DNA from: Selenomonas sp.
GTDB lineage: Bacteria; Bacillota_C; Negativicutes; Selenomonadales; Selenomonadaceae
Direction: 5' to 3'
DNA: 64,000 nucleotides
Assembly (NCBI RefSeq): GCF_024693525.1
Contig: NZ_JAILKR010000116.1
Coordinates: forward strand, 1-64,000
Shown here in pieces: positions 1 to 64,000 of the stretch (positions are counted from its first letter, which is position 1; every line of letters begins with the position of its first letter). The position numbers were made by a program, and so were the translations under genes. Under the pieces are notes generated by a model, which worked only from the letters and a program-made list of their open reading frames with translations, did no database searches and was not told the DNA's origin.

Positions 1-239
1 ATGGCGCCTTCGGCGCCCTCCTGGGAGTGGGGCATGGCAATCAGATGATCGAAGACCACATAGGGGCCGTACTTTTCGATGCAGTCCACGATCTGCTGGT
101 AGTAATTCTCGCTGACATAGCCGGTTTTCACAAGCGATTCCGTGCTGAGGCGGACGCCCTCCTGCCAGGAATCCACGTGATCCACAAACATGTAGTGGCC
201 GCGCTCAACGATCTTTTGCAGAATGGTTTTTTCAGCCAT
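1..239 (-). CDS. ulaC: PTS EIIA type-2 component, ascorbate-type (partial, runs off left edge)
   Basis: Left-edge fragment: only the first 79 codons are present and the gene continues beyond base 1. It reads as the N-terminal half of a PTS type-2 EIIA domain (fructose/mannitol/ascorbate class), a cytoplasmic phosphocarrier that passes phosphate from HPr to a membrane EIIB/EIIC. The stretch GPYVVFDHLIAMPHS (residues 58-72) contains the likely phospho-accepting His71 in the usual MPH context. It starts at ATG 239 behind AGGAGG, 12 bases after the ulaG stop, so it is co-transcribed with ulaG. UlaG and the divergent DeoR-type regulator make UlaC of an L-ascorbate PTS the best reading. The sugar specificity comes from context only, and the membrane component would lie outside the window. 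Confidence 0.82.
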   Translation of the reverse strand, partial: MAEKTILQKIVERGHYMFVDHVDSWQEGVRLSTESLVKTGYVSENYYQQIVDCIEKYGPYVVFDHLIAMPHSQEGAEGA

Positions 240-251
240 GAGAAGTCCTCC

Positions 252-1355
252 TTACAGGCAGGAGCGGTAGGGGATGTTCTGGGGATGCTCGAAGCAGTCC
301 TCGAAGCCGCGGCGATGGTGGTAGTAGATCTTGTCCTTGTCCTGGGGGTAAGTGTACACGCCGCCGACCTGCCAGAAGAAGGGATGGAACTTGTACTCGT
401 TGCGGTCCTTCTTGAAATTGTACAAGAGCTCGATTTCATTACAGTCGGCCTGGAAGTTCGTCCAGACATCCCAGTGGATGGGTACGACCACCTTGCACTG
501 AAGATTCTCTGCCATGCGCAGGATATCGATGGAGGTCATCTTGTCCTGCATGCCAATCGGGTTCTCGCCAAAGGAGCCGAAGGCCACATCGATGTCGTAA
601 TCCTTGCCGTGTTTCGCAAAGTAAATGGAAAAATGGGAGTCACCGGAGTGGTAGATGTTGCCGCCCGGCGTCTTGAGCAGGTAGTTGACTGCTTTCTCAT
701 CCATATCCGTCGGGCATTTGCCAGTGAGTTCCTCACGGTCCGGGCCCGTGGAGTCCGTCGTCGTGATGCAGGTGCGGTCAAAACTATCGAGGCAGACGAT
801 TTCGATGTCCTTGATCTTGATGACATCCCCTGGTTTCACGACCTGGCAGCGTTCCACCGGTACGCCCCATTTGACCCAGGTATCCACGGATTTCTGCGGT
901 CCGATAAAGGGAACCGGGATTTCCTTGCCGTTCTCATCCGTCGTCGTCATGCCGCTGTGCAGTACATGGGCTGCCCACTCCGCTGACATGTGGTCCTGAT
1001 GGTAATGGGTTGCCAGCACCGCATCGACCTGCTTGAACGCGAATGGGTCAATGACGAAGGGTACGTTGCGCAGGTTCGGCTGCATCGAGCGGCAGCCACA
1101 CATGTTAGCCATCTGATGACCAACTTTCATCTTGCCATCGCCGTGGGTACGTTTGCCGTTTCCACACCACAAATCCACGGTCACGTTGGCACCACCTGGC
1201 GTCTTGAACCAGGTGCCCGTGCAGCCCAGCCACCACATGGCGACCTGGCCTTCCGGTACTTCGTAGCTTTCGATATCCTCTACCAACCAGGTTCCCCATT
1301 CCGGGAAGGTGCTCATGATCCAGCTTTCGCGGGTCATTTCGGAAATCTTACTCAT
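252..1355 (-). CDS. ulaG: L-ascorbate-6-phosphate lactonase UlaG
   Basis: A 367-residue metallo-beta-lactamase-fold hydrolase, close to the roughly 355 residues of E. coli UlaG. The family opens the lactone ring of L-ascorbate 6-phosphate to 3-keto-L-gulonate 6-phosphate in the cytoplasm, the first step after PTS uptake. The metal motif THYHQDH (HxHxDH) is at about residues 116-122, and a second metal-site stretch, YHSGDSHFS, lies further on. The N-terminus ([12 protein letters not shown]...FPEWGTWL) has the UlaG look. ATG 1355 follows GGGGGATTAAC. A promoter with -35 TTGAAA and -10 TATGAT lies at 1427-1455. The gene leads the operon with ulaC behind it and is divergent from ulaR. No key residue is missing. 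Confidence 0.93.
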
Positions 1356-1426
1356 GTTAATCCCCCTAAAACAAATATTTATGTTTCGTTTACGATTGTT
1401 TTGCCGTATTTCCTATCGACACCCTT

Positions 1427-1455
1427 ATCATAGCACAGCGTTATGCTCATTTCAA
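1427..1455 (-). promoter_or_regulatory. ulaG promoter (sigma-A type)
   Basis: Read on the minus strand: -35 TTGAAA (1455-1450), a 17-base spacer, and -10 TATGAT (1432-1427). The spacer holds an inverted copy (1437-1443) of the TAACGCT element that occurs twice in the ulaR promoter, so a bound repressor would cover the RNA polymerase site. Confidence 0.65.
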
Positions 1456-1529
1456 GCACTTTTTCATAAAATAATCAAAAAATGACATTTGTAATATTTT
1501 TAACGCTCATTTTATGAATGTTTAACGCT
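1437..1529. promoter_or_regulatory. Candidate UlaR operators (TAACGCT repeats)
   Basis: The 307-base gap between ulaG and ulaR is AT-rich. It holds two direct copies of TTTAACGCT, at 1499-1507 and 1521-1529, spaced exactly 22 bases (two helical turns). A third copy of the core TAACGCT is inverted at 1437-1443. The first pair lies upstream of and touching the ulaR -35; the third sits inside the ulaG promoter. DeoR-family repressors often use such repeated sites. That UlaR binds them is inference. Confidence 0.5.
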
Positions 1530-1557
1530 TGATTTTTCCTATGTAGTCCGCTATAAT
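1529..1557 (+). promoter_or_regulatory. ulaR promoter
   Basis: -35-like TTGATT (1529-1534), a 17-base spacer and a perfect -10 TATAAT (1552-1557), about 105 bases before the ulaR start. The -35 overlaps the end of a TTTAACGCT repeat, compatible with autoregulation. Confidence 0.6.
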
Positions 1558-1662
1558 ATCCATATAATCATAAATCGTATGGATATGATTATTATGAACC
1601 ATTGCTATACTCGTATTGCATCTGTTTTGCCTATTTCACACACTCCCATTTGAAAGGATTCC

Positions 1663-2463
1663 ATGATTATGAAAAACAGTAAAAGCGTTGTCTTCCGCCG
1701 CCAGCAGGCGTTACTCAAGTTGTTAAAGGAAAACAAGAGCATCGATGTCGATACGGCAGCGGAGCAGCTGGCGGTATCGGCCACCACCATTCGCCGCGAC
1801 CTTGTGATGTTTGAACAGCAGCATCTGGTCACCCGCTTTCATGGTGGAGCAAAACTCATCGAAGGCACCTTAAAGGAAGAAGATACACCCACCGCCGATC
1901 CCAAAAGCCGCGTGGATGCGGAGCAGAAACAAGCCATCGCCCAATATGCTGCTTCGCTGATTGAGGATGGGGATACCATCTTTATGAATTCAAGTTCCAC
2001 CACCCTCATGATGCTCGACTACATAAAAGATAAGCGCGTCATCCTCGTCACCAACAACAGTAATGCCATCTACTACCCCCATGACCCACAGGTCACCATT
2101 ATCCTGACCGGTGGCGAAATCTATCAGCGCCGCAAATCCCTGGTGGGAGAATTTGCCCTGCAGACCCTGACCAAAATCAATGCTGACAAGGCCTTTATTG
2201 GCGTCGGTGGCATCAGTGTTGCCAGCGGCATTACCACCTCAGTCCTGCCTGAAACTGCCATCAACGAAATGATGATGCGCCGCTGCCAGGGCAGCTGCTA
2301 CGTACTGGCCGCCCGCCAAAAAATCGGCCGCGAACACAACTTCCTCTCGGGCACCATCGACAAGATTGATACGCTTATCACCTGCCCCGGGGCCAGCCCC
2401 GACGAAATAAAAAACCTCCGCACCCATGGTGTGGAGGTCATCGAAGTCATCGAATCGGCTTAA
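1663..2463 (+). CDS. ulaR: DeoR-family transcriptional regulator (UlaR-like)
   Basis: A 266-residue DeoR-family repressor. The N-terminal helix-turn-helix spans about residues 10-60 (RRQQALLKLLKENKSIDV..., then SATTIRRDL as recognition helix). A DeoR sensor domain follows, with the GG.......VG pattern (TGGEIYQRRKSLVGEFA near residue 145) typical of binding a phosphorylated sugar. It is divergent from ulaG/ulaC, which points to control of ascorbate use; UlaR of E. coli binds L-ascorbate 6-phosphate. GAAAGGA at 1652-1658 can serve ATG 1663 (spacing 4) or ATG 1669 (spacing 10); the second gives MKNSKS and may be the true start. The stop overlaps the stop of the convergent M48 gene by two bases. 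Confidence 0.85.
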   Translation: MIMKNSKSVVFRRQQALLKLLKENKSIDVDTAAEQLAVSATTIRRDLVMFEQQHLVTRFHGGAKLIEGTLKEEDTPTADPKSRVDAEQKQAIAQYAASLIEDGDTIFMNSSSTTLMMLDYIKDKRVILVTNNSNAIYYPHDPQVTIILTGGEIYQRRKSLVGEFALQTLTKINADKAFIGVGGISVASGITTSVLPETAINEMMMRRCQGSCYVLAARQKIGREHNFLSGTIDKIDTLITCPGASPDEIKNLRTHGVEVIEVIESA

Positions 2464-4328
2464 TTTTTCTTTATGTCCTTCTTATCCGCAGTTTTTTTGA
2501 CTGCGGATTTTTTGTCGGCATTTTTCTTCTCTTCTTTCCATTTTTTCTCATACTGTTTCTTAGCTTCGGCTTTATCCTTCAAGCGCTTCTTGTATTCCTT
2601 ATCACTGATAGCTGGCAAATAATCATCGGGAATTGCACGAACGTATTGGTTATCCAAAGCGTATAATTTCTGGTAATTTTCCTGCGCTTTATCCCTCTGA
2701 CCTAGTTCATCGTATATTTCGGCGCTGATTAACCAACCATAGGGATTGTCCGCCTTGATTTTCTTGGCGGTATCCAAATCTGCCAGGGCTTTGTCATTTT
2801 CCCCCATCATCCGATAGGTATCGGCACGATTGAGGAAGTTGAACACATTCTTAGCATCCATGGCGACGGCTGTATCGCAGTCTTGCAAGGCGCCGGAAAA
2901 ATCACCGCTAACGGCTTTGGCCCGGCCGCGGACAGCGTAATTTTCGGCCTCATTTTCGGGATTTTTAGCCGCAAAGACGCGATTTATTTCGAACAGTGCT
3001 TTGGCGGCCTGCCCATAGTCGCTATAGGCATCGGCATTTTCCCGCATCTTCTTGACGGCTTTGGCATCGCTTTGGATTACGGCATCCCGCGCCTGTTGCA
3101 ATTGCTTCTGCCGTTTTTGCTCCGCCGCTTTCATCTTGTCCCGTGCACCACTGGACGCTTCCTCTGCATAGGCTTTGGCCACCAGTTCCTGCAGCCGAGC
3201 CCCTGCCTGTTCCGAATCCAAGAAGATCTGGAGCACTGCATTTACCCGCGAATTCTCAAGACAAGTCACAACACCATTTCGCTTGGTGCGGAAATTCCAG
3301 TCGCCTATGGAATCATAGTCATGGAAGGCCTTGGCAATTGCCCCGGCAACGTAATAGACGTTTTCTGTCGTATTGTCGTAGTCATCCCTTGTCCAATCCA
3401 CACTTAATAGTTTTTGCCCATCGATATAGACGTCCCGGCGATCCTTGACCGTCACATGACCACAGCCGTAATCCGACATCATCTTGGCCAATTTTTGCTC
3501 CCGCAGTTCCGTATCCGGATGGTCGTTGTAATTTTCCTGGTCTTTTTTCTTCGGATCCGGGTCCTGATATTCGAGGACGTTTTGGGTTTGATAGGTCAGA
3601 TAGTAGGACATGCGGGCCATCGCTGCTGCCCCGCCGCCAGGATTGAACCCAGCACTTGTCATGAGATAGAACCCGCCTTCATCGGCATCGTACTCAGTAG
3701 GCAAGGTGACATTCTTGGCAATGGAATAGTTAGCCAAGGCATTGAGCTTGTTCCAATCCATAACGCCAGTATCCATATTGAGGAAACTCATTCCGTAATA
3801 CTGTGCCACTGCTTTTGCATAGTTGTGGGCACTGTGCTGCTCGATACCATGGGTCATCTCATGGGCGAGAACAGCCGCCAGTTCATCGGGATCAAGATTC
3901 AGCCCCCGCACCAATGCCCTGTTGATGCTCACGTAGTTAGTCGGATAGCAGGCCGCATTGAAATCCGAACTGTTGTTGACCGTCCAGCAAAAGGGCAGGC
4001 TGTTGACTTTCAGCACATAGTCGCTGTGATTTACCAATTGATTCATAACGAAATCGACAACCTGTACATCGTTTTGATTCGGGTCGATGCCATTTTGTTT
4101 GATATCCTGCTGCTGACTCTGCAACTGGGCACTGACGTTATTGCCCATGGCCAGGATGCTAGCCAGACTGGATTTATAGACCCCCAGGACTCCCAACGCC
4201 TGGGCAGCAGCCGCCCAAGCATCCACGGCCTCGGCACGGGGCATGGGGGCCTGCACCACACCAGTCATCAGCACGCCGGATAATATCAGCGCCAGCATGC
4301 GCTTTTTCCATCGATTGTTATATTTCAA
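2460..4328 (-). CDS. Exported M48-family metalloprotease with TPR repeats
   Basis: About 622 residues. A signal peptide (RWKKRML, a hydrophobic stretch and PMPRAEA) is followed by a mature exported domain. HEMTHGIEQHS near residue 160 is the HExxH zinc site of M48 peptidases; YDADEGGF about 60 residues later supplies the third ligand. Residues about 430-560 form TPR-like repeats (ENYAVRGRAKAVSGDFSGAL; NRADTYRMMGENDKAL), and the tail is very lysine-rich. This layout resembles BepA/YfgC-like periplasmic proteases or chaperones, so a cell-envelope quality-control role is plausible. The start is taken as TTG 4328 because GAGGTGATTC gives good spacing; an in-frame GTG at 4337 overlaps that site. 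No partner gene is adjacent. The substrate is unknown. Confidence 0.85.
   Translation of the reverse strand: MKYNNRWKKRMLALILSGVLMTGVVQAPMPRAEAVDAWAAAAQALGVLGVYKSSLASILAMGNNVSAQLQSQQQDIKQNGIDPNQNDVQVVDFVMNQLVNHSDYVLKVNSLPFCWTVNNSSDFNAACYPTNYVSINRALVRGLNLDPDELAAVLAHEMTHGIEQHSAHNYAKAVAQYYGMSFLNMDTGVMDWNKLNALANYSIAKNVTLPTEYDADEGGFYLMTSAGFNPGGGAAAMARMSYYLTYQTQNVLEYQDPDPKKKDQENYNDHPDTELREQKLAKMMSDYGCGHVTVKDRRDVYIDGQKLLSVDWTRDDYDNTTENVYYVAGAIAKAFHDYDSIGDWNFRTKRNGVVTCLENSRVNAVLQIFLDSEQAGARLQELVAKAYAEEASSGARDKMKAAEQKRQKQLQQARDAVIQSDAKAVKKMRENADAYSDYGQAAKALFEINRVFAAKNPENEAENYAVRGRAKAVSGDFSGALQDCDTAVAMDAKNVFNFLNRADTYRMMGENDKALADLDTAKKIKADNPYGWLISAEIYDELGQRDKAQENYQKLYALDNQYVRAIPDDYLPAISDKEYKKRLKDKAEAKKQYEKKWKEEKKNADKKSAVKKTADKKDIKKN
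2484..2513 (+). terminator. Intrinsic terminator of ulaR, inside the M48 coding sequence
   Basis: Perfect 9-base stem ATCCGCAGT (2484-2492) / ACTGCGGAT (2500-2508) with a 7-base loop, running into TTTTTT. It lies just past the ulaR stop but within the last codons of the convergent protease gene, so the lysine-rich tail of that protein partly encodes the terminator. Confidence 0.75.
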
Positions 4329-4432
4329 AGGAATCACCTCATTTACTTGAGTTAGAAAACTATATGTATTTTACCATATCCCCCTTGAAAATTTCGTGAG
4401 AATCGGCACTTTTCTTTAACTTTTTGTCCTTT

Positions 4433-4476
4433 TGTAACCCAAGTTACATACTGTTTTCATAAATCTCCCCTATAAT
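4433..4476 (+). promoter_or_regulatory. Fnr-type box and promoter of the candidate sRNA
   Basis: A perfect palindrome TGTAAC-CCAA-GTTACA (4433-4448, centre 4440.5) lies 30.5 bases before the first base of a perfect -10 TATAAT (4471-4476). No good -35 is present, as expected for a class II activator promoter. The half-site TGTAAC recurs before hcp, fnr, the diguanylate cyclase gene and the Moco operon (the last as AGTAAC). Confidence 0.7.
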
Positions 4477-4482
4477 AAAGTT

Positions 4483-4649
4483 GTCGATAGGAGATGGGCC
4501 TGGTCAATCCCCCAGGTCGCAGGCTTTTATCGATATCCCTAAACAAGAAGGATTTAATCCCACCCTTCTTGCTTCCCATTTCTCAATTTTTTATCATCCC
4601 TTCCCTAGAGGTCCGCAGCTTGGACGTAATGCTGCGGACTTCTTTTTTG
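4483..4649 (+). ncRNA. Candidate Fnr-controlled small RNA with C-rich loops
   Basis: About 165 nt, predicted to start about 7 bases after TATAAT and end in a terminator. By eye it folds as P1 GTCGATA (4483-4489) with TATCGAT (4528-4534); P2 GGCCTGG (4497-4503) with CCAGGTC (4512-4518), loop TCAATCCC; P3 CAAGAAGG (4544-4551) with CCTTCTTG (4564-4571), loop ATTTAATCCCAC; and terminator stem GTCCGCAGC (4611-4619) with GCTGCGGAC (4631-4639), then TTCTTTTTT. Six UCCC tracts lie in loops or linkers, as in Firmicutes sRNAs of the RsaE/RoxS type that pair with ribosome-binding sites. It matches no riboswitch I recognise. The alternative is an attenuator leader of the transporter gene downstream. Confidence 0.6.
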
Positions 4650-4832
4650 TTTAAAATTATTTTCCACTCAATTACGACAATTTTTCTACCATTCCTAAAT
4701 AGAATCGTAAATCCTCTCAATAGCTATTGAAAAATGACAGAATATTATTTATGATAGGAATAGAGTAAATTGTAGATATAATTTATAGTAATTATGCTTT
4801 TACCCACTTCAATAAAAGGAGGCGCATTTATT
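4650..4832 (+). promoter_or_regulatory. AT-rich spacer with probable transporter promoter
   Basis: Non-coding stretch between the sRNA terminator and the DASS gene. It holds a perfect -10 TATAAT at 4777-4782 and the strong ribosome site AAAGGAGG at 4815-4822. No convincing -35 or Fnr-type box was found here. Confidence 0.5.
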
Positions 4833-6377
4833 TTGGACAAGATGAGTAAAGAAGCACTTGCCGTCAAACGAGCGGAACAAGCTTTTGACCGCAAACGCCG
4901 CACGATTGGCCTCTTCGGTGGTCCGATACTGGCTCTGCTGGTATTTCTCACCCCGATTGCAGGACTTACCTTAGCGGCCCATAAACTACTGGCTATCATG
5001 GTACTTGTTGCTCTCTGGTGGATCACAGAGCCGGTGCCAATACCGGTAACCTCACTGATTGGACCGACACTTGCCGTAGTAACCGGCGTTGTGCCAGTAG
5101 GCACCGCCTTTGCCGCGTTTGCCAATCCGATGATTTTCCTGTTCATGGGCGGCTTTATCCTGGCTAAGGCCATGATGACCCACGGGCTGGACAAACGATT
5201 CGCTTATTGGCTGTTGTCGCGCTCCTGGGTAGGTTCAAACCCCAAACGCATCTTCCTGGCCGTTGGCCTTGCCGCTGCCCTCTGCTCTGGCTGGGTCAGC
5301 AATACGGCCACCGCCGCCATGATGTTCCCCATCTGCCTTGGCCTATTGACCTCCATCAAGGAGATGTTTGCCGCCAATGGCCGTGAGATCGACCTGCATG
5401 AATACAAATATGCCACAGGACTTATGCTTATGACTGCATACTCCTGCTCGATTGGCGGCGTATTGACGCCAATCGGCACTCCGCCGAACCTCATCATGCT
5501 CGGCTTTCTCGACCAAATGTGTGACATCCACGTATCCTTCTTCGAATGGATGACCTGGGGCTTCATCGCCATGGTCATTTACTTCCTCATTGCGGCCTTT
5601 GTCCTCTCCCGCATGTTCCCGGCCGATGTGGAGCGCATCGATGGAGCCGATACCTTCATTAAGAACAAACTCAAAGAGCTGGGCGGCTGGACGCTGGCAC
5701 AGAAAAACACGTTGTTCTGCTTCATCGTCGCCGTTACCCTCTGGGTAACACCGGGTATTCTTTCCATCACGCTGGGCAGTACGGACCCAACGCTGAAACT
5801 CTACAACAAACTGTTCCCAGAGGCAGTTGCCGCTATGGCTGGCGCACTGATTCTCTTCATCCTGCCAGTCAATTTTGAAAAACGCCAGTTTACCCTCAAA
5901 TGGCAGGAAGCCATGGAGGGCATCGAATGGGGCACGCTGATTCTCTTCGGCGGTGGCCTCGCCATGGGCGGTATGATGTATAAAACCGGCCTTTCCCAAT
6001 GGGTTGGCGACCTTATCGTCAGTTCTATGGGCGGCGCACCGTCCCAAATTGGCATGGTGGCCATCTTCTCGGTTATGGCACTGCTGCTCTCTGAACTTAC
6101 CAGTCACACGGCTGCCACCAACATGATTGGCCCACTGGCCATTACCGCGGCAGTATCGGCCGGCCTCAGCCCGATTCCAGTCTCCGTGGGCATTGCCCTT
6201 TCCGCATCCTTGGGCTTCATGCTGCCGGTATCGACGCCGCCAAATGCCATCGTCTATGCATCGGGATATATCCCCATTACCAAAATGATTCATACCGGCG
6301 TCATTATCGATGTCGTCGGCATCGCCTGCGTAACGATTCCACTGGTTATCTACTTTGTCAGCTGGATTGTCGGTTAG
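4833..6377 (+). CDS. DASS/SLC13-family sodium-coupled dicarboxylate (anion) transporter
   Basis: 514-residue polytopic inner-membrane protein of the divalent anion:sodium symporter family (succinate, fumarate, malate, citrate or similar). Family landmarks are SNTATAAMMFP near residue 145, TPIGTPPN near 210, TSHTAATN near 420 and PVSTPPNAIVYASG near 465. The repeat-related SNT site of the second half reads SHT here, with His for Asn in the predicted substrate/sodium loop. TTG 4833 is the chosen start: AGGAGG (4817-4822) is 10 bases upstream, whereas ATG 4842 is 19 away. Monocistronic, between the sRNA and a strong terminator. In a fumarate-producing anaerobe a C4-dicarboxylate role is natural, but the substrate cannot be read from sequence. 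Confidence 0.85.
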   Translation: MDKMSKEALAVKRAEQAFDRKRRTIGLFGGPILALLVFLTPIAGLTLAAHKLLAIMVLVALWWITEPVPIPVTSLIGPTLAVVTGVVPVGTAFAAFANPMIFLFMGGFILAKAMMTHGLDKRFAYWLLSRSWVGSNPKRIFLAVGLAAALCSGWVSNTATAAMMFPICLGLLTSIKEMFAANGREIDLHEYKYATGLMLMTAYSCSIGGVLTPIGTPPNLIMLGFLDQMCDIHVSFFEWMTWGFIAMVIYFLIAAFVLSRMFPADVERIDGADTFIKNKLKELGGWTLAQKNTLFCFIVAVTLWVTPGILSITLGSTDPTLKLYNKLFPEAVAAMAGALILFILPVNFEKRQFTLKWQEAMEGIEWGTLILFGGGLAMGGMMYKTGLSQWVGDLIVSSMGGAPSQIGMVAIFSVMALLLSELTSHTAATNMIGPLAITAAVSAGLSPIPVSVGIALSASLGFMLPVSTPPNAIVYASGYIPITKMIHTGVIIDVVGIACVTIPLVIYFVSWIVG

Positions 6378-6421
6378 AATTTCTGCTACATAAAAAGCCC
6401 GTTTCTTACGAAACGAGCAAA

Positions 6422-6466
6422 AACACGAAGGCCGTGGAAGTGGTTACCCACGGCCTTCGTGTTTTT
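6422..6466. terminator. Bidirectional intrinsic terminator
   Basis: A 16-base perfect stem AACACGAAGGCCGTGG (6422-6437) / CCACGGCCTTCGTGTT (6448-6463), with T-runs on both strands. It separates the convergent transporter and zinc-ribbon genes. A smaller hairpin, GCCCGTTTC/GAAACGAGC, lies just before it at about 6398-6420. Confidence 0.9.
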
Positions 6467-7064
6467 AATTTATCCGATAGTCTTGAAAGGATTTGATGGT
6501 TCCGGTCTCAATTCCGTGAATGAGTTCCCCGATTACCCGCGGGTCGGAATAGTCGAGCGGCAGGAAGCAGTCAGCAGCCTGATTGTAGTAGTTGCGGACA
6601 TCATTTTCGACTTCGAAGATGTCCTCCGCAATCCGAGCTTTTCTAGCCTCATAGATACGGCCGGAACGAATGTAGCCCACGCTGGTAATGCTTCCCCAAA
6701 GGACGAAGAAGAACGACAGGGCGACATGGGGCAGCAGACCAGCTCCGTAGAGCATCAGATAAAGAGCAAAGGTCACCAGGAAACCACCCAGCGCCCAGTG
6801 AAGCAGTGATGGTTCCTGCCATTTCAGCTGCATGAGCCACAAATCTTCCATAACGGCGTATTTTCCACGGATTGCCAGAAAATAATCTTTGAGTCGCTGC
6901 AATTCCGTCAGCAGTTTTTCCTTGTCATCGGGAACTTCTGCTAATGCCTTGAGTTCTACTTTCTTGTGCTTTGTCCCTTCCATTCCGGAGGCTACAGACT
7001 CCCCACAGAAAGGGCAGCTCATCCGTCCTTCTTCCAATACACTTCCACATTTTCTGCAAATCAT
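6465..7064 (-). CDS. Zinc-ribbon membrane protein of unknown function
   Basis: 199 residues. It opens with MICRKCGSVLEEGRMSCPFCG, two CxxC knuckles at residues about 3-21 that form a zinc ribbon. A charged segment follows, then two hydrophobic stretches (LHWALGGFLVTFALYLMLYGAGLL and VALSFFFVLWGSITSVGYI, about residues 85-130), and a soluble C-terminal tail of about 60 residues. The start is ATG 7064 with AGGAGG upstream; the reading frame extends further but without a ribosome site. Single gene between terminators. Zinc-ribbon/two-TM proteins of this kind are common in Firmicutes and mostly uncharacterised; I give no function. Confidence 0.75.
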   Translation of the reverse strand: MICRKCGSVLEEGRMSCPFCGESVASGMEGTKHKKVELKALAEVPDDKEKLLTELQRLKDYFLAIRGKYAVMEDLWLMQLKWQEPSLLHWALGGFLVTFALYLMLYGAGLLPHVALSFFFVLWGSITSVGYIRSGRIYEARKARIAEDIFEVENDVRNYYNQAADCFLPLDYSDPRVIGELIHGIETGTIKSFQDYRIN

Positions 7065-7177
7065 CGTTCTTCCTCCTTTCTGTCGTCTTGGCGTTGCATG
7101 TTGCAATTGTTTCTAGAAAAACCAACGATTTGAATGGTACTTTATTGGTATCTTATACTATTCGCCACAAAATCGAA

Positions 7178-7205
7178 ATCCCCTGCTTTCGCAGGGGATT
7201 TTTTA
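7178..7205. terminator. Intrinsic terminator after the P-box chemoreceptor gene
   Basis: Stem ATCCCCTGC (7178-7186), loop TTTC, GCAGGGGAT (7191-7199). The plus strand continues with a T-run. On the minus strand, the direction of the chemoreceptor gene, the downstream side is less T-rich (TTCGATTTTG). Confidence 0.7.
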
Positions 7206-7225
7206 CATTTATCCTGATTTTTCTG

Positions 7226-8788
7226 TTATTTGGTCCGGAATTTGTTCACACTATCCTTAAGCGAATCGGAAAAATTTGAAAGCTCCGTACTCGATGCGGC
7301 ACACTCCTCCGATACTGCGGAATTGTCCGTGACAACCCCTAAAATATCACGCGATAAGCTGTTTACCTGTTCCATCATCTTCTGTTGTTCAAGGCTCTGC
7401 TGCCTGAGCTGTTCAATAACCTTGTTGACGGCCTCCGTATTTTCCGTGATTCCCGACAAGGAATCAGCCGCTATCCCTACGACCTCCGTACCACTTTCAA
7501 TCGCCCCCAGAGCCTTGTTGATAAGCGTCTGGATATTCTGGGTGCTGAGCGCGGACTGCTCGGCCAGCTTGCGGACTTCCTCGGCAACGACAGCAAAGCC
7601 ACGGCCAGCATCACCAGCTCGAGCTGCTTCGATTGAGGCATTGAGCGATAACAGGGAGGTCTGCCCCGTGATTTCATCCAACGTGCCAAGAATCGATCGA
7701 ATTTCCTCCGAGGCCACACTGATATCACGCATCGCAGCCACCACATTATCCATCTGCTGACGGCTCATCTCAATGCTTTCATTCGTCAAGCGGCTCGACT
7801 CGCGCGCCGCCTCTACAATGGATTCCACCTTGGCATTTTCGGCCATCGTCTCATGAATCTTATTCTGAAGGTCTTGGACACTTTCATTTTGTGACATAGC
7901 GCCTTCGGCCAGGCTCTGCGATACTTTCGACACTTCTCCAGAGCTTACTGCTACCTGCTCGGCCATATCCCCCATGCTCTGCATCTCCGCACAGAGGGTC
8001 TGCCGGATATGGTTGATGTTACGCTGGATCGGCTCATAGTCGCCGATATACTTCATATCCGTCGTGCTCACCAAATCACCGGCAGCCATTGTATTGAGAT
8101 TCTTATCGATATCTTGCACATAGCCGAGAATCGCCGTGCGCATCGTATTCAGCAGTTCATAGAGGGCACCGATCTCATCGCGGCGCGGATAGCTGAATTT
8201 CTGCGTCATATGGCCGTTGGCCAGCTTATTGACACTGTCCTCCAGTGCTGACAAGGGCTCCACCACACGCTCCTGGAAGGTGTAATAGACGCGGCGAAGC
8301 ACCAGACCGACCGCACCAATGAATCCTGCCAGCAATACATACAGCAATACCGCCATCACATCCACAAGGGTCTGTGCCGCCTCGACCATCTCATTTGTCT
8401 TGGCAAAATACGTTTCACTTACCTCCAGCAGATGCGCTGGATCCTTCGTCTGCGCGTACTCGGCAATGGCCGGCTTTACCTCACCAGTCCAATAGTTCTC
8501 GACTGCATCGCGCTTGTCGGAGAAACTGCCCAGATGCACGCGGCTGTCGAGGTCTTTGAGCAGTCCCTCGATTTTCTGCGTGGTCTGGCTGGCATCCGCT
8601 CCGGCCAGCACCTGTTTGACGATACGCTGGGAACCGCCGCGCACGACGCCGGCATCATTTACTACAGCCACATAACTCGTAAATAAATAGAGGCTTATCC
8701 CCACGATAACCACCACGCCAACGACGATGGCAAATACTTGTGCCAGCAGCCGCTGAATCAAATACGCAATTGTTTCCTGCTGATTCAC
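7226..8788 (-). CDS. Methyl-accepting chemotaxis protein with NarX/PilJ-type P-box sensor
   Basis: About 520 residues. TM1 spans residues about 18-36, a short external sensor about 37-150, then TM2, a HAMP region and a methyl-accepting signalling domain whose hairpin tip ([19 protein letters not shown]) is near residue 385. Right after TM1 the sequence VNDAGVVRGGSQR (residues 43-55) fits the N..AG..R..S.R pattern of the NarX/NarQ/PilJ P-box, which binds nitrate in NarX and in the chemoreceptor McpN. A nitrate receptor is therefore a good hypothesis, supported by the neighbouring respiration genes and an Fnr-type box. GTG 8788 is used as start because the likely transcription start near 8822 lies downstream of the upstream in-frame start at 8833; spacing from GGGAGAG is long. 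Confidence 0.85.
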   Translation of the reverse strand: MNQQETIAYLIQRLLAQVFAIVVGVVVIVGISLYLFTSYVAVVNDAGVVRGGSQRIVKQVLAGADASQTTQKIEGLLKDLDSRVHLGSFSDKRDAVENYWTGEVKPAIAEYAQTKDPAHLLEVSETYFAKTNEMVEAAQTLVDVMAVLLYVLLAGFIGAVGLVLRRVYYTFQERVVEPLSALEDSVNKLANGHMTQKFSYPRRDEIGALYELLNTMRTAILGYVQDIDKNLNTMAAGDLVSTTDMKYIGDYEPIQRNINHIRQTLCAEMQSMGDMAEQVAVSSGEVSKVSQSLAEGAMSQNESVQDLQNKIHETMAENAKVESIVEAARESSRLTNESIEMSRQQMDNVVAAMRDISVASEEIRSILGTLDEITGQTSLLSLNASIEAARAGDAGRGFAVVAEEVRKLAEQSALSTQNIQTLINKALGAIESGTEVVGIAADSLSGITENTEAVNKVIEQLRQQSLEQQKMMEQVNSLSRDILGVVTDNSAVSEECAASSTELSNFSDSLKDSVNKFRTK

Positions 8789-8828
8789 CGTTCTCACTCT
8801 CCCTTTATCCCATAATATTCCTATTATA

Positions 8829-8870
8829 AGCATAACAAAAAAATTCTCACACAGCTGTGATAAAAATCAC
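8829..8870 (-). promoter_or_regulatory. Fnr-type box and promoter of the P-box chemoreceptor gene
   Basis: TGTGATAAAAATCACA (8856-8871) is a perfect match to the Crp/Fnr consensus TGTGA-N6-TCACA, centre 8863.5. On the minus strand it lies 29.5 bases before a candidate -10 TATGCT (8834-8829). A better -10 hexamer, TATAAT (8828-8823), lies 6 bases further on. Confidence 0.65.
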
Positions 8871-8884
8871 ACCGTGTGAGAATT
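8842..8884 (-). terminator. Terminator of the fdh operon, built around an Fnr-type operator
   Basis: 11-base stem AATTCTCACAC (8842-8852) / GTGTGAGAATT (8874-8884), followed on the minus strand by TTTTTTTG, directly after fdnI. The inner part is the palindrome TGTGAT-AAAA-ATCACA, so one 43-base element appears to end the fdh transcript and carry the operator for the next gene. Confidence 0.8.
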
Positions 8885-8887
8885 TTC

Positions 8888-9586
8888 TCATTTCATTTGC
8901 TGATTTGTTGCCTCGGCAATTTCTGCCGCCGTGACTTTTCCTTCAGCCACCAGTTCGTCCACCCATTTGCCATGATGTTTGGCCGCATAGCTGGCCTTAA
9001 CCGTACCATCGCACATACCCTGCAGGGAATCGGGGTTGATGCCCACAGCCAGGTAGATATGGCCAATAGCTGCGGCCAGGCCGAAGCCGGCGCAGATGCT
9101 GTGGAGCGGAATCATCCAGGTGCGGATAGCCGGGCTGATGAGACCATCGCCAAACCAAAGCACAGCCCCCGAGATGACCAGCAGTCCCCAGATGACAGCC
9201 TGCAGCAGGATGTTCATCTTCTCGCCGCCGTTGTAGAAGGTCTGCGGTGGAATGCCTTCAGGCTCCTTGCCGATGAGTTCAGCCGGGAACTTCTGGTTGA
9301 AGACGATATCATCGCGGCCAAAGCTAATGACTTCTTTGACCAAACGGCGAATGCCGTCATGGGCCGTTACCAGACCGACAATCGGGTTCAAGATGAAGAT
9401 TACGGCAAAGACGCGATGGGCATACTGCAGCGTCACCGACCCAAACATGTCGTAAAGGAAATGGAAGGTATCGGCATAAAGGGGCAGTGCCGTCAAAAAC
9501 AACATGAAGAAGCAGACGGCATTGATCCAATGGAAATAGACAAAGCCCATCTTGTGACGCTTGATGTATTTCTTGTTTACGAGCAT
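8888..9586 (-). CDS. fdnI: Formate dehydrogenase cytochrome b subunit (FdnI/FdhC-type gamma subunit)
   Basis: 232 residues with four hydrophobic segments, the di-haem cytochrome b subunit that passes electrons from the external formate dehydrogenase to menaquinone. Candidate haem ligands: His in KRHKMGFVYFHWINAVCF (about residues 10-25), YAHRVFAVIF, and the late HSICAGFGLAAAIGHIYLAV. ATG 9586 follows GGAGGAGAAATAAG and starts one base after the fdnH stop, so the ribosome site lies inside fdnH and translation is probably coupled. A longer open frame upstream overlaps fdnH and is not used. Last gene of the fdh operon, ahead of a strong terminator. Confidence 0.88.
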   Translation of the reverse strand: MLVNKKYIKRHKMGFVYFHWINAVCFFMLFLTALPLYADTFHFLYDMFGSVTLQYAHRVFAVIFILNPIVGLVTAHDGIRRLVKEVISFGRDDIVFNQKFPAELIGKEPEGIPPQTFYNGGEKMNILLQAVIWGLLVISGAVLWFGDGLISPAIRTWMIPLHSICAGFGLAAAIGHIYLAVGINPDSLQGMCDGTVKASYAAKHHGKWVDELVAEGKVTAAEIAEATNQQMK

Positions 9587-9587
9587 C

Positions 9588-10373
9588 TTATTTCTCCTCC
9601 TTCTTGCTGGCCATCCCTTTGAGTGCAGCCATGCCAAGCACGCCCACCAGCGCACCAGCACCGGCGATCTTGCCGATTGGCCGTACGATATCCTTCCAGA
9701 GATCGATGGAATCCGGCGTCTGGGGATTTTCCGGCAGGTCATAGACCGACGGTTTCTCCGGCAGTACATAGAGCATATGGATGCCGCCTACTCCCTGCGG
9801 GTTATAGACATTGGCATCTTTGTAACCTTCCTCTTTGAGGATGGCCACGCGCTTTTCGGCGCGCTTGAGCATTTCCTCTTTCGTACCAAAGCGGATGGCA
9901 TCTGCCGTGCAGGTCTTCGAGCAGGCCGGCTCCATGCCTTCTGCAATGCGATCAAAGCAGAGGTCGCATTTCGTCGACTTGTTCTTCTCCCGATCAACCT
10001 TCGGAACGCTGAACGGGCAGTTGTGGGTGCAATAGCCGCAGCCCACGCATTTATCCTCATCAATGACCACAGCACCATTTTCCAGTTTCGTGATGGCTTC
10101 TTCCGGGCAGCCTTTGGCGCAGGCCGGGTCAGCGCAGTGCATGCACTGGCGCTTGAAGAAATCCCAGTGGAATTTCCCTTCCGAATCCACGCGCTCATTC
10201 ATCTGGATAAGGTTCCAAGTCGTCGGGGTCAGCTCTTTATGGGACTGATACTGTCCCTCAAAGGGCGTTGACATATCGGCCGGCAGGTCGTGCCACTGCT
10301 TGCAGGCGACCATGCAGGCACGGCAGGCGCTGCAGCGTGCCACATCATGCAGCATAGCGATTTCTTGTGCCAT
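9588..10373 (-). CDS. fdnH: Formate dehydrogenase iron-sulfur subunit (FdnH-type beta subunit)
   Basis: 261-residue ferredoxin-like subunit with four Cys clusters for four [4Fe-4S] centres: CSACRACMVAC (residues about 14-24), CMHCADPACAKGC, CVGCGYCTHNC and CDLCFDR...CSKTC. It wires the catalytic subunit to the membrane cytochrome b. Near the C-terminus a hydrophobic stretch (IAGAGALVGVLGMAALKG) is a membrane anchor as in FdnH, ending in a KKEEK tail. ATG 10373 follows AAAGGAGA. The gene sits between fdhE and fdnI, the complex-plus-chaperone arrangement of FDH-N operons. All expected cysteines are present. Confidence 0.9.
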   Translation of the reverse strand: MAQEIAMLHDVARCSACRACMVACKQWHDLPADMSTPFEGQYQSHKELTPTTWNLIQMNERVDSEGKFHWDFFKRQCMHCADPACAKGCPEEAITKLENGAVVIDEDKCVGCGYCTHNCPFSVPKVDREKNKSTKCDLCFDRIAEGMEPACSKTCTADAIRFGTKEEMLKRAEKRVAILKEEGYKDANVYNPQGVGGIHMLYVLPEKPSVYDLPENPQTPDSIDLWKDIVRPIGKIAGAGALVGVLGMAALKGMASKKEEK

Positions 10374-10408
10374 TATAGTTCTCCTTTCGTACTCGCAAAT
10401 ACACAGCT

Positions 10409-11269
10409 TTACGCATTAGCGAGCATTACGCTTCCTTTTTTCTGGAGACTTTTCTCCTCACCGAGAAAATCAAGATGAATTGTCGCCCAATCCCGCAAAT
10501 AAATCTCTTCTTCGCCTTCCTCATTATAAGTCTTGAGGTAGGCATGGCATTTGTCGCAGACATCGAGCCGCATAGCAGATTCGCCCTCAGGCTCAAGGAT
10601 ATGCATTTCCTTGAGATCGTCGTTGCCGCAGTAGACACAGCCAAGGCGGGCATAAGGCCATACCGTATGGCAGCCATCGCAGGCGAGCACGCGGGCGCGG
10701 CCCTCCTGCTCCTTGCGCAGCTGCGCGAGAACCGGCTGGCGTCCGCAGACCGGGCAGTAATTGCGTTTCCAGCCGATCCCCTGCCAAAAAACAGGGTCTT
10801 TGACCTCGGCGGGAACCAAAACCTCGACAATCTGCCAGCCCAGTGTGCGCACCAGTGCCTCGTTGAGCTTGTTATCTGCCACAAAGCTCTGGATTTCTGC
10901 ATCTTCCTGCCGCAATAAATAGTCGAAGAACTGCTGGATTTCCGTAAGCTCAGCTTCTACCGTCCAGCTCTGCCAAGCCTTAATGGCGGCCTTCATCATC
11001 TCTGGTGCTTCGAGATCCTTGAGGGATTCGAGGCAATCCCCCAGCGATACTGCGGCCACCTTAACCATGGTGCGCTGGAGCTTAGGCTGCTGCAAAAGGG
11101 GCATGCCGTCTTTGACGAGATTTACAATGTCATCCTTTTCGGGAAAGGAAACCGGCGAGACTGCACCTGTAAGGATTTTCTCCATAGCAAGCTGCAAGTT
11201 GGCCGTTTCCGCAAGGAAAGGGTGTTTTTTCAGATATTCATCCATGGGTGATTTCTTGGCGGTTTTCAT
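10409..11269 (-). CDS. fdhE: Formate dehydrogenase accessory protein FdhE
   Basis: 286 residues. FdhE is a cytoplasmic rubredoxin-like accessory protein needed for activity of Tat-exported formate dehydrogenases. The C-terminal half has the family's CxxC motifs: CPVCG near residue 170, CDGCH near 195, CVYCG near 212 and CDKCH near 240. These bind iron or zinc. The N-terminal half is helical with no recognised motif. ATG 11269 has AGGAGA upstream. It lies between the catalytic and iron-sulfur subunit genes in the same operon, which supports the assignment. Confidence 0.88.
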   Translation of the reverse strand: MKTAKKSPMDEYLKKHPFLAETANLQLAMEKILTGAVSPVSFPEKDDIVNLVKDGMPLLQQPKLQRTMVKVAAVSLGDCLESLKDLEAPEMMKAAIKAWQSWTVEAELTEIQQFFDYLLRQEDAEIQSFVADNKLNEALVRTLGWQIVEVLVPAEVKDPVFWQGIGWKRNYCPVCGRQPVLAQLRKEQEGRARVLACDGCHTVWPYARLGCVYCGNDDLKEMHILEPEGESAMRLDVCDKCHAYLKTYNEEGEEEIYLRDWATIHLDFLGEEKSLQKKGSVMLANA

Positions 11270-11291
11270 AAAAGTCTCCTATATAAACAGA

Positions 11292-14200
11292 TTATGCTTT
11301 CACGATGTTAACCAGGCAGGCCTTGAACTCCTGCTCCTGAGTATTCGGGTCAAGGGCATCGATGGTCAGGTAGTTGGTGCTCGGACCTTTAGCCAGTCCC
11401 TTGAAGCCCCAGCTGTACGGCATCCAGACCATATGCGTCTCGTCGCCATTGATCATAAGGGGCTGCGCGCGTTTCGTAACCATGGCTTTTACTACCACGG
11501 CACCGCGGGCCGAACTTACTTTTACCTTGTCGCCCTCTTTGATGCTGAGCTTTTTCGCCAGCTGCTCACTGATTTCCACAAAGGGTTCCTTGACCAGCTC
11601 GTTGAGCCATGGAATGTTGCGGGTAATCGTACCAGAGCACCAATGCTCGGCAATACCCGAGCTCGTCAGCACGTACGGGAATTTATCCTTCGTGCCCAGG
11701 GGCTGTTTTTCCGGAACGCGCGGATACTTGACGCAGGGGTTGAACTGTGCCAATTCATTCGTATGCAGGGCATTGTGGGTCGGGCTTTCGACCGGCTCGT
11801 AGAATTCCGGCATGGGGCCGTCCACCGGCGTCGAGGAGGCATCGCGGGTCGTGCCATCGGGGTTCTTGTCCTTATAAGTAGCAGCAAAGAGGCGGCCAAT
11901 GCCTTCGCCGTTCATGCGGAAGGGTTTCTGGCCGTCCGGCGTATCCGGGCCAGCCGTGCGGTTGCCAACGTCTGGTACATCGTAGCCGGTCCATTTGCCA
12001 GCTTCCGCATCCCACCAGACCAGCGGATGCTCTTTATCCTTCGGCGTACCGTCCGGGTTGCAGGAAGCGCGGTTGTAGAGGATATGGATGTTATCCGGCC
12101 ATACCCAGCCATACTGCGGGAAAATACCGAAATCGCCCGGGTCCTCCTGGCCGCGGCGTTTCGTGCGGTTGCCCTCGCGGCTGATGTAACCAGCGTAAAT
12201 CCACATGCCCGAAGCCGTCTCACCATTGTCCTTGAGTTCGCCGATACCGTTGACCAGCTCACCCGTAGCCACGTTGTAGCCACTGATTTCCTTCATGACA
12301 TCTTCAATGTAATTTTCCTGGGAATAATTCCAAGACATGTATTGGATCGGCTCGTCCTTTTTCTCCGTGGAATCTTTGTAGAGTTCGCGGATGCGTTTCC
12401 AAAGCATGTCGTTGATCAGGTAATCCGGCTTGGATTCACCCACCGGTTTCGGTCCCTGCATACGCCACTGAATCAGGCGCATGGAGTTCGTGATCGTGCC
12501 CTCGCGCTCAAGATAGGAACAAGCCGGCAGGAAGATGACCTCAGTCTGGATTTCGCTGGGGTTGTCCCCCGGACGATTCCAGAACTCCGCCGTCTCGTTG
12601 ACGAAGACATCCTGTACGATAAGGGAATCCATCTTGGCAAGACCATCATGAACCATGGTAAGGTTCGCATTGGTCATCTGGGGATTCTGGCCGCAAAGAT
12701 AGAGGGCATGCATCGTGCCCTTCCAGGCATCCTCGAAAATCGCATAAATGGAATCGGGATGATTGCCGTTGCGGATAGCACCATAGTCAAAGCCATAGCC
12801 GTTCTCCGGCGTAGCATGCTCACCGAACCAAGCCTTTGTCATATTGACATACCACTTGCGGCGGAAGGTACCATAGGCCTCAGTCCAGGACTTGAGGTCC
12901 GGCGTCTTGTGGGTCGGATGAACCAGATAGCCCGGCTGCATGTTGAACTCGATACCAAAGTCCGTGGATGCCTGAACGTTTGGCTGTCCGCGCATGGCGA
13001 TGATACCGGCGCCGGGGATACCCACGTTGCCTTTGAGCAGCTGCATAATCGTAAAGCAGCGGATATTCTGTACGCCCACCGTATGCTGGGTCATGCCGAG
13101 AGCATACATGATGATGGCCGGTTTGTCGTTTTCAATCCAGATGGAAGCGGCGCGCTTAGCATCCTCGGCCTTCATGCCCGTGATGTTTTCCACCATCTCG
13201 AGGGTGTAACGGCTGTAGAATTCCTTGAGCCGCGACATAACCGTATTGGGCGCAAAGAGGTCATTAGCCTTCTGGGGTTTGCCATCGGCACCGAGGGCAT
13301 AGCCCCAGGTCTCCGTATTGGTATAGGCCTTTTTCTCCGGATCATAGCCTGAGAACAAACCATCGTCAAATTTGAAGTCATCGCGGAGCAGGCAGGCACC
13401 GTTGGTGTTCTGCAGGACGTACTCCTTGTTGAATTTGCCGGATTCCAGCATTTCATGGATGATGTAACCCATGAAGACGATATCCGTGCCCGGACGTACC
13501 TGGAAGAAATCGTCGGCAATCTTCGACGTACGCGTGAAGCGCGTATCCACATGGACGATTTTCGAGCCGTTCTTCTCACGGGCAGCCATGACATTCTTGA
13601 GGCCCATCGGGTGGCACTCGGCCAGGTTCGATCCCTCAATCCAGATGAGGTGCGTGTTCTTGATATCCGCCCAGGGATTCGTCATGGCACCACGGCCAAA
13701 GGCAGCGCCCAAAGCCGGTGGCGTATTCGCATGGCAGACACGGGTCTGGTTGTCGATATAGACAACGCCGAGAGCCCGGGCCATCTTGATATTCTGATAG
13801 CATTCCTCGTTGTTAATCTGGGAACCGCCGATAAAGGCCAGACCATCGGTACGGCGAACCTCATAGGTCTTGCCATCGATTTCTTCGGTCTGTTTCCAGC
13901 CTTTCTCACGGGCATTCTTCATGGCATGAGCGGCCTTGTCGATAGCTTCTTCCCAGCTGATTTCCTCCCAGTGGTCACTGCCCGGTGCACGGTACAGCGG
14001 CTTTTGCGGACGCTCCTTTGAGTTCGGGATATGGCCATAGCCCAGTCCCTTACTGCAAAGAGCGCCGCGGTTGATTGGACTGTCAACGGCACCTTCGAGC
14101 TGGACGAGTTTATCGTCCTTCACGTAGCCGATGACGCCACAACCACAAGCGCAGAAGTGGCAAATCGAGGTAAACTCCCGTGCCCCCTTGAGCTTGAATT

Positions 14201-14309
14201 CTTTTGCGGCAGCCTTGACCTTCGGCATGTCGAGTCCCAGACTGGCCATAGCCAGGCCAATCCCGCTGAGACCTGTGGCTTTCAAGAAGTCACGTCTGCT
14301 CAAATTCAT
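11292..14309 (-). CDS. fdnG: Formate dehydrogenase catalytic subunit, FDH-N type, cysteine form
   Basis: 1005-residue molybdopterin enzyme that oxidises formate to CO2 on the outer face of the membrane. A twin-arginine signal (LSRRDFLK, residues 3-10, then a hydrophobic segment) marks export with FdnH. One [4Fe-4S] site is C50-x2-C53-x3-C57-x27-C85. The metal-ligand position, selenocysteine in E. coli FdnG (U196), is a cysteine here: TRVCHANTPPALG, Cys192; no in-frame TGA interrupts the gene. FGRGAMTNPWADI follows, as in FdnG. Molybdopterin and C-terminal Asp-decarboxylase-fold domains follow in normal order. ATG 14309 with AGGAGG is preferred over upstream in-frame starts because it places the Tat signal at the N-terminus. 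fdhD lies 149 bases upstream. Confidence 0.93.
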   Translation of the reverse strand: MNLSRRDFLKATGLSGIGLAMASLGLDMPKVKAAAKEFKLKGAREFTSICHFCACGCGVIGYVKDDKLVQLEGAVDSPINRGALCSKGLGYGHIPNSKERPQKPLYRAPGSDHWEEISWEEAIDKAAHAMKNAREKGWKQTEEIDGKTYEVRRTDGLAFIGGSQINNEECYQNIKMARALGVVYIDNQTRVCHANTPPALGAAFGRGAMTNPWADIKNTHLIWIEGSNLAECHPMGLKNVMAAREKNGSKIVHVDTRFTRTSKIADDFFQVRPGTDIVFMGYIIHEMLESGKFNKEYVLQNTNGACLLRDDFKFDDGLFSGYDPEKKAYTNTETWGYALGADGKPQKANDLFAPNTVMSRLKEFYSRYTLEMVENITGMKAEDAKRAASIWIENDKPAIIMYALGMTQHTVGVQNIRCFTIMQLLKGNVGIPGAGIIAMRGQPNVQASTDFGIEFNMQPGYLVHPTHKTPDLKSWTEAYGTFRRKWYVNMTKAWFGEHATPENGYGFDYGAIRNGNHPDSIYAIFEDAWKGTMHALYLCGQNPQMTNANLTMVHDGLAKMDSLIVQDVFVNETAEFWNRPGDNPSEIQTEVIFLPACSYLEREGTITNSMRLIQWRMQGPKPVGESKPDYLINDMLWKRIRELYKDSTEKKDEPIQYMSWNYSQENYIEDVMKEISGYNVATGELVNGIGELKDNGETASGMWIYAGYISREGNRTKRRGQEDPGDFGIFPQYGWVWPDNIHILYNRASCNPDGTPKDKEHPLVWWDAEAGKWTGYDVPDVGNRTAGPDTPDGQKPFRMNGEGIGRLFAATYKDKNPDGTTRDASSTPVDGPMPEFYEPVESPTHNALHTNELAQFNPCVKYPRVPEKQPLGTKDKFPYVLTSSGIAEHWCSGTITRNIPWLNELVKEPFVEISEQLAKKLSIKEGDKVKVSSARGAVVVKAMVTKRAQPLMINGDETHMVWMPYSWGFKGLAKGPSTNYLTIDALDPNTQEQEFKACLVNIVKA

Positions 14310-14458
14310 CAAAACTTCCTCCTTTAGTCTCCTAAAACCATTTCTAGTATATATAAAATCATCCACATCCCATAAAATTCTTCTATCCTTTATAGTGCAA
14401 AGCTATGAAAAATCCATATGTGATATTTATGATTCTATGCAAAAATAATATTGCGATT

Positions 14459-15286
14459 TTACGCTTCTTTTTCTACCCGGTCATCATCCGCGACGATTAT
14501 CCGCTCGGGATTCGTGTAAATACAGAAGCTGCCTGGACGCATCCGCGCCACCAAGGTAATCCCCAATTTCTTTGCCAGTCGCAGCGACAGCGTGGTCGGC
14601 ACCGACTTTGCAGCCACGGCGCCAATGCCCATGCGGCCAAGCTTCAGCATCATCTCCGAGGAACAGCGGCCGCTGAAGATGATGATCTTATCCGTAAGAT
14701 CAATCCCCTGCCGCAACGACCAGCCGTAGAGCTTGTCAAAGACGTTGTGACGGCCGATATCCTCGCGGAACACCAGGATACGGCGCTGCCGCTGGTCGTA
14801 GAGGATGCCGCTGTGCACGCCATTGGTCTTCTCGTGAGTAGCCGCCAACTCCGACAGCAATTTGTCCGCGCAAGCCAGGATATCCTGAGCCACAAACTGC
14901 ACCGCCCGGGGCCGGGCAAAGATACGCTCAGGGGCGCAATCCAGGATCTCACGGGCCGAATAGTAACGCGGATCCTCGGCGGCATGGGCCGCCCACTGCT
15001 GAGCATCCGCCGTCGTCTCCACCCGGGCGGTAAAGGCCTTCTCGTCGATGCTGAGGCCTACGATATCGTCATTTGTACGGATTTTCCCCAGCTGGGCCAA
15101 TACACCTGTCACTAGGTCTTCCAGATCCCCTGGCGAACAAAAGGAGGTCGTAAGCCTTGCCCCGTTGAGATAGATGTCCAGATAGCGCTCGATGGACGTA
15201 TACTTGTGGTCCTCGACAATCTGTCCCTGCTGCGCATCGTAACGCGTCACAGGGAAATCAATAAGCTCTGTCTCTCTTGGCTGCAT
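14459..15286 (-). CDS. fdhD: Formate dehydrogenase accessory sulfurtransferase FdhD (no CxxC)
   Basis: 275 residues. FdhD moves sulfur from a cysteine desulfurase to the Moco of formate dehydrogenase. Family stretches are FCSPGDLEDLVTGVL near residue 49, FREDIGRHNVFDKLYG near 173, and AAKSVPTTLSLRLAKKLGI with RPGSFCIYTNPERI near the end. The flexible-loop CxxC (C121/C124 in E. coli) is absent; only an isolated Cys117 (ILDCAPER) is near that position, and no CxxC occurs anywhere in the protein. Starts at ATG 15286 with AGGAGG. First gene of the fdh operon, preceded by an Fnr-type box. Confidence 0.87.
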   Translation of the reverse strand: MQPRETELIDFPVTRYDAQQGQIVEDHKYTSIERYLDIYLNGARLTTSFCSPGDLEDLVTGVLAQLGKIRTNDDIVGLSIDEKAFTARVETTADAQQWAAHAAEDPRYYSAREILDCAPERIFARPRAVQFVAQDILACADKLLSELAATHEKTNGVHSGILYDQRQRRILVFREDIGRHNVFDKLYGWSLRQGIDLTDKIIIFSGRCSSEMMLKLGRMGIGAVAAKSVPTTLSLRLAKKLGITLVARMRPGSFCIYTNPERIIVADDDRVEKEA

Positions 15287-15330
15287 GGCAAACGCCTCCT
15301 AATCGGAATCTCAAATTTCCTTCCGGCAAC

Positions 15331-15372
15331 AGTTTATCTTTTCATCTTGTTTTCTGCGACGATTTTTATCAC
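15331..15372 (-). promoter_or_regulatory. Fnr-type box and promoter of the fdh operon
   Basis: On the minus strand: TGTGATAAAAATCGTC (15373-15358), one strong and one weaker half-site, centre 15365.5. It is 29.5 bases before -10-like TAAACT (15336-15331), the same hexamer found for fnr. No -35 is visible. The first 12 bases are identical to the box of the P-box chemoreceptor gene. Confidence 0.6.
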
Positions 15373-15436
15373 AACAAGAAGAATTCTGCTGCCACAAGTG
15401 CCATGGTAACAAAGATTTTGTCCATTGGCAAACGAC

Positions 15437-15460
15437 AAAAAAACCGGCCAAAGGCCGGTT
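15437..15460 (-). terminator. Intrinsic terminator of the Moco operon
   Basis: On the minus strand, stem AACCGGCC / GGCCGGTT (15460-15453 and 15449-15442) with a 3-base loop, followed by TTTTTTTT. It lies about 90 bases after the mobA-mobB stop. The 260-base gap to fdhD holds this terminator and the fdhD promoter. Confidence 0.9.
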
Positions 15461-15547
15461 ATAAATAAAAATAATCTTATCATTATTGTTTTTTGTGTCA
15501 TTTGTCCCACGGCAAAATTCAAGCTGATGAAAAATCTGACAAATCCC

Positions 15548-16654
15548 TTAAAAGTCTTTTCCCATAAGGAATTTCACCAGTTTTTCCGCCTGGGCAATAT
15601 CCTCGATATCGTAACAATGTACCTGCGCTGGCACCCCATCAGGCAGACTGCCGCCAGCAAACAGGGCAGCCGTATCCTCCCGAAGGCAGGGGCTTCCCAA
15701 TCCACGCCAGAGAGACAGTTCTGGCATTGTTCCATGGTTGCGGCTCTCAATCAGCACCAAATCCACATTCTCCAGCCGCGACGCCATCGACACCAGTGAA
15801 GCCCTTTTTCCGGTCTGCTGTTGGATAAAGTACCCTGTTGGCGATACTACGGCCACCGCATCGGCACCGGCCTTGGAAAAACGCCAACTGTCCTTGCCCT
15901 CTACATCCATTTGATAGCCATGGCAATCTCCCTTGACGACACCAACGCGGATTCCCGCTGCCCGCAGGCGCGGAATCAGCTTCTCGATAAAGGTCGTCTT
16001 GCCAGTATTGGACACTGGCGCGGAAACGGTAACGAGGGGAATCTCACGCCAACTATTGGCCAGCCGGCCGCGCACCAACCGCATATCCGCCGGGGTGTTG
16101 GCATTGAAAAAACAATTGACCCGCGGAACAGCCACCAGCCGATGAGGCACCTTATCGATGACCTTCCCGAGTTTCCGCTCGCCAGCTGCCAGCGCAGTGG
16201 CGAAGTCCTGCGCCAAATCCCGATGGTAGATGGCCGCCAGCGGCTGGCGGCGGCCATTGGTCTCCGCCAACATGGCCATTAAGCCAGTTTGACCAGTCAA
16301 TTCTACCAATAAAGGCTCCAAGGCAGAAAAGACAAAAAAGGGCATATCACAGGAAAGGGCCAAGCCATACTGGGTTGGCATGGCCGAAAGACCACGGCGT
16401 AAACCCTCCATGGGACCAAGGCCTGACTGTTCATCCACCAGCAGCTCAAACTCATACTGCTTTGCCAACGCCAGCAGTTCCTCCGTCGCCTTCTCCACGC
16501 ACAGATACTTGTGGGCAAATGCCTGCCGCTGCGTCTTGCGCAGCTGCCACTCCAGCATCGACGCGCCATCGTATTCCAGCCAGCGCTTATCCTGTCCCAT
16601 CCGCGAACTTTTACCGCCTGCAATGAGCAGCAGGCTTAAATGCAACGTATCCAT
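15548..16654 (-). CDS. mobAB: Fused MobA-MobB: Moco guanylyltransferase and MobB GTP-binding protein
   Basis: 368 residues in two domains. Residues 1-190 are MobA (LLIAGGKSSRMGQDK, the GTP-binding loop), which attaches GMP to molybdopterin to make the bis-MGD cofactor used by FdnG and NarG. Residues about 195-368 are MobB, a P-loop protein (VSAPVSNTGKTTFIEKL is its Walker A) thought to help MobA. ATG 16654 is taken because it begins one base after the upstream stop (TGAtATG) and has AGGA ahead. Last gene of the Moco operon. MobA-MobB fusions are known in other bacteria. Confidence 0.9.
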   Translation of the reverse strand: MDTLHLSLLLIAGGKSSRMGQDKRWLEYDGASMLEWQLRKTQRQAFAHKYLCVEKATEELLALAKQYEFELLVDEQSGLGPMEGLRRGLSAMPTQYGLALSCDMPFFVFSALEPLLVELTGQTGLMAMLAETNGRRQPLAAIYHRDLAQDFATALAAGERKLGKVIDKVPHRLVAVPRVNCFFNANTPADMRLVRGRLANSWREIPLVTVSAPVSNTGKTTFIEKLIPRLRAAGIRVGVVKGDCHGYQMDVEGKDSWRFSKAGADAVAVVSPTGYFIQQQTGKRASLVSMASRLENVDLVLIESRNHGTMPELSLWRGLGSPCLREDTAALFAGGSLPDGVPAQVHCYDIEDIAQAEKLVKFLMGKDF

Positions 16655-16655
16655 A

Positions 16656-17588
16656 TCATTTCCTGCCACATTCCCCGGCGTCGCCGCGCAGGATTTCAAT
16701 GCCATGCTGAAGTTCTGGCAGAATAAAACCTAAACACTCTTCAACGGCCTTGGCACTGCCTGGCAGATTGACAATCAAGCTGCGGCGGCAAATTCCTGCC
16801 TGCGCGCGGCTCAGCATTGCCCGATGGGTAACCTGCATGGAAAGAGCCCGCATGGCTTCGGGGATTCCCGGTGCCAGCCGCTCACAGACAGCCAGCGTCG
16901 CCTCCGGCGTAATATCCCGGGGAGAAAAGCCAGTGCCCCCCGTCGTGACGATAAGGCCGATACCACGGGCAGCATATTCCTGCATCTTCCCTTCCAGAGC
17001 CGCCTGATCGTCAGGCAGAATGGTCATATCGGCCACGCGGTAGCCAGCTGCCTCTAGCATTTCCTTGACCTTCGGGCCGCTCTTATCCACGCGTTCGCCG
17101 CGGCTGCCTTTGTCGCTGGCGGTAATGATGGCTGCATCAAGGGGAAGTTTTTCCCCCGCCGGTACCAGCTCCAGTTCATCGCCAACCTTTACGCGGCCGC
17201 CATGCAGCACCCGGGCAAAGACGCCCTCCCGTGGCATGATGCAATCGCCCACCTGCTGGCGAATAGCACATCCCTTATGACATTCCTTGCCAATCTGGGT
17301 TATCTCAAACCAAGCTTCGCCGGCGCGGAGACGCGTTCCAACTGGCAGTTCCTTGAACCGGAAGCCTTCGGCCACAACATTTTCCCCAAAGGAGCCAAAC
17401 TTCACATCCACACCGAGCTTGCGGAAATCCTCGATTTCCTTGAGCCCCAGGAAACTGACCTGCCGATGCCATTTTCCCGCATGGGCATCGCCCTCAATTC
17501 CCCATTCTGTCTGAAACAGCACCGTCTCCACGGGTGCTTTCAAAGTTCCCTTCTTTTCACTTACGCAAAGCGCCTGAATCTTTCCCAT
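16656..17588 (-). CDS. MOSC-MogA fusion (molybdenum cofactor handling and Moco biosynthesis)
   Basis: 310 residues. The N-terminal part (1-145) is a MOSC domain: WGIEGDAHAGKWHRQVS, GSFGENVVAEG and GKECHKGCAIRQQ with the conserved cysteine. MOSC proteins bind Moco or deliver sulfur. The C-terminal part (about 150-300) is MogA/MoaB-like: ASDKGSRGERVDKSG, TTGGTGFSPRDITPEAT and LSRAQAGICRRSLIVNLPGS; this domain adenylylates molybdopterin before metal insertion by MoeA. ATG 17588 uses TAGGAGG, whose TAG is the stop of moaA. It lies inside the Moco operon. Confidence 0.88.
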   Translation of the reverse strand: MGKIQALCVSEKKGTLKAPVETVLFQTEWGIEGDAHAGKWHRQVSFLGLKEIEDFRKLGVDVKFGSFGENVVAEGFRFKELPVGTRLRAGEAWFEITQIGKECHKGCAIRQQVGDCIMPREGVFARVLHGGRVKVGDELELVPAGEKLPLDAAIITASDKGSRGERVDKSGPKVKEMLEAAGYRVADMTILPDDQAALEGKMQEYAARGIGLIVTTGGTGFSPRDITPEATLAVCERLAPGIPEAMRALSMQVTHRAMLSRAQAGICRRSLIVNLPGSAKAVEECLGFILPELQHGIEILRGDAGECGRK

Positions 17589-17590
17589 TG

Positions 17591-18580
17591 TCAGCCTCCT
17601 ACTTGAACCATCGCCCGGCTGTCGCGAGCCTCATTATGTTTATCCAGAAAAAAATGTTCCTTCGGTTTATGATAAATAGCCTGATAGATAGCCAGCTTCA
17701 AATTGTCGTCACGAATCCCACTGCGCAGCAGCTGGCGGATATCGAGTCCTGTCTTCGCATTAAGGCAGAGTTTCAAAAAGCCTTCGGCAGTAAGCCGCAC
17801 ACGATTGCACGAAGAACAGAATTTATGCTCCATCGCATCGATGAATCCCACCTGCCCTTTAAAGCCGGGGAGCCGGTAGTATACCGCCGGACCATTTACG
17901 CCGCCAGCCTTTATGCCAGCAGCCTTTAGCGGCCCATAGGCGCTCTCGATTGCCCGGCGAACCCGGCCCATCGCTACCCCCTTGTACCCGACTTCATAGG
18001 CACAGCCAATAGGCATGAGTTCGATAAACCGCACCTTGACGGCATGGTCACGAGCCAGCCCCACCAGGTCGGGAATCTCCCCCTCATTAACGCCCTCAAT
18101 CGGCACACAGTTAAACTTGATATTTTCCATACCCAGCCCCCGGAGTTTTTCGATGCCCGTTTCCACCCGCTGATAGAGCGGACGGCGCGTAATCTTTGCA
18201 AACACCTCGGGGCGCAAAGTATCCAGACTGATATTTACCCCACTGAGTCCTGCCGCCACCAAAGGCTCCGCCAGCTCATCGAGCAATACCCCATTCGTCG
18301 TCAGCACGACCTGCTCGATTCCCGGCACAGCGTTGATTGCCCCCACGAGATCCACGATTCCCCGGCGAACCAAGGGCTCACCGCCCGTCAACCGCACCTT
18401 GCGCACGCCCAGCGACGCCAAGGCTTGCACCACGCGCAGGATTTCATCAAAAGTCAAGATATCCTCATGCTTTAGCTTTTCAATACCGCCCTCTGGCATA
18501 CAGTAGCGGCAGCGCAGGTTGCAGCGGTCTGTAAGCGAAATGCGTACGTATTCGATTTTACGCTGATATTCATCAATCAT
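17591..18580 (-). CDS. moaA: GTP 3',8-cyclase MoaA
   Basis: 329-residue radical SAM enzyme starting Moco synthesis from GTP. The N-terminal SAM cluster is CNLRCRYC (residues about 18-25), and TGGEPLVRRG follows. The C-terminal second [4Fe-4S] site is FCSSCNRVRLTAEGFLKLCL, with spacing typical of MoaA. The protein ends in Gly-Gly (QVGG), the tail that must reach into the active site. ATG 18580 (MIDEYQRKIEYVRISLTDRC) matches the usual MoaA N-terminus; a TTG further upstream also reads through but lacks family support. In the Moco operon, between moeA and the MOSC-mogA fusion. Confidence 0.93.
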   Translation of the reverse strand: MIDEYQRKIEYVRISLTDRCNLRCRYCMPEGGIEKLKHEDILTFDEILRVVQALASLGVRKVRLTGGEPLVRRGIVDLVGAINAVPGIEQVVLTTNGVLLDELAEPLVAAGLSGVNISLDTLRPEVFAKITRRPLYQRVETGIEKLRGLGMENIKFNCVPIEGVNEGEIPDLVGLARDHAVKVRFIELMPIGCAYEVGYKGVAMGRVRRAIESAYGPLKAAGIKAGGVNGPAVYYRLPGFKGQVGFIDAMEHKFCSSCNRVRLTAEGFLKLCLNAKTGLDIRQLLRSGIRDDNLKLAIYQAIYHKPKEHFFLDKHNEARDSRAMVQVGG

Positions 18581-18625
18581 ACTCTCATCCCAATTCCCAA
18601 ACAAAGCCTTTGAAAGTACTTAGCC

Positions 18626-19825
18626 TTACAGCAATACAACATCCACTTCAGTTCCCGGGGCCAGCGGACCAGTTTCCGCCGGAATCGCTACGAAGGCATT
18701 ACAGCCAACCACGGAAAACAGGCTGCCTGAAGCATGCTGCTCCGGCAAGCGGACCTTGCCGTTTTCATAATAGGCACGAATAAAGCGGCGCCCCTTGCTG
18801 GCCTTCGGGAAGGCATCCGTCAAGATAGCCTGGGCATGCCCCAGGGCAATCTTCTCATTGCCGCTAAGTGCCACCAGCACAGGCCGCGCCAACAGCTCAA
18901 AGGTAGCATAAGCCGCAAAGGGATTACCCGAAAGGGCAATGCCAAGGGTGTTGCCAAAGGTATAGGCAATCGCCGGCCCTCCGGGCTTCATGCAGACACG
19001 CCAGAAGAGACGCTGGCCAATTTTACTGACCACCCCATGCATGATATCCTTCTTGCCCACCGACACTCCGCCAGTCGTCAGGAACACATCCACCTTATCC
19101 TGCCACCCGGCCAGCACGGCCGCAGCGGCATCGATATCATCGGGCAGGATTCCCAGTACCTCCGGCTCAAATCCCAACTCCCGCAAGCGGCTGCTTATCA
19201 TATAAAGATTGCTGTTATAGATTTTTCCCGGTGCCAGCGGCTGCCCTGGCGGCAAGAGCTCATCTCCCGTACTTGCTATCGCAATACGAACCCTGCGGAT
19301 GACCTTGACTTTAGAAAATCCCATGCTGGCCAAAGCCCCAAGATGAGCTGCCGTCAATCTAGTGCCCGCCTTGGCCAGCAGGGTTCCCTTTTTAATATCC
19401 TCCCCAGCAAAGCAATAATTTTCATGCCGATGCATGACAAAGGGAACCAGCAGCATGCCGCCATCGGCGGTGACATCTTCCTGCCGCACCACACAGTCAC
19501 ACCCCGCGGGGATTGCGCCTCCCGTCATGATGCGCACCGCTTTTCCTGCTGGCACGGACTGGTCAAAATACTGGCCAGCACATTCCTCACCGATAATCTG
19601 AAACTTAGCTGGCTGCGCTGCCGTTGCCCCAGCTGTACCACTGGCCGCAAAGGTATAGCCATCAAGGGGGGACCGGTCAAAGGGCGGATTGTCAAACGGA
19701 GCCGTATAATCCTCAGCCAGCGTTCGCCCTAAAGCCTCCATCAGAGGAACTTCCTCGGCCTCACGAACTTGCGATACCTGTGCCAGCAATATATCTACTG
19801 CTTTTTCCAAAGAAATATCCTGCAT
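18626..19825 (-). CDS. moeA: Molybdopterin molybdenumtransferase MoeA
   Basis: 399 residues, the usual MoeA length. MoeA inserts molybdate into adenylylated molybdopterin. Visible motifs: FDNPPFDRSPLDGYTFAA (residues about 39-56), RIMTGGAIPAGCDCVV, ASTGDELLPPGQPL, TTGGVSVGKKD, and KPGGPAIAYTFGNTLGIALSGNP. ATG 19825 follows GAGGAGG. It is 12 bases from the stop of the upstream molybdopterin-binding gene and belongs to the same operon. No residue anomalies seen. Confidence 0.93.
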   Translation of the reverse strand: MQDISLEKAVDILLAQVSQVREAEEVPLMEALGRTLAEDYTAPFDNPPFDRSPLDGYTFAASGTAGATAAQPAKFQIIGEECAGQYFDQSVPAGKAVRIMTGGAIPAGCDCVVRQEDVTADGGMLLVPFVMHRHENYCFAGEDIKKGTLLAKAGTRLTAAHLGALASMGFSKVKVIRRVRIAIASTGDELLPPGQPLAPGKIYNSNLYMISSRLRELGFEPEVLGILPDDIDAAAAVLAGWQDKVDVFLTTGGVSVGKKDIMHGVVSKIGQRLFWRVCMKPGGPAIAYTFGNTLGIALSGNPFAAYATFELLARPVLVALSGNEKIALGHAQAILTDAFPKASKGRRFIRAYYENGKVRLPEQHASGSLFSVVGCNAFVAIPAETGPLAPGTEVDVVLL

Positions 19826-19837
19826 CGTAAGCCCTCC

Positions 19838-20869
19838 TCAGTGCTGGAACCCGCAAACCGGGAAATGACAAGTCTTGCAATTCATGCAAAGGCCACCGAT
19901 ACCAAAATGACGGATCTCACGGCGTGTCAACCGCTCTCCGGTCATGACCCGCGGCAATATAAGGTCAAACACCGTGCGGACCGCATACATGACGCATCCC
20001 GGCAGCCCCATAACGGGAATGGTTCGGCCTTCATACTCCAAATAACTCAGCAGAAACATAGCGCCCGGCAGTACCGGCGCACCATAGGTGATGATATCGG
20101 CACCGGCATCGCGAATGGCCGCTGGCGTGCGATCATCGGGGTCAACGCTCATCCCTCCCGTGCAGATAATCATATCCATGCCCAGCGCTGCCAGCTCACG
20201 GATGGCATCCCGGGTATGCTCTGTCACATCATCCGTGATGCGGTGCTCGTCAATCTTTAAGCCAAAGGGTTTAAGCTTTCCCGCGATGACCGGCGTAAAA
20301 GTATCCTCGATGCGGCCCAGGAAAACCTCGGTGCCCGTCGTTACCACCCCCACCTTGATATCCTTTTGATAGGGGCGCAGCCGCAACAGGGGTTTATCCC
20401 CGGCAACTTTTTTCACCTGCTCCATCTTGTCCTTTTTTATGACCAGCGGAATCACGCGCATACCAGCGAGCTTCTGGCCAGCCTTTACCGGCATATTCTG
20501 AGGCAAAGTGGCAATCGTCACATCGTCGAGCTCGTTGACATCATCAAATCTTGACTCGTCAACCTGGAAGACGCCGTCAACAGTTGCCGTAAGCTCGATC
20601 TTACCCTCTTTTGGCTCCGAGGCCGTCATGTAGTCATTCTGGCAAAGCTGACGCAGAATTTCTGCCGCGTCATTTTCATGCAGGATCGTGTCATCGTTTT
20701 CCCAGACATAGATGTGGTCTTTTCCCACCGACAACAGCACCGGGATATCTTCCTCCGTAATCACATGTCCCTTGCGGAATACGGCATCCTTCGTCACGCC
20801 CTTGATAATCTGCGTGATGTCATGGCAGAGAATCTGTCCGACGGCATCTACGGTTTTCATTTCCTTCAT
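19838..20869 (-). CDS. MoeA-like molybdopterin-binding protein with Cys-rich C-terminus
   Basis: 343 residues, first gene of the Moco operon. It has a MoCF (MogA/MoeA-like) fold: VTTGTEVFLGRIEDTF near residue 175 and CTGGMSVDPDDRTPAAI near 235, then GLPGCVMY. It lacks the full set of MoeA domains, so it is a shorter relative found in anaerobes whose exact step is not established. The last 20 residues contain four cysteines (GGLCMNCKTCHFPVCGFQH), a likely metal or Fe-S site not found in MoeA. ATG 20869 has GGAGAG 10 bases upstream. Expression is probably set by the Moco-type riboswitch and terminator just upstream. Confidence 0.8.
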   Translation of the reverse strand: MKEMKTVDAVGQILCHDITQIIKGVTKDAVFRKGHVITEEDIPVLLSVGKDHIYVWENDDTILHENDAAEILRQLCQNDYMTASEPKEGKIELTATVDGVFQVDESRFDDVNELDDVTIATLPQNMPVKAGQKLAGMRVIPLVIKKDKMEQVKKVAGDKPLLRLRPYQKDIKVGVVTTGTEVFLGRIEDTFTPVIAGKLKPFGLKIDEHRITDDVTEHTRDAIRELAALGMDMIICTGGMSVDPDDRTPAAIRDAGADIITYGAPVLPGAMFLLSYLEYEGRTIPVMGLPGCVMYAVRTVFDLILPRVMTGERLTRREIRHFGIGGLCMNCKTCHFPVCGFQH

Positions 20870-20913
20870 ACGACTTACTCTCCTATCTTGCTCTCCGATT
20901 TCCCCACAAATAC

Positions 20914-21083
20914 AAAAAGACTACCTTCCCTTTGACAGAAAGATAGTCTTCACCTATTGCTATAGCTCAAGTAAAGACCCCTTTTCAAAATGGAAGGTCC
21001 CAGCGTTTCCCCTGGGGCCCCGGCTAAATATCATAGTCCTCCTCATAACCTTAGACATTTTCGCTCGGAGTCGGTTATTTCTG
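20914..21083 (-). promoter_or_regulatory. Moco-type riboswitch with terminator expression platform
   Basis: Leader of the Moco operon, read on the minus strand. It starts near 21083, then ATAACC..GACTCCGAGCG (21078-21062) pairs through GGTTAT (21050-21045). AGCCGGGGCCCCAGGGGAAAC (21025-21005) follows, with hairpin CCCAGGGGAAACGCTGGG and then ACCTTCC. CUCCGAGC, GCCGGGG and a GGGAAAC loop are the features I associate with the Moco RNA motif. Downstream, AAGACTATC...GGTAGTCTT (20950-20917) followed by TTTTTG makes an intrinsic terminator before the first gene. Identification is from memory of the motif plus the perfect gene context. Confidence 0.72.
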
Positions 21084-21089
21084 CCTCCT

Positions 21090-21132
21090 ATTATACACGA
21101 AAAACAGAACTTGTGCTTATGATTTTTGTTAC
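21090..21132 (-). promoter_or_regulatory. Promoter of the Moco operon with weak Fnr-type box
   Basis: Perfect -10 TATAAT (21095-21090). GTAAC-AAAA-ATCAT on the minus strand (21132-21119, centre 21125.5) lies 30.5 bases before it, the same offset as the sRNA promoter. Only the GTAAC half is strong. Confidence 0.5.
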
Positions 21133-21158
21133 TTTTTTATGTTTATCCGTTATTATCA

Positions 21159-22322
21159 TTATTTTCGTTTATCTTTGCAAAGCAGCTGCGCCTTCGTGAT
21201 ACCGCCTTCCCCAAACTTAGCCCGTATCTTATCAATGGCCGCATAAAGATTGTCCTTCTTGCCCTCGTCCTGAAACAGATTCAGTTCCCTGCCGTCATCA
21301 AAACCGGCGGTACTGACCCCCAGCAGGCGGATTCCACGAAAGAGCTTCAGTTCATGGAGAAGGTCCAGCACCGTATGATAGATTTCCTCATCATAGCAGG
21401 TTGCCTCGGAAAGGGTACGGCTTCGGGTATAGGTCTTAAACCCCGATGACAGGCGCAATTTAAGCTGAATCGTCCGAGCCTTCTCCCCCGCCTTGCGGAG
21501 ACGCCAGCCCACCTTGCAGGAAAGATCCAGCAAAACCCGTTCCGCATCTTCCCGGCACTGAAGGTCTTCGGTAAAGGTCATTTCCTTGCCAATGGACTTG
21601 GCCCGCTCCCTTGGGGCTACGATGCGATGGTCGATTCCTGCCGCCAGCTGATGAAGATGCCGCGCCATATTCTCCCCCACCTGCTGTTGCAAGCGATGGT
21701 AATCCGCCCGGTAAAGCTGGCCAATGGTCTGTATACCGAGTTTTTCCAGCTGTTCATTCATCCGCCGGCCAACGCCCCAAATGCGCCGCACCGGCAACGG
21801 GTCAAGGACCTGCCGGATTTTATCTTCGGTAATAATCACCAGCCCATCAGGCTTTTCCAGATCTGATGCCAGCTTGGCCAGGAACTTGTTCGGCGCAATG
21901 CCAACGGAAGCCACGATTCCGGTTTTCTCCCGAATCTCCCCTTTCAACTTTCGCGCATAGCCAAGGGGCGTTCCCATGATTTTTTCCATGCCCGTAAGGT
22001 CTAAAAAGGCCTCATCAATAGATAACGGTTCAATAACAGGCGAATAGCAGTCGAAGACAGCAAAAATCTGTTGGGAAACTTCGGCATAACGAGAGTAATT
22101 GCCTTCAATAAAGATGCCCTGGGGGCAAAGCTGCTGCGCCCGGCCCATGGGCATGGCCGAATGAACCCCAAACTTCCGCGCCTCATAGGAACAAGTAGAT
22201 ACTACCCCGCGCCCAGCCAGACCGCCGATAATCAAGGGCTTGCCACGATATTCTTCGTGGTCTAACTGTTCCACCGAAGCAAAAAAGGCATCCATATCGA
22301 CATGCATAACCAACTGCTTCAT
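21159..22322 (-). CDS. dinB: DNA polymerase IV (Y-family, DinB)
   Basis: 387 residues. Translesion DNA polymerase: HVDMDAFFASVEQ (residues about 7-19) carries the first metal ligands, and LSIDEAFLDLTG near residue 103 has the catalytic Asp-Glu pair. PMGRAQQLCP, the thumb helix-hairpin-helix (VRRIWGVGRRMNEQLEKLGI) and the little-finger domain complete the family. ATG 22322 follows GGAAGG. It stands alone, upstream of the Moco operon leader. No LexA-like operator was identified. The last 20 residues are lysine/arginine-rich, without a clear canonical clamp motif. Confidence 0.93.
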   Translation of the reverse strand: MKQLVMHVDMDAFFASVEQLDHEEYRGKPLIIGGLAGRGVVSTCSYEARKFGVHSAMPMGRAQQLCPQGIFIEGNYSRYAEVSQQIFAVFDCYSPVIEPLSIDEAFLDLTGMEKIMGTPLGYARKLKGEIREKTGIVASVGIAPNKFLAKLASDLEKPDGLVIITEDKIRQVLDPLPVRRIWGVGRRMNEQLEKLGIQTIGQLYRADYHRLQQQVGENMARHLHQLAAGIDHRIVAPRERAKSIGKEMTFTEDLQCREDAERVLLDLSCKVGWRLRKAGEKARTIQLKLRLSSGFKTYTRSRTLSEATCYDEEIYHTVLDLLHELKLFRGIRLLGVSTAGFDDGRELNLFQDEGKKDNLYAAIDKIRAKFGEGGITKAQLLCKDKRK

Positions 22323-22356
22323 GCTGCATCCTTCCTTTCGCCGTTTTTTTCATTAT

Positions 22357-22399
22357 ATAAAAAGACTACCGAAAAGGCAAACACCTTTTCGGTAGTCTT
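22357..22399 (-). terminator. Intrinsic terminator after a chemoreceptor gene
   Basis: 16-base perfect stem AAGACTACCGAAAAGG (22362-22377) / CCTTTTCGGTAGTCTT (22384-22399). On the minus strand it runs into TTTTTAT. It ends the chemoreceptor transcript just before dinB. Confidence 0.92.
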
Positions 22400-22415
22400 A
22401 CAACCAATCTATCGA

Positions 22416-24158
22416 TTAGATACGGAATTTTTTAAGCTCTGCCTGCAACGCCTGGGATACCGTGGTCAGATTATGCGCCGAGGAAGCAATCTCCTCCACC
22501 GACGCGGACTGCTCTTCCGTAGCCGCCGAAACCGTCTGGGTCTCGCTGGATACAGAATTGCTAGCCTCACTGAGACGGTCTGCCGTATCGACAATCCCGT
22601 CAGCCCCAACTGCCACCGTATTGATGCTGTCGCTCATCGTTTTAATCTCTTCGTTCATCTTGGCCATAAGGGCGACAATCTCACTGAAGGTCTGGCCAGC
22701 CTGGTCCATAATGGCCACACCGGATTTCGTCTCTTCGTTGCCTGTCTGCATCGAAACCACAGCAGCTTCGGTGTCGGCCTGAATCCCATGAATCAGCGAA
22801 GCGATCTCCGTAACGGCCTCGCTGGAACTTTCGGCCAGCTTGCGGACTTCATCGGCAACCACCGAAAAACCACGGCCAGCTTCACCAGCCCGGGCAGCCT
22901 CGATAGCAGCATTGAGGGCCAGCAGGTTCGTCTGCTCAGCAATGACCGAAATGGTCTCCACAATCTGTCCAATCTGCTGGGAACGCTCTCCCAAGGAAGT
23001 CACAACCTTTGACGATTCCTCCACCGATGCCCCGATATTGCGCATCTGCGACACGGCCTGGTTGATGGCATCTGAACCATCATCGGCCTTCTTCTGAGCC
23101 TCGTCGGCATGTGCCAGCACCGTCGTTGTTCCTTCATTTACCTGGTCAAGCTGTTTGCGAATTTCTTCTACCGTTGCCGTAGTGGTAGCCGCCATGCCGT
23201 TCTGCTCAGCTGCGGACTGGGCCACCCGGGTTATGGAATCGGCAATCTGCGTTGCCGCCTGGGCCGACTGCTCAGACCCCTGGCGAAGCATCTCCGCTGC
23301 GTTATTCGATTCCTCGGCGCTCTGCTGAATCTTGCGCATCATGGTCGACAGACGGTCCATTACCTTATTGTAGTGACCAGCCAGCTGTCCGAGCTCATCC
23401 CCAGAAAGAATCGGGGCCCGGTCGCGCAAATTGCCATCTCCCATCTTCGCGGAAATATCTTCAAGCACGCGAACACCGCGGGTAATGCTGCTCCCTAAAT
23501 ACAGCGCCGATATCACAATCATGACAAAGGCCAGCACCAGCAGGACAACACTTATCACTGCCCCACGATGGTATACAGCCTCGGCTTCCTCATTGGCTTC
23601 ATTGGCACTGTCGATATTCATCTTGGTGAAGTCTTCCAATGCCCCGGCGATTACATCATACTGCTTGAAGCCGTCCACCGTGATGCCCTTCATCATGGAT
23701 TCCTTGCTGCCCGCTTCCATATCGGCACGGATTTTCTTATTGATTTCGAAATTCTTGTCCAGTTCTTTTTTGAGCTGGTCGAATTTCTCTTTATTGACCT
23801 TGGCCTTCTCCGGATTGATTTTCATCTCCCGTTCCAAAGCCGCCTCGTATTTTTCAATCCCCTTCGTGATGTTGTCCTGATGCATCATGGTGTCTTTCAG
23901 GCATTTGTCCAGTACCGCTTTATCCGTTACATGGGTGTACTTATACGCATCAAAGCGCATATTGGCTGAATCCTCATACATGCGATGGGACACATCGGTC
24001 ATAATCAGCCAGTTTTCCGTAATCTCCGTTGCCTTGTCGTTCAACGCGTTTAGGTTGTATATCCCCACACCACCTAACACACACGCGACCAGCATAACCA
24101 CCATAAAGGTAAGCCGTATCTTGGTACTGATTGTGAAATCATTCCATCTTGAAAACAT
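22416..24158 (-). CDS. Methyl-accepting chemotaxis protein with four-helix-bundle sensor
   Basis: 580 residues. TM1 is about 16-34, the external sensor about 35-190, TM2 ([21 protein letters not shown]) about 190-213, then HAMP, and a signalling domain with the hairpin tip [21 protein letters not shown] near residue 405. The sensor is helical and charged, consistent with the 4HB_MCP class; no ligand can be named. The C-terminus lacks a CheR-tethering pentapeptide. ATG 24158 has AGGAGGAGT upstream. Monocistronic, with its own terminator. The sensor differs from the other four receptors here. Confidence 0.9.
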
Positions 24159-24397
24159 TCATACTCCTCCTAAATCTCCCACATTTTTCTCAATTTCAGT
24201 CACAAACAATCACAGACCGTCATTTATTATATCATATATAAGGCTTCTGACAACAAGAAATTGTTTGCGTTCGCAAGTATTTTGGTTCCTTTTCACCTGT
24301 AGCGGACAAAATTTATACTTTCGATAATTTTATTGACTTTTATGTGGTTATAATGTTACGCTAATATATGGACTTTTAAAGGAATTGGGACTATTAC

Positions 24398-25105
24398 ATG
24401 GAACTAGATATGGACACAAACAACGAAAATGAATTGATTCAGGAGTTTCAACGAACCGGTGATCCCAAGCTTGGATCCCAATTGGCAAGCCGTTATGATT
24501 ATCTGGTCACCACGGCCTGCCGAACCCTCTATATGACCTGGGCAGACCACGAAGATATCCTGCAGGAAGGACGCATTGGCCTCTTCAAAGCTCTCCGCGA
24601 CTTCGAACCGGAACGTGGCGTTTCCTTCCGGTCCTTTGCCACCCGTTGCATCCGTTGCGAATGTATCTCCGCCATCAATAAAGCCAATCGCTATAAACAC
24701 GCCATTCTCAACCAGGCACTTTCTCTCAACGTCTCCGTATTCGAAGACAACGAGAAAACCTGCTGGCTCGATACCATCGCCGACCAGGAAACGAAATCCC
24801 CGGCCCATGATTTGATTATCCAGGATGATTTTGAAAGCTGCGAAGAAGTGCTCAAACAAATTCTGTCCCCCTATGCCTATCAGGTATTTATTTCCCGCTT
24901 GCAGGGGAACAGCTACGAGCATATCAGCCAACAGCTCCAACACGACAGCAAATCCATCGACAATGCGCTGCAGCGCTGCCGCCGTCAGATTGCCCACTAT
25001 ATGGATAATCACGATGATATCGATATCGATACCCTTCGCCACTTCTGCCAGTACATTGCCAACTACTTTACGGAATCCGACGATTTAACCGCCACCGTAT
25101 CGTAA
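24398..25105 (+). CDS. sigH: RNA polymerase sigma factor, SigH/Spo0H-like
   Basis: 235 residues. Sigma region 2 is clear: ADHEDILQEGRIGLFKALRDF (core binding) followed by GVSFRSFATRCIRCECISAINKANRYKH (-10 recognition and melting). The region-4 helix-turn-helix is SYEHISQQLQHDSKSIDNALQRCRRQI. The order and the ALSLNVSVFED linker resemble SigH of Bacillus, which drives transition-phase genes; its role here is unknown. ATG 24398 is used; AAAGGA is about 13 bases upstream and a second in-frame ATG is at 24410. A strong terminator follows. Divergent from the chemoreceptor gene. Confidence 0.8.
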   Translation: MELDMDTNNENELIQEFQRTGDPKLGSQLASRYDYLVTTACRTLYMTWADHEDILQEGRIGLFKALRDFEPERGVSFRSFATRCIRCECISAINKANRYKHAILNQALSLNVSVFEDNEKTCWLDTIADQETKSPAHDLIIQDDFESCEEVLKQILSPYAYQVFISRLQGNSYEHISQQLQHDSKSIDNALQRCRRQIAHYMDNHDDIDIDTLRHFCQYIANYFTESDDLTATVS

Positions 25106-25118
25106 TATGACCGAAAAA

Positions 25119-25164
25119 AACAGAGCTTGTTATCGCAAAAGCAAGATAACAAGCTCTGTTTTTT
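25119..25164. terminator. Bidirectional intrinsic terminator
   Basis: 16-base perfect stem AACAGAGCTTGTTATC (25119-25134) / GATAACAAGCTCTGTT (25145-25160) with T-runs on both strands. It serves the sigma factor gene and the convergent His-rich gene. Confidence 0.93.
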
Positions 25165-25597
25165 ATTTGGCAGCTTCTTCTGCCGCCTTGAGGCTCTTTT
25201 CCATATTGGCCAGCACTTCGGGTGTGACATTGCCCTGACCGGCCCGCTTTAAAATCTGGGCGTGGTGCATGATATCTTCAATGTTTTCGATATAATCCCG
25301 CTCTGCCGCATAAAGCGTGGCAAAGATTGGCTCCTTGCCCTTGCCTAAGACTTTCTCCGCCAGTTTCTTAAGCTCTTTCAACGTCTTTCGCTGGGTCAGG
25401 ATAAACCCGACATTTTCACGGTCCACCCGCGCCAAAGCCCCATCGATCTTGTCATGGAGCTGCTGAATCTCCCGCATATTGTCCTGCAGCATGCTAAGCT
25501 GCTCTTTCTTGCGCCGCAGGCCGGCAATCTCTCCCGGCGTATGATGTACATGGCCGTGGTCATGATGATGCCCGCAGGAGCAATGTTCTTCACCCAT
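25163..25597 (-). CDS. Small His-rich, helical protein of unknown function
   Basis: 144 residues. The N-terminus MGEEHCSCGHHHDHGHVHH packs two cysteines and eight histidines into 20 residues, a likely metal-binding or metal-storage segment. The rest is charged and helical with a coiled-coil look (LRRKKEQLSMLQDNMREIQQ). ATG 25597 is used because GAGGAGAG lies 7 bases upstream. It follows narI by 85 bases with a TATAAT hexamer (25648-25643) in between, so it may have its own promoter or be the tail of the nar transcript, since no terminator separates them. A nickel or iron role would be a guess. Confidence 0.7.
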   Translation of the reverse strand: MGEEHCSCGHHHDHGHVHHTPGEIAGLRRKKEQLSMLQDNMREIQQLHDKIDGALARVDRENVGFILTQRKTLKELKKLAEKVLGKGKEPIFATLYAAERDYIENIEDIMHHAQILKRAGQGNVTPEVLANMEKSLKAAEEAAK

Positions 25598-25681
25598 TTT
25601 ATCTCTCCTCAAAACTTATCCGTTGTCATTCACTGCTACCTATTATACAAGAATACCGGGAAAAAGTCTTGGGGGTGGCCA

Positions 25682-26347
25682 TCATTTCCGGCGATAGATG
25701 ATATCCCGGCGGAAAAAATACTCCAGGGGAAAACTCAGACAATGAACCAGCCGGGTAAAGGGGAAAAGAATCGCCAAAAGCATCCAGCATATCATATGCA
25801 GCTGGAATAGAACCGGTACCCTAGCCATCAACGATACTTCAGGCTGCAGCAGGAGCACGGAACGGAACCAGGGAGAAATCGTCTCCCGATAGTCAAAGGT
25901 TCCCGGAATATTGGACAGAGTTGCCAGCATCCCCGATACCAAGGTGACCAAAAGCACCAGATAAAGCCAGCAGTCCAGGCGGCTGGTGTTGACCTTCAGA
26001 CGGGCACTGCCAGCAAAGCGCCGCTTCAACAGTAGCAAAAAGCCCCCCAAGAACAGGATTCCCGCGGGAATGCCGCCAGCCAAAGACATCAGATGATACG
26101 TATGCTCATCCGTTCCTCCCATTTCCGTCACGAATTTGGGCACCAGGACACCGACAAAATGGCCCCCAAAGGTCATGACCAATCCCAGATGAAACAAGGG
26201 ATTGCCCCATTTGCTGTCCCCCTTGGACAAAAATTCACTGGACTTAGTCGTCCAATTCCGTTCGAAATACGTATAGCGAATAATTGTCCCGCCAACAAGT
26301 ATCGTCAATGCGATATAAGGCAGCACGCCATATAAAAACGCCATCAT
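25682..26347 (-). CDS. narI: Respiratory nitrate reductase gamma subunit (cytochrome b)
   Basis: 221 residues with five hydrophobic segments. NarI oxidises menaquinol at the outer side of the membrane and passes electrons through two b haems to NarH. Haem-ligand candidates are His in FHLGLVMTFGGHFVG (about residues 52-66) and in FQLHMICWMLLA plus RLVHCLSFPLEY. ATG 26347 overlaps the narJ stop (ATGA). Last gene of narGHJI. Its length is close to that of E. coli NarI (225). Confidence 0.93.
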   Translation of the reverse strand: MMAFLYGVLPYIALTILVGGTIIRYTYFERNWTTKSSEFLSKGDSKWGNPLFHLGLVMTFGGHFVGVLVPKFVTEMGGTDEHTYHLMSLAGGIPAGILFLGGFLLLLKRRFAGSARLKVNTSRLDCWLYLVLLVTLVSGMLATLSNIPGTFDYRETISPWFRSVLLLQPEVSLMARVPVLFQLHMICWMLLAILFPFTRLVHCLSFPLEYFFRRDIIYRRK

Positions 26348-26874
26348 GCAGTCTCACTCTCCAATTCCTCTGCTGTAGTCAAGATGACATCCAGCAAAAA
26401 CGTATGCGCCAATTTGGCTTCGGCAAAACGGCTGCGCAGCAACTCCAATTTGGGAGCCGCCACGGCTAAAACGTCACGGGCCCGCTCCCTAGAAAGGGCT
26501 GCCGAAAGCTCCAAAACCGCCGGCAGATAATCCGGCAATTCCTTATTGGTGTCAAAGCCGTTTTCCAAAAACAGCCGCTTAAACTCCAACATATCCTTTG
26601 ACTGCCGGCCAAAATCCGTGCGGTTGTGCATCGTCAGATACAGATTGGTGTTAGCCGAAAATTCAAATACGCGGACATACCATTCTTCGTATTCCTTCTG
26701 TCCCATATCCTGGATATAGTCAATGACTGCCAGCAGTTCCTCGCGAATTTGATGGGCCGGGGCTTTTTCCGCGGCCAATCGCGCCTTCTTTAACGACTCC
26801 CACCATTTTGCATCCGGGTAATCAAAAAGATACGCCGCCAGCGATAGTGTCTCTTTATATTCCTGTGCTCCCAT
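26344..26874 (-). CDS. narJ: Nitrate reductase assembly chaperone NarJ
   Basis: 176-residue helical chaperone of the NarJ/TorD type, needed to insert Moco and Fe-S into NarG before membrane attachment. Family features: LSLAAYLFDYPDAKWW near the N-terminus, YEEWYVRVFEFSANTNLYLTMH near residue 68, and DYLPAVLELSAAL. Starts at ATG 26874, one base after the narH stop (TGAtATG), with GGAGGG upstream. A longer open frame overlaps narH and is not used. Overlaps narI by 4 bases. Confidence 0.9.
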   Translation of the reverse strand: MGAQEYKETLSLAAYLFDYPDAKWWESLKKARLAAEKAPAHQIREELLAVIDYIQDMGQKEYEEWYVRVFEFSANTNLYLTMHNRTDFGRQSKDMLEFKRLFLENGFDTNKELPDYLPAVLELSAALSRERARDVLAVAAPKLELLRSRFAEAKLAHTFLLDVILTTAEELESETA

Positions 26875-26875
26875 A

Positions 26876-28294
26876 TCAGCACCCTCCTGGACAGTTATAA
26901 CCACAAGTTCCCTGCAGCTGATGAAGCTTGTCCTGGGACTGCTCCGAAAGCCCAGCGGGTATATTGAACCGATCTTTATATTTGGCAATGGCCAACAGGC
27001 GATACATCTCCTGATAAAGAGCCGCATCCTTCGCCAAATGCTGAGGAAGTTCCTCCCCAGTTTCCCGGCAGCGCATAACTTGGCGCATGTTCAACAGCTT
27101 TTGAAGGGACTTAGCTACCACCTCGGCATTGCCGGCACCGAAAAGTTCCGCCAAGTAAGCCAGCGGAATGCGCATCTCCTGAACCTCCGGCAGGTAGACA
27201 TCCGCTTCCATTCGGCGGGTAATCGGCGAAAGGGGTGGTACATACCAAACCATGGGCAGCGTCCGGTATTCAGCATGAAGTGGCAGAGCAATCTTCCACT
27301 CTTTAATCATTTTGTAGACCGGCGAATCCTGGGCCGCCTTAAGCCAGTTTTCGGGAATCCCCTGCTGACGGGCAGCCTCGATGACAGCTGGATCGTTCGG
27401 GTCCTGAAGGATATCCAACACACGGTGATAGATATTGCCGGCCTCTGGCTCTGACGCCGCTTCTTTGACCTTATCCATATCATAGAGCAGTACTCCCATA
27501 TACCGAAGACGGCCGACACAGGTATCGGTGCAGATTGTCGGCAAGCCGTTTTCCAACCGCGGGAAACAGAATATGCACTTCTCCGCCTTATTGGTCTTCC
27601 AGTTGAAGTAGACTTTTTTATAGGGGCAGGCCGGGATGCAATGACGCCAACCACGGCAGCCATCCTGGGAAACCAGCACGACACCATCTTCCTCGCGCTT
27701 GTAGATTGCCCCGGAAGGACAAGCCGCCACACAGGCCGGATTCAGGCAATGATTGCAGACCCGGGGCAAATATTTCATGAACAAGTCATGGAATTCCATG
27801 GTGATCTCACCGGCCATATTTTTGAGGTTGATATCCTGGCGGACAGACTCGCCATCAGCCAAATCATCTTCCCAGTTCGGTCCCCATTTAATTTCCATGC
27901 GCTTTTGGGTTATCAGCGACCGGGGACGTGCCACGGGCTGATGTTTCTTGCGCTTGGACGAAATCAAGGACTCATAGTCATAGGTCCAGGGTTCATAGTA
28001 ATCCTCCATCTCCGGCTGATCCGGATGATAGAAAAGCTTTAACAGCCGTTCCGGTTTCGATCCGGAACGCAGCTGCAGCTTGCCGTGTTTGAGCTCCCAG
28101 CCGCCTTTCCATTTTTGCTGGTCTTCCCAATGCTTCGGATAACCGATACCGGGTTTCGTCTCCACATTGTTGAAATACATATATTCCGCCCCTTGGCGGT
28201 TGGTCCAGACATTCTTGCAGGCAATGGAGCACGTATGGCAGCCAATACACTTATCAAGATTCATGACCATGGAAATCTGCGCTTTAATCTTCAA
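26876..28294 (-). CDS. narH: Respiratory nitrate reductase beta subunit (iron-sulfur)
   Basis: 472 residues. Four ferredoxin-type clusters link NarI to NarG: CIGCHTCSIAC (residues about 16-26), CNHCLNPACVAAC, CRGWRHCIPAC (Trp for Cys, the [3Fe-4S] site of NarH) and CIFCFPR...CTDTC. FNNVETKPGIGYPKHW is the usual NarH N-terminal stretch. The protein ends in a Cys-rich tail, GTCGYNCPGGC, which I do not recall from E. coli NarH. ATG 28294 overlaps the narG stop by 11 bases. Confidence 0.94.
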   Translation of the reverse strand: MKIKAQISMVMNLDKCIGCHTCSIACKNVWTNRQGAEYMYFNNVETKPGIGYPKHWEDQQKWKGGWELKHGKLQLRSGSKPERLLKLFYHPDQPEMEDYYEPWTYDYESLISSKRKKHQPVARPRSLITQKRMEIKWGPNWEDDLADGESVRQDINLKNMAGEITMEFHDLFMKYLPRVCNHCLNPACVAACPSGAIYKREEDGVVLVSQDGCRGWRHCIPACPYKKVYFNWKTNKAEKCIFCFPRLENGLPTICTDTCVGRLRYMGVLLYDMDKVKEAASEPEAGNIYHRVLDILQDPNDPAVIEAARQQGIPENWLKAAQDSPVYKMIKEWKIALPLHAEYRTLPMVWYVPPLSPITRRMEADVYLPEVQEMRIPLAYLAELFGAGNAEVVAKSLQKLLNMRQVMRCRETGEELPQHLAKDAALYQEMYRLLAIAKYKDRFNIPAGLSEQSQDKLHQLQGTCGYNCPGGC

Positions 28295-31200
28295 GCCAAT
28301 CTACCTCCCCCTGCATTTTGCGGGCTACTACATACATATCGCGCTGGTTGCCAGTTGGTCCATAATAGTTAAAGCCATAACTGAGCTGCCCATAGCCGCC
28401 AATCATATGGGTTGGCTTCATGTGCAGCCGCGTCGGCGTGTTGTGGGTACCGCCACGGGTACCAGAAATCTTCGATCCCGGAACGTTGATGTGGTTATCC
28501 TGGGCATGGTGCATGTAGACTACGCCCTGGGGCAGACGTGGGGTCACCACGGCCCGGGATACTACCACCCCGTTATGGTTATAGAGTTCCACCCAATCGT
28601 TATCCTTGACGCCCAATTCCTTGGCATCCTTCTCGTTAAACCAAACGGACTGACCGCCACGGAACAGGGTAAGCAGCTGCTGGCTGTCAAAATACATGGA
28701 GTGGGTGCTCCATTTGTTGTGAGGCGTCAAATATTTCAGCGTAAGTTCCTTGCAACCGCCAAGCTTCTGCTTGATTGGCGCATAGTCGAGGATGGGGCGG
28801 TAAGTCGCCATGGCCTCGCCAGCTTCACGCATCAGCTCATGGTCGAGATAGAAATGCTGACGGCCCGTATTCGTACGGAAGGGCAAAAGCTCCTCGATAT
28901 TGGTCGTAAAGGGCGTATACCGACGGTTCTGGTTGGAACCCGTAAAGGTCGGTGACGTGATGGACTCCTTGGGCTGTACCGTCAGCTGCTCAAAGGTAAA
29001 ACGCTCACTTTCGCGGTCTTTGGCCAGCCGCGTGAGATTACTAAGGCCAGATTCCTTCTCACAGGCTTCCCAGGCCTTAACGGCCACCTTGCCATTGGTG
29101 GTCGAAGAAAGTCCCAGGACCGCATCAGCGGCCTGTTTCGCCGAATAGATAGAAGGACAGCCATAGGATACATACTCCTTGTTATCCACCAGGCCATTGC
29201 GCCTGCCGATTTCCTGATATTCCTCCTCGGAACTCCAGGTCATCGCCTCAGCTCCCATGGTCTTGGCAACCCCTGGTCCCAGTGCAATCCATTTTTCATA
29301 GAGCTTCGTATAGTCAAGTTCCGTCTCGATAAGATTCGGCATTGTCTTGCCCGGTATTGGCTCACACTCCCCCTTGCTCCAGTCGCGAATTTTACCATAG
29401 GGCTGGGCAATCTCTCCCTTGGTATCATGCTGGATTGGCATCGCCACCACATCCTTGAGTGGCTTGAGATCCGCTTCCTTAGCTACCTCCGAGACCTTTT
29501 TGGCCAGGGTGCGGAAGATATCCCAGTCCGTGCGGGATTCCCACATGGGATCAACCGCTGCCTGGAAGGGATGCACAAAGGGATGCATATCCGTCGAGGA
29601 AAGGTCATCCTTTTCATACCAGGTGGCTGTCGGCAAAACCACATCGGCATACAATGCCGACGAGGCCATACGGAAATCAATATCCACCAAGAGATCCAGT
29701 TTTCCCTCGGCTGCACCACCGGCCTGCTCCAACTCAGCTGCTTCCCGCCATTTGATTTCCGACGGACGAAGGGCACACTCCTCCTCGGCAAACAAGCTAT
29801 TCTTGGTACCCAGCAGATATTTCAAATAGAATTCATGCCCCTTTGAAGAGGAACCGATGAGATTGTTGCGCCACAAGATCAGGTTGCGCGGGAAATTTTC
29901 CGGCGCATCCGGGTCTTCGATGGCAAACTGCAAGCTCTTATCTTTGAGACTGTCGACAATATACTGCTTGACCTCCTTGCCAGCGGCAGCTGCTTCATCA
30001 TGGAGCTGCTGGCCGCTCTTGTTAAAGGTCGGATACGACGGCAGCCAGCCCAGCCGCGCCGCCATGACATTGTAGTCGCCGGCATGACGGTAACGCGGTT
30101 TTTCAGTAGGCGAGGTAATGTCGGCCACATCAATCTCATCACTGCGCCATTGGTCCGTAGCAAAATAATAGAAGGAGGTAGAATTCTGCAACCGCGGCGG
30201 CTTTTTCCAGTCAAGCCCCGTCATGATGCGCTGCCATCCCTCGGCGGGACGCAGTTTCTCCTGGCCGACATAATGGGCCCAGCCGCCGCCATTGCGGCCC
30301 TCCGCCGCCACGAACAGAAGGTTGTTCAAGATAGCGCGGTAGACAATATCCGCATGGAACCAATGGTTGATACCACCACCCATGATGACCATAGTGCGGC
30401 CCTTCGTCTTGATGGAATTATCCGCAAACTCCCGCGCCGTATGGATAACCGTGTCCATCGAAACGCCAGTATATTTTTCCTGCCATTTCGGCGTATAGGG
30501 GATATCTTCTTCATAGGAAGAAGCCGCCTCGCCACCAAGACCGCGGTCAATGGAATAGTTGGCCAAAGTCAAATCATAAACGGTGGTAACGAATATCTCG
30601 CCCTCTTTCGTCTTGACCCGCTTGACCGGAACCGCCCGCGTAAGAGACCGGGATTCCCGCTCGTTGCCAAAGTAGGGAAGTTCCAGTTCCGCCACCTCGT
30701 CCATACAGCCGAGAATCGAAAGCTGCGGCAGGATTTTTTCGCCCGTATCGGCATTTTCCTCGCGAAGATTCCACTTCTCGTGGCGATCCCAGCGGTCACC
30801 AATGGTGCCATTTGGTATGACCAGCTGGCCGGTTTTCTCGTCGATGACATAATACTTAAACGCCGAATTGGCATCCTCCCGGCCAAAATCGGAGGCAGTC
30901 AGATAACGGTCCGTATGATATTTGCCATTTTCTTTTTTCAACAAGCGCACCAGGAAGGGGAAATCCGTATACTTGCGCGTGTAGTCCAAGAAGAACTTAC
31001 AGGGCTCCCCCCAATAGTATTCATTGAGGATGACATGCCCCATTGCCATGGCAAAAGCCGAGTCACTGCCCACTTTAAGGGGAATCCAAGTGTCCGCCAC
31101 CGCCGTGGATTCGGCATAGTCTGGCGATACCGAGACCACCTTCGTACCCTTATAACGGGCTTCGGTCAAAAAGTGCGCATCCGGCGTCCGAGTCTGAGGT

Positions 31201-31967
31201 ACGTTAGACCCCCAGGTCATGATGTAGCCGGCGTTGTACCAATCCGAGGATTCCGGTACATCCGTCTGGTCGCCCCAAATCTGCGGACTGGCCGGCGGCA
31301 AATCCGCATACCAGTCATAAAAGGAAAGCCCCGCTCCGCCCAGCATCTGAATAAAGCGAATGCCACCGGCATAGGACAGCATGGATTTTGCCGGAATAAC
31401 CGAAAAGCCAAAGATGCGGTCCGGGCCGTATTTCGTTGCGGTGTGCAGCACGGAAGCTGCGACAAGTTCGGCCGCCTCTTCCCAATTCGAGCGCACAAAG
31501 CCCCCCATACCGCGGGCCTTTTTGTACTGTTTCATCTTCGCCGGGTCATTGGCAATGCTCTGCCAAGCTGCCAGCGCTGTCTTATGCTCTTTCTTGGCCT
31601 CACGCCAAAGAGTTGCCAGCTCGCTGCGCAGATAGGGGTACTTGATACGATGCGGGCTGTAAAGATACCAGGAAAACGACGCCCCACGGGGACAGCCACG
31701 GGGTTCAAAATCCGGCATATCCGGCCCGGTCTCCGGGTAATCGTGAATCTGATTCTCCCAGGCCACCAGACCATTTTTGACGTAGATATTCCAACTGCAG
31801 GAACCCGTACAATTGACCCCATGAGTAGAATGTACACACTTGTCAAAAGACCAGCGGTCACGATACATGTTTTCCCAGTCGCGCCCGCCTTCATGGAGCT
31901 CTTGATGACCACTTGCCGATTGCTCTTTCGGAACCAGGTACTTGAACTTCTTAAAGATATTGCTCAC
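28284..31967 (-). CDS. narG: Respiratory nitrate reductase alpha subunit (catalytic)
   Basis: 1227 residues, near the 1247 of E. coli NarG. It reduces nitrate to nitrite on the cytoplasmic side using bis-MGD. HSTHGVNCTGSC with later cysteines forms the FS0 iron-sulfur site (His ligand type). DWYADLPPASPQIWGDQTDVPESSDW carries the aspartate that binds molybdenum and the usual nitrate-reductase context. There is no functional Tat signal, as in NarG. GTG 31967 (SNIFKKFKYLVPK) is chosen because GGAG lies 6 bases upstream; the in-frame ATG at 31997 lies further upstream of that ribosome site. First gene of narGHJI; an Fnr-type box and TAAAAT -10 lie upstream, shared with a divergent cyclase gene. 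Confidence 0.95.
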   Translation of the reverse strand: MSNIFKKFKYLVPKEQSASGHQELHEGGRDWENMYRDRWSFDKCVHSTHGVNCTGSCSWNIYVKNGLVAWENQIHDYPETGPDMPDFEPRGCPRGASFSWYLYSPHRIKYPYLRSELATLWREAKKEHKTALAAWQSIANDPAKMKQYKKARGMGGFVRSNWEEAAELVAASVLHTATKYGPDRIFGFSVIPAKSMLSYAGGIRFIQMLGGAGLSFYDWYADLPPASPQIWGDQTDVPESSDWYNAGYIMTWGSNVPQTRTPDAHFLTEARYKGTKVVSVSPDYAESTAVADTWIPLKVGSDSAFAMAMGHVILNEYYWGEPCKFFLDYTRKYTDFPFLVRLLKKENGKYHTDRYLTASDFGREDANSAFKYYVIDEKTGQLVIPNGTIGDRWDRHEKWNLREENADTGEKILPQLSILGCMDEVAELELPYFGNERESRSLTRAVPVKRVKTKEGEIFVTTVYDLTLANYSIDRGLGGEAASSYEEDIPYTPKWQEKYTGVSMDTVIHTAREFADNSIKTKGRTMVIMGGGINHWFHADIVYRAILNNLLFVAAEGRNGGGWAHYVGQEKLRPAEGWQRIMTGLDWKKPPRLQNSTSFYYFATDQWRSDEIDVADITSPTEKPRYRHAGDYNVMAARLGWLPSYPTFNKSGQQLHDEAAAAGKEVKQYIVDSLKDKSLQFAIEDPDAPENFPRNLILWRNNLIGSSSKGHEFYLKYLLGTKNSLFAEEECALRPSEIKWREAAELEQAGGAAEGKLDLLVDIDFRMASSALYADVVLPTATWYEKDDLSSTDMHPFVHPFQAAVDPMWESRTDWDIFRTLAKKVSEVAKEADLKPLKDVVAMPIQHDTKGEIAQPYGKIRDWSKGECEPIPGKTMPNLIETELDYTKLYEKWIALGPGVAKTMGAEAMTWSSEEEYQEIGRRNGLVDNKEYVSYGCPSIYSAKQAADAVLGLSSTTNGKVAVKAWEACEKESGLSNLTRLAKDRESERFTFEQLTVQPKESITSPTFTGSNQNRRYTPFTTNIEELLPFRTNTGRQHFYLDHELMREAGEAMATYRPILDYAPIKQKLGGCKELTLKYLTPHNKWSTHSMYFDSQQLLTLFRGGQSVWFNEKDAKELGVKDNDWVELYNHNGVVVSRAVVTPRLPQGVVYMHHAQDNHINVPGSKISGTRGGTHNTPTRLHMKPTHMIGGYGQLSYGFNYYGPTGNQRDMYVVARKMQGEVDWLED

Positions 31968-32006
31968 GTTAATCTCCTTCCCAAAACATAACATCATTTT
32001 TTTCTT

Positions 32007-32048
32007 ATTTTATTCGACTTCGTTGATTTTTCATGTGACAAACATCAC
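32007..32048 (-). promoter_or_regulatory. Fnr-type box and promoter of narGHJI
   Basis: TGTGAC-AAAC-ATCACT (32034-32049, centre 32041.5), a near-perfect TGTGA-N6-TCACA site. On the minus strand it is exactly 29.5 bases before -10 TAAAAT (32012-32007). No -35 is visible. Confidence 0.75.
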
Positions 32049-32087
32049 TTGCCATTGATAAAGAAGCCAAAAGGATGTACCCGATTT

Positions 32088-32130
32088 TGTAACAAAAAGC
32101 ATCGACAGGCGGAGAACATATCATTACACT
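32088..32130 (+). promoter_or_regulatory. Possible Fnr-type half-site and promoter of the diguanylate cyclase gene
   Basis: TGTAAC-AAAA-AGCATC (32088-32103, centre 32095.5) lies 29.5 bases before a weak -10 TACACT (32125-32130). Only the TGTAAC half is well conserved, so this site is tentative. It is 54 bases from the narG box. Confidence 0.4.
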
Positions 32131-32185
32131 ACGATAGAGCACATCCCCATGAATTGATTTTGTATGCATTTTAGGAGGAACTACT

Positions 32186-33091
32186 ATGCCACTGGATAAG
32201 GAACTCGCAAATTATCTAATGAAAGAGGGCATCTTCCAGCAGATGTTTGACGTTATCCGCCTGGTCGAGCAGGACGGGCATTACGTCTGCAAATACCAAC
32301 ACGACGGTTCCTGCACGGTCACGGACGAAACGTGTTTTTCTGTCTGGGGAAAGACACATCGCTGCAGCAATTGCGTATCGCGGCAGGCGTATGACGAGGA
32401 ACGCCAACACGTCAAATTTGAATACGCCAAGAACCGGTACTACTTTGTCATCGCCCGGCCCATCTGGCTGCAAGGAAAAAAATACGCGCTGGAACTTGTG
32501 ATGGATGTTACCAACCAGTTCACCCAAAACAATCCCAGCGAAGGAAATTTTGTCATGAATCTAATCCATGAACTCGAACGAGTCTCATCACGGGACCCAT
32601 TTACGGGCTTATTCAACAAAAATTACCTGCAAAAGGAATTGACACAGGCCTTGGAACAGCGTCATGCACAGTCCCAGCCGGATTCCCCGCTTTACCTTGC
32701 CATCTGGGATATCGACAATTTCAAGCAGGTCAACGATACCTATGGCCACGATATGGGAGACAAAATCCTGCTAAGTGTTGCCCAAGCACTACAACGCGGC
32801 CTATCCCCTAAGGATGGCATCACAGCTCGCTTCGGCGGCGATGAGTTCATGATACTGTTTCACCATACCGACCGCGACCGCTGTGAGCATTTGCTGCAGG
32901 CAATCAAAGACGACATCGACCACCAGACACACAGCAGCCTGCTTTGCAACGAATCGACCTGTTTCCGCGTCTCCATCAGCTACGGATTAGCTGATGTTCA
33001 TTCCTATGATACTGCCGCGGCAGCCCTCCACGCCGCCGACCAGCAGCTTTATGACCGCAAGCGAAAAATCCATAAAAAGGTTGTAATTTAG
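32186..33091 (+). CDS. Diguanylate cyclase with Cys-rich N-terminal sensor
   Basis: 301 residues. The C-terminal GGDEF domain (about 135-301) is intact: DPFTGLFNKNYL, WDIDNFKQVNDTYGHDMGD and FGGDEFMILF, so it should make cyclic di-GMP. An RxxD inhibitory site before GGDEF was not evident. The N-terminal 130 residues look PAS-like and hold five cysteines (Cys35, 43, 50, 60, 63; the last pair is CSNC), suiting an Fe-S, zinc or redox sensor. ATG 32186 follows AGGAGGA. Divergent from narG, sharing a 218-base control region, so nitrate or oxygen supply may be coupled to attachment. The sensing role is inference. Confidence 0.85.
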   Translation: MPLDKELANYLMKEGIFQQMFDVIRLVEQDGHYVCKYQHDGSCTVTDETCFSVWGKTHRCSNCVSRQAYDEERQHVKFEYAKNRYYFVIARPIWLQGKKYALELVMDVTNQFTQNNPSEGNFVMNLIHELERVSSRDPFTGLFNKNYLQKELTQALEQRHAQSQPDSPLYLAIWDIDNFKQVNDTYGHDMGDKILLSVAQALQRGLSPKDGITARFGGDEFMILFHHTDRDRCEHLLQAIKDDIDHQTHSSLLCNESTCFRVSISYGLADVHSYDTAAAALHAADQQLYDRKRKIHKKVVI

Positions 33092-33156
33092 AAGAAGGAT
33101 TTTTTTCTTCCATCACGAAATAATAAAATACCTAAAATGCTGAAGGAGGGATTCCT

Positions 33157-33459
33157 ATGGAAAAGCAAATAGCCGTCTGGCTTTTACAGCGCGGCTATGC
33201 CGATGACCTTGAGCAGGGCATCCGCTTTGCCCAAGCCTTGGCCAACAAAGAATGCACCGAGGAAATGTTGGATGCCCTCGGTCATAATATCGATGTATTT
33301 ATGTCTGTAGGCGGACCGGTAACAGCCGATAATCTGCTGTCCTTTTTACTGGATAAATACGGTATGGCCCAAAAGCTCATTCACTTCTGGAATGAAAATC
33401 CAAAAGACACCAATGCAATTTTCTTTTTCAACGAATGCCGCAAACACGGCATTGAATAA
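33157..33459 (+). CDS. Small protein of unknown function
   Basis: 100 residues, acidic-neutral and probably all helical (MEKQIAVWLLQRGYADD...). No signal peptide, membrane segment or recognised motif. It follows the diguanylate cyclase gene by 65 bases, has a strong ribosome site (GGAGGG 6 bases before ATG 33157) and ends before a terminator. It is thus a real gene, probably co-transcribed with the cyclase gene. Function unknown. Confidence 0.7.
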   Translation: MEKQIAVWLLQRGYADDLEQGIRFAQALANKECTEEMLDALGHNIDVFMSVGGPVTADNLLSFLLDKYGMAQKLIHFWNENPKDTNAIFFFNECRKHGIE

Positions 33460-33470
33460 GTCGGCAACGA

Positions 33471-33500
33471 AGCCTTCCCACCTGTGGGAAGGCTTTTTTT
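33471..33500 (+). terminator. Intrinsic terminator
   Basis: AGCCTTCCCAC / GTGGGAAGGCT stem followed by seven T, closing the cyclase and small-protein unit. Confidence 0.88.
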
Positions 33501-33524
33501 GCCCCCTAAAATGCAATTTCCTCT

Positions 33525-33553
33525 TTGGCAAAAACAATCCAAAACGTTATAAT
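33525..33553 (+). promoter_or_regulatory. Sigma-A promoter of the cysteine desulfidase gene
   Basis: -35 TTGGCA (33525-33530), a 17-base spacer, -10 TATAAT (33548-33553). It has a good -35 and no Fnr-type box, in contrast to the respiration promoters of this window. Confidence 0.75.
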
Positions 33554-33596
33554 AAAACTATTCGCTATGTAAATCGGAAAAGAATGGAGAATCCCC

Positions 33597-34874
33597 GTGA
33601 AAAAAACGTCGAAAATCTATCAGGACTATGTAGAAATTCTCCGGCGGGAACTCGTACCAGCCATGGGCTGCACCGAACCTATCGCCATCGCGTACTGTGC
33701 CGCTAAGGCCCGGGCTGCCTTAGGGGAACTGCCCGACAAATTAGAAATCGCCGCCAGCGGCAACATCATCAAAAACGTAAAAAGCGTCATCGTACCGAAC
33801 ACCGACGGCCGCAAGGGCATTGAAGCTGCCGCCGCCATCGGCGTCGTCGCTGGTGATGAAACGGCAGAGCTAGAAGTCATCGCCCATGCCAAAGACGAAG
33901 ACAAGGCAAAACTCGCCAACTATATGGAAAATACCACCATCACCGTCCTATCGGCCGAATCCAACCACCTCCTCGACATCCTCGTAACCGCCAGCAAGGG
34001 CAGCAATACTGCCTGCGTTCATATCGTCAACGAGCACACTAACATTGTGGAAATCGCCCGCAATGGAAAGATTCTCTTCCAAAAAGAAATCGTCGATACC
34101 CCTGAAACAGACAAACCGGACTACGAAAGCATGACCATCGAGGATATTTACGACTTTGCCATGACCTGCGACCTCGACGATGTGCGGGATATCCTCCAAC
34201 GCCAAATCCAATACAATACGGCCATCGCTGACGAAGGGCTCAAAAACAATTACGGCGCTAACATCGGTTCAACCCTACTCAAAGCCTACGGAAATGACAT
34301 CCATATCCGCGCCCGGGCCAAAGCGGCCGCCGGCAGCGACGCCCGCATGAATGGCTGCGAACTACCAGTCATCATCAATTCCGGCAGTGGCAATCAGGGC
34401 ATGACCGTCTCGCTGCCCGTCATCGAATACGCCAAAGAAGTCGGCGCCGATGAGGAAAAACTGCTGCGCGCCCTGCTACTTTCCAACCTGGTTACCCTGC
34501 ACGAAAAAGAAGGCATCGGCCGGCTCTCCGCCTACTGCGGAGCCGTCAGTGCTGGAGCTGGGGCCGGAGCCGGCATTGCCTGGCTCTGCGGCGGCGGCTA
34601 CAAAGCCGTCATCCACACCATCGTCAATGCCCTGGCCATCACCTCCGGCATTGTCTGCGACGGTGCCAAGGCCTCCTGTGCCGCCAAGATATCAGCAGCT
34701 GTTGACGCCGGCATCCTAGGCTTTGAGATGTACCGCAACGGCCAGCAGTTCTACGGTGGCGACGGGCTTGTACTAAAAGGCGTCGAAAACACCATCCGCA
34801 ATATCAGCCGTCTCGGCCGCATCGGCATGAAAGAAACCGACAAAGAAATCATCAACATGATGATTGGCAAATAA
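33597..34874 (+). CDS. cyuA: L-cysteine desulfidase / UPF0597 (YhaM/CyuA family)
   Basis: 425 residues of the UPF0597 (serine dehydratase alpha-like) family. The E. coli member CyuA breaks L-cysteine down to pyruvate, ammonia and H2S using an Fe-S cluster. The signature VPAMGCTEPIAIAYCAAKA is at about residues 18-36; glycine-rich stretches (GAVSAGAGAGAGIAWLCGGGY) and CDGAKASCAAKIS carry further conserved cysteines. It starts at GTG 33597 behind GGAGAATCCCC. Monocistronic with its own sigma-A promoter and a strong terminator. The exact substrate is inferred from the family. Confidence 0.82.
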   Translation: MKKTSKIYQDYVEILRRELVPAMGCTEPIAIAYCAAKARAALGELPDKLEIAASGNIIKNVKSVIVPNTDGRKGIEAAAAIGVVAGDETAELEVIAHAKDEDKAKLANYMENTTITVLSAESNHLLDILVTASKGSNTACVHIVNEHTNIVEIARNGKILFQKEIVDTPETDKPDYESMTIEDIYDFAMTCDLDDVRDILQRQIQYNTAIADEGLKNNYGANIGSTLLKAYGNDIHIRARAKAAAGSDARMNGCELPVIINSGSGNQGMTVSLPVIEYAKEVGADEEKLLRALLLSNLVTLHEKEGIGRLSAYCGAVSAGAGAGAGIAWLCGGGYKAVIHTIVNALAITSGIVCDGAKASCAAKISAAVDAGILGFEMYRNGQQFYGGDGLVLKGVENTIRNISRLGRIGMKETDKEIINMMIGK

Positions 34875-34875
34875 A

Positions 34876-34925
34876 AAGTGGATTGACTCGTCAATTACAT
34901 TTTGACAAGTCAATCCACTTTTTTC
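34876..34925. terminator. Bidirectional intrinsic terminator
   Basis: 13-base stem AAGTGGATTGACT (34876-34888) / AGTCAATCCACTT (34908-34920), with an inner GTCAA/TTGAC extension and T-runs on both strands. It lies between cyuA and the convergent serine hydrolase gene. Confidence 0.92.
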
Positions 34926-34929
34926 TTTC

Positions 34930-35802
34930 TCAATTATTTGCAGCGGCTTTTGCCATTTGCCGCAGGATGGAAATCGCCCGTCCACGGCTGGAATAATTTT
35001 CGGTCATCCCTACAATAATGAAATGCCTGCCAGGCTGATAAACGATGCCACCATCGTCATAAAGCCCATAGAGCTCTCCGGTCTTATGGCAAATCATAAC
35101 GCCAGGAAGTGCTGCCGGAAAGCATTCCGTATCGGTCTGGCCCTCCAGATAGCCAAGCATCACATCGTCCAGTTCCGGGCTTACACAATTCCTATGGTAA
35201 AGTTTCAGGAAAAAATGGCCTAAATCATTGACCGAAGTATAGTTTTCACGGCCTTCGGCTACGGCCTGGCTATCCATCATCTTCCGCTGAAGAATCGTAT
35301 CTCCATAGCCATTGCGCGTTATGTAAGCATTGATTTTCTCCATGCCCAAAAGGTCAATCATCATATTCGTTGCCGTATTATCACTTTCGGTAATCATCAG
35401 CCGCATGACGGTGTCCAACGTGAGTTCCGTCCCGCTGGCATATCCAGCCAATACACCAGCTCCCCCCACCTTGTCGTAACTATGTAAAACCAGATTTTGG
35501 TAAAGCGACAGCTGGCCATCCCTAACCTTTTCCATCGCTGTACCTAAAATAAACACTTTTATCATACTGGCCGAACGCATCTGTTTTGACTGATAACTGT
35601 ACTCCTCGCGATTTTCGCCTGGATACGCCACAAACAAGGCATATTGCGTGCTATCTGAATTAGAAAGCGCTGTCACTGCCTGCGCCAGTGAATCATTGCT
35701 GACCTTCGGCGAAGCCGTGGCCGCTGCTTTAACAGATCCAGCTGGCAAAACAATTGCCAGCAGCCAAACCACCAAACAACCGATAACCGTAAAACGCCGC
35801 AT
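34930..35802 (-). CDS. Exported class A beta-lactamase-fold serine hydrolase
   Basis: 290 residues with a signal peptide (RRFTVIGCLVVWLLAIVLPAG...). The penicillin-recognising fold is clear: SxxK as S79-M-I-K82, S140-D-N142 in MITESDNTATN, and HKTGE near residue 237. The omega-loop position of Glu166 in TEM falls on Met175 (LQRKMMD), so the usual deacylating glutamate is missing. It is therefore more likely a peptidoglycan-related hydrolase or an inactive relative than a true beta-lactamase. ATG 35802 has GGAGG 6 bases upstream. It follows a small exported-protein gene by 14 bases, likely the same transcript. Confidence 0.82.
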   Translation of the reverse strand: MRRFTVIGCLVVWLLAIVLPAGSVKAAATASPKVSNDSLAQAVTALSNSDSTQYALFVAYPGENREEYSYQSKQMRSASMIKVFILGTAMEKVRDGQLSLYQNLVLHSYDKVGGAGVLAGYASGTELTLDTVMRLMITESDNTATNMMIDLLGMEKINAYITRNGYGDTILQRKMMDSQAVAEGRENYTSVNDLGHFFLKLYHRNCVSPELDDVMLGYLEGQTDTECFPAALPGVMICHKTGELYGLYDDGGIVYQPGRHFIIVGMTENYSSRGRAISILRQMAKAAANN

Positions 35803-35816
35803 CTGCAACCTCCACC

Positions 35817-36152
35817 TCAATAATTGTTGACTACAAAGCGATAAATATTAGCCGCTACTGGCGAAGCTCCGCCAAACACATAACCATGATAGCCCTCCGA
35901 ATTGCGATAATACGGGCTGCCATTGGACGGATAGAAGGAATAGTAGAGGTAATTGCCCGCATTTTTCACCGTGCAACGGAACGTGTACGGGCTGCGGCTG
36001 GAAATACTGACTGACTGTGTAATGAGATACGCATGGGTTCCATCGCTATAAGTTCCCATGTAATAGTCACTGGCCTCAGCCGGAGCTGCCGGTGCCGCCA
36101 TAAAAAGCAGCGCTGCTGCCAGCATAACCGCTGAAAACAATCGTTTAACCAT
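35817..36152 (-). CDS. Small exported protein of unknown function
   Basis: 111 residues. A clear signal peptide (KRLFSAVMLAAALLFMAAPAAPAEA) is followed by a mature part of about 85 residues rich in Tyr, Ser and Gly (SDYYMGTYSDGTHAYLITQS) that should be beta-rich. Single cysteine. ATG 36152 follows GAGGAGG. It is upstream of, and probably co-transcribed with, the serine hydrolase gene. I do not recognise a family. Confidence 0.7.
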   Translation of the reverse strand: MVKRLFSAVMLAAALLFMAAPAAPAEASDYYMGTYSDGTHAYLITQSVSISSRSPYTFRCTVKNAGNYLYYSFYPSNGSPYYRNSEGYHGYVFGGASPVAANIYRFVVNNY

Positions 36153-36238
36153 AATACCTACCTCCTCAATGCAAAAACCATATCATCTAATTTGTACTTC
36201 GTCATCCGCCTCTAATTTCCTTCCTTTTCGCAATAAAT

Positions 36239-36286
36239 AACCCCTGAAGCCCGTCCATCACCACAGATGCACCAGCTCCAGGGGTT
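36239..36286 (-). terminator. Probable terminator after the binding-protein gene
   Basis: AACCCCTG-a-AGC (36239-36250) pairs with GCT-c-CAGGGGTT (36275-36286), one mismatch. The minus strand continues TTATTTATT, a weak T-run. Confidence 0.6.
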
Positions 36287-36291
36287 TCCTG

Positions 36292-37311
36292 TTATTTCAC
36301 TTCATTAAGATTGTCTTTGTCGATAATCAGTGGCGTGCAAAGGTAAGCAGGAACAACGATTACCCCGTTGTTATAGGATTTGACATCGTTGATATCCGGC
36401 TGGGTGCCCTCCACCACAGCTTTAATCATGCGGACGGTTTTGGCCACCAGCAGCGATGGAGATTTGTAAATCGTAATGGCCTGCTTGCCATTACGGATAG
36501 CATCAAGAGCCTGGCTCTCGGCATCCTGGCCGGTGAGCAGCGGCATTTCGCTATAACCGCTCTTCAACAGCGCCTCACGGATACCACCTGCCAGACCATC
36601 ATTAGGCGAAAGCACCACATCAAGCTTCACCCCCGCATCCGGTCCCTGCAAAAGTTTTGTCATGCGCTCCGTTGCCCCTTCGGGTTTCCACCCCTTAATT
36701 GCTACCTGATCAAAACTCGCTTCCTTGGAGGGAATAATGAGCTGGCCTTTATCGATATAGGGCTTCAACACCTCCATAGCACCATCATAGAACACATGAG
36801 CATTGTTATCGGCAGGATCGCCAGCAAATACTTCCATGTTGAAGGGACCAGCTCCCGTCTTGAGCTGAAGCTTAGCCTCGATGTATTCGCCCATGGCCTG
36901 ACCGACGGCCAAATTGTCAAAGGACGCGTAGTAGGATACCGCATCGGTATTCATGATCAGGCGGTCATAAGCAATGACTGCCACGTTTTTCTCTTTGGCC
37001 TCATTCAGCACATCTTTAAGAGCCGTGCTGTCAACGGCACCGATAACCAGGCATTTGGGGCTGTCAGCCAGCTGCTTTTTGATTTGCTCAATCTGCTGGT
37101 CAGACGTATCGGCAAACTGCAAATCCACCGTATAACCCTCTTTTTCGAGCATCTCCTTGATAGTCTGTCCATTCCTCTGCCAACTGCTCGAAGAATTGGC
37201 AAAGGCTACTGCTACTTTTTTATTATTGTTATCACTGCTGCCACATCCCCCCAGCACCAAAGCGCTGACTGCTAACAGAACGAGGCAGAGAATCGTAATA
37301 TATTTCTTCAT
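36292..37311 (-). CDS. Sugar-binding periplasmic lipoprotein (ribose/xylose type I fold)
   Basis: 339 residues. A lipoprotein signal with lipobox LGGC near residue 23 is followed by a type I periplasmic binding protein fold: VAVAFANSSSSWQRNGQ, QIEQIKKQL, VIAYDRLI, and late LTGQDAESQALDAIRNGKQAITIYKS, as in XylF/ChvE/RbsB relatives. No ATPase or permease gene is next to it. It lies 12 bases after a chemoreceptor gene in the same operon, so it may act as the ligand-presenting partner of that receptor instead of, or besides, transport. The sugar is unknown. Confidence 0.87.
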   Translation of the reverse strand: MKKYITILCLVLLAVSALVLGGCGSSDNNNKKVAVAFANSSSSWQRNGQTIKEMLEKEGYTVDLQFADTSDQQIEQIKKQLADSPKCLVIGAVDSTALKDVLNEAKEKNVAVIAYDRLIMNTDAVSYYASFDNLAVGQAMGEYIEAKLQLKTGAGPFNMEVFAGDPADNNAHVFYDGAMEVLKPYIDKGQLIIPSKEASFDQVAIKGWKPEGATERMTKLLQGPDAGVKLDVVLSPNDGLAGGIREALLKSGYSEMPLLTGQDAESQALDAIRNGKQAITIYKSPSLLVAKTVRMIKAVVEGTQPDINDVKSYNNGVIVVPAYLCTPLIIDKDNLNEVK

Positions 37312-37323
37312 GGAAAGGCCCCC

Positions 37324-39021
37324 TTAAAGCTTGAACTTCGCCGCATGCTCGGAAAGCTCTTCAGCCAAGCTGGCCAGATTGCGGCTGGCATTCGCTACTT
37401 CATCCATAGCTGCAGACTGTTCTTCCGTTGCCGCCGACACCGACTGTGTTTCCGAAGCTACATCGAGACCGGATTTATTAATCCCTTCCATCACATCGAC
37501 AAGCTCTTCTGCCTTAGCCGTAGATTTACGTGCTTCCATCAGGATGTCATCCGCATGCTTGGTGAGATTAGAAACCGCTGCTGAAATCGTCTCGAAGGCA
37601 CTGCCGGCTTTTGAAACGACTTCACGGCCACTCTTGACATCTTCGGTTCCCTTCTGCATGCGTGTGACGGCCTGCTCCGTGTCCTTCTGGATCGTCGTGA
37701 TGAGTTCTGAAATCTTCTGGGCAGCCGTGTTGGATTCCTCCGCTAATTTGCGAACCTCATCGGCCACCACCGCAAAGCCGCGGCCGGCATCGCCAGCCCG
37801 GGCTGCCTCGATAGCCGCATTGAGGGAGAGCAAGTTCGTCTGCTCGGCAATCCCCGAAATCGTAACGGAAATCTGGCCAATCTCCTCCGAGCGTTCCGCC
37901 AATTTCTTAATAACCTCCGCCGAATCTGTTACCGAATCGGCAATTTCTGCCATCTGATCTACGGCACCGGCAATGGCATGCTTGCCATCAGCGGCGATGC
38001 CTTCCACATTCCGGGCCGCATCGGCCGAGGCGGACGCCTTATCCTGGAAGCCATGAAGGCTCTCCGACATCTCCTGAATATCAGCCAGCGACTTGCTGAC
38101 CGATTCTCCCTGAACGCTGGTATTGCCCGCTACGTTTGTAATGGACACAGCCACCTGCTGGGTAGCCTGCGCCGATTGGCTGGCATTTTCCGTCAACTGT
38201 GTAGCAAAGGTAGAAACTTCGTCCGCTGTCTGCTGGATGTTTTTAATCAGCCCCCGCAGATTCTTAATCGTATCCCCATAAGCTGTCGTGAGCTGGCCAA
38301 ATTCATCCTGCGTCTTGGCCACAGCCTCAACGGTCAGATTGCCGGCTGCCACTTCCTTCGATACCACTATGAGATACTGGATGGACTTCATAATGGAAGA
38401 ACTCAGATAGAAGGCCATAAAGCCAGAGAGCAGCACGACAAACAGGATGCAGACGATAAGCGTCCATTTGGTTTGCTCATATTTCTTCGAAGCTTCCGCA
38501 CTCTCTTTGTGGATGAAATCCTTGCTGCTGTCGACTACGCGATTGAGCTTATTGGTCATATCCGCATATTGGCCGTTTGACTTATCAAGCAGTTTGATAG
38601 CCTCTTCCTTCTTGCCATCCTTCGACAGCTTGATGATTTCCTTGGTATTCTGCTTATATTTTTCCCAAGTCCCGCGCATATCATTGAAATCCTCACGGAC
38701 ATCCGGTGCCACCGCTGGTTCGATAGTATCAAAAGCGATATCCAGCTGATCGGCTTTCTTTATCGTCTCCTGCGCCGCATGAATGCGATTAGGCAGTGTT
38801 GTTGCCGTCACCACTGCATATTCTCCCTGACGATAATCCGCCAGCGTACGGCTACTTTCCACACCAGCCAGCACACTAGAAAGATGTTCCGTTGCAATGC
38901 GCAACGCACCACTATTGATGCTGTTCAAGCTATACCCCGTATAAAGCCCATTGGCCAAAAAGATTGCAATGAGCACGCCAAAAACCAAAAACAATTTCTG
39001 GCGAATAGTCAACTTATCCAC
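37324..39021 (-). CDS. Methyl-accepting chemotaxis protein paired with a binding protein
   Basis: 565 residues. TM1 is about 9-29, a helical 4HB-type sensor about 30-190, TM2 ([19 protein letters not shown]), then HAMP, and a signalling domain with the tip [21 protein letters not shown] near residue 400. GTG 39021 is taken because GAGGAG is 8 bases upstream; an earlier in-frame GTG at 39030 overlaps that site. The sugar-binding lipoprotein gene follows directly. The sensor would be expected to meet the liganded binding protein at the membrane surface, as Trg and Tar do in E. coli. A TATAAT is at 39062-39057. Confidence 0.88.
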
Positions 39022-39222
39022 ATTACCCACTCCTCACTTGTTGATAAACCTTTTTAATTATATCATAAAAAACAAGCATTTACTTCAAAATCGATAAAAA
39101 TCGCCCAAGAAATTTGAAGTATTTTCACACTTTGTCTCTTATTTTCTATATTTACATTCTCCCTCCTTATTATTTCCTATTTTTCCTTTTGCCCAATCCG
39201 TCAACCGGGTTTCCATGCAAAA

Positions 39223-39282
39223 AAGCTATAGGTTAAGGATAATCGATTGCCTCGCTGCCATCAATGCCCTTGCCTATAGCTT
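39223..39282 (-). terminator. Long hairpin terminator after fnr
   Basis: AAGCTATAGG (39223-39232) pairs with CCTATAGCTT (39273-39282); inside it AAGG/CCTT and ATTG/CAAT can extend the stem. On the minus strand it runs into TTTTTTG. The 302-base gap between fnr and the chemoreceptor gene holds this element and the receptor's promoter; I see nothing else there. The roughly 60-nt fold is larger than a usual terminator. Confidence 0.75.
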
Positions 39283-39323
39283 GTAACGCCATTCCTTTTC
39301 TTTTGTCTTTTTTGTTCAATTGC

Positions 39324-40007
39324 TCACTCGATATTGCAGACTTCCCGGCCGCAATTCTCGCATTGGATTGCCTCTTTCAGATAGTCCAAATCCTTGATAA
39401 AGATCAGATGCCCACGGTATTCAATAATCCCTGCCTTGCGAAGTTCGCTGAGCATGCGGTTGAGGCTTTCCCGGGCGGTCCCCGAGTAATTTGCCAATTC
39501 CTGATTCGTAAGCGGCACGGAAATCAGTATGCCATCATCCAGTTCCTTCCCGTAACTGTTCGACAGGCGAATCAATGTCGAATACAACGCCCCTTTCTTT
39601 CCATACAAAACGAGATCGCGAAATTTTGAATGCTGTTTCCGCATATGCGCACTGATAAGTTTAAGCAAATTCACCGCCAGCTGCGGCTTTTTCTCCAGAT
39701 AAGCCTGAAGCACCGGAAACTCGATGGCATAGACCTCGGCTGCGCTCTGGGCTACGGCATTGAAAATGTATACGGGATTACTTTCATATAAGGGCAGCTC
39801 GCCAATTATACTGCTGCGCGTTGCCAACCGCAAGCTGAGTACCCGTCCCGACGATGCGTATTTCGTGATAAAAATCTGTCCCGTCCGCACAATATAAAAA
39901 TACTTGGCAGGATTCCCTTCATGAAACAGGTACTCTCCATCATGAAGCATGACAACCTTGCCGGGAATTTCATAGAGTTGACGGATTAACGATTCCATAG
40001 TTTCCAT
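39324..40007 (-). CDS. fnr: Fnr: oxygen-sensing Crp/Fnr-family regulator with C-terminal Fe-S ligands
   Basis: 228 residues. Cyclic-nucleotide-binding-like beta roll (20-120), dimer helix, and helix-turn-helix near 170-195 (LTNQELANYSGTARESLNRML) with the R-E-x-x-x-R pattern that reads TGTGA half-sites. The C-terminus ends CENCGREVC, giving Cys217, Cys220 and Cys225: the same CX2CX4C as Cys227/230/235 of B. subtilis Fnr. Asp131 (KFRDL) falls where that protein's fourth ligand, Asp141, lies (same offset of 10). Hence a [4Fe-4S] oxygen sensor. ATG 40007 follows GAGGTAATTGCC; a longer frame to 40073 is not used. Divergent from narK, with an Fnr-type box of its own. Confidence 0.93.
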   Translation of the reverse strand: METMESLIRQLYEIPGKVVMLHDGEYLFHEGNPAKYFYIVRTGQIFITKYASSGRVLSLRLATRSSIIGELPLYESNPVYIFNAVAQSAAEVYAIEFPVLQAYLEKKPQLAVNLLKLISAHMRKQHSKFRDLVLYGKKGALYSTLIRLSNSYGKELDDGILISVPLTNQELANYSGTARESLNRMLSELRKAGIIEYRGHLIFIKDLDYLKEAIQCENCGREVCNIE

Positions 40008-40038
40008 GGCAATTACCTCATTTCCTATTGCTAATAAC

Positions 40039-40081
40039 AGTTTACTAGAAATAGACTTTTTTACCTGTAACATTTATCACA
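40039..40081 (-). promoter_or_regulatory. Fnr-type box and promoter of fnr
   Basis: TGTAAC-ATTT-ATCACA (40066-40081, centre 40073.5) is 29.5 bases before -10-like TAAACT on the minus strand (40044-40039). This suggests positive autoregulation. Confidence 0.6.
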
Positions 40082-40086
40082 ACTCC

Positions 40087-40129
40087 CGTGAGATTTGTTA
40101 CTTACAGCTTGATGTTTTTTAATTATACT
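40087..40129 (+). promoter_or_regulatory. Fnr-type box and promoter of narK
   Basis: CGTGAG-ATTT-GTTACT (40087-40102, centre 40094.5) is 29.5 bases before -10 TATACT (40124-40129). It lies 21 bases (two helical turns) from the fnr box, so two dimers would sit on the same face of the DNA. Confidence 0.65.
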
Positions 40130-40193
40130 TGATATAAATCATAAACTGATTTACACATATTCATTATTCTTTTTATCGAATAGGAGTATTACT

Positions 40194-41537
40194 ATGGCAG
40201 AAAACAATGTATTACAACTACTTGGCGATAGACCAAGCCGCAAGGAAATCCTGGCTCACTGGGAGCCCGAAAACGAAGCCTTCTGGAACGCCTTTGGCAA
40301 AAAGATTGCCAACCAGAATCTCTATACCTCCACCTGGGCTCTGACCTTGTCCTTTGTCGTCTGGACACTCTGGGCAACGATTGCCGCCAAGCTGAATAGT
40401 GTCGGCTTTCACTTTACCGACGAGCAGATTTTCACCCTGGCCGCCCTGCCTGGACTCATTGGCGCTACAGGCAGACTCCTCTATACCTATCTACCCGGAC
40501 TCATCGGCGGCAAAAATTCCACCTTTATCACCACGGCACTGCTCCTGCTACCCATTATCGGCCTGGGCAACGCCCTGCAGGATACTGCCACCTCTTACGA
40601 TACCTTTGTATTGCTTGTTTCCTTCATCGGGATCGCCGGGGCAAATTTCTCGGCATCCATGGCCAACATCGGCTTTTTCTTTCCCAAGGCACATAAAGGC
40701 CTTGCCCTCGGCATCAATGCCGGCGTCGGCAATCTCGGCGTTTCCCTCATCTATCTGACGGCTCCGCTTCTCTTAGGCTGGAACCTTTCCTCCCTTTTTG
40801 GCCCTGGACTTACCACCACCGCTGGCACGACGCTTTTCCTGCAGAATGTCTGCTATTTCTGGGCCATCCCCACGATTATCACCCTGGCACTGATCTGGCT
40901 GTTCATGGACAACCTGCCGCTGCCGAAACAAAGTCCCAAATCCATTCTATCAATTTTTGGCAATAAGCACACCTGGCTCATGTGCTGGATTTATACCTGT
41001 GGCTTTGGTTCCTTCATCGGCTTTTCTGCGGCGTTGGGACTTCTCGTCACCAAAGAATTTCCGGAAGTCTCCTTCTCCATGGCCGCCTTCCTCGGCCCTT
41101 TTATCGGTGCCAGTGTCCGCCCCCTTGGGGGCTGGCTGGCCGATAAAATCAACAGCGGCTCCCGCGTTACCCTGCTGTCCCTTTTTGTCATGCTGGCAGC
41201 CAGCTTGGTTGTACTCGCGGGAATCCAGGCCCATAATTTCGCCATGTTCTTCGCTGCTTTCCTGCTCTTGTTCCTGACTACCGGTTTTGTCAACGGTGCC
41301 TCGTTCCGCATGATTCCTTATATCTTCAACAATCCCTTCCATTCCTCGCTGGTCACGGGATTCACCGCCGCCATCGCCGCCTACGGTGCTTTCCTGATTC
41401 CAAAGATTTTTGGCTGGTCCTACGCCAATTTCCAAAGCGTAACCCCAGCTTTTTACCTTCTCATCGCCTTCACGGCCAGCACCATCCTGATTACCTGGTG
41501 GTTCTACGCCCGCAAAGGCTCCGGAATGAACTGCTAA
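40194..41537 (+). CDS. narK: Nitrate/nitrite transporter NarK
   Basis: 447-residue major facilitator with 12 predicted membrane segments. The nitrate signatures are both present: HKGLALGINAGVGNLGVS near residue 175 and GFVNGASFRMIPYIF near 365. The first half has WTLWATIAAKLN and PGLIGATGRLLYTYLPG. It imports nitrate and/or exports nitrite for NarGHI. The N-terminus is extended by about 45 residues before the first membrane helix. ATG 40194 follows TAGGAG. Monocistronic, divergent from fnr, and preceded by an Fnr-type box, as in Bacillus narK. Confidence 0.94.
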   Translation: MAENNVLQLLGDRPSRKEILAHWEPENEAFWNAFGKKIANQNLYTSTWALTLSFVVWTLWATIAAKLNSVGFHFTDEQIFTLAALPGLIGATGRLLYTYLPGLIGGKNSTFITTALLLLPIIGLGNALQDTATSYDTFVLLVSFIGIAGANFSASMANIGFFFPKAHKGLALGINAGVGNLGVSLIYLTAPLLLGWNLSSLFGPGLTTTAGTTLFLQNVCYFWAIPTIITLALIWLFMDNLPLPKQSPKSILSIFGNKHTWLMCWIYTCGFGSFIGFSAALGLLVTKEFPEVSFSMAAFLGPFIGASVRPLGGWLADKINSGSRVTLLSLFVMLAASLVVLAGIQAHNFAMFFAAFLLLFLTTGFVNGASFRMIPYIFNNPFHSSLVTGFTAAIAAYGAFLIPKIFGWSYANFQSVTPAFYLLIAFTASTILITWWFYARKGSGMNC

Positions 41538-41540
41538 AAC

Positions 41541-41574
41541 AAAAGCCTTCCCCACCACGGAGAAGGCTTTTGTT
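41541..41574 (+). terminator. Intrinsic terminator of narK
   Basis: AAAGCCTTC (41542-41550) / GAAGGCTTT (41562-41570), followed by TTGTTT, four bases after the narK stop. Confidence 0.88.
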
Positions 41575-41630
41575 TCCCTCTAAATCCTGTTACAATATTG
41601 CTAGTTACAAGAAAAAGGAGACGATATTGT

Positions 41631-42113
41631 ATGGACCCACGCACAGGTCTCACTCATTTTGACGAAGAAGGCCAGGCCATCATGGTCGACGTCAGCGGAA
41701 AACAAGAAACGAGCCGCACGGCCATTGCTACCGGCCGCATAAAAGTCAATCAGGCCGTCTACGACGCCATCGAACAAGGCACAGCAAAAAAGGGAGACGT
41801 TCTCGGCGTCGCCCGGGTTGCCGGCATTATGGCCGCTAAGTCCACCAGCTCGGTCATCCCCCTCTGCCATCCGCTGCCCATTGCCAAATGCAGCGTCGAT
41901 TTCACGATGCTGCCCACGGAATGCGCCGTTGAAGCCAAAGCTACTGTCAAGGTAACCGGCCAGACCGGGGTCGAAATGGAAGCACTTCATTCCGTCAGCG
42001 TTGCTCTGCTGACGATTTACGATATGTGCAAGGCTATCGACAAACGCATGGAAATCCAATATATCCACCTCGATAAAAAGACCGGGGGGAAAAGCGGCGA
42101 ATTCATCCGCTGA
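41631..42113 (+). CDS. moaC: Cyclic pyranopterin monophosphate synthase MoaC
   Basis: 160 residues, the standard length. MoaC converts the MoaA product to cyclic pyranopterin monophosphate. Motifs: [21 protein letters not shown] at the N-terminus, [24 protein letters not shown] (catalytic loop), [26 protein letters not shown] and [13 protein letters not shown] (active-site lysines). ATG 41631 with GGAG 11 bases upstream is used; an upstream in-frame ATG lacks a ribosome site. TACAAT at 41591-41596 is a possible -10. It stands apart from the Moco operon, near narK. moaD and moaE are not in the window. Confidence 0.94.
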
Positions 42114-42119
42114 TAAAAA

Positions 42120-42158
42120 AATTCCGTTGGGTCTCGTAAGAGACCAACGGAATTTTTT
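42120..42158. terminator. Bidirectional intrinsic terminator
   Basis: AATTCCGTTGGGTCTC / GAGACCAACGGAATT stem with loop GTAA and T-runs on both strands, between moaC and the convergent deoC. Confidence 0.93.
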
Positions 42159-42163
42159 ATTTC

Positions 42164-42817
42164 TTACAGTTCGTCTTTCAGAACTTTAACTGCAGCACTT
42201 GCGCCCAAACGGCAACAGCCAGCATTGATATAAGCTTCCATTTCCTCGCGGGTATGAATGCCGCCAGCAGCCTTCATGCCAACATTTTCGTTGATGTGCT
42301 TCTTGAAGAGAGCGATATCCTCCAGCGTTGCACCAGCCGTGCCGAAGCCCGTGGACGTCTTGATGATGTCAGCACCGCTCTCATTGACGCATTTGCAAGC
42401 GGCGATTTTCTCTTCTTCCGTAAGGAAGCAAGTCTCAACGATGACCTTGAGCACGCGGTCACCGCAGACGCGTTTCAGGGCACGAATCTCTTCCGTAACA
42501 TAGTCCGTCTCACCAGCTTTGAGCATGCCGATGTTGATGACCATATCGATTTCTACCGCACCGTCAGCCAAAGCCTGTGCCGTCTCGGCAATCTTGGCAG
42601 CCGTATTGCAGTTACCATTCGGGAAACCTACAACCGTTGCAATCTTCAGAGCATCACCATATTTTGCCTTGATGCGCGGAATAAAGCAGGACGGAATCAT
42701 GACCGTAGCTGCCTGATACTTAACAGCCTCATCACAGATAGCCTGGATATCCTCCCAAGTAGCCGTCTGTTTCAGCAGCGTGTGGTCAACACGAGACATA
42801 ATTTCCTTTGCGTTCAT
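42164..42817 (-). CDS. deoC: Deoxyribose-phosphate aldolase
   Basis: 217 residues. It cleaves 2-deoxyribose 5-phosphate to glyceraldehyde 3-phosphate and acetaldehyde in deoxynucleoside catabolism. DHTLLKQTATWEDI at the N-terminus, KVIVETCFLTEEEK, SGADIIKTSTGFG with the Schiff-base lysine, and GMKAAGGIHTREEM are the family motifs. ATG 42817 follows a GGGGAC-type site. It has a promoter of its own downstream of the deoR-like gene. No other deo gene is in the window. Confidence 0.95.
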   Translation of the reverse strand: MNAKEIMSRVDHTLLKQTATWEDIQAICDEAVKYQAATVMIPSCFIPRIKAKYGDALKIATVVGFPNGNCNTAAKIAETAQALADGAVEIDMVINIGMLKAGETDYVTEEIRALKRVCGDRVLKVIVETCFLTEEEKIAACKCVNESGADIIKTSTGFGTAGATLEDIALFKKHINENVGMKAAGGIHTREEMEAYINAGCCRLGASAAVKVLKDEL

Positions 42818-42859
42818 TTAAAAGTCCCCTTTCTCGGTAGTGCATCCTTTACGATTCTT

Positions 42860-42912
42860 ATTATAATCCCGTTTTGAAATTTTGTAAATACACTTTTGAA
42901 ACTTTTTTCAAA
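42860..42912 (-). promoter_or_regulatory. deoC promoter with candidate DeoR operator
   Basis: On the minus strand: -35 TTTACA (42888-42883), 17-base spacer, -10 TATAAT (42865-42860). Directly upstream lies the palindrome TTTGAAA-CTTT-TTTCAAA (42895-42912), overlapping the end of the regulator gene. A further TTTTGAAAT (42873-42881) sits between -35 and -10. This arrangement suits the SorC/DeoR-type repressor encoded next door. Confidence 0.65.
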
Positions 42913-43840
42913 CCAAAGATTTTGCCGTATATTGGTCAGTGACAAACGCCGTAGCAAAACCGCCCTTAAGCGCCGCCCGGATTGCTGGCAGACGGTGTTT
43001 GCCACCGGCCAGCATAATCCGCTGAGGCTTGGCCTTCAAATCCTCTAAAGCAATGCCCACCGTACGCTCATCCACATGGGGCGCGCAGATTTCCCCCTGC
43101 TCATTGTAAAAGCGCGAACATACATCTCCCACTGCGTGTTTCTGAATAAATTTACACTCTTCATCGTTGATGTAATACCCAAGATGGAAGATAGTCGACT
43201 CCTTGCTGGCTGAACCAACGGTAAACACGGCAATATTGGCATCGCACCCTAATTGCAGGATATTCCGGATGAACTTGTCCTGGGATACAATATTTTTCAC
43301 CTCAACCGTATCAAACATCACCGGCAGTGGCAGATAATACCCCTGAGCCGAGTAAGCCTGGGTAAAGAGATCCAGAATTTCCTGCGCATAAGTGCGGTTG
43401 TTGTTGAGGCTGATCCCACCTTTGAGTTCGACGATTTTTGCATGAGGCATATTCTTGTGAGGCAGCCGTTTTGCCATCTCGTATAGGACTTCGCCCCAGC
43501 CTACCCCCACAATATCCTCATCCTTTATGATATCACTAAGATATTCGGCCGCCAGCGCACCGATTGCCTTTTTTTGCTCACTTTCTGTCTCCATGGGAGC
43601 TGCCGCTATTTTGACACAGTCCAGCCCATATTTTTCCCGCAGCCGGTCCTCCAGCGCCGTCATGCTTTCCGTCGGATCGATAATCTTGATTTCCACATAG
43701 CCCTGTTCCTTGGCATACCGCAACAGGCGGGAAACCGTGGGCCGCGACAACTGCATGGTCTCGGCAATCTTCTGCTGGCTCATATCGGATTCATAGTATA
43801 ACTTGGCTATTGCAATACTCTGTCCGTCTTTACTCTCCAT
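42908..43840 (-). CDS. deoR: SorC/DeoR-type sugar-binding transcriptional regulator
   Basis: 310 residues. The N-terminal helix-turn-helix is MSQQKIAETMQLSRPTVSRLLRYAKEQG (about 20-47). The remainder is the SorC-family sugar-phosphate-binding domain (GVGWGEVLYEMA near residue 115, LKGGISLNNN, FTVGSASKESTIFHLGY, and late RIMLAGGKHRLPAIRAAL). The gene lies immediately upstream of deoC, which makes it the likely deoxyribose-5-phosphate-responsive repressor, like DeoR of B. subtilis. ATG 43840 follows AGAGGAG. The ligand is inferred from the neighbour. Confidence 0.85.
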   Translation of the reverse strand: MESKDGQSIAIAKLYYESDMSQQKIAETMQLSRPTVSRLLRYAKEQGYVEIKIIDPTESMTALEDRLREKYGLDCVKIAAAPMETESEQKKAIGALAAEYLSDIIKDEDIVGVGWGEVLYEMAKRLPHKNMPHAKIVELKGGISLNNNRTYAQEILDLFTQAYSAQGYYLPLPVMFDTVEVKNIVSQDKFIRNILQLGCDANIAVFTVGSASKESTIFHLGYYINDEECKFIQKHAVGDVCSRFYNEQGEICAPHVDERTVGIALEDLKAKPQRIMLAGGKHRLPAIRAALKGGFATAFVTDQYTAKSLV

Positions 43841-43882
43841 CCGTTACTCCTCTCAAGCTATACTATCCCCCATTGTATTTCT

Positions 43883-44593
43883 TTATTTTCCCGTATACCG
43901 GTACACTTCAGTCCAATTGCGTCCATAAGCGCTGTAATAGTCGATTTCCCCGCCTTGGTCGCCAGTGCGCCAGCTGCCACCACGCGGGTTATTCACGCCA
44001 CGGGCTTCAACGGTCTTGCCATTGCCGATATAAATGGCCACATGAGCATCCGGCTTGCAGAGAATATCCCCTCGTTTGAGATTGTCTTTTACTGCCGCCC
44101 ACGAATAGCGCGTAAAGCCGCCAATTCGCTGCATGTCCGGCCAAATCGTATCGGCATCGCCGGTTTCCTGTTGGCCATTATACAAACGGTAAAAATCCGG
44201 ATTCTTCTGCCAAGCAGCGATAATAGGAAAACCCGCATGATCCAGCGCATGATAAACCAGGGACGAACAATCATAGTCCGGGCCCTCCCGCGATCCCGTA
44301 TAGGGGCAGCTTGCCGTAGCATTTTCTGCCCCCTGGGAATAGCCATGACGCGGGTCATCCGCAATGGACATCGCCCACTGCACAGCCTTCTCCATATCCG
44401 GCTGCTGGCTGGCAGCCTCTGCCCTTGGCACCTTTATCATGTTCTTGCCAGCTTCTGCTTCGGCCTGCACAATCTTGACGCTTTTTTGCAAGACCTGGTC
44501 CGCCGCCTGTTCCTGCACAGCAAAGATTCCACTCATCGCAATACCGGCCGCCCCCAAAAACAGAGCGCCCAATCCGTACCATCTATTTTTCAT
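43883..44593 (-). CDS. Exported NlpC/P60-like peptidoglycan hydrolase
   Basis: 236 residues. An N-terminal hydrophobic anchor or signal (WYGLGALFLGAAGIAMSG) precedes an NlpC/P60-type domain. The catalytic Cys is in DYDCSSLVYHAL (about residues 108-119) and the His in DAHVAIYIGNGKTVEA (about 185-200). Such enzymes cut peptide cross-links in peptidoglycan. Between them, YNGQQETGDADTIWPDM is unassigned. There is a TATAAT on the minus strand about 45 bases upstream. It lies 42 bases ahead of the deoR-like gene. No link to nitrogen metabolism is apparent. Confidence 0.85.
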   Translation of the reverse strand: MKNRWYGLGALFLGAAGIAMSGIFAVQEQAADQVLQKSVKIVQAEAEAGKNMIKVPRAEAASQQPDMEKAVQWAMSIADDPRHGYSQGAENATASCPYTGSREGPDYDCSSLVYHALDHAGFPIIAAWQKNPDFYRLYNGQQETGDADTIWPDMQRIGGFTRYSWAAVKDNLKRGDILCKPDAHVAIYIGNGKTVEARGVNNPRGGSWRTGDQGGEIDYYSAYGRNWTEVYRYTGK

Positions 44594-44675
44594 ATCTATC
44601 CCTCACTTCCTGATGAAATCTTTTTACCTATTCCTATATTATATCATATTTCCCTGAAACCTTTCCCAAAACAAA

Positions 44676-44709
44676 AGCTGTGAAGCATTACAGTGAATAC
44701 TTCACAGCT
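44676..44709 (-). terminator. Intrinsic terminator of nrfHA
   Basis: AGCTGTGAAG (44676-44685) / CTTCACAGCT (44700-44709); the minus strand continues TTTTGTTTTG. It lies 15 bases after the nrfA stop. Confidence 0.85.
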
Positions 44710-44723
44710 CTTATTTCTCTATA

Positions 44724-46013
44724 TTATAAACTTCCCTTTACCACTGCATTTACCTGAGCAATTGCAGTATGTGCCTTATCAATCGAAAGGCCTAGGACAC
44801 GCAGCTGTTTGTCTGGGTTGTGGAATCCCATACTGCTCTCGGCAGCGACAAAATCCCAATACCACTGAGCTTCACGCAACGTTTGGCGTGCTTCTGCCAA
44901 CTGCTCATCCGTTGCGCCGGCATCCATAGCGGCCTTGACCGTTTGATGTGCCTTCGCTACCGTCTGGCCAGCAATACGCTGGAGACGGAACGTGTTATCG
45001 CCAATCGTCTTGACGCGCTTGGTCAGCGTCTCTGCACTTTCCTGATGGCATTTCTGGCAAGATTCCTGCGCGGTCAAGAGCGGATTCGTCATCCAATGCA
45101 ACGTGTATTTTTGCCCATCTTTACGCATATACGGCATATGGCAGTCAACGCAGGTAACGCCATTCATCGCGTGGATCGAATCCTGCCAGGTCTCATAATC
45201 CGGATGCTGGGCCTTTAGCATCGGCGTCTTGGAATCCGCATGAATCCAATCCTGCTTGAAGCCGCCAGCATGACCATCCTGGTAATACTGATAAATCTCT
45301 TCGGCATCGAACCCATTATCCCATGGCTCGACGACACGGCCGTCTTCTTTGGCGAAATAATATTCGTTATGGCACTGACCACAGACATACGCACGCATCT
45401 CATTATGCGAAGCTTTGCTGATATCTACGCCACGGCGAGCCATAGCTTCGACAAATCCCTGCTGATAAACGCGCAGATCCATTGTCTCAGGATCATGGCA
45501 GGTCGAGCAGCCAAACCACTCATCATCCTTGATGGGCGCGGCAATCTCATCAAAGGGCTTCGTCGCGAAATCCCAGCCGCTTTCCTTGAAGTAAACATCA
45601 TACATGTAAGAGCTCTTGCAGACGATACAGGAACCCTTCTGTCCTGGGCGGCGCTTCGACTCGAGAATGTCGATACCAGCATAGGTATGGCCGCGATCAT
45701 CATCATATTGAATCGCAAACTTATATCCCTTGAAGTTCTCGAGTGCCTCCGGCTGTTCCTTCAGATGATCCACCTTATCCGAGCCGCCATAACCGGTCGG
45801 CGAAGGATGCATCTCATTGTTCTTCATGAACGACTCGTATTCGAGCGGATAGGCATTCTTATATCCATCCCTTGTCAATTGCTGATCTTTCGGAATCTTA
45901 GCGAGCTTTACGCTGTCATCATTGGGTGCCGCACCGATGCGAACCACCACAAAGCCAAAGAATACAAGACAAACAGCTGCGATTCCCGCTAATATTTTCT
46001 GTAGCTTACTCAA
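44724..46013 (-). CDS. nrfA: Ammonia-forming cytochrome c nitrite reductase NrfA
   Basis: 429 residues with an N-terminal signal/anchor (ILAGIAAVCLVFFGFVVVRIG). NrfA reduces nitrite to ammonium with six electrons outside the membrane. Five haem sites are visible: CIVCK (the active-site haem with Lys ligand), CSTCH, CGQCH, CVDCH and CQKCH. AQHPDYETW and HAMNGVTCVDCH match the catalytic surroundings. The start is TTG 46013 inside the end of nrfH, with GGGGGGATAAAAG ahead, so translation is probably coupled (8-base overlap). It depends on the ccm genes further along for haem attachment. Confidence 0.95.
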   Translation of the reverse strand: MSKLQKILAGIAAVCLVFFGFVVVRIGAAPNDDSVKLAKIPKDQQLTRDGYKNAYPLEYESFMKNNEMHPSPTGYGGSDKVDHLKEQPEALENFKGYKFAIQYDDDRGHTYAGIDILESKRRPGQKGSCIVCKSSYMYDVYFKESGWDFATKPFDEIAAPIKDDEWFGCSTCHDPETMDLRVYQQGFVEAMARRGVDISKASHNEMRAYVCGQCHNEYYFAKEDGRVVEPWDNGFDAEEIYQYYQDGHAGGFKQDWIHADSKTPMLKAQHPDYETWQDSIHAMNGVTCVDCHMPYMRKDGQKYTLHWMTNPLLTAQESCQKCHQESAETLTKRVKTIGDNTFRLQRIAGQTVAKAHQTVKAAMDAGATDEQLAEARQTLREAQWYWDFVAAESSMGFHNPDKQLRVLGLSIDKAHTAIAQVNAVVKGSL

Positions 46014-46494
46014 CTTTTATCCCCCCTTCGAGATGGTTCGCGCCATGAGCGATACTGCTATGGCATTTCAGGCAGTCAGCACCAGTGTCGAGGTCAACAC
46101 CGATCTGCGCATGAACATTCTTCATGGTATTCTCGTGACAGCGCAAGCAATTCGCATTGACCGTCTTCTTGGCATCCGCCGACAACTTGATGTGAGCCGG
46201 ATAATCCCGCATCACCTCATGATAGGTATCTAACATGCCGGTTCTCCCCTTCTCCATCATGTAGATAGCCATGTTATCATGCGGCAAATGACAATCTGTA
46301 CACTCAAGCTTGCTATGCGTTGACTCAGCAAACGTCCACGCTTCCATTTTCATTGCATGACAAGTACCGCAAAATTCCGGGCTGCCCGAAAACGACATCA
46401 TTGCCGCGCTAAATCCGCAAACTGCAATACCAAGGACGAATCCCCCCGCCAGACATGCTAATGTATGCTTCTGAATAAGCTGTTTGAAATCCAC
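46006..46494 (-). CDS. nrfH: Cytochrome c nitrite reductase small subunit NrfH
   Basis: 162-residue NapC/NirT-family membrane-anchored tetrahaem cytochrome that takes electrons from menaquinol to NrfA. One membrane helix (ACLAGGFVLGIAVCGFSAAMM) is followed by four haem sites: CGTCHAM (the CxxCHxM first haem of NrfH), CTDCH, CLRCH and CLKCH. ATG 46494 follows GAGGGG. First gene of the nrfHA operon. The promoter carries the GTTGC-N4-GCAAC operator shared with the regulator-ccm operon. Confidence 0.94.
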   Translation of the reverse strand: MDFKQLIQKHTLACLAGGFVLGIAVCGFSAAMMSFSGSPEFCGTCHAMKMEAWTFAESTHSKLECTDCHLPHDNMAIYMMEKGRTGMLDTYHEVMRDYPAHIKLSADAKKTVNANCLRCHENTMKNVHAQIGVDLDTGADCLKCHSSIAHGANHLEGGIKVE

Positions 46495-46524
46495 TTCCGC
46501 TCCCCTCCTCTCACTTCTACGCCC

Positions 46525-46567
46525 ATTATAGCATTTGTCAAAACGATGTGATGTTGCTCACGCAACC
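46525..46567 (-). promoter_or_regulatory. nrfHA promoter with GTTGC-N4-GCAAC operator
   Basis: GTTGC-TCAC-GCAAC (46553-46566, centre 46559.5) lies exactly 29.5 bases before a perfect -10 TATAAT (46530-46525) on the minus strand. No -35 is seen. Same arms and same spacing as before the Crp-type gene of the ccm operon. Confidence 0.75.
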
Positions 46568-46590
46568 ATTTTCAGAATTTTTTACACAAA

Positions 46591-46626
46591 AAAATTTCCG
46601 CTGACTTTATTCCAAAATCAGCGGAA
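46591..46626 (-). terminator. Intrinsic terminator of the ccm operon
   Basis: TTCCGCTGA (46596-46604) / TCAGCGGAA (46618-46626); the minus strand continues ATTTTTTTG. It separates ccmF from the nrfHA promoter. Confidence 0.88.
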
Positions 46627-46658
46627 TTCCTTTAAGGATTCAATGGGTTCGTAATATT

Positions 46659-48758
46659 TTATCGTTTAGAAGCTAATAAAGTACCGACACACACCAATAT
46701 ACTGCCCAGCCACAACAACCAAATGAATGGTTTCACGCTGATGCTGGCGGTAATGGCTTGTTGTGTTTCTGTCTCAAGTGAAGGCAGGATTTCCAGCCGC
46801 ACCTGCTTTTGGTCTGCCGATACCCCGGTTAACCGCAAGCGTTTTTTTCCGTCAAAGACATCAACCGGTTGGGACGTTCCCCCATCTGACGTAGCCTGTA
46901 TCGTCGGTTCGACACGTTCGATCGTATCGCCATCAGTCACGGCGATAACCGCTTTGACAAGCATCTTGCCACCACCCTGTTCCTCGAGCGTCACACCTTC
47001 AAACCGATAGGCAAAGAGATCATCCATATCCATACGGCCATGTTTCAGGATAAGTTCCTGCCTGCCACTATCCTTCGGTGGCGTCGGCGCAATGTAGATA
47101 TCGCCACTAATCATCTTGTCGATGGCTGGCTCGCGAGCCGCATCTTCGCCGTTGGCATGAAGTTTCGTCAAAGCGCGCACCTCACGGCCATCAACGGTAT
47201 AGATGTAGTATTTCGCCCGCATATCACCAGCAAACTCTTGCCCCTTGAAGACAATTTCATGACCATAGAGGGTAACTGGCTCACCAACTGCCAGCTCTTG
47301 CGAAGTCGTCTTACTGCCGCTGCCAGACAAGACAATGGCCAGCAGCGCCAGCCCCAAGCCAGCATGCGCAATCATGCCGCCCAAACCGATTGCCTGCTTG
47401 CGCCAGCTCCAAACGGATGCAGCAACGCCCATAAGGGCTGCGCCGGCCAGCAAAAGCGGCATAATCTGCTGGATTCCCATCAACCAGGCCAGTGCAGCGC
47501 CCAAAAGGAAAAAGACGCCCAACGGTTTCAGCGGTGCCGCTTTTTGACCGACTCCATAGCGCTGCAGGCTTGCACCAGCGAGGCAAAGCATCAGGACAAT
47601 CGCCAGCGGCAGCGTCGTGCGGACGTAAAAATCCGTATCCACAGCAGCCGGCTTGCCCAAAAGCTGTGTAAGAAGTGGCATCGACATGCCAAGGAAGATG
47701 ACGGCCGCGATAAAGACCAGCAGCAAGGCCCCCAGCAACACCAGAAATTCACGGCTGTCATAGGCAGGATACATCTCCCCCTGTGGCAGTTTGCCTGCCC
47801 GGACGGTCAACAGCAGCAAACCGCCGACAAGGACCAGCGCATTGACGACCGCAATCGTCATGCCGATGCTCGTGCCGCTGAATGAATGTACCGAAAAATC
47901 CCCCAGAATGCCGCTGCGCGTCAAAAAGGTGCCATAAAGGACCAGCGAAAAGGCAAAAATCGCCGCCAGATGTACCATCGACAGTGCCGCAGCCCGCACG
48001 CGGGCCACGCGCAGCACATGGATGAAGATACCAGCCACCAGCCAGGGAACGAGCGACGAATTCTCAACGGGATCCCAGCCCCAAAAGCCGCCCCATCCCA
48101 GGACCTTATAGGCCCAATAACCACCGATGAAGATCCCGGCACCGAGGAAAGCCCATGCTGCCAGCGCCCATCGGCGCGCCGTCTCCAGCCAGGCTTTTGT
48201 CGGCTGCCCTTCGATAAGAGCCGCTGCCGAGCAGGCAAATGGCACCGCCAAAAGCGCGTAGCCAAGGAAGATAATCGGCGGATGGATAGCCATCCACGGG
48301 TCCTGCAGCAACGGATTCAGTCCGACGCCATTTTCGACCGCAACCTCCTGCAGCAAAAACGGACTCTTGGCCAGCACGAGAATAGTCAAAAGCGTCTGCA
48401 AGACCATATACACGCACATGCCGACAGCGGACAAACGCTGACGATGACTCAGGACAACACCAGCCGCCGCATGGAACAGCAGCCAGAGCAAAAACGAGCC
48501 CTGCTGACCAGCCCAAAAGGCCGAGAACTTATACATCACCGGCAATTCCGCCGACGAATAGTTTGCCACATAGGCGATTTCAAAGTGATTGCCAAAAATC
48601 AAGACCAGCAAATAAATGCTGGCGCAAAGCGTACCGGCAAACGACAAAATCGTTAGCCAGCGGCCATAATGCTCCATGTGCTCCGTACGCACTGCATAAC
48701 AAAGAAGGGCACATAAGGCCAACGCCAGCGTAATCGCTAAAAATATCGTACCAACCAA
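46659..48758 (-). CDS. ccmF: Cytochrome c haem lyase subunit CcmF
   Basis: 699-residue polytopic membrane protein of the haem-handling family. The tryptophan-rich WWD segment, WGGFWGWDPVENSSLVPWL, lies near residue 215. Conserved histidines flank it (WMAIHPPIIFLGY and SMVHLAAIFAF), and a large C-terminal external domain precedes the last helix. CcmF transfers haem from CcmE to apocytochromes. The start is TTG 48758, with AAGGAGG 9 bases upstream and 17 bases after the ccmE stop; an earlier in-frame start overlaps ccmE. Last gene of the ccm operon. No ccmH or ccmG follows. Confidence 0.92.
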   Translation of the reverse strand: MVGTIFLAITLALALCALLCYAVRTEHMEHYGRWLTILSFAGTLCASIYLLVLIFGNHFEIAYVANYSSAELPVMYKFSAFWAGQQGSFLLWLLFHAAAGVVLSHRQRLSAVGMCVYMVLQTLLTILVLAKSPFLLQEVAVENGVGLNPLLQDPWMAIHPPIIFLGYALLAVPFACSAAALIEGQPTKAWLETARRWALAAWAFLGAGIFIGGYWAYKVLGWGGFWGWDPVENSSLVPWLVAGIFIHVLRVARVRAAALSMVHLAAIFAFSLVLYGTFLTRSGILGDFSVHSFSGTSIGMTIAVVNALVLVGGLLLLTVRAGKLPQGEMYPAYDSREFLVLLGALLLVFIAAVIFLGMSMPLLTQLLGKPAAVDTDFYVRTTLPLAIVLMLCLAGASLQRYGVGQKAAPLKPLGVFFLLGAALAWLMGIQQIMPLLLAGAALMGVAASVWSWRKQAIGLGGMIAHAGLGLALLAIVLSGSGSKTTSQELAVGEPVTLYGHEIVFKGQEFAGDMRAKYYIYTVDGREVRALTKLHANGEDAAREPAIDKMISGDIYIAPTPPKDSGRQELILKHGRMDMDDLFAYRFEGVTLEEQGGGKMLVKAVIAVTDGDTIERVEPTIQATSDGGTSQPVDVFDGKKRLRLTGVSADQKQVRLEILPSLETETQQAITASISVKPFIWLLWLGSILVCVGTLLASKR

Positions 48759-48775
48759 AAGAAGAAGCCTCCTTT

Positions 48776-49141
48776 TTATTTCTGCTGCTCGTATTTCGAC
48801 GGGCACTTGATGAGCAGTTTATCGGACTGGAACGCACCATCCCGATACTTGCCCACGGCGACAATATGATGGGCTTCATCAAATTGATCCGGCTTTGTCC
48901 CATGATAACGCACGAGCATATTTTCCCCCGTGTCCTCATCGAGCAGCGTGAACACAAAGTATTCGCCTTCCATATGCGGAGCCTCAGCTTTTTTGTCCAA
49001 CAGCCCCTTGACCTGGACGCTGCTCGTTGCCGTCCGCGCCTCAGCAATGCCGACATACGGCGTGACCGAATCGACGAAGCTATACCCCGCATAGCCGATA
49101 AACGCCAGAATCAGTATTCCCAGCAATATTTTCCGGTTCAT
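48776..49141 (-). CDS. ccmE: Haem chaperone CcmE, cysteine (CxxxY) variant
   Basis: 121 residues. A signal anchor (ILLGILILAFIGYAGYSFV) precedes the CcmE OB-fold (VQVKGLLDKK, EYFVFTLLDEDTGENMLVRYHGTKPDQFDEAHHIVAVGKY, then DKLLIKCPSKYE). The residue that binds haem covalently is normally His in HxxxY; here it is Cys113 in C-P-S-K-Y117. This is the CxxxY form known from sulfate reducers and archaea that use a reduced System I. Starts at ATG 49141, overlapping the ccmC stop as ATGA. Confidence 0.92.
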   Translation of the reverse strand: MNRKILLGILILAFIGYAGYSFVDSVTPYVGIAEARTATSSVQVKGLLDKKAEAPHMEGEYFVFTLLDEDTGENMLVRYHGTKPDQFDEAHHIVAVGKYRDGAFQSDKLLIKCPSKYEQQK

Positions 49142-49788
49142 GATAACGCCTCCTTATCCCCACGGCCAACGCTCCGCCATACCAGCCAAACATAGAGCAG
49201 TGTTGCATCGATAAGCCCTGCCAACAGCGTCCCCAGCATTACCGGGTCCATATCGAGCGAACCACTGCCGTTGATGACTGGCGATGGATGCAGCGAAAAA
49301 TACAGCCGCGGAATGATGAACACCAGGAATGGTACCGTCAGAAACGAAAACAACGCATAAACTGCTGTCACCCGCGCCCGCCGCCGTGGCTCAGGCATTG
49401 CCGCCCGCAGCGTCAAGTAGGCCCCGTAAATCAGCAGCAATACGAAAATTGTCGTCTGCCGTGGATCCCAGTTCCAATAAGCGCCCCAGGTCAGCTTGGA
49501 AAAGATAGCACCACTGAGCGTTGCCAGCACGACAAATACCAAGCCCAGCTTGGCTGACACCGCACTCAGACGATCCGCTTCCATCTCCTGCCGCCGTAAA
49601 TACCTTGCGCCCCACCAGGCACTCATAAGGAATGCCAGCACCGATACCCACGCCATGGGAATGTGGAAAAATGCGATGCGCACATAGTCTCCCAGCCCCT
49701 GCGCCGGTGGTACCACAAAGAAAACCAGATATATCAGCACTGCCGTAAGCACGCCAATCAGCCACGGCAGGATTCTAGCCTGTATCAC
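49138..49788 (-). CDS. ccmC: Haem transporter/haem-handling protein CcmC
   Basis: 216 residues with six membrane segments. The WWD motif WGAYWNWDPRQTTIFVLLLIY is near residue 115, with FFHIPMAWVS before it and SLHPSPVINGSG after it, whose histidines ligate haem. CcmC loads haem onto CcmE. The start is GTG 49788, with GGGGAGG 6 bases upstream; a TTG at 49824 overlaps the ccmB stop but has no such site. In the ccm operon between ccmB and ccmE. No ccmD reading frame was recognised. Confidence 0.92.
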   Translation of the reverse strand: MIQARILPWLIGVLTAVLIYLVFFVVPPAQGLGDYVRIAFFHIPMAWVSVLAFLMSAWWGARYLRRQEMEADRLSAVSAKLGLVFVVLATLSGAIFSKLTWGAYWNWDPRQTTIFVLLLIYGAYLTLRAAMPEPRRRARVTAVYALFSFLTVPFLVFIIPRLYFSLHPSPVINGSGSLDMDPVMLGTLLAGLIDATLLYVWLVWRSVGRGDKEALS

Positions 49789-49820
49789 TTTTATCCTCCC
49801 CATATCATACAATCCGCTAG

Positions 49821-50492
49821 TCAATCCTCATACCAAAGATAATCAAATAAAATCGACGCCCCGACGAGCAGAATAAAATCATAAAGTGCCATGCCACCAA
49901 GATACGAAACCGTAACTGCTCCCCCACCGAAGGCCCCTGCCGTCAGCGATATCGCCGGCAAAAACACGGGCAGGATAATTGGCAGCATCAATATCGAAAA
50001 TAAGCCGCTATGGACACTAGCCCCGGTAGTCAGCGCCGCAATCAGCGTTCCCGCCGCCGCTATGCCAAAACAGCCCAGCAGCACAGTTCCCAGCAATACC
50101 AGCGGTGCGGCCACCGCCACATCCATCAACACCAGGAACAACGGGGTTATAAACAAAGCCAGCAGTACCAGCAGGAATAAGGTATAGAGCATCTTTCCCA
50201 AGAGCACCGCCTGCGCAGGGCCAAAAATATGTAAAGTAAGCAACGTTCCTGCGGTATCCTCATCGGCAAACACGCGGTCAGCGCCAGCCATCGCTGCAAA
50301 AAACAAGCTGACCCACAAAAGGGCCGCCAGCAGGCGCGGCTCTACCGCGCCCCCCTGCATCGCCATGCTGACACAGGCCAGCGTCGTAAGCGCGAACATG
50401 AACATCGCCGCCCATGCCGCTTTGAACCGCATTCCTATGGTAAGTTCCTTGCAGAATACGAGCTTAATGCCCCGCCAGATGGATTGCTGCAT
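49821..50492 (-). CDS. ccmB: Cytochrome c maturation ABC permease CcmB
   Basis: 223-residue membrane protein with six hydrophobic segments. Family stretches: VFCKELTIGMRFKAAWAAM near the N-terminus, FADEDTAGTLLTL near residue 75, and PVFLPAISLTAGAF near 165. With CcmA it forms the ABC transporter that releases holo-CcmE. ATG 50492 has AGGAGG 9 bases upstream and overlaps ccmA by 29 bases; a longer frame within ccmA is not used. Confidence 0.88.
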   Translation of the reverse strand: MQQSIWRGIKLVFCKELTIGMRFKAAWAAMFMFALTTLACVSMAMQGGAVEPRLLAALLWVSLFFAAMAGADRVFADEDTAGTLLTLHIFGPAQAVLLGKMLYTLFLLVLLALFITPLFLVLMDVAVAAPLVLLGTVLLGCFGIAAAGTLIAALTTGASVHSGLFSILMLPIILPVFLPAISLTAGAFGGGAVTVSYLGGMALYDFILLVGASILFDYLWYED

Positions 50493-51093
50493 CGGCTGCC
50501 GCCTCCTCTCGTTCGTCATTGGTCGCCCATAGCACCAGACGTCCCTCGTCGGCCGCCTGCCGAGCCTCACGCAGCACCAGTTCTCGACCAACTGCATCAA
50601 GATTCGCCCCGGGTTCATCGAGCAGCCAGATATCCGCCTCTGCGGCCAAAAGTGCCGCCAGCTTCAAACGCTGGCGCATGCCGGTCGAAAACTCTCCCGT
50701 AACGGTTGTCGCCACGGCCTGATCCCGCAAACCTACGCGTGCCAGCAGCACCTGAAACTTTATCTCCGTCAGCTCTATGCCCCGAAGCCCCAGCAGGAAA
50801 GCGAGATTCTCCCGCGCCGTCAGTCGTGGATAGAATCTTAGCTCGGGCGTTACCATCGCTAGACGGGTGCGCAGCTCTGCCCGCCGCAGCTCTCGCGCAT
50901 CCTCCACAACACTTACGCGGCCAGCCGCTGGCAGCATGAAATGCGCCGCTAACTTCAGCAGCGTCGACTTGCCACTGCCATTCTGTCCGGTCACGGCCGT
51001 AATCGTACCGCTTCGCAGCTCGGCGTTGATGTCCTGAAAGATTGTTCGGCCGTAAAACGACTGGGTAACCGCTTCAAACTTTATCGTTATCAT
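50464..51093 (-). CDS. ccmA: Cytochrome c maturation ABC ATPase CcmA
   Basis: 209 residues. ABC ATPase: Walker A GQNGSGKST (about residues 36-44), a degenerate signature FSTGMRQRLKLA, Walker B WLLDEPGANLD and a switch His replaced by Asn (WATNDERE). This pattern fits CcmA, whose ATP hydrolysis drives CcmE recycling. It starts at ATG 51093, three bases after the Crp-type gene, and overlaps ccmB. The atypical signature may be tolerated because CcmA is not a classical transporter. Confidence 0.88.
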   Translation of the reverse strand: MITIKFEAVTQSFYGRTIFQDINAELRSGTITAVTGQNGSGKSTLLKLAAHFMLPAAGRVSVVEDARELRRAELRTRLAMVTPELRFYPRLTARENLAFLLGLRGIELTEIKFQVLLARVGLRDQAVATTVTGEFSTGMRQRLKLAALLAAEADIWLLDEPGANLDAVGRELVLREARQAADEGRLVLWATNDEREEAAADAAIHLAGH

Positions 51094-51096
51094 GAT

Positions 51097-51777
51097 TCAA
51101 CACCCAATCTTATCTTTGTTGAGCTGCAGCCAGTCCTCACCGACCGTCAGCATGCCCTCAGTCTTCATCGCCGCAATCTCGCGCGTCAAGGCACTGCGGT
51201 TGCACTCGATTTCCTTGGCCAATTGTACGCGTCCCGGCACCTTGACCTGTTCACTCTGATAGCGCCCCTCACGCTGCAAAAGATAGAGAATCAGCCGTTC
51301 ACGCAAGGTTTTCTGCGATAAGAGTTCAATTTTTTCCATCATCATGACATTCTTGCGGCAAAACGCTTCTAATAGATTACGCATGACCATGCCATGCGTA
51401 TGTCCCAGCTTAGGGCCTGCTACCAAAAGCGACCGATACGACACCCAAAGCACGAGCACATCAGTCAACGCCTCAATCGACGTATTGTTATTGGACTGGA
51501 ATCGCGGCAGAATTGCTGACGCACTGCCCATCATCGCACCACGTTCCAATATGTGGCCAATCGATTCATTGCCAAAGCGATCCTCAGCAATAACCTGAGC
51601 CTTTCCCTCAACCATAACCCCTATATTGGCATTGGGCTCATAGGCTTTAAGAATCCGCGTTCCTTTTTCATAACGCTTGACCGCCGCCCCCGTACTCATA
51701 ATAAAGCGATCTACTTCCTCAGCGGAAACATCCCGAAACAAGGGCAGTTCCTGTAAATCCAAATGATAGATCTGCAT
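51097..51777 (-). CDS. Crp/Fnr-family regulator heading the ccm operon
   Basis: 226 residues. Beta-roll sensor (20-115), long dimer helix, winged helix-turn-helix near 175-205 (VQLAKEIECNRSALTREIAAM). No cysteine cluster for Fe-S is present. In the recognition helix the Crp/Fnr residues R-E-x-x-x-R read R-S-x-x-x-R, losing the Glu that contacts TGTGA, which agrees with the different operator GTTGC-N4-GCAAC at its own promoter. ATG 51777 follows GGAGGGG. ccmA starts 3 bases after its stop, so it is co-transcribed with ccmABCEF; nrfHA has the same operator. Likely senses nitrite, NO or haem; the ligand is unknown. Confidence 0.85.
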   Translation of the reverse strand: MQIYHLDLQELPLFRDVSAEEVDRFIMSTGAAVKRYEKGTRILKAYEPNANIGVMVEGKAQVIAEDRFGNESIGHILERGAMMGSASAILPRFQSNNNTSIEALTDVLVLWVSYRSLLVAGPKLGHTHGMVMRNLLEAFCRKNVMMMEKIELLSQKTLRERLILYLLQREGRYQSEQVKVPGRVQLAKEIECNRSALTREIAAMKTEGMLTVGEDWLQLNKDKIGC

Positions 51778-51817
51778 CCAATCCCCTCCAGAAAATCTTC
51801 CGTTTTTAACTGGCTTC

Positions 51818-51859
51818 ATTATATCATCGAAAGTCACATACATACGTTGCACAAGCAAC
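51818..51859 (-). promoter_or_regulatory. Promoter of the regulator-ccm operon with GTTGC-N4-GCAAC operator
   Basis: Perfect palindrome GTTGC-ACAA-GCAAC (51846-51859, centre 51852.5), exactly 29.5 bases before a perfect -10 TATAAT (51823-51818) on the minus strand. The position is that of a class II activator, suggesting the regulator activates its own operon. Confidence 0.75.
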
Positions 51860-51975
51860 CTATGTCAGGAATATTCGCTTCCCTCCCCCCAACCTCCTGC
51901 CTATATATTCATCAATAGCGCCAGTTGCTACAAACATTTTTTCATCCTCTCCCCATAACGCTCATCCATTCAGTC

Positions 51976-52016
51976 AAAAAAAAGCTCATCGGCACTTTCC
52001 TTAGCCAATGAGCTTT
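51976..52016 (-). terminator. Intrinsic terminator of hcp
   Basis: AAAGCTCAT-c-GGC (51981-51993) / GCC-a-ATGAGCTTT (52004-52016), followed on the minus strand by eight T. The 200-base gap between hcp and the ccm-operon promoter shows nothing else. Confidence 0.88.
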
Positions 52017-52061
52017 CTCTTTATTTTTTTATCGCAAATTTATCGCTAATGAAGCTGGGAA

Positions 52062-53696
52062 TCAGCCAATCATTTTCTTGATATCTTCTTCTACCGTCGT
52101 AATGCCGCCAATACCAAAGTTCTCAACCAGGACTTTCGCTACATTCGGGGACAGGAAGGCCGGCAGCGTTGGGCCGAGGTGAATATTCTTGACACCAAGG
52201 TGCAAGAGTGCCAACAGGACGATTACAGCTTTCTGCTCATACCAAGCAATGTTGTAGGCAATCGGCAACTCGTTAACATCATCAAGGCCGAATACTTCCT
52301 TGAGCTTGAGCGCGATGAGAGCCAGGCTATAGGAATCGTTGCACTGTCCGGCATCGAGAACCCGCGGGATACCGCCAATATCGCCGAGATTCATCTTGAT
52401 GTATTTATACTTGGCACAACCAGCCGTCAGGATAACCGTATCCTGCGGCAGCGCTTTGGCAAACTCCGCATAATAGTCGCGGGACTTCATGCGGCCATCG
52501 CAGCCAGCCATGACAACAAATTTCTTGATGGCACCAGACTTAACGGCTGCAACGACTTTATCAGCCACCGCAAATACCTGCTCATGGGCAAAGCCGCCGA
52601 CAATCTGTCCCTGCTCGAGCTCTTCCGGTGCTTCGCACTGCTTGGCCATTTCGATAATCGGACCGAAATCCTTCGTGCCATCAGCTTTAGCGGCAATATG
52701 CTGGCAGCCCGGCACCCCCGTTGCTCCCGTCGTAAACAAGCGGTCCTGATACGATGCCTTCGGCGGTACTACGCAGTTGGTGGTCATGAGAATCGGGCCA
52801 TGGAAGGCTTCGAATTCCTCTTTCTGTTTCCACCAAGCATTGCCGTAGTTGCCCGCAAAGTTCTCGTATTTCTTGAACTTCGGATAATAATGGGCCGGCA
52901 GCATCTCGCCATGGGTGTAGACATCCACCCCTGTGCCCTGAGTCTGCTCCAAAAGCATCTCCAAATCCTTGAGGTCATGTCCCGAAATCAGGATACCCGG
53001 ATTCTGGCGCACGCCAAGATCAACCTTGGTAAGTTCCGGATTCCCATAGGTCTCCGTATTTGCCTTATCCAAGAGGGCCATGCCATCGACGCCCCACTTA
53101 CCCGTTTCCAGCGTCAGCGCCGTCAAGTCGTCACCGGTCAAACTGTCATCGAGGAGTTTAGCCAGTGCCGACTGGGCAAATGCATCGATTGCTTCGTTTT
53201 CATACCCCAGCACATTGGCATGTTTCTGATAAGCTGCCAACCCCTTGAGGCCATAGGTGATAAGTTCACGCAGGCTGCGGATATCCTCATTTTCTGTTGC
53301 CAGGATACCGACCTTCGCGGCTTTGGCGTCAAACCCGTCTTCCGTATCATTCCAAAGGGCTGCCTCAGGCAGATTCTCACGGTTCGCGAGGCTTGCCAGC
53401 AATTCCATTTTAACGTCCAAAGTATTTTTGATGCGTTCTACGATTGCTTCACGGTCAAAATTAGCATTGGTAATCGTCACAAACAGATTCAGCGTAATCT
53501 GATGATTAACCTCTGCCGCCACTTTCTTCCCTTCAGCGCGCAGACGCGTCGTAACCGCAGCCAACCCCTTCGTCACATAAATCAAAAGGTCCTGCATCGC
53601 TGCCACTTCCGGCTTCTTGCCACAGACACCAACCTGCGTGCAGCCCTTGCAGCCTGCCGTCTCCTGGCACTGATAGCAAAACATCTTGTTCTCCAT
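52062..53696 (-). CDS. hcp: Hydroxylamine reductase / hybrid cluster protein
   Basis: 544 residues. The N-terminal motif [19 protein letters not shown] gives Cys7, 10, 19 and 25, the [4Fe-4S] site of the anaerobe class. The hybrid-cluster ligands follow in the C-terminal domains ([54 protein letters not shown]). Hcp removes nitric oxide and/or hydroxylamine formed during nitrite respiration. ATG 53696 follows AAGGAGAG. Monocistronic; no hcr reductase gene is adjacent. An Fnr-type box with correct spacing lies upstream. Confidence 0.95.
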
Positions 53697-53774
53697 AAAA
53701 TATCTCTCCTTTTCCTCCGGTTACCTTCGGAACCATAATACCCAAACGAAGCTTGTCTCTTCTTGACAAGTTTC

Positions 53775-53817
53775 ATTATAGCGGAGCTATTCTCTCCAAG
53801 CTGTAACATTCGCTACA
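53775..53817 (-). promoter_or_regulatory. Fnr/HcpR-type box and promoter of hcp
   Basis: TGTAAC-ATTC-GCTACA (53802-53817, centre 53809.5), one mismatch from a perfect palindrome, lies exactly 29.5 bases before a perfect -10 TATAAT (53780-53775) on the minus strand. Confidence 0.7.
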
Positions 53818-53835
53818 CAGCTTTTTTTCCCAGTA

Positions 53836-53868
53836 CAAAAAAGGCCCTCTCCCGAAGAAGAAGGTCTT
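53836..53868 (-). terminator. Probable terminator of the repeat-protein gene
   Basis: AAGGCCCTCT (53841-53850) pairs imperfectly with AGAAGGTCTT (53859-53868), one wobble and one mismatch. The minus strand continues TTTTTTG. Confidence 0.65.
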
Positions 53869-53880
53869 AACTATTTTGTT

Positions 53881-54402
53881 TTACGCACCAATGTCGACTC
53901 TGCTGCCAGCTTGTTTCTGGAAATCCGCAAACTGCGTATAGGCTTTTTGGCGGGCCTGCATGATTTGTGCATTGATCTGCTGGAACCCACTCTTGCCAAG
54001 ATTGGTTTCCGTTCCAAAATTCGATACACGCGTGATGTCTGCTGTCGCTTTCATTCCCTTGGACAGGTTTTGAGCACCTTGTTCCGCATCGGCTTTGATT
54101 TGCTGCTGGAACTTACTGGACCCCAACTTGGTCTCATTGCCAAAGTTCGAAACTTCGTAATAAGACTTGCTGCGATCCATCAACATAGCAGTCTTGCTTT
54201 CCCCAATGTCGATTATCGTGGAGTTGGCACGCTGAAAAGCACTACTGCCTAATTTCGTCTCATTCCCAAAATTGGAAACCTTCGTATACGAAGCCGCTGC
54301 CTCACTATGCTCCTTCGCTGCCTGTTGTCCCCTCGCGGTTACCTCGCGGTTCATCTGAGGGAAACTGGTCAGCGTCGTGATGCTAACCGCCGATATACCC
54401 AT
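53881..54402 (-). CDS. Protein with three exact 42-residue repeats, unknown function
   Basis: 173 residues. Three copies of VSNFGxETxLGxSxFQ start at residues 42, 84 and 126, a period of exactly 42 residues: VSNFGNETKLGSSAFQ, VSNFGNETKLGSSKFQ and VSNFGTETNLGKSGFQ. The linkers are helical and poorly conserved. No signal peptide, membrane segment or cysteine. The N-terminus (GISAVSITTLTSFPQMNREV) is unlike the repeats. ATG 54402 follows GAGAGGGA. It stands alone between a chemoreceptor gene and hcp. I recognise no family; a repetitive structural or surface-associated role would be a guess. Confidence 0.75.
   Translation of the reverse strand: MGISAVSITTLTSFPQMNREVTARGQQAAKEHSEAAASYTKVSNFGNETKLGSSAFQRANSTIIDIGESKTAMLMDRSKSYYEVSNFGNETKLGSSKFQQQIKADAEQGAQNLSKGMKATADITRVSNFGTETNLGKSGFQQINAQIMQARQKAYTQFADFQKQAGSRVDIGA
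53902..54279 (-). repeat. Three tandem 126-bp coding units
   Basis: Units at 54279-54154, 54153-54028 and 54027-53902 each encode 42 residues beginning VSNFG. The 16-residue core is nearly identical at protein level while the rest has diverged, so this is an old in-frame duplication kept under selection. Confidence 0.85.
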
Positions 54403-54547
54403 GATTATCCCTCTCTTTCCTTGTACATTTCCTTAATCCATTATTCAATAGGTATATTTTTCTATCTATATTATAATATTACTTTCCTCGTTTTTCAACC
54501 GTTTTGTTATCCGTTTTAAATTGTTTTAATTTGTTTATATTTTTGAA

Positions 54548-54590
54548 AACGGGTCTTTCTCCCTGGCCAAGCCAAGAAAAAACACCCGTT
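54548..54590 (-). terminator. Probable terminator after the second tandem chemoreceptor gene
   Basis: AACGGGT (54548-54554) / ACCCGTT (54584-54590), with an inner TGGC/GCCA hairpin. The minus strand continues TTTCAAAA. Moderate quality. Confidence 0.6.
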
Positions 54591-54598
54591 AGAAGTTA

Positions 54599-56308
54599 TT
54601 AGAATTTGAATTTTGCCAGAGCTTCCTGCTGTTTCTGGGCAAGAACGGCTAACGAATCACTAGCCGAAGCGATTTCCTGCGCCGAAGCCGACTGTTCCTC
54701 CGTTGCCGCCGACACCGCCTGCATCTCCGATGCAACCTGATTGCTGTATTCACTGATGTTAGACACCTCAGTCGTGATAGCTGCCGACTCTGCTGCCATT
54801 GCCTCAACGGCTTCATCAACGGTCTGAATCTGCTGCGATACGCCATTAACCAAACCATTGATTTCTTCAAACATCGAGCGCAGGCCTTCCACCGAACGCG
54901 CACCAGCAACAACTGCTTCGCGGCCATTCCGCATCGAATCAACGGCATCCTCCGTATCGCGCTGGATGTCCTTGATAAGGCGGGCAATCTTTTCCGCCGA
55001 TTCCTGGGATTCATGCGCCAATTTGCTGACTTCTTCTGCCACTACCGTAAATCCACGGCCATGCTCACCAGCACGTGCCGCCTCGATAGCGGCATTAAGC
55101 GCCAACAGATTCGTCTGCTCAGCAATACCGGCCATGGTATCCACGATTTCTCCAATTTCCTTCGAGCGTTCGCCCAGACGGTCGACGACTTCTGCCGAAC
55201 CATTTACCGTTTTTTCTACACTGCGAATCTGTTCCACCGATTCACCAATAGCCACCGAGCCATCAGCAGCACGGCGAGCAGCCGATGCCGAGTTATCCGC
55301 CACTTTTGCCGACTGGGACTTGACATGGCTTACTGCCTGCTGAACCCGCTCTACAGACTCGTTGCTCTTAACCACAGCTTTCTGCTGGTCTTCCACCGAG
55401 TTCACGACATCCGAAGCCGACTGTGCTACCTGGGTAGAAGCCTGCGCTGCCTGATTGGAACTTGCCGTAAGTTCCTCAGAAGAAGCTGCCAGCTGCTCAG
55501 AAGACTCGCTGACATTACGCATAAGCTTCGTGAGTTCCCCACGCATCTGCGCCAGTGCTGTAAGCATCTGTCCCAATTCATCGCCACGATCTACAATGCT
55601 CTGGCCAGCCGTACGGAAGTCCCCATCACGCATCTTATGGCAGACAGCTACTGCTCTTCCCAAAGATTCCGTAATGTCACGGATGATGACAACCGAGAGG
55701 CCGCCCAAAATGGCAAACGCCACCAATACGAGAATCATAGAGAATGCAATCTGCTGACTGTTTCTAGCCTTGATATCATTGTTCAGGTTCTCTGCGTTTT
55801 CATCGGCCACCTGGCGCAAACCCTGCAAGCTCTTGAGCAGATCTTTTACCGTCGTATCCTCAATCTTTTTGTACGCTTTCCAAGCCTCATCCTGCTTGCC
55901 TTTAGCCACCAGATTTTTGACGTTCTGGACTTCCTTCATATACTTCGCCCACAAAGCCTCGGTATTGGGGATTTCCGCAGCTGCACGCTCAGACTGCATA
56001 CCGATAACTTTATACTTGGCCCAGTTCTCTTCGTATTTGTTGATACGCTCTGCCAAGGCATCTTCAATAGCCTTATCTTTCGGATCCAGGATATGTTTGA
56101 CGACATTCATCTGAACACCACGCATCAAGCTCATCTCCGAACCCATCCAGCGCGTAGCTTTCAATTTGCTGCTATACATGTCTTCGATATCATCGCTGGC
56201 CTTGCTCATTCCCCTATAGCTCGAAATGCCCAAAGCAGCCATGCCGATAATTCCTACCAGTACCAAGACGAGAATCTTGTACCCCATCTTAATGTCTTTC
56301 AATCTCAT
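54599..56308 (-). CDS. Methyl-accepting chemotaxis protein (tandem paralogue 2)
   Basis: 569 residues, exactly the same length as the neighbouring receptor upstream. TM1 ([20 protein letters not shown]) is at residues about 10-29, a four-helix-bundle sensor about 30-185 ([21 protein letters not shown]), then TM2, HAMP, and a signalling domain with tip [21 protein letters not shown] near residue 403. ATG 56308 ([11 protein letters not shown]) is chosen because it aligns with the paralogue; an upstream in-frame start lacks support. The two proteins are near-identical in the signalling region and diverge in the sensor, so they probably arose by duplication and now sense different ligands. Confidence 0.9.
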
Positions 56309-56506
56309 TTTCTCACACGCCTTTCTGCAGTAGTCCGTACATCCCAACTCGTCCTCTGCCCCCTGTTAGTCCTGTTTTTTCCCAAAACAGTTGTATTGCC
56401 AATTTTAAAGGAAAACAAAAACGATTACAAGCGTAAACCTGTACAAAAGTCCTATTTTACCTATACGAAAAAGTTATATTCCTTATTACATATCTCTCTA
56501 ACGACA

Positions 56507-56546
56507 AAAAGCCATCACCTCATAGGCCTATGAGATGACGGCTTTT
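56507..56546 (-). terminator. Intrinsic terminator between tandem chemoreceptor genes
   Basis: AAAAGCC-a-TCA-c-CTCATAGG (56507-56526) pairs with CCTATGAG-a-TGA-c-GGCTTTT (56527-56546), with two single mismatches. The minus strand continues TTTTTG. Confidence 0.85.
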
Positions 56547-56562
56547 CTGCTATCTTATTCGT

Positions 56563-58272
56563 TTAAAATTTGAAATAGGACAAGGTTTCCTGCTGTTTCT
56601 GAGCCAGCACTGCCAGTGAATCACTAGCCGAGGCAATTTCCTCAGCCGAAGCGGACTGCTCTTCCGTTGCCGCCGATACAGCCTGCATCTCCGAAGATAC
56701 CTTATTGCTGTAACCGCTAATGTTATTTACCTCATCCATGATAGAGTTGGCTTCCTGCGTCATCGCATCAACAGCCTCATCAACCGTCTGAATCTGGTTA
56801 GATACGCCCTTGACCAACGTATTAATCTCATCAAACATCGTGCGCAGGTCTTCTACCGAACGGGCACCGGACACGACAGCCTCGCGGCCACTCTGCATCG
56901 ATTTGACAGCCGCTTCCGTATCCTGCTGAATTCCTTTGATGAGCTGTGCGATCTTTTCAGCCGATTCCTGGGATTCATGGGCCAGCTTACCAACTTCTTC
57001 TGCTACTACCGTAAAGCCACGGCCATGCTCACCAGCACGGGCAGCCTCAATGGCGGCATTAAGTGCCAAGAGATTCGTCTGCTCCGCAATGCCTGCCATG
57101 GTGTCGACGATTTCCCCGATTTCTCGGGAACGTACGCCCAAACGGTCAACGACTTCTGCCGAATCTTTTACCGTCTCTTCCGCACTCTTAATCTGCTCTA
57201 CCGAATCATCGATGGATACCGAACCAGCCTCTGCCCGTTCTGCAGCCGAAGCAGAATTATCAGCCACCTTGCGGGACTGCTCTTTGACATGGGCTACAGC
57301 ACTCTGAACTCTTGCCACCGATTCATTGCTGTTAGCAACAGCCTTCTGCTGATTTTCGACGGTATTCACCACATCACCAGCCGACTGCGCCACCTGCGTA
57401 GATGCCTGCGCTGCCTGATTGGAACTTGCCGTAAGCTCCTCCGAAGAAGCTGCCAGCTGCTCGGAAGACTCGCTGACACTACGCATGAGAGCATTGAGTT
57501 CCTTACGCATAGCAAACAGGGCATTAGCCATTGCCCCGAGCTCATCGCCACGGTCAACGTGATTTACCCCATCGGTGCGGAAATCACCTTTCTTCATCGC
57601 TTCGCAAATGACAACGCCGCGATGAAGCGACCCCGTGATATCGCGGATAATAATAGTAGCCAACCCCACCAGCAATGCCAGTGCCACCAAATTCACCATG
57701 AAAGAGAATTCGATATGTCTGGTATTGCTTTCCTTGATTTCGGTGTTGAGAATATCTGCATTATCATCAGCTACCTTGCGCAGAGCCTGCTGACTCTTGA
57801 GCAAATCTTCTGCCGTCGTCAGTTCAACCTTGCGAAAATGCTTCCAGGCCTCCTCTTTCTTGCCTTCCTTCACCAGGCGGCGTACTTCCTGCACCCCCTG
57901 CTTAAATTCATTCCACTTGGCTTCCGTATTCGGGATCTCCGCGGCAGCTTTGTCCGCCCGCATGCCCAGTGGCCGATATTCACTCCAGTAGCTTTCGTAC
58001 TTCTGGATGTTTACATCAATCGATTCCTCTACCTTGGCATCATTCGATTCTAAAATATATTCAACAGTGCTTACCTTGACGGCACGCATGAGACTGATTT
58101 CCGTTCCGAGCAAACGAGTGGCCTGCAATTTGCGACTATACATATTGTCGAGATCATCACTTGCCTTGCTCATTCCCTGGTAACTCGATAAACCGAGGGA
58201 TACCATACCAATGATACCGATAATTACCAGTACCATAATCTTGTAACCAATACGAACGTCTTTTAATCGCAT
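56563..58272 (-). CDS. Methyl-accepting chemotaxis protein (tandem paralogue 1)
   Basis: 569 residues. TM1 is about 10-29, a four-helix-bundle sensor about 30-185 ([21 protein letters not shown]), TM2 ([18 protein letters not shown]), HAMP, and a signalling domain with tip [21 protein letters not shown] near residue 403. Starts at ATG 58272 ([13 protein letters not shown]) behind AAGGCAGAGTGAAGGA. Own terminator downstream; TATAAT about 100 bases upstream. Same architecture and length as the downstream paralogue. Ligand unknown. Confidence 0.9.
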
Positions 58273-58501
58273 TCCTTCACTCTGCCTTTCTCTTTACTAA
58301 CGATCTTCTTATCCCCAGGATCTTTTTCCTACATCCAATTGTTTTCACATTCCAAAAACAATACATCGTTCATTATACTCTGCACCAGCACCCCCCACAA
58401 TGTTATAATCCTACAATATTTAGGACTTTTGTCGGTAGGAATCTACATTACGCTATTCTGAAAACTATCACTTTTCTTATTGATGTTATTTATACTAAAA
58501 G
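58273..58501. other. AT-rich intergenic region, chemoreceptor promoter
   Basis: About 230 bases between the jetC terminator and the first tandem receptor. It holds a minus-strand TATAAT (about 58378-58373) and the small palindrome TCCTA-CAATATT-TAGGA near 58427-58443. No small gene, and no remnant of a jetD gene, is visible here. Confidence 0.4.
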
Positions 58502-58525
58502 AGGCATCCCATAAATGAGATGCCT
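58502..58525 (-). terminator. Intrinsic terminator of the jet operon
   Basis: AGGCATC (58502-58508) / GATGCCT (58519-58525) with an inner CAT/ATG pair; the minus strand continues CTTTTAG. It sits 19 bases after the jetC stop, so the operon ends with jetC. Confidence 0.75.
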
Positions 58526-58543
58526 TAAACGCCTTGATTTTTT

Positions 58544-61500
58544 TCACTTTTGGCTGGCATGAACCAGTTTTTCTGCTTGCAATTGTTCTATCGTTAAATT
58601 TCGCAAGTAGGACTTATGCTCCTCATCTTTTTGATAGACAAAACCGACATGGCGTACAAAAGGTTCAATCGTCGCAATCTTTAAGAGCGGTGTTACTACC
58701 AACAACTGCAAATCCATTTTGCGGAACAATTCAAGACCAAAGCGTGCTGACTCATCCGAACTCTTGAGGAAGGCTTCATCAATCACCACGAACCGGAACG
58801 ATTGCTCGCTTGCCCGCTTCCCTTCAAGGCCAAAATTGTATACGATACTTGCTGCCAGTATCGTATAGGCAAGTTTTTCCTTCTGACCGCCTGACTTACC
58901 GCCCGAATCGGTATAATGCTCGTATTCGGCATCCTCTCCAGGTGCAGGATCACGCCAGCGCTCCGATGCCGCGAAGGTATACCAATTGCGCACGTCGATG
59001 ACTTCGCGCCGCCAGCGGGCATCGATTTCCGTATTTCCCGGCCGCCCCTGCAAGCGTTCTAATATCTTTGCCACCTGCTGGAATTTCTGCTCACTGTAGC
59101 TGTCATCCACCGCCCCCGTCAATGCATCATCGGTACAAGCCCGCAAGTCCCGACGGAACTGCTGTATCGTATCACTTACTGCATGACTGCATTCAATCTG
59201 GATATAACGGCCTTCGTTATAATCAATCTCGGCCAAGGAGCGATTGATTCGGGCGATACGATCCTCAATTTCCTGACAAGTATTTTCCAAATGAGTCTGG
59301 AACAGGGCAATCTGGTTAATGGTATTTTCCCGCAGCAATTCCCGAAAACGCCCCTCGAATTTCGGCAGATCATCGGTGCGCAGGCGGTTGAGCAGGGCGA
59401 TATAATCCGCAGCTACCTCGGGAGAACAGAGAAGGTCTGCACTCACCTCCGGCCATTGCTGCCGGAATCCCGTCATCAACCGGGCAAGCTCCTCACCATG
59501 GTGGCGAAGCAGCTCTTCCTGCTGATGGCCTTCCTCTTGGAGCCAGGCACCAAAACGGGCCTGCAATTTCTGCCGGCTGGACAGTTCAAAAGTCTGGTTG
59601 GGCAAAGCCTCCGCCATATAGCGTTCCAGCAGCGGATATACCGTGGACTGCACCTCAGCAGGCGTCTCATTCATCAACTCAGCTTCTACTAGCATCTGTT
59701 CCCGGGTACCACGGCAGCGCTCCTGAATCCGGCTGGCTTCATCCCGCTTGGAACTTACGTCCTGCTGGCAGCGTGCCACCTGACGAACCAGTGCCTGCTC
59801 TTCCTCCTGAAGTTTGCGGTAAACATCGTTCTTTTGTCGCAGTTCTTCCACCCGCTGCTGAAGTTTTGCCAGCTGCTGGATCAGCGGTGCAATGTCAAGC
59901 TCCTGAAAGCTCTGAACCTGACCTGCCAGCATAATGGCATCTTTTTCTCCCTGCAATTTTTTCTGCGCCGCCTTGTTCTTGCGCAATTTCTGCTGGAAGA
60001 ATTTCTGCTCTTCGCGAATGTTCTCGCGCTCCTCCTGCAAGGATTGGATTTTGCGCAGGTTGGAAAAGCCCAACACATAGTCACGGCGGTTATCGAGGGC
60101 CCGGCGATCATCCTTTTCATGACGACGACCGTTAATCTTGACCTGTCCCTTGCGGGTCAGGGCAAACTTAGCCTGGCGGAATTCCTGCATGGTCTCACAG
60201 CAGGTATGACGAAACCGGGTATAGAGCTCACTGCTCAGCCAATTGCAATAGGCCGACTCTTCTTTTAGCTGCAATTTGCGGCAGGCGGCGTCCTCAGGCA
60301 GAGTTTCCATATCCACGGATTCTACGTAGTCCGAAACGCGGAAATACACCAATTTCACATGAAGATTGTGTTGCTCCATCCAGCCAGCGACCTCACCGTA
60401 ATGAGCATCGGAAACCAGCAAAGAAATGCCGAAGCCATGAAGCAACCGCTCCAAGGCGCCTTCCCATTCGGCTTCCGTTTCCTTGACGGCCATAAGTTCC
60501 CCAGCAAAAGGCATCTCATCTTCCGCCAAGCCCAGATCCTCACAGAGCTGTTCGCGAATCTTGACATATTTATTCGGGATATTCGATTTGCGCTTTGCCA
60601 GCGATTCGATTTCCTCCGTCAGCTGCGTTTCCAGCACCACGGCCTCTTTGCGATTGGCTTCGATGGCACCACTGTCGGCCATCAAGTCCTCCAGCTCCTG
60701 CTCGATGGACTGCTGCCGTTCCTGCATAGTCTGCTGATTCCTGCGAAAATCCTCCACAGAGGAGGGCATTGCCAGCACCAGCAAATCAAGCTGCTGCTGA
60801 TATTTTTCCCGCACCAACTCGCACTGGCCCTTTTGCTGCTGACAAAGTTCCAGCTGGTGACGCACCTCATCCAGCTGCTGGCCGCCATTACGGGCCATTT
60901 CCCGGTGGACGCCGTCCAGCTGCTGTTGCAGGCTATCACAGGTACCTTTGGCATCCTGCCAGGCTTTCTGCAGTTCGGCTAATTTGGCCTCGGACTGCTG
61001 CAGCATGCTCTCCTGGACTTTATAAGCCTTACCGGCAAACCAGCTGGCCAAATGCTGCTGCATGACGGCATTCTCCTGTTGTTTCCGGCCGGCTGCTGCA
61101 TATTCCTGACCGAGTTTTTCAATCGGCTGCAGGTATTTTTGCTGCTCCCGGGCCCGTTCCACCGCCTGATGTGCTGCTTCCAGGTCATGGTACTGGCGCA
61201 GCATGACCTCGACCTCCTGCTCCGCATCCGGCACTTCCAGCATGTTTTGACGAACGAAACCCGTGAGGCTGTCGACTTTCTTCATGGAAATCGTCTGTTG
61301 GAACAGATCCATAGCCTGAATCTGACGAATGCCGAAAATCTTGCGGAATTCATGACCGTACTGGGGATAGTCGTCAAAGGTCTTAATAAAGAAATCCCGT
61401 TCGAGTTGCTTGCGGAAGGCGCGCATATCGCCGCCAATAGCCGAAAACCGCTCCGTTATCGAAAGCGTCTTCTGGGCGAGCACATAGAAACGCTTAGGCG

Positions 61501-61936
61501 AAGCGGCCGCCTCATCCGGAAACCAAAAAACCTGCGCCAGCGTCACCGTACGGCCAAAATTCCGGTCCGAAAACACCCCGAGCACGACGCTATACTGATC
61601 TTTGCCACGCAGAGCCTCGGGGCGACCACCGCCATCTTCCGTGCGCTTTTGACCATAGTAACCGCGCACATACGAAGCCAGACTGCGTTCCTTTGCACTT
61701 GCATCAGCCGCCTTGTTATACGTCACCTTGCGCGGCGGCACCAAAAGCGTGATGATGGCATCGACAAGCGTCGATTTACCAGAACCAACGTCACCGGTCA
61801 AAAGCGACGTATCCCCCGACAGGTCCAGCGTCCAGACTTTCCCATCAAAGGTGCCCCAGTTATAGACCTCAAGACGCTGCAGGCGGAAACCGAGTGGGAT
61901 GTCTTTAAATTCAGTCGTCGTCTCGAATAAGTTCAT
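58544..61936 (-). CDS. jetC: Wadjet-type SMC-like ATPase JetC
   Basis: 1130 residues. SMC/MukB-like ATPase: Walker A GDVGSGKSTLVDAI at residues about 48-61, two long coiled coils (about 250-500 and 640-850) around a hinge-like middle, then the signature SGGKSGGQKEKLAY and Walker B FVVIDEAFLKSSDESA near the C-terminus. The N-terminus (GFRLQRLEVYNWGTFDG) is typical of COG4913 proteins. With JetB (DUF4194) and JetA (DUF3375) it forms the loop-extruding complex of Wadjet, which recognises small circular DNA such as plasmids. ATG 61936 overlaps jetB by 26 bases. No jetD follows; a terminator does. Confidence 0.9.
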   Translation of the reverse strand: MNLFETTTEFKDIPLGFRLQRLEVYNWGTFDGKVWTLDLSGDTSLLTGDVGSGKSTLVDAIITLLVPPRKVTYNKAADASAKERSLASYVRGYYGQKRTEDGGGRPEALRGKDQYSVVLGVFSDRNFGRTVTLAQVFWFPDEAAASPKRFYVLAQKTLSITERFSAIGGDMRAFRKQLERDFFIKTFDDYPQYGHEFRKIFGIRQIQAMDLFQQTISMKKVDSLTGFVRQNMLEVPDAEQEVEVMLRQYHDLEAAHQAVERAREQQKYLQPIEKLGQEYAAAGRKQQENAVMQQHLASWFAGKAYKVQESMLQQSEAKLAELQKAWQDAKGTCDSLQQQLDGVHREMARNGGQQLDEVRHQLELCQQQKGQCELVREKYQQQLDLLVLAMPSSVEDFRRNQQTMQERQQSIEQELEDLMADSGAIEANRKEAVVLETQLTEEIESLAKRKSNIPNKYVKIREQLCEDLGLAEDEMPFAGELMAVKETEAEWEGALERLLHGFGISLLVSDAHYGEVAGWMEQHNLHVKLVYFRVSDYVESVDMETLPEDAACRKLQLKEESAYCNWLSSELYTRFRHTCCETMQEFRQAKFALTRKGQVKINGRRHEKDDRRALDNRRDYVLGFSNLRKIQSLQEERENIREEQKFFQQKLRKNKAAQKKLQGEKDAIMLAGQVQSFQELDIAPLIQQLAKLQQRVEELRQKNDVYRKLQEEEQALVRQVARCQQDVSSKRDEASRIQERCRGTREQMLVEAELMNETPAEVQSTVYPLLERYMAEALPNQTFELSSRQKLQARFGAWLQEEGHQQEELLRHHGEELARLMTGFRQQWPEVSADLLCSPEVAADYIALLNRLRTDDLPKFEGRFRELLRENTINQIALFQTHLENTCQEIEDRIARINRSLAEIDYNEGRYIQIECSHAVSDTIQQFRRDLRACTDDALTGAVDDSYSEQKFQQVAKILERLQGRPGNTEIDARWRREVIDVRNWYTFAASERWRDPAPGEDAEYEHYTDSGGKSGGQKEKLAYTILAASIVYNFGLEGKRASEQSFRFVVIDEAFLKSSDESARFGLELFRKMDLQLLVVTPLLKIATIEPFVRHVGFVYQKDEEHKSYLRNLTIEQLQAEKLVHASQK

Positions 61937-62579
61937 CCATCATCTCTCCTTCCTCCCTTTCGCCCTCCACAGTCTCGTCATGACGGGCTTGTCCATACTT
62001 TTCATAGGCTTCTAGTTTCTGCGCAAAATCATCCAGCCACTGCGCATCGACAAAGTTGCGCAAAATCGGGCGCACTTCATAATCGGTATCCTGACCTTTG
62101 ATTTTCAGCAAAAATCCCATGCGCACAGCCGCCCGCACGAGATGCTCCACCGATTGACGATATTTCATCTCATTGATCTGAATTGGCAAAAACGGCTCCA
62201 TACGGCGTAAAATATCCTCAAAGCTGATGACTACGCGGTCACCACCAGCTGCCCGATCGTACTCCGCGAGCACCTTGCGCAGTTGCACCAACAGCATCGA
62301 TAAATTATAACTCAGCGGATAGCGCGGCACGATATGCGGCAGACCACTGCCTTCTTCCTGCCGCAAATAGGCGTATTCATCCAGCTCATTGATAATAAGC
62401 GTCAGGCCAATGCGGCGGAAATAATCACGCAGTTCCGTCTGTCTGCCTATAATATCCTGCCAAAGGACCTCGTCCCGACCTCGACTTACAATTCCTTTTA
62501 AAAGCATAACAGCCGCCCGCGAAAAAGCCTGTTCCTGAGGATTCTCCCCACTCGCGACTGCCGTATTGTCCAAATCCAT
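61911..62579 (-). CDS. jetB: Wadjet component JetB (DUF4194, MukE-like)
   Basis: 222 residues of the DUF4194 family, the MukE/kite-like winged-helix partner of JetC. It has the family pattern AAVMLLKGIVSRGRDEVLW near residue 23, RIGLTLIINELDEYAYLRQ near 56, PRYPLSYNLSMLLVQLR near 84 and VEHLVRAAVRMGFL near 143. The C-terminal 30 residues are strongly acidic. ATG 62579 follows AAAGGA, with GGAGG further up, five bases after the jetA stop. Overlaps jetC. Assignment rests on the family pattern plus operon order A-B-C. Confidence 0.85.
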   Translation of the reverse strand: MDLDNTAVASGENPQEQAFSRAAVMLLKGIVSRGRDEVLWQDIIGRQTELRDYFRRIGLTLIINELDEYAYLRQEEGSGLPHIVPRYPLSYNLSMLLVQLRKVLAEYDRAAGGDRVVISFEDILRRMEPFLPIQINEMKYRQSVEHLVRAAVRMGFLLKIKGQDTDYEVRPILRNFVDAQWLDDFAQKLEAYEKYGQARHDETVEGEREEGEMMDELIRDDD

Positions 62580-62584
62580 ATCCT

Positions 62585-64000
62585 TTATTTCCTCCGAAAT
62601 ACGACTCGATTACAAATGGCCATAAGCTTTTGCCCATCGCGCTCAAATAAGATGCGCTCCAAAGCACGGTTGTCAAAAGCCTCAGCCTCCTCATGACTGG
62701 CCAGTACCAGATATCCCAAAAGCTCCGACAGCCCTTGCTGCAGCGGATGTACCGCCAGCACCTCAGAAAGCGTGACTTCGGGGCGTTCCGCCAAAAGATC
62801 ACGGACATTTGCCTGCAACTGTTCCCGATCGACAATAACCTGATTGAAAATAGCCGAAAGCTCTCCATCCTCTCCACTACCCGCCTGCAATACCGGACTT
62901 ACGAGTTTTGTTGCCTGTGGCGGAGCAAATAACCGCCGCTCCATCGGCAGCTGCACCGCCGGTGAAATCTCCCGAATTTCCGTAAACTCTCCGTGAGGCA
63001 GCTGCCCACGCTGATCCACCGCCATCGTTTCAATTCGCTGAATCAACTGATAAATGGTCCGTTCCTCCTGCAGATACGCCTCATCGACATAACGGCGCAA
63101 CTGAGCCGACAGCTGGCCAAGCGTCTGCTGCACCGAACCTGCCGCCCGCACCCAATCCCGATTGATCGACATAAGCGGATGCTTAGGAAGCATTTCCCGA
63201 ATGGACTCCGTTTGGCTCAGCTGTGCCATCGTCTCACGAAAATCTTCCTGCTGTTGCGAAAGCATTAAATACCGCCAAAACGCCATAAAGCTCCGCCCCT
63301 GCTCCGATTTACGGATGATATCACTCTCGTTGAATATCTTTTCCAGCAGCTCACCCTTGCCCCGCGTCCACTTGACGACATCATCCTGGACCTTACGCGT
63401 TAGCTCACGGAAATTCTCCTCAACTTCGCGAAAATCGGCCAAGATTGCCTGCGCCGTACTCTCAGCCTGCAGGAATCGTTCCTTTATCTGTACATCATCC
63501 AGCTGCGGCTTTACTACACCACTTGCCTCGATTTCCGCCAGTTCCGCTGCGATCTTTTCCTGCTGCTCCTGCAGATACGCCTTGCGATGCTCGACATCGG
63601 TATCCGTCTCGCGGGCAATTTCGTGCAGCAGATTAAATACCGTGCGCAGCCGTGACTCCGTACCGACAAAATCCTGCTTATGCAAGCTGACCAGCCACTC
63701 AACCGCCTTCTGCGCTGGAGCAGTGAGGTCAAAATACCAATCATCGTGGTACTCATATTTCCGCAGCCAGCCATGCTCGGTGTCTGACCATATTTCCAAA
63801 TAATCCTGAGGAGAACGCCCAAACGCCTCGCCTGCCGTCTGCTGCTGCGCATCGTAAAGGAACATGTCCAGATGTTCCAAAAGTTCCTGGGCTTCAATGC
63901 CACGACGCTTGCCGGCAATAAACTCCCGGTAAAAAAAAGCCGCAATAAAGGCAGCCTGGTCGGCTGTAAGTAACCGCCAGGCTGCATTATTCAAGCGCAA
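62585..64000 (-). CDS. jetA: Wadjet component JetA (DUF3375, kleisin/MukF-like), partial
   Basis: Right-edge fragment: the last 471 codons are present, and the true start lies at or beyond base 64000 (no ATG with a ribosome site is visible). DUF3375 proteins are the kleisin-like JetA subunit. Recognisable parts: RLLTADQAAFIAAFFYREF near the edge, YLEIWSDTEHGWLRKY near 85, a helical middle (LTRKVQDDVVKWTRGKGELL), and a C-terminal winged-helix-like segment (TLSEVLAVHPLQQGLSELLGYLVL). It overlaps nothing and is followed by jetB after five bases. Family length of roughly 480-500 residues suggests little is missing. Confidence 0.85.
   Translation of the reverse strand: MRLNNAAWRLLTADQAAFIAAFFYREFIAGKRRGIEAQELLEHLDMFLYDAQQQTAGEAFGRSPQDYLEIWSDTEHGWLRKYEYHDDWYFDLTAPAQKAVEWLVSLHKQDFVGTESRLRTVFNLLHEIARETDTDVEHRKAYLQEQQEKIAAELAEIEASGVVKPQLDDVQIKERFLQAESTAQAILADFREVEENFRELTRKVQDDVVKWTRGKGELLEKIFNESDIIRKSEQGRSFMAFWRYLMLSQQQEDFRETMAQLSQTESIREMLPKHPLMSINRDWVRAAGSVQQTLGQLSAQLRRYVDEAYLQEERTIYQLIQRIETMAVDQRGQLPHGEFTEIREISPAVQLPMERRLFAPPQATKLVSPVLQAGSGEDGELSAIFNQVIVDREQLQANVRDLLAERPEVTLSEVLAVHPLQQGLSELLGYLVLASHEEAEAFDNRALERILFERDGQKLMAICNRVVFRRK

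Follow-up and report, generated by a model that had tools for sequence, protein, structure and literature searches.

The locus considered here raises the question of what a Crp/Fnr-type regulator controls from the head of a cytochrome c maturation operon, and whether the nitrite reductase genes that follow belong to the same circuit. In the window (the whole 64-kb stretch of Selenomonas DNA that was analysed), three units lie in tandem on the minus strand, hcp, regulator-ccmABCEF and nrfHA (family assignments from profile matches), and these transcription units are set apart by terminator-like hairpins after hcp and after ccmF. The features, in the order in which they would be transcribed, are:

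53803..53816, minus strand: candidate hcp operator of HcpR2 type, GTAGC-GAAT-GTTAC, with one arm mismatch, 22 nt before TATAAT at 53775-53780
52062..53696, minus strand: hcp, hybrid cluster protein, the neighbouring unit
51976..52021, minus strand: terminator-like hairpin 3' of hcp, between hcp and the regulator (stretch 51958-52040, z -5.39)
51846..51859, minus strand: candidate operator of the regulator-ccm operon, GTTGC-TTGT-GCAAC, centre -41.5
51818..51823, minus strand: TGn-extended -10 TATAAT, 22 nt downstream of the regulator-ccm operator
51097..51777, minus strand: regulator of the Crp/Fnr type (226 aa) with recognition helix CNRSALTRE, probable start ATG 51777, ribosome binding site ggagggg
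50464..51093, minus strand: ccmA, heme exporter ATPase
49821..50618, minus strand: ccmB, ORF as listed, overlapping ccmA
49138..49824, minus strand: ccmC
48776..49141, minus strand: ccmE, with CPSKY (CxxxY) close to the C-terminus
46659..48806, minus strand: ccmF/nrfE-type heme lyase
46588..46625, minus strand: terminator-like hairpin and T-run 3' of ccmF, between ccm and nrfHA (stretch 46525-46625, z -3.06)
46553..46566, minus strand: candidate operator of nrfHA, GTTGC-GTGA-GCAAC, centre -41.5
46525..46530, minus strand: -10 TATAAT with extended TGn, nrfHA
46006..46494, minus strand: nrfH, cytochrome c nitrite reductase small subunit
44724..46013, minus strand: nrfA, pentaheme nitrite reductase, with a CIVCK motif

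The listed ORF of the regulator starts at TTG 51858, which is probably wrong; ATG 51777 is preferred since the TTG lies inside the operator, while the ATG has a good ribosome site and fits the start of most orthologues. The true start of ccmB probably also lies further inside its listed ORF, given the overlap with ccmA. The CIVCK motif of NrfA occurs alongside a single CcmF/NrfE-type gene in the operon. Elsewhere in the window are a further Crp-type regulator (PF13545, PF00325) at 39324-40073, with an MFS transporter in divergent orientation, and jetA-jetB-jetC of a Wadjet-type defence system (58544-64000).

The preliminary description had placed GTTGC-N4-GCAAC palindromes before regulator-ccmABCEF and before nrfHA at equal distances from TATAAT; both were found there, with the same 22-nt gap, and its figure of 29.5 bases is correct as counted from the middle of the operator to where the -10 begins, that is, -41.5. 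In class II geometry the activator site is centred at -41.5, and an operator 22 nt before TATAAT, with its centre at about -41.5, thus takes the class II activator position. Exact GTTGCNNNNGCAAC matched the window twice, at these two sites only (shuffle mean 0.07), and two or more exact matches arose in 2 of 300 shuffles, with five matches against 2.42 expected when up to one mismatch was allowed. The palindrome followed by N22-TATAAT occurred twice in the window and not once in all 300 shuffles combined, and of the window's 36 TATAAT hexamers only those of these two operators follow a perfect 5-4-5 palindrome at exactly 22 nt. A chance origin of the two sites is excluded. A GTAAC palindrome, GTAACCCAAGTTAC, lies at 4434-4447, 23 nt before a TATAAT; it precedes a gene of the sodium:sulfate symporter family (4794-6377) and is possibly an HcpR-type site.

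The protein belongs to the Crp/Fnr superfamily: PF00027 matched with E 1.8e-7, and the AF2 model (pLDDT 87.4, helix at 194-206) matched Crp/Fnr structures with a best E of 1.3e-14; none of the HTH Pfam models scored above threshold against it. The phosphate cassette of CRP comprises Glu72 and Arg82, and no Glu occurs in the aligned stretch of the regulator, RGAMMGSASAILP (alignment by eye), which thus lacks the cAMP-binding Glu72/Arg82 cassette. An FNR-type N-terminal cysteine cluster is likewise absent, residues 1-100 of the 226 being free of cysteine, and Ala64 stands where a low-similarity profile alignment places the heme residue Met68 of Porphyromonas gingivalis HcpR. The C-x3/4-C-x2-H stretch of many relatives is missing from the regulator, and His128 is invariant across 13 aligned rows. 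Judged from the targets, one might guess at NO, a nitrite-derived species or heme status as the signal. In the tree, the regulator clade (17 rows, support 100/100) lies outside the Pro181-type clade (57 rows, 100/97, including two Thr181 rows), on the Ser181 side. Serine in place of the Glu of Crp/Fnr proteins, to which the preliminary description had drawn attention, does occupy the CRP Glu181 position (R194-S195-A-L-T-R199). CRP residues 180, 181 and 185 contact DNA according to passages of PMC1274295, and the present regulator has Arg, Ser and Arg there.

The preliminary description had made its proposal depend on conservation of the motif together with the regulator, and in related genomes the motif is conserved. 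The named-locus set comprised the best 80 of 91 relatives, all from Selenomonas, Mitsuokella, Quinella or other Selenomonadaceae, Selenomonadales or Veillonellaceae, with Selenomonas sp. ND2010 as the closest named relative (regulator 100% identical). Among these best 80 of 91, ccmA directly follows the regulator in 73, ccmF in four and nrfH in two, and in one (L076) none of these does. An exact palindrome followed by N22 and a -10 stands upstream of the regulator in 37 of the 80 named loci and upstream of nrfH in 22 of 32 regions of sufficient length; for ccmE, mostly an operon-internal gene, the count is 1 of 40. An extended -10 (TGnTATAAT or TGnTATACT) accompanies 60/60 such sites (37 regulator, 22 nrfH, one ccmE), and the four spacer letters between the operator arms vary across loci. 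The -35 match (2.38/6 versus a background of 2.61/6) is only slightly poorer and carries little weight. The exact N22 site is absent from 43 of the 80 regulator upstream regions despite the same recognition helix: in 24 of the 43, the 14-mer at N22 is degenerate and keeps 6-9 of the 10 letters of the arms, many such sites being GTGAC-N4-(A/G)(T/C)AAC in Quinella-like genomes, and apart from L075 the remainder are without any site, the regulator gene being operon-internal in some. At L075 the regulator site is an exact palindrome but with a 21-nt gap, and L084, with a degenerate regulator site, has an exact operator instead before ccmE-ccmF-nrfH. Several relatives have another site some 2 kb upstream; its assignment to hcp was rejected when tblastn showed nrfH. 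Several regulators (L028, L029, L153-L161) have an internal stop or frame break, and in G022 (L027) the regulator is shortened and fused into ccmB and the operator is missing, which resembles a deletion.

A scan at a fixed -10 spacing, as the preliminary description had proposed, was made across 121 Selenomonadaceae genomes, in which GTTGCN4GCAAC-N22-TANNNT gave 93 matches against seven for the reversed pattern. When all 93 were classed, 83 lay before the regulator (42; 16 assigned by sequence and 26 by coordinates), nrfH (38) or ccmE (3), and the remaining matches lay before nap-type operons (2), hcp (2; loci L142 and L143 in genomes G068 and G091) or nothing plausible (6). A promoter-type site is present in 47 of the 51 genomes with an orthologue (our cut-off, E ≤1e-75, plus broken copies in G032 and G089), in 9 of the 11 carrying the g7 form (a 40%-identical regulator) and in 1 of 59 other genomes (G066); rows in these and all other counts are related by descent and do not represent independent events. 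NrfA is encoded in 50 of the 51 orthologue genomes, and the orthologue is missing from 20 of the 70 nrfA genomes (13 of the 20 in genus g9), so the regulator is not required for nrf. No ccm, nrf or hcp match lay beside the regulator in the three g7 stretches read. The bare palindrome without spacing was rejected as a marker (2-11 sites per genome versus 0-6 reversed in 22 genus genomes): by itself it is unspecific, and it becomes specific once N22 and a -10 are added. With up to three mismatches, eight genus genomes gave at least 207 matches versus at least 139 for the reversed pattern, and nine of the matches listed were examined, falling at napG (4 loci), genes for DUF1858/hemerythrin/PAS-type proteins (4) and an enolase-like gene (1).

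The half-matched word, GTGAC-N4-GCAAC-N22-TANNNT, gave 23 matches versus five reversed in the same 121 family genomes: 10 before a napG-like then a napH-like gene, two before the regulator, one before hcp (G106), three before other genes and, in g9, 7 of the 23 before a conserved methyltransferase-like gene (L375-L381). Genus g9 is without the present regulator, and the GTGAC form is therefore not specific to it. Four NapG-like proteins had NapG as their best NCBIfam model, with E from 2e-38 to 4e-41 but below the curated cut-off. The two nap-type operons with an exact GTTGC site encode, in assignments also below curated cut-offs, a NapC/NrfH-like cytochrome and a gene product with NapA as best model (L264), and NapG- and NapH-like proteins followed by a NapC/NrfH-like cytochrome (L266). 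Whichever of the two forms the nap-linked site takes, the genome has a regulator orthologue (12/12), and periplasmic nitrate reductase (napGH) probably joins the regulon; it would be a weaker member, since none of the nap sites read has an extended -10 and the GTGAC form occurs also without the regulator.

The relation between recognition-helix residues and operator word was surveyed among HcpR-like regulators of the Bacillota. From the phylum, 299 genomes were drawn, 77 of which hold a relative (E ≤1e-25) of a Ser181, hcp-facing regulator, and palindromes were sought upstream of 82 regulators, accepting any perfect 5-4-5 word with a -10 at 21-23 nt, and GT-N2-C words also without the -10 condition. 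Of 82 matches listed, the set excludes G001, G083, G040:C9 and L350 (the last yielding no protein), and it includes L172, L176, L305 and L306, added by hand; L172 and L176, which make up two of the eight GTTGC rows, were known beforehand to carry that word. Pro181 regulators (n=48) had GTAAC (27), GTAGC (4), GTATC (1) or no word (16), that is, GTA-type words in 32/48 and GTT in none, and Ser181 regulators (n=28) had GTTGC (8), GTTGT (6), GTGGT (1) or no word (13), and GTA in none. GTTGC stood before 1 of 5 Thr181 regulators (L298) and GTTTG before the single Ala181 regulator; unrelated palindromes from the free -10 search came up at L273, L297, L328 and L359. Arg185 is found in 8/8 Ser181 rows with GTTGC and 0/6 with GTTGT. 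The correlation suggests that Pro181 goes with GTA words, Ser181 plus Arg185 with GTTGC and Ser181 without Arg185 with GTTGT; the 82 rows are related, and no probability is therefore attached to this code. Thr181 was rejected as a word discriminator, with GTTGC at L298 but GTAGC at L180 and L181 (Thr181, Pro181-type clade). The eight GTTGC sites face hcp in three cases (L172, L176, L274), a 4Fe-4S ferredoxin-like gene in two (L273 called by Pfam, L276 by eye), and a gene for an ODP-type metallo-beta-lactamase fold (L332), a cupin-like protein (L335) or a membrane protein (L342), the last two called by eye. Across the 83 loci of this survey, hcp is divergent from the regulator in at least 25 (14/30 with 1.5-kb flanks, 9/49 with about 0.5 kb, 2/2 and 0/2). 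The operator of the window fits the HcpR2 form GTNNC-N4-GNNAC, as GTTGC with Ser181/Arg185, in the same way as in eight relatives.

Taken with the conserved layout, these data make it very probable that a Ser181/Arg185 Crp/Fnr-type activator acts on GTTGC-N4-GCAAC to co-induce ccm, itself and nrfHA and, in relatives, nap through the half-matched site. A dimer of the 226-aa regulator would bind GTTGC-N4-GCAAC and, centred at -41.5 at its own and the nrfHA promoters, would recruit RNA polymerase to the extended -10 in the class II manner. Co-induction would then provide CcmABCEF for heme delivery to cytochrome c, further regulator (positive feedback) and NrfHA; in relatives, ccmEF operons would be included, together with the napGH nitrate reductase operon via GTGAC-N4-GCAAC. 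The neighbouring hcp, with its sister word GTAAC-N4-GTTAC, would be assigned to a separate Pro181 HcpR, and recognition-helix residues would hold the two circuits apart. At L369-L372, mixed words (GTAAC-N4-GCAAC or GTAAC-N4-GTAAC) lie 22 nt before a -10, ahead of genes for DUF1858/hemerythrin/PAS proteins (two of the four loci run through Pfam), and could be common to both regulators.

That the regulator is simply this organism's HcpR, controlling hcp under nitrosative stress and reaching ccm and nrf only secondarily, we consider unlikely. The location of hcp directly upstream of the regulator points that way, as do the Ser181 relatives opposite hcp in 3/8 GTTGC rows and 5/6 GTTGT rows, the GTTGC or GTGAC sites before hcp in G068, G091 and G106, and the top TM-score, among the matches listed, to P. 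gingivalis HcpR. However, no exact GTTGC palindrome precedes hcp in the window, which has GTAGC-N4-GTTAC at N22 instead, nor was an exact site found in any of 13 hcp upstream regions of the named loci (L057 has a one-mismatch 14-mer 39 nt before the start), whereas 19 of the 30 GTAAC-N22 loci examined in the family precede hcp and the Pro181 paralogue of genus members (TRPSLSREL) falls within the Pro181-type clade (in this comparison L302 was used in place of L163, and L164 was not included). It is decidedly unlikely that the operators are real but are used also or mainly by another regulator, such as the third Crp-type paralogue with helix GVNRSALSREL (Ser181, Arg185), for which the residue code predicts the same word and which in G014 adjoins, on the opposite strand, a GTTGCCATGACAAC-N22-TACAAT just upstream of it. 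The GTGAC form speaks for such sharing, as it occurs in g9 genomes that lack the present regulator, but the third paralogue was seen in three genomes only (G003, G014, G025), and 56 of the 57 genomes with promoter-type GTTGC sites have the present regulator or its g7 form. At L166 (2824-2837) and L167 the third paralogue has a near-match operator, GTTGTCATGGCAAC, upstream, and cross-talk between it and the present regulator is possible.

Repression is possible for Crp/Fnr proteins, and the regulator might occupy the promoter until released by its signal; against this, the fixed -41.5 position with an extended -10 at 60/60 sites is the layout of class II activated promoters, and we regard repression as very unlikely. 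It is barely credible that the palindrome is an RNA element, the stem of a terminator or attenuator. The nrfH site of L072 does lie within a 13-bp stem followed by a T-run, and the L028 site (g7) within a long stem, but a stem of at least 9 bp with a T-run directly after it occurs at 1/60 sites and 44/60 end at 5 bp, the window has separate terminator-like hairpins, and the gap to the -10 is constant. At L072, one palindrome may act as both terminator and operator.

We return, then, to a predicted activator that would join ccm and nrfHA. The preliminary proposal of one factor linking the two holds in the placement of the sites, in an operator distinct from the neighbouring GTAAC type and in conservation; the novelty of the operator, for which it knew of no described regulator, is not supported. 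Ser181/Arg185 relatives elsewhere in the phylum have GTTGC-N4-GCAAC beside them, and Ser181 HcpR2 proteins of Clostridium thermocellum and C. difficile, with a motif that deviates from GTAACnnnnGTTAC and is given in a figure, were already reported in the passages of Rodionov et al. 2005 (PMC1274295). Four spellings of the literal operator pattern gave no match in the searchable literature, and the regulator was not found described there for Selenomonas. As far as that literature was searched, the predicted regulon (ccm, nrf, probably nap) and the combination of a class II position with an extended -10 appear to be new, as do the suggested role of residue 185 and the two words side by side in one genome. 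There is practical interest in feeding nitrate as a means of reducing methane, and a dedicated regulator coupling cytochrome c assembly to nitrate/nitrite ammonification would offer a handle on nitrate handling by rumen Selenomonas. The residue-operator correlation also makes a change of Crp/Fnr word testable by residue swaps between two natural paralogues of one genome.

Compared with the HcpR2 proteins of Bacillota in the passages of PMC1274295, the present regulator is alike in its Crp/Fnr type, the lack of an FNR cysteine cluster and 14-bp GTNNC-N4-GNNAC words at N22, and differs in a predicted regulon of ccm, nrfHA and nap rather than hcp and in its own clade (100/100). C. difficile HcpR is a Ser181 HcpR2 (PMC1274295), and work with mutants connects it with nitrosative stress and with frdX-hcp as its target (PMC12915319, in passages without operator letters). 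P. gingivalis HcpR (PDB 9day) has the highest TM-score (0.78) to the AF2 model among the 50 PDB matches listed, at 18% identity, and in the passages of PMC12750200 it has a heme-associated Met68, Gln at 181 and hcp as its target, whereas Ala64 and Ser181 occupy these positions here. The predicted HcpR1 regulon of Desulfuromonas and Geobacter also includes nrfHA (PMC1274295), but HcpR1 is a separate branch with the operator TTGAC-N4-GTCAA, and the passages of that paper give no ccm link. NnrR also has a 4-nt-spaced palindrome before N-oxide genes, but its word, TTGCG-N4-CGCAA, amounts to a one-base shift and its targets are denitrification genes (passages of PMC1274295). Nrf of the E. coli type is under Crp-FNR family control too (passages of PMC12285233), but there the regulators are global, whereas here the predicted regulator is local and heads the ccm operon.
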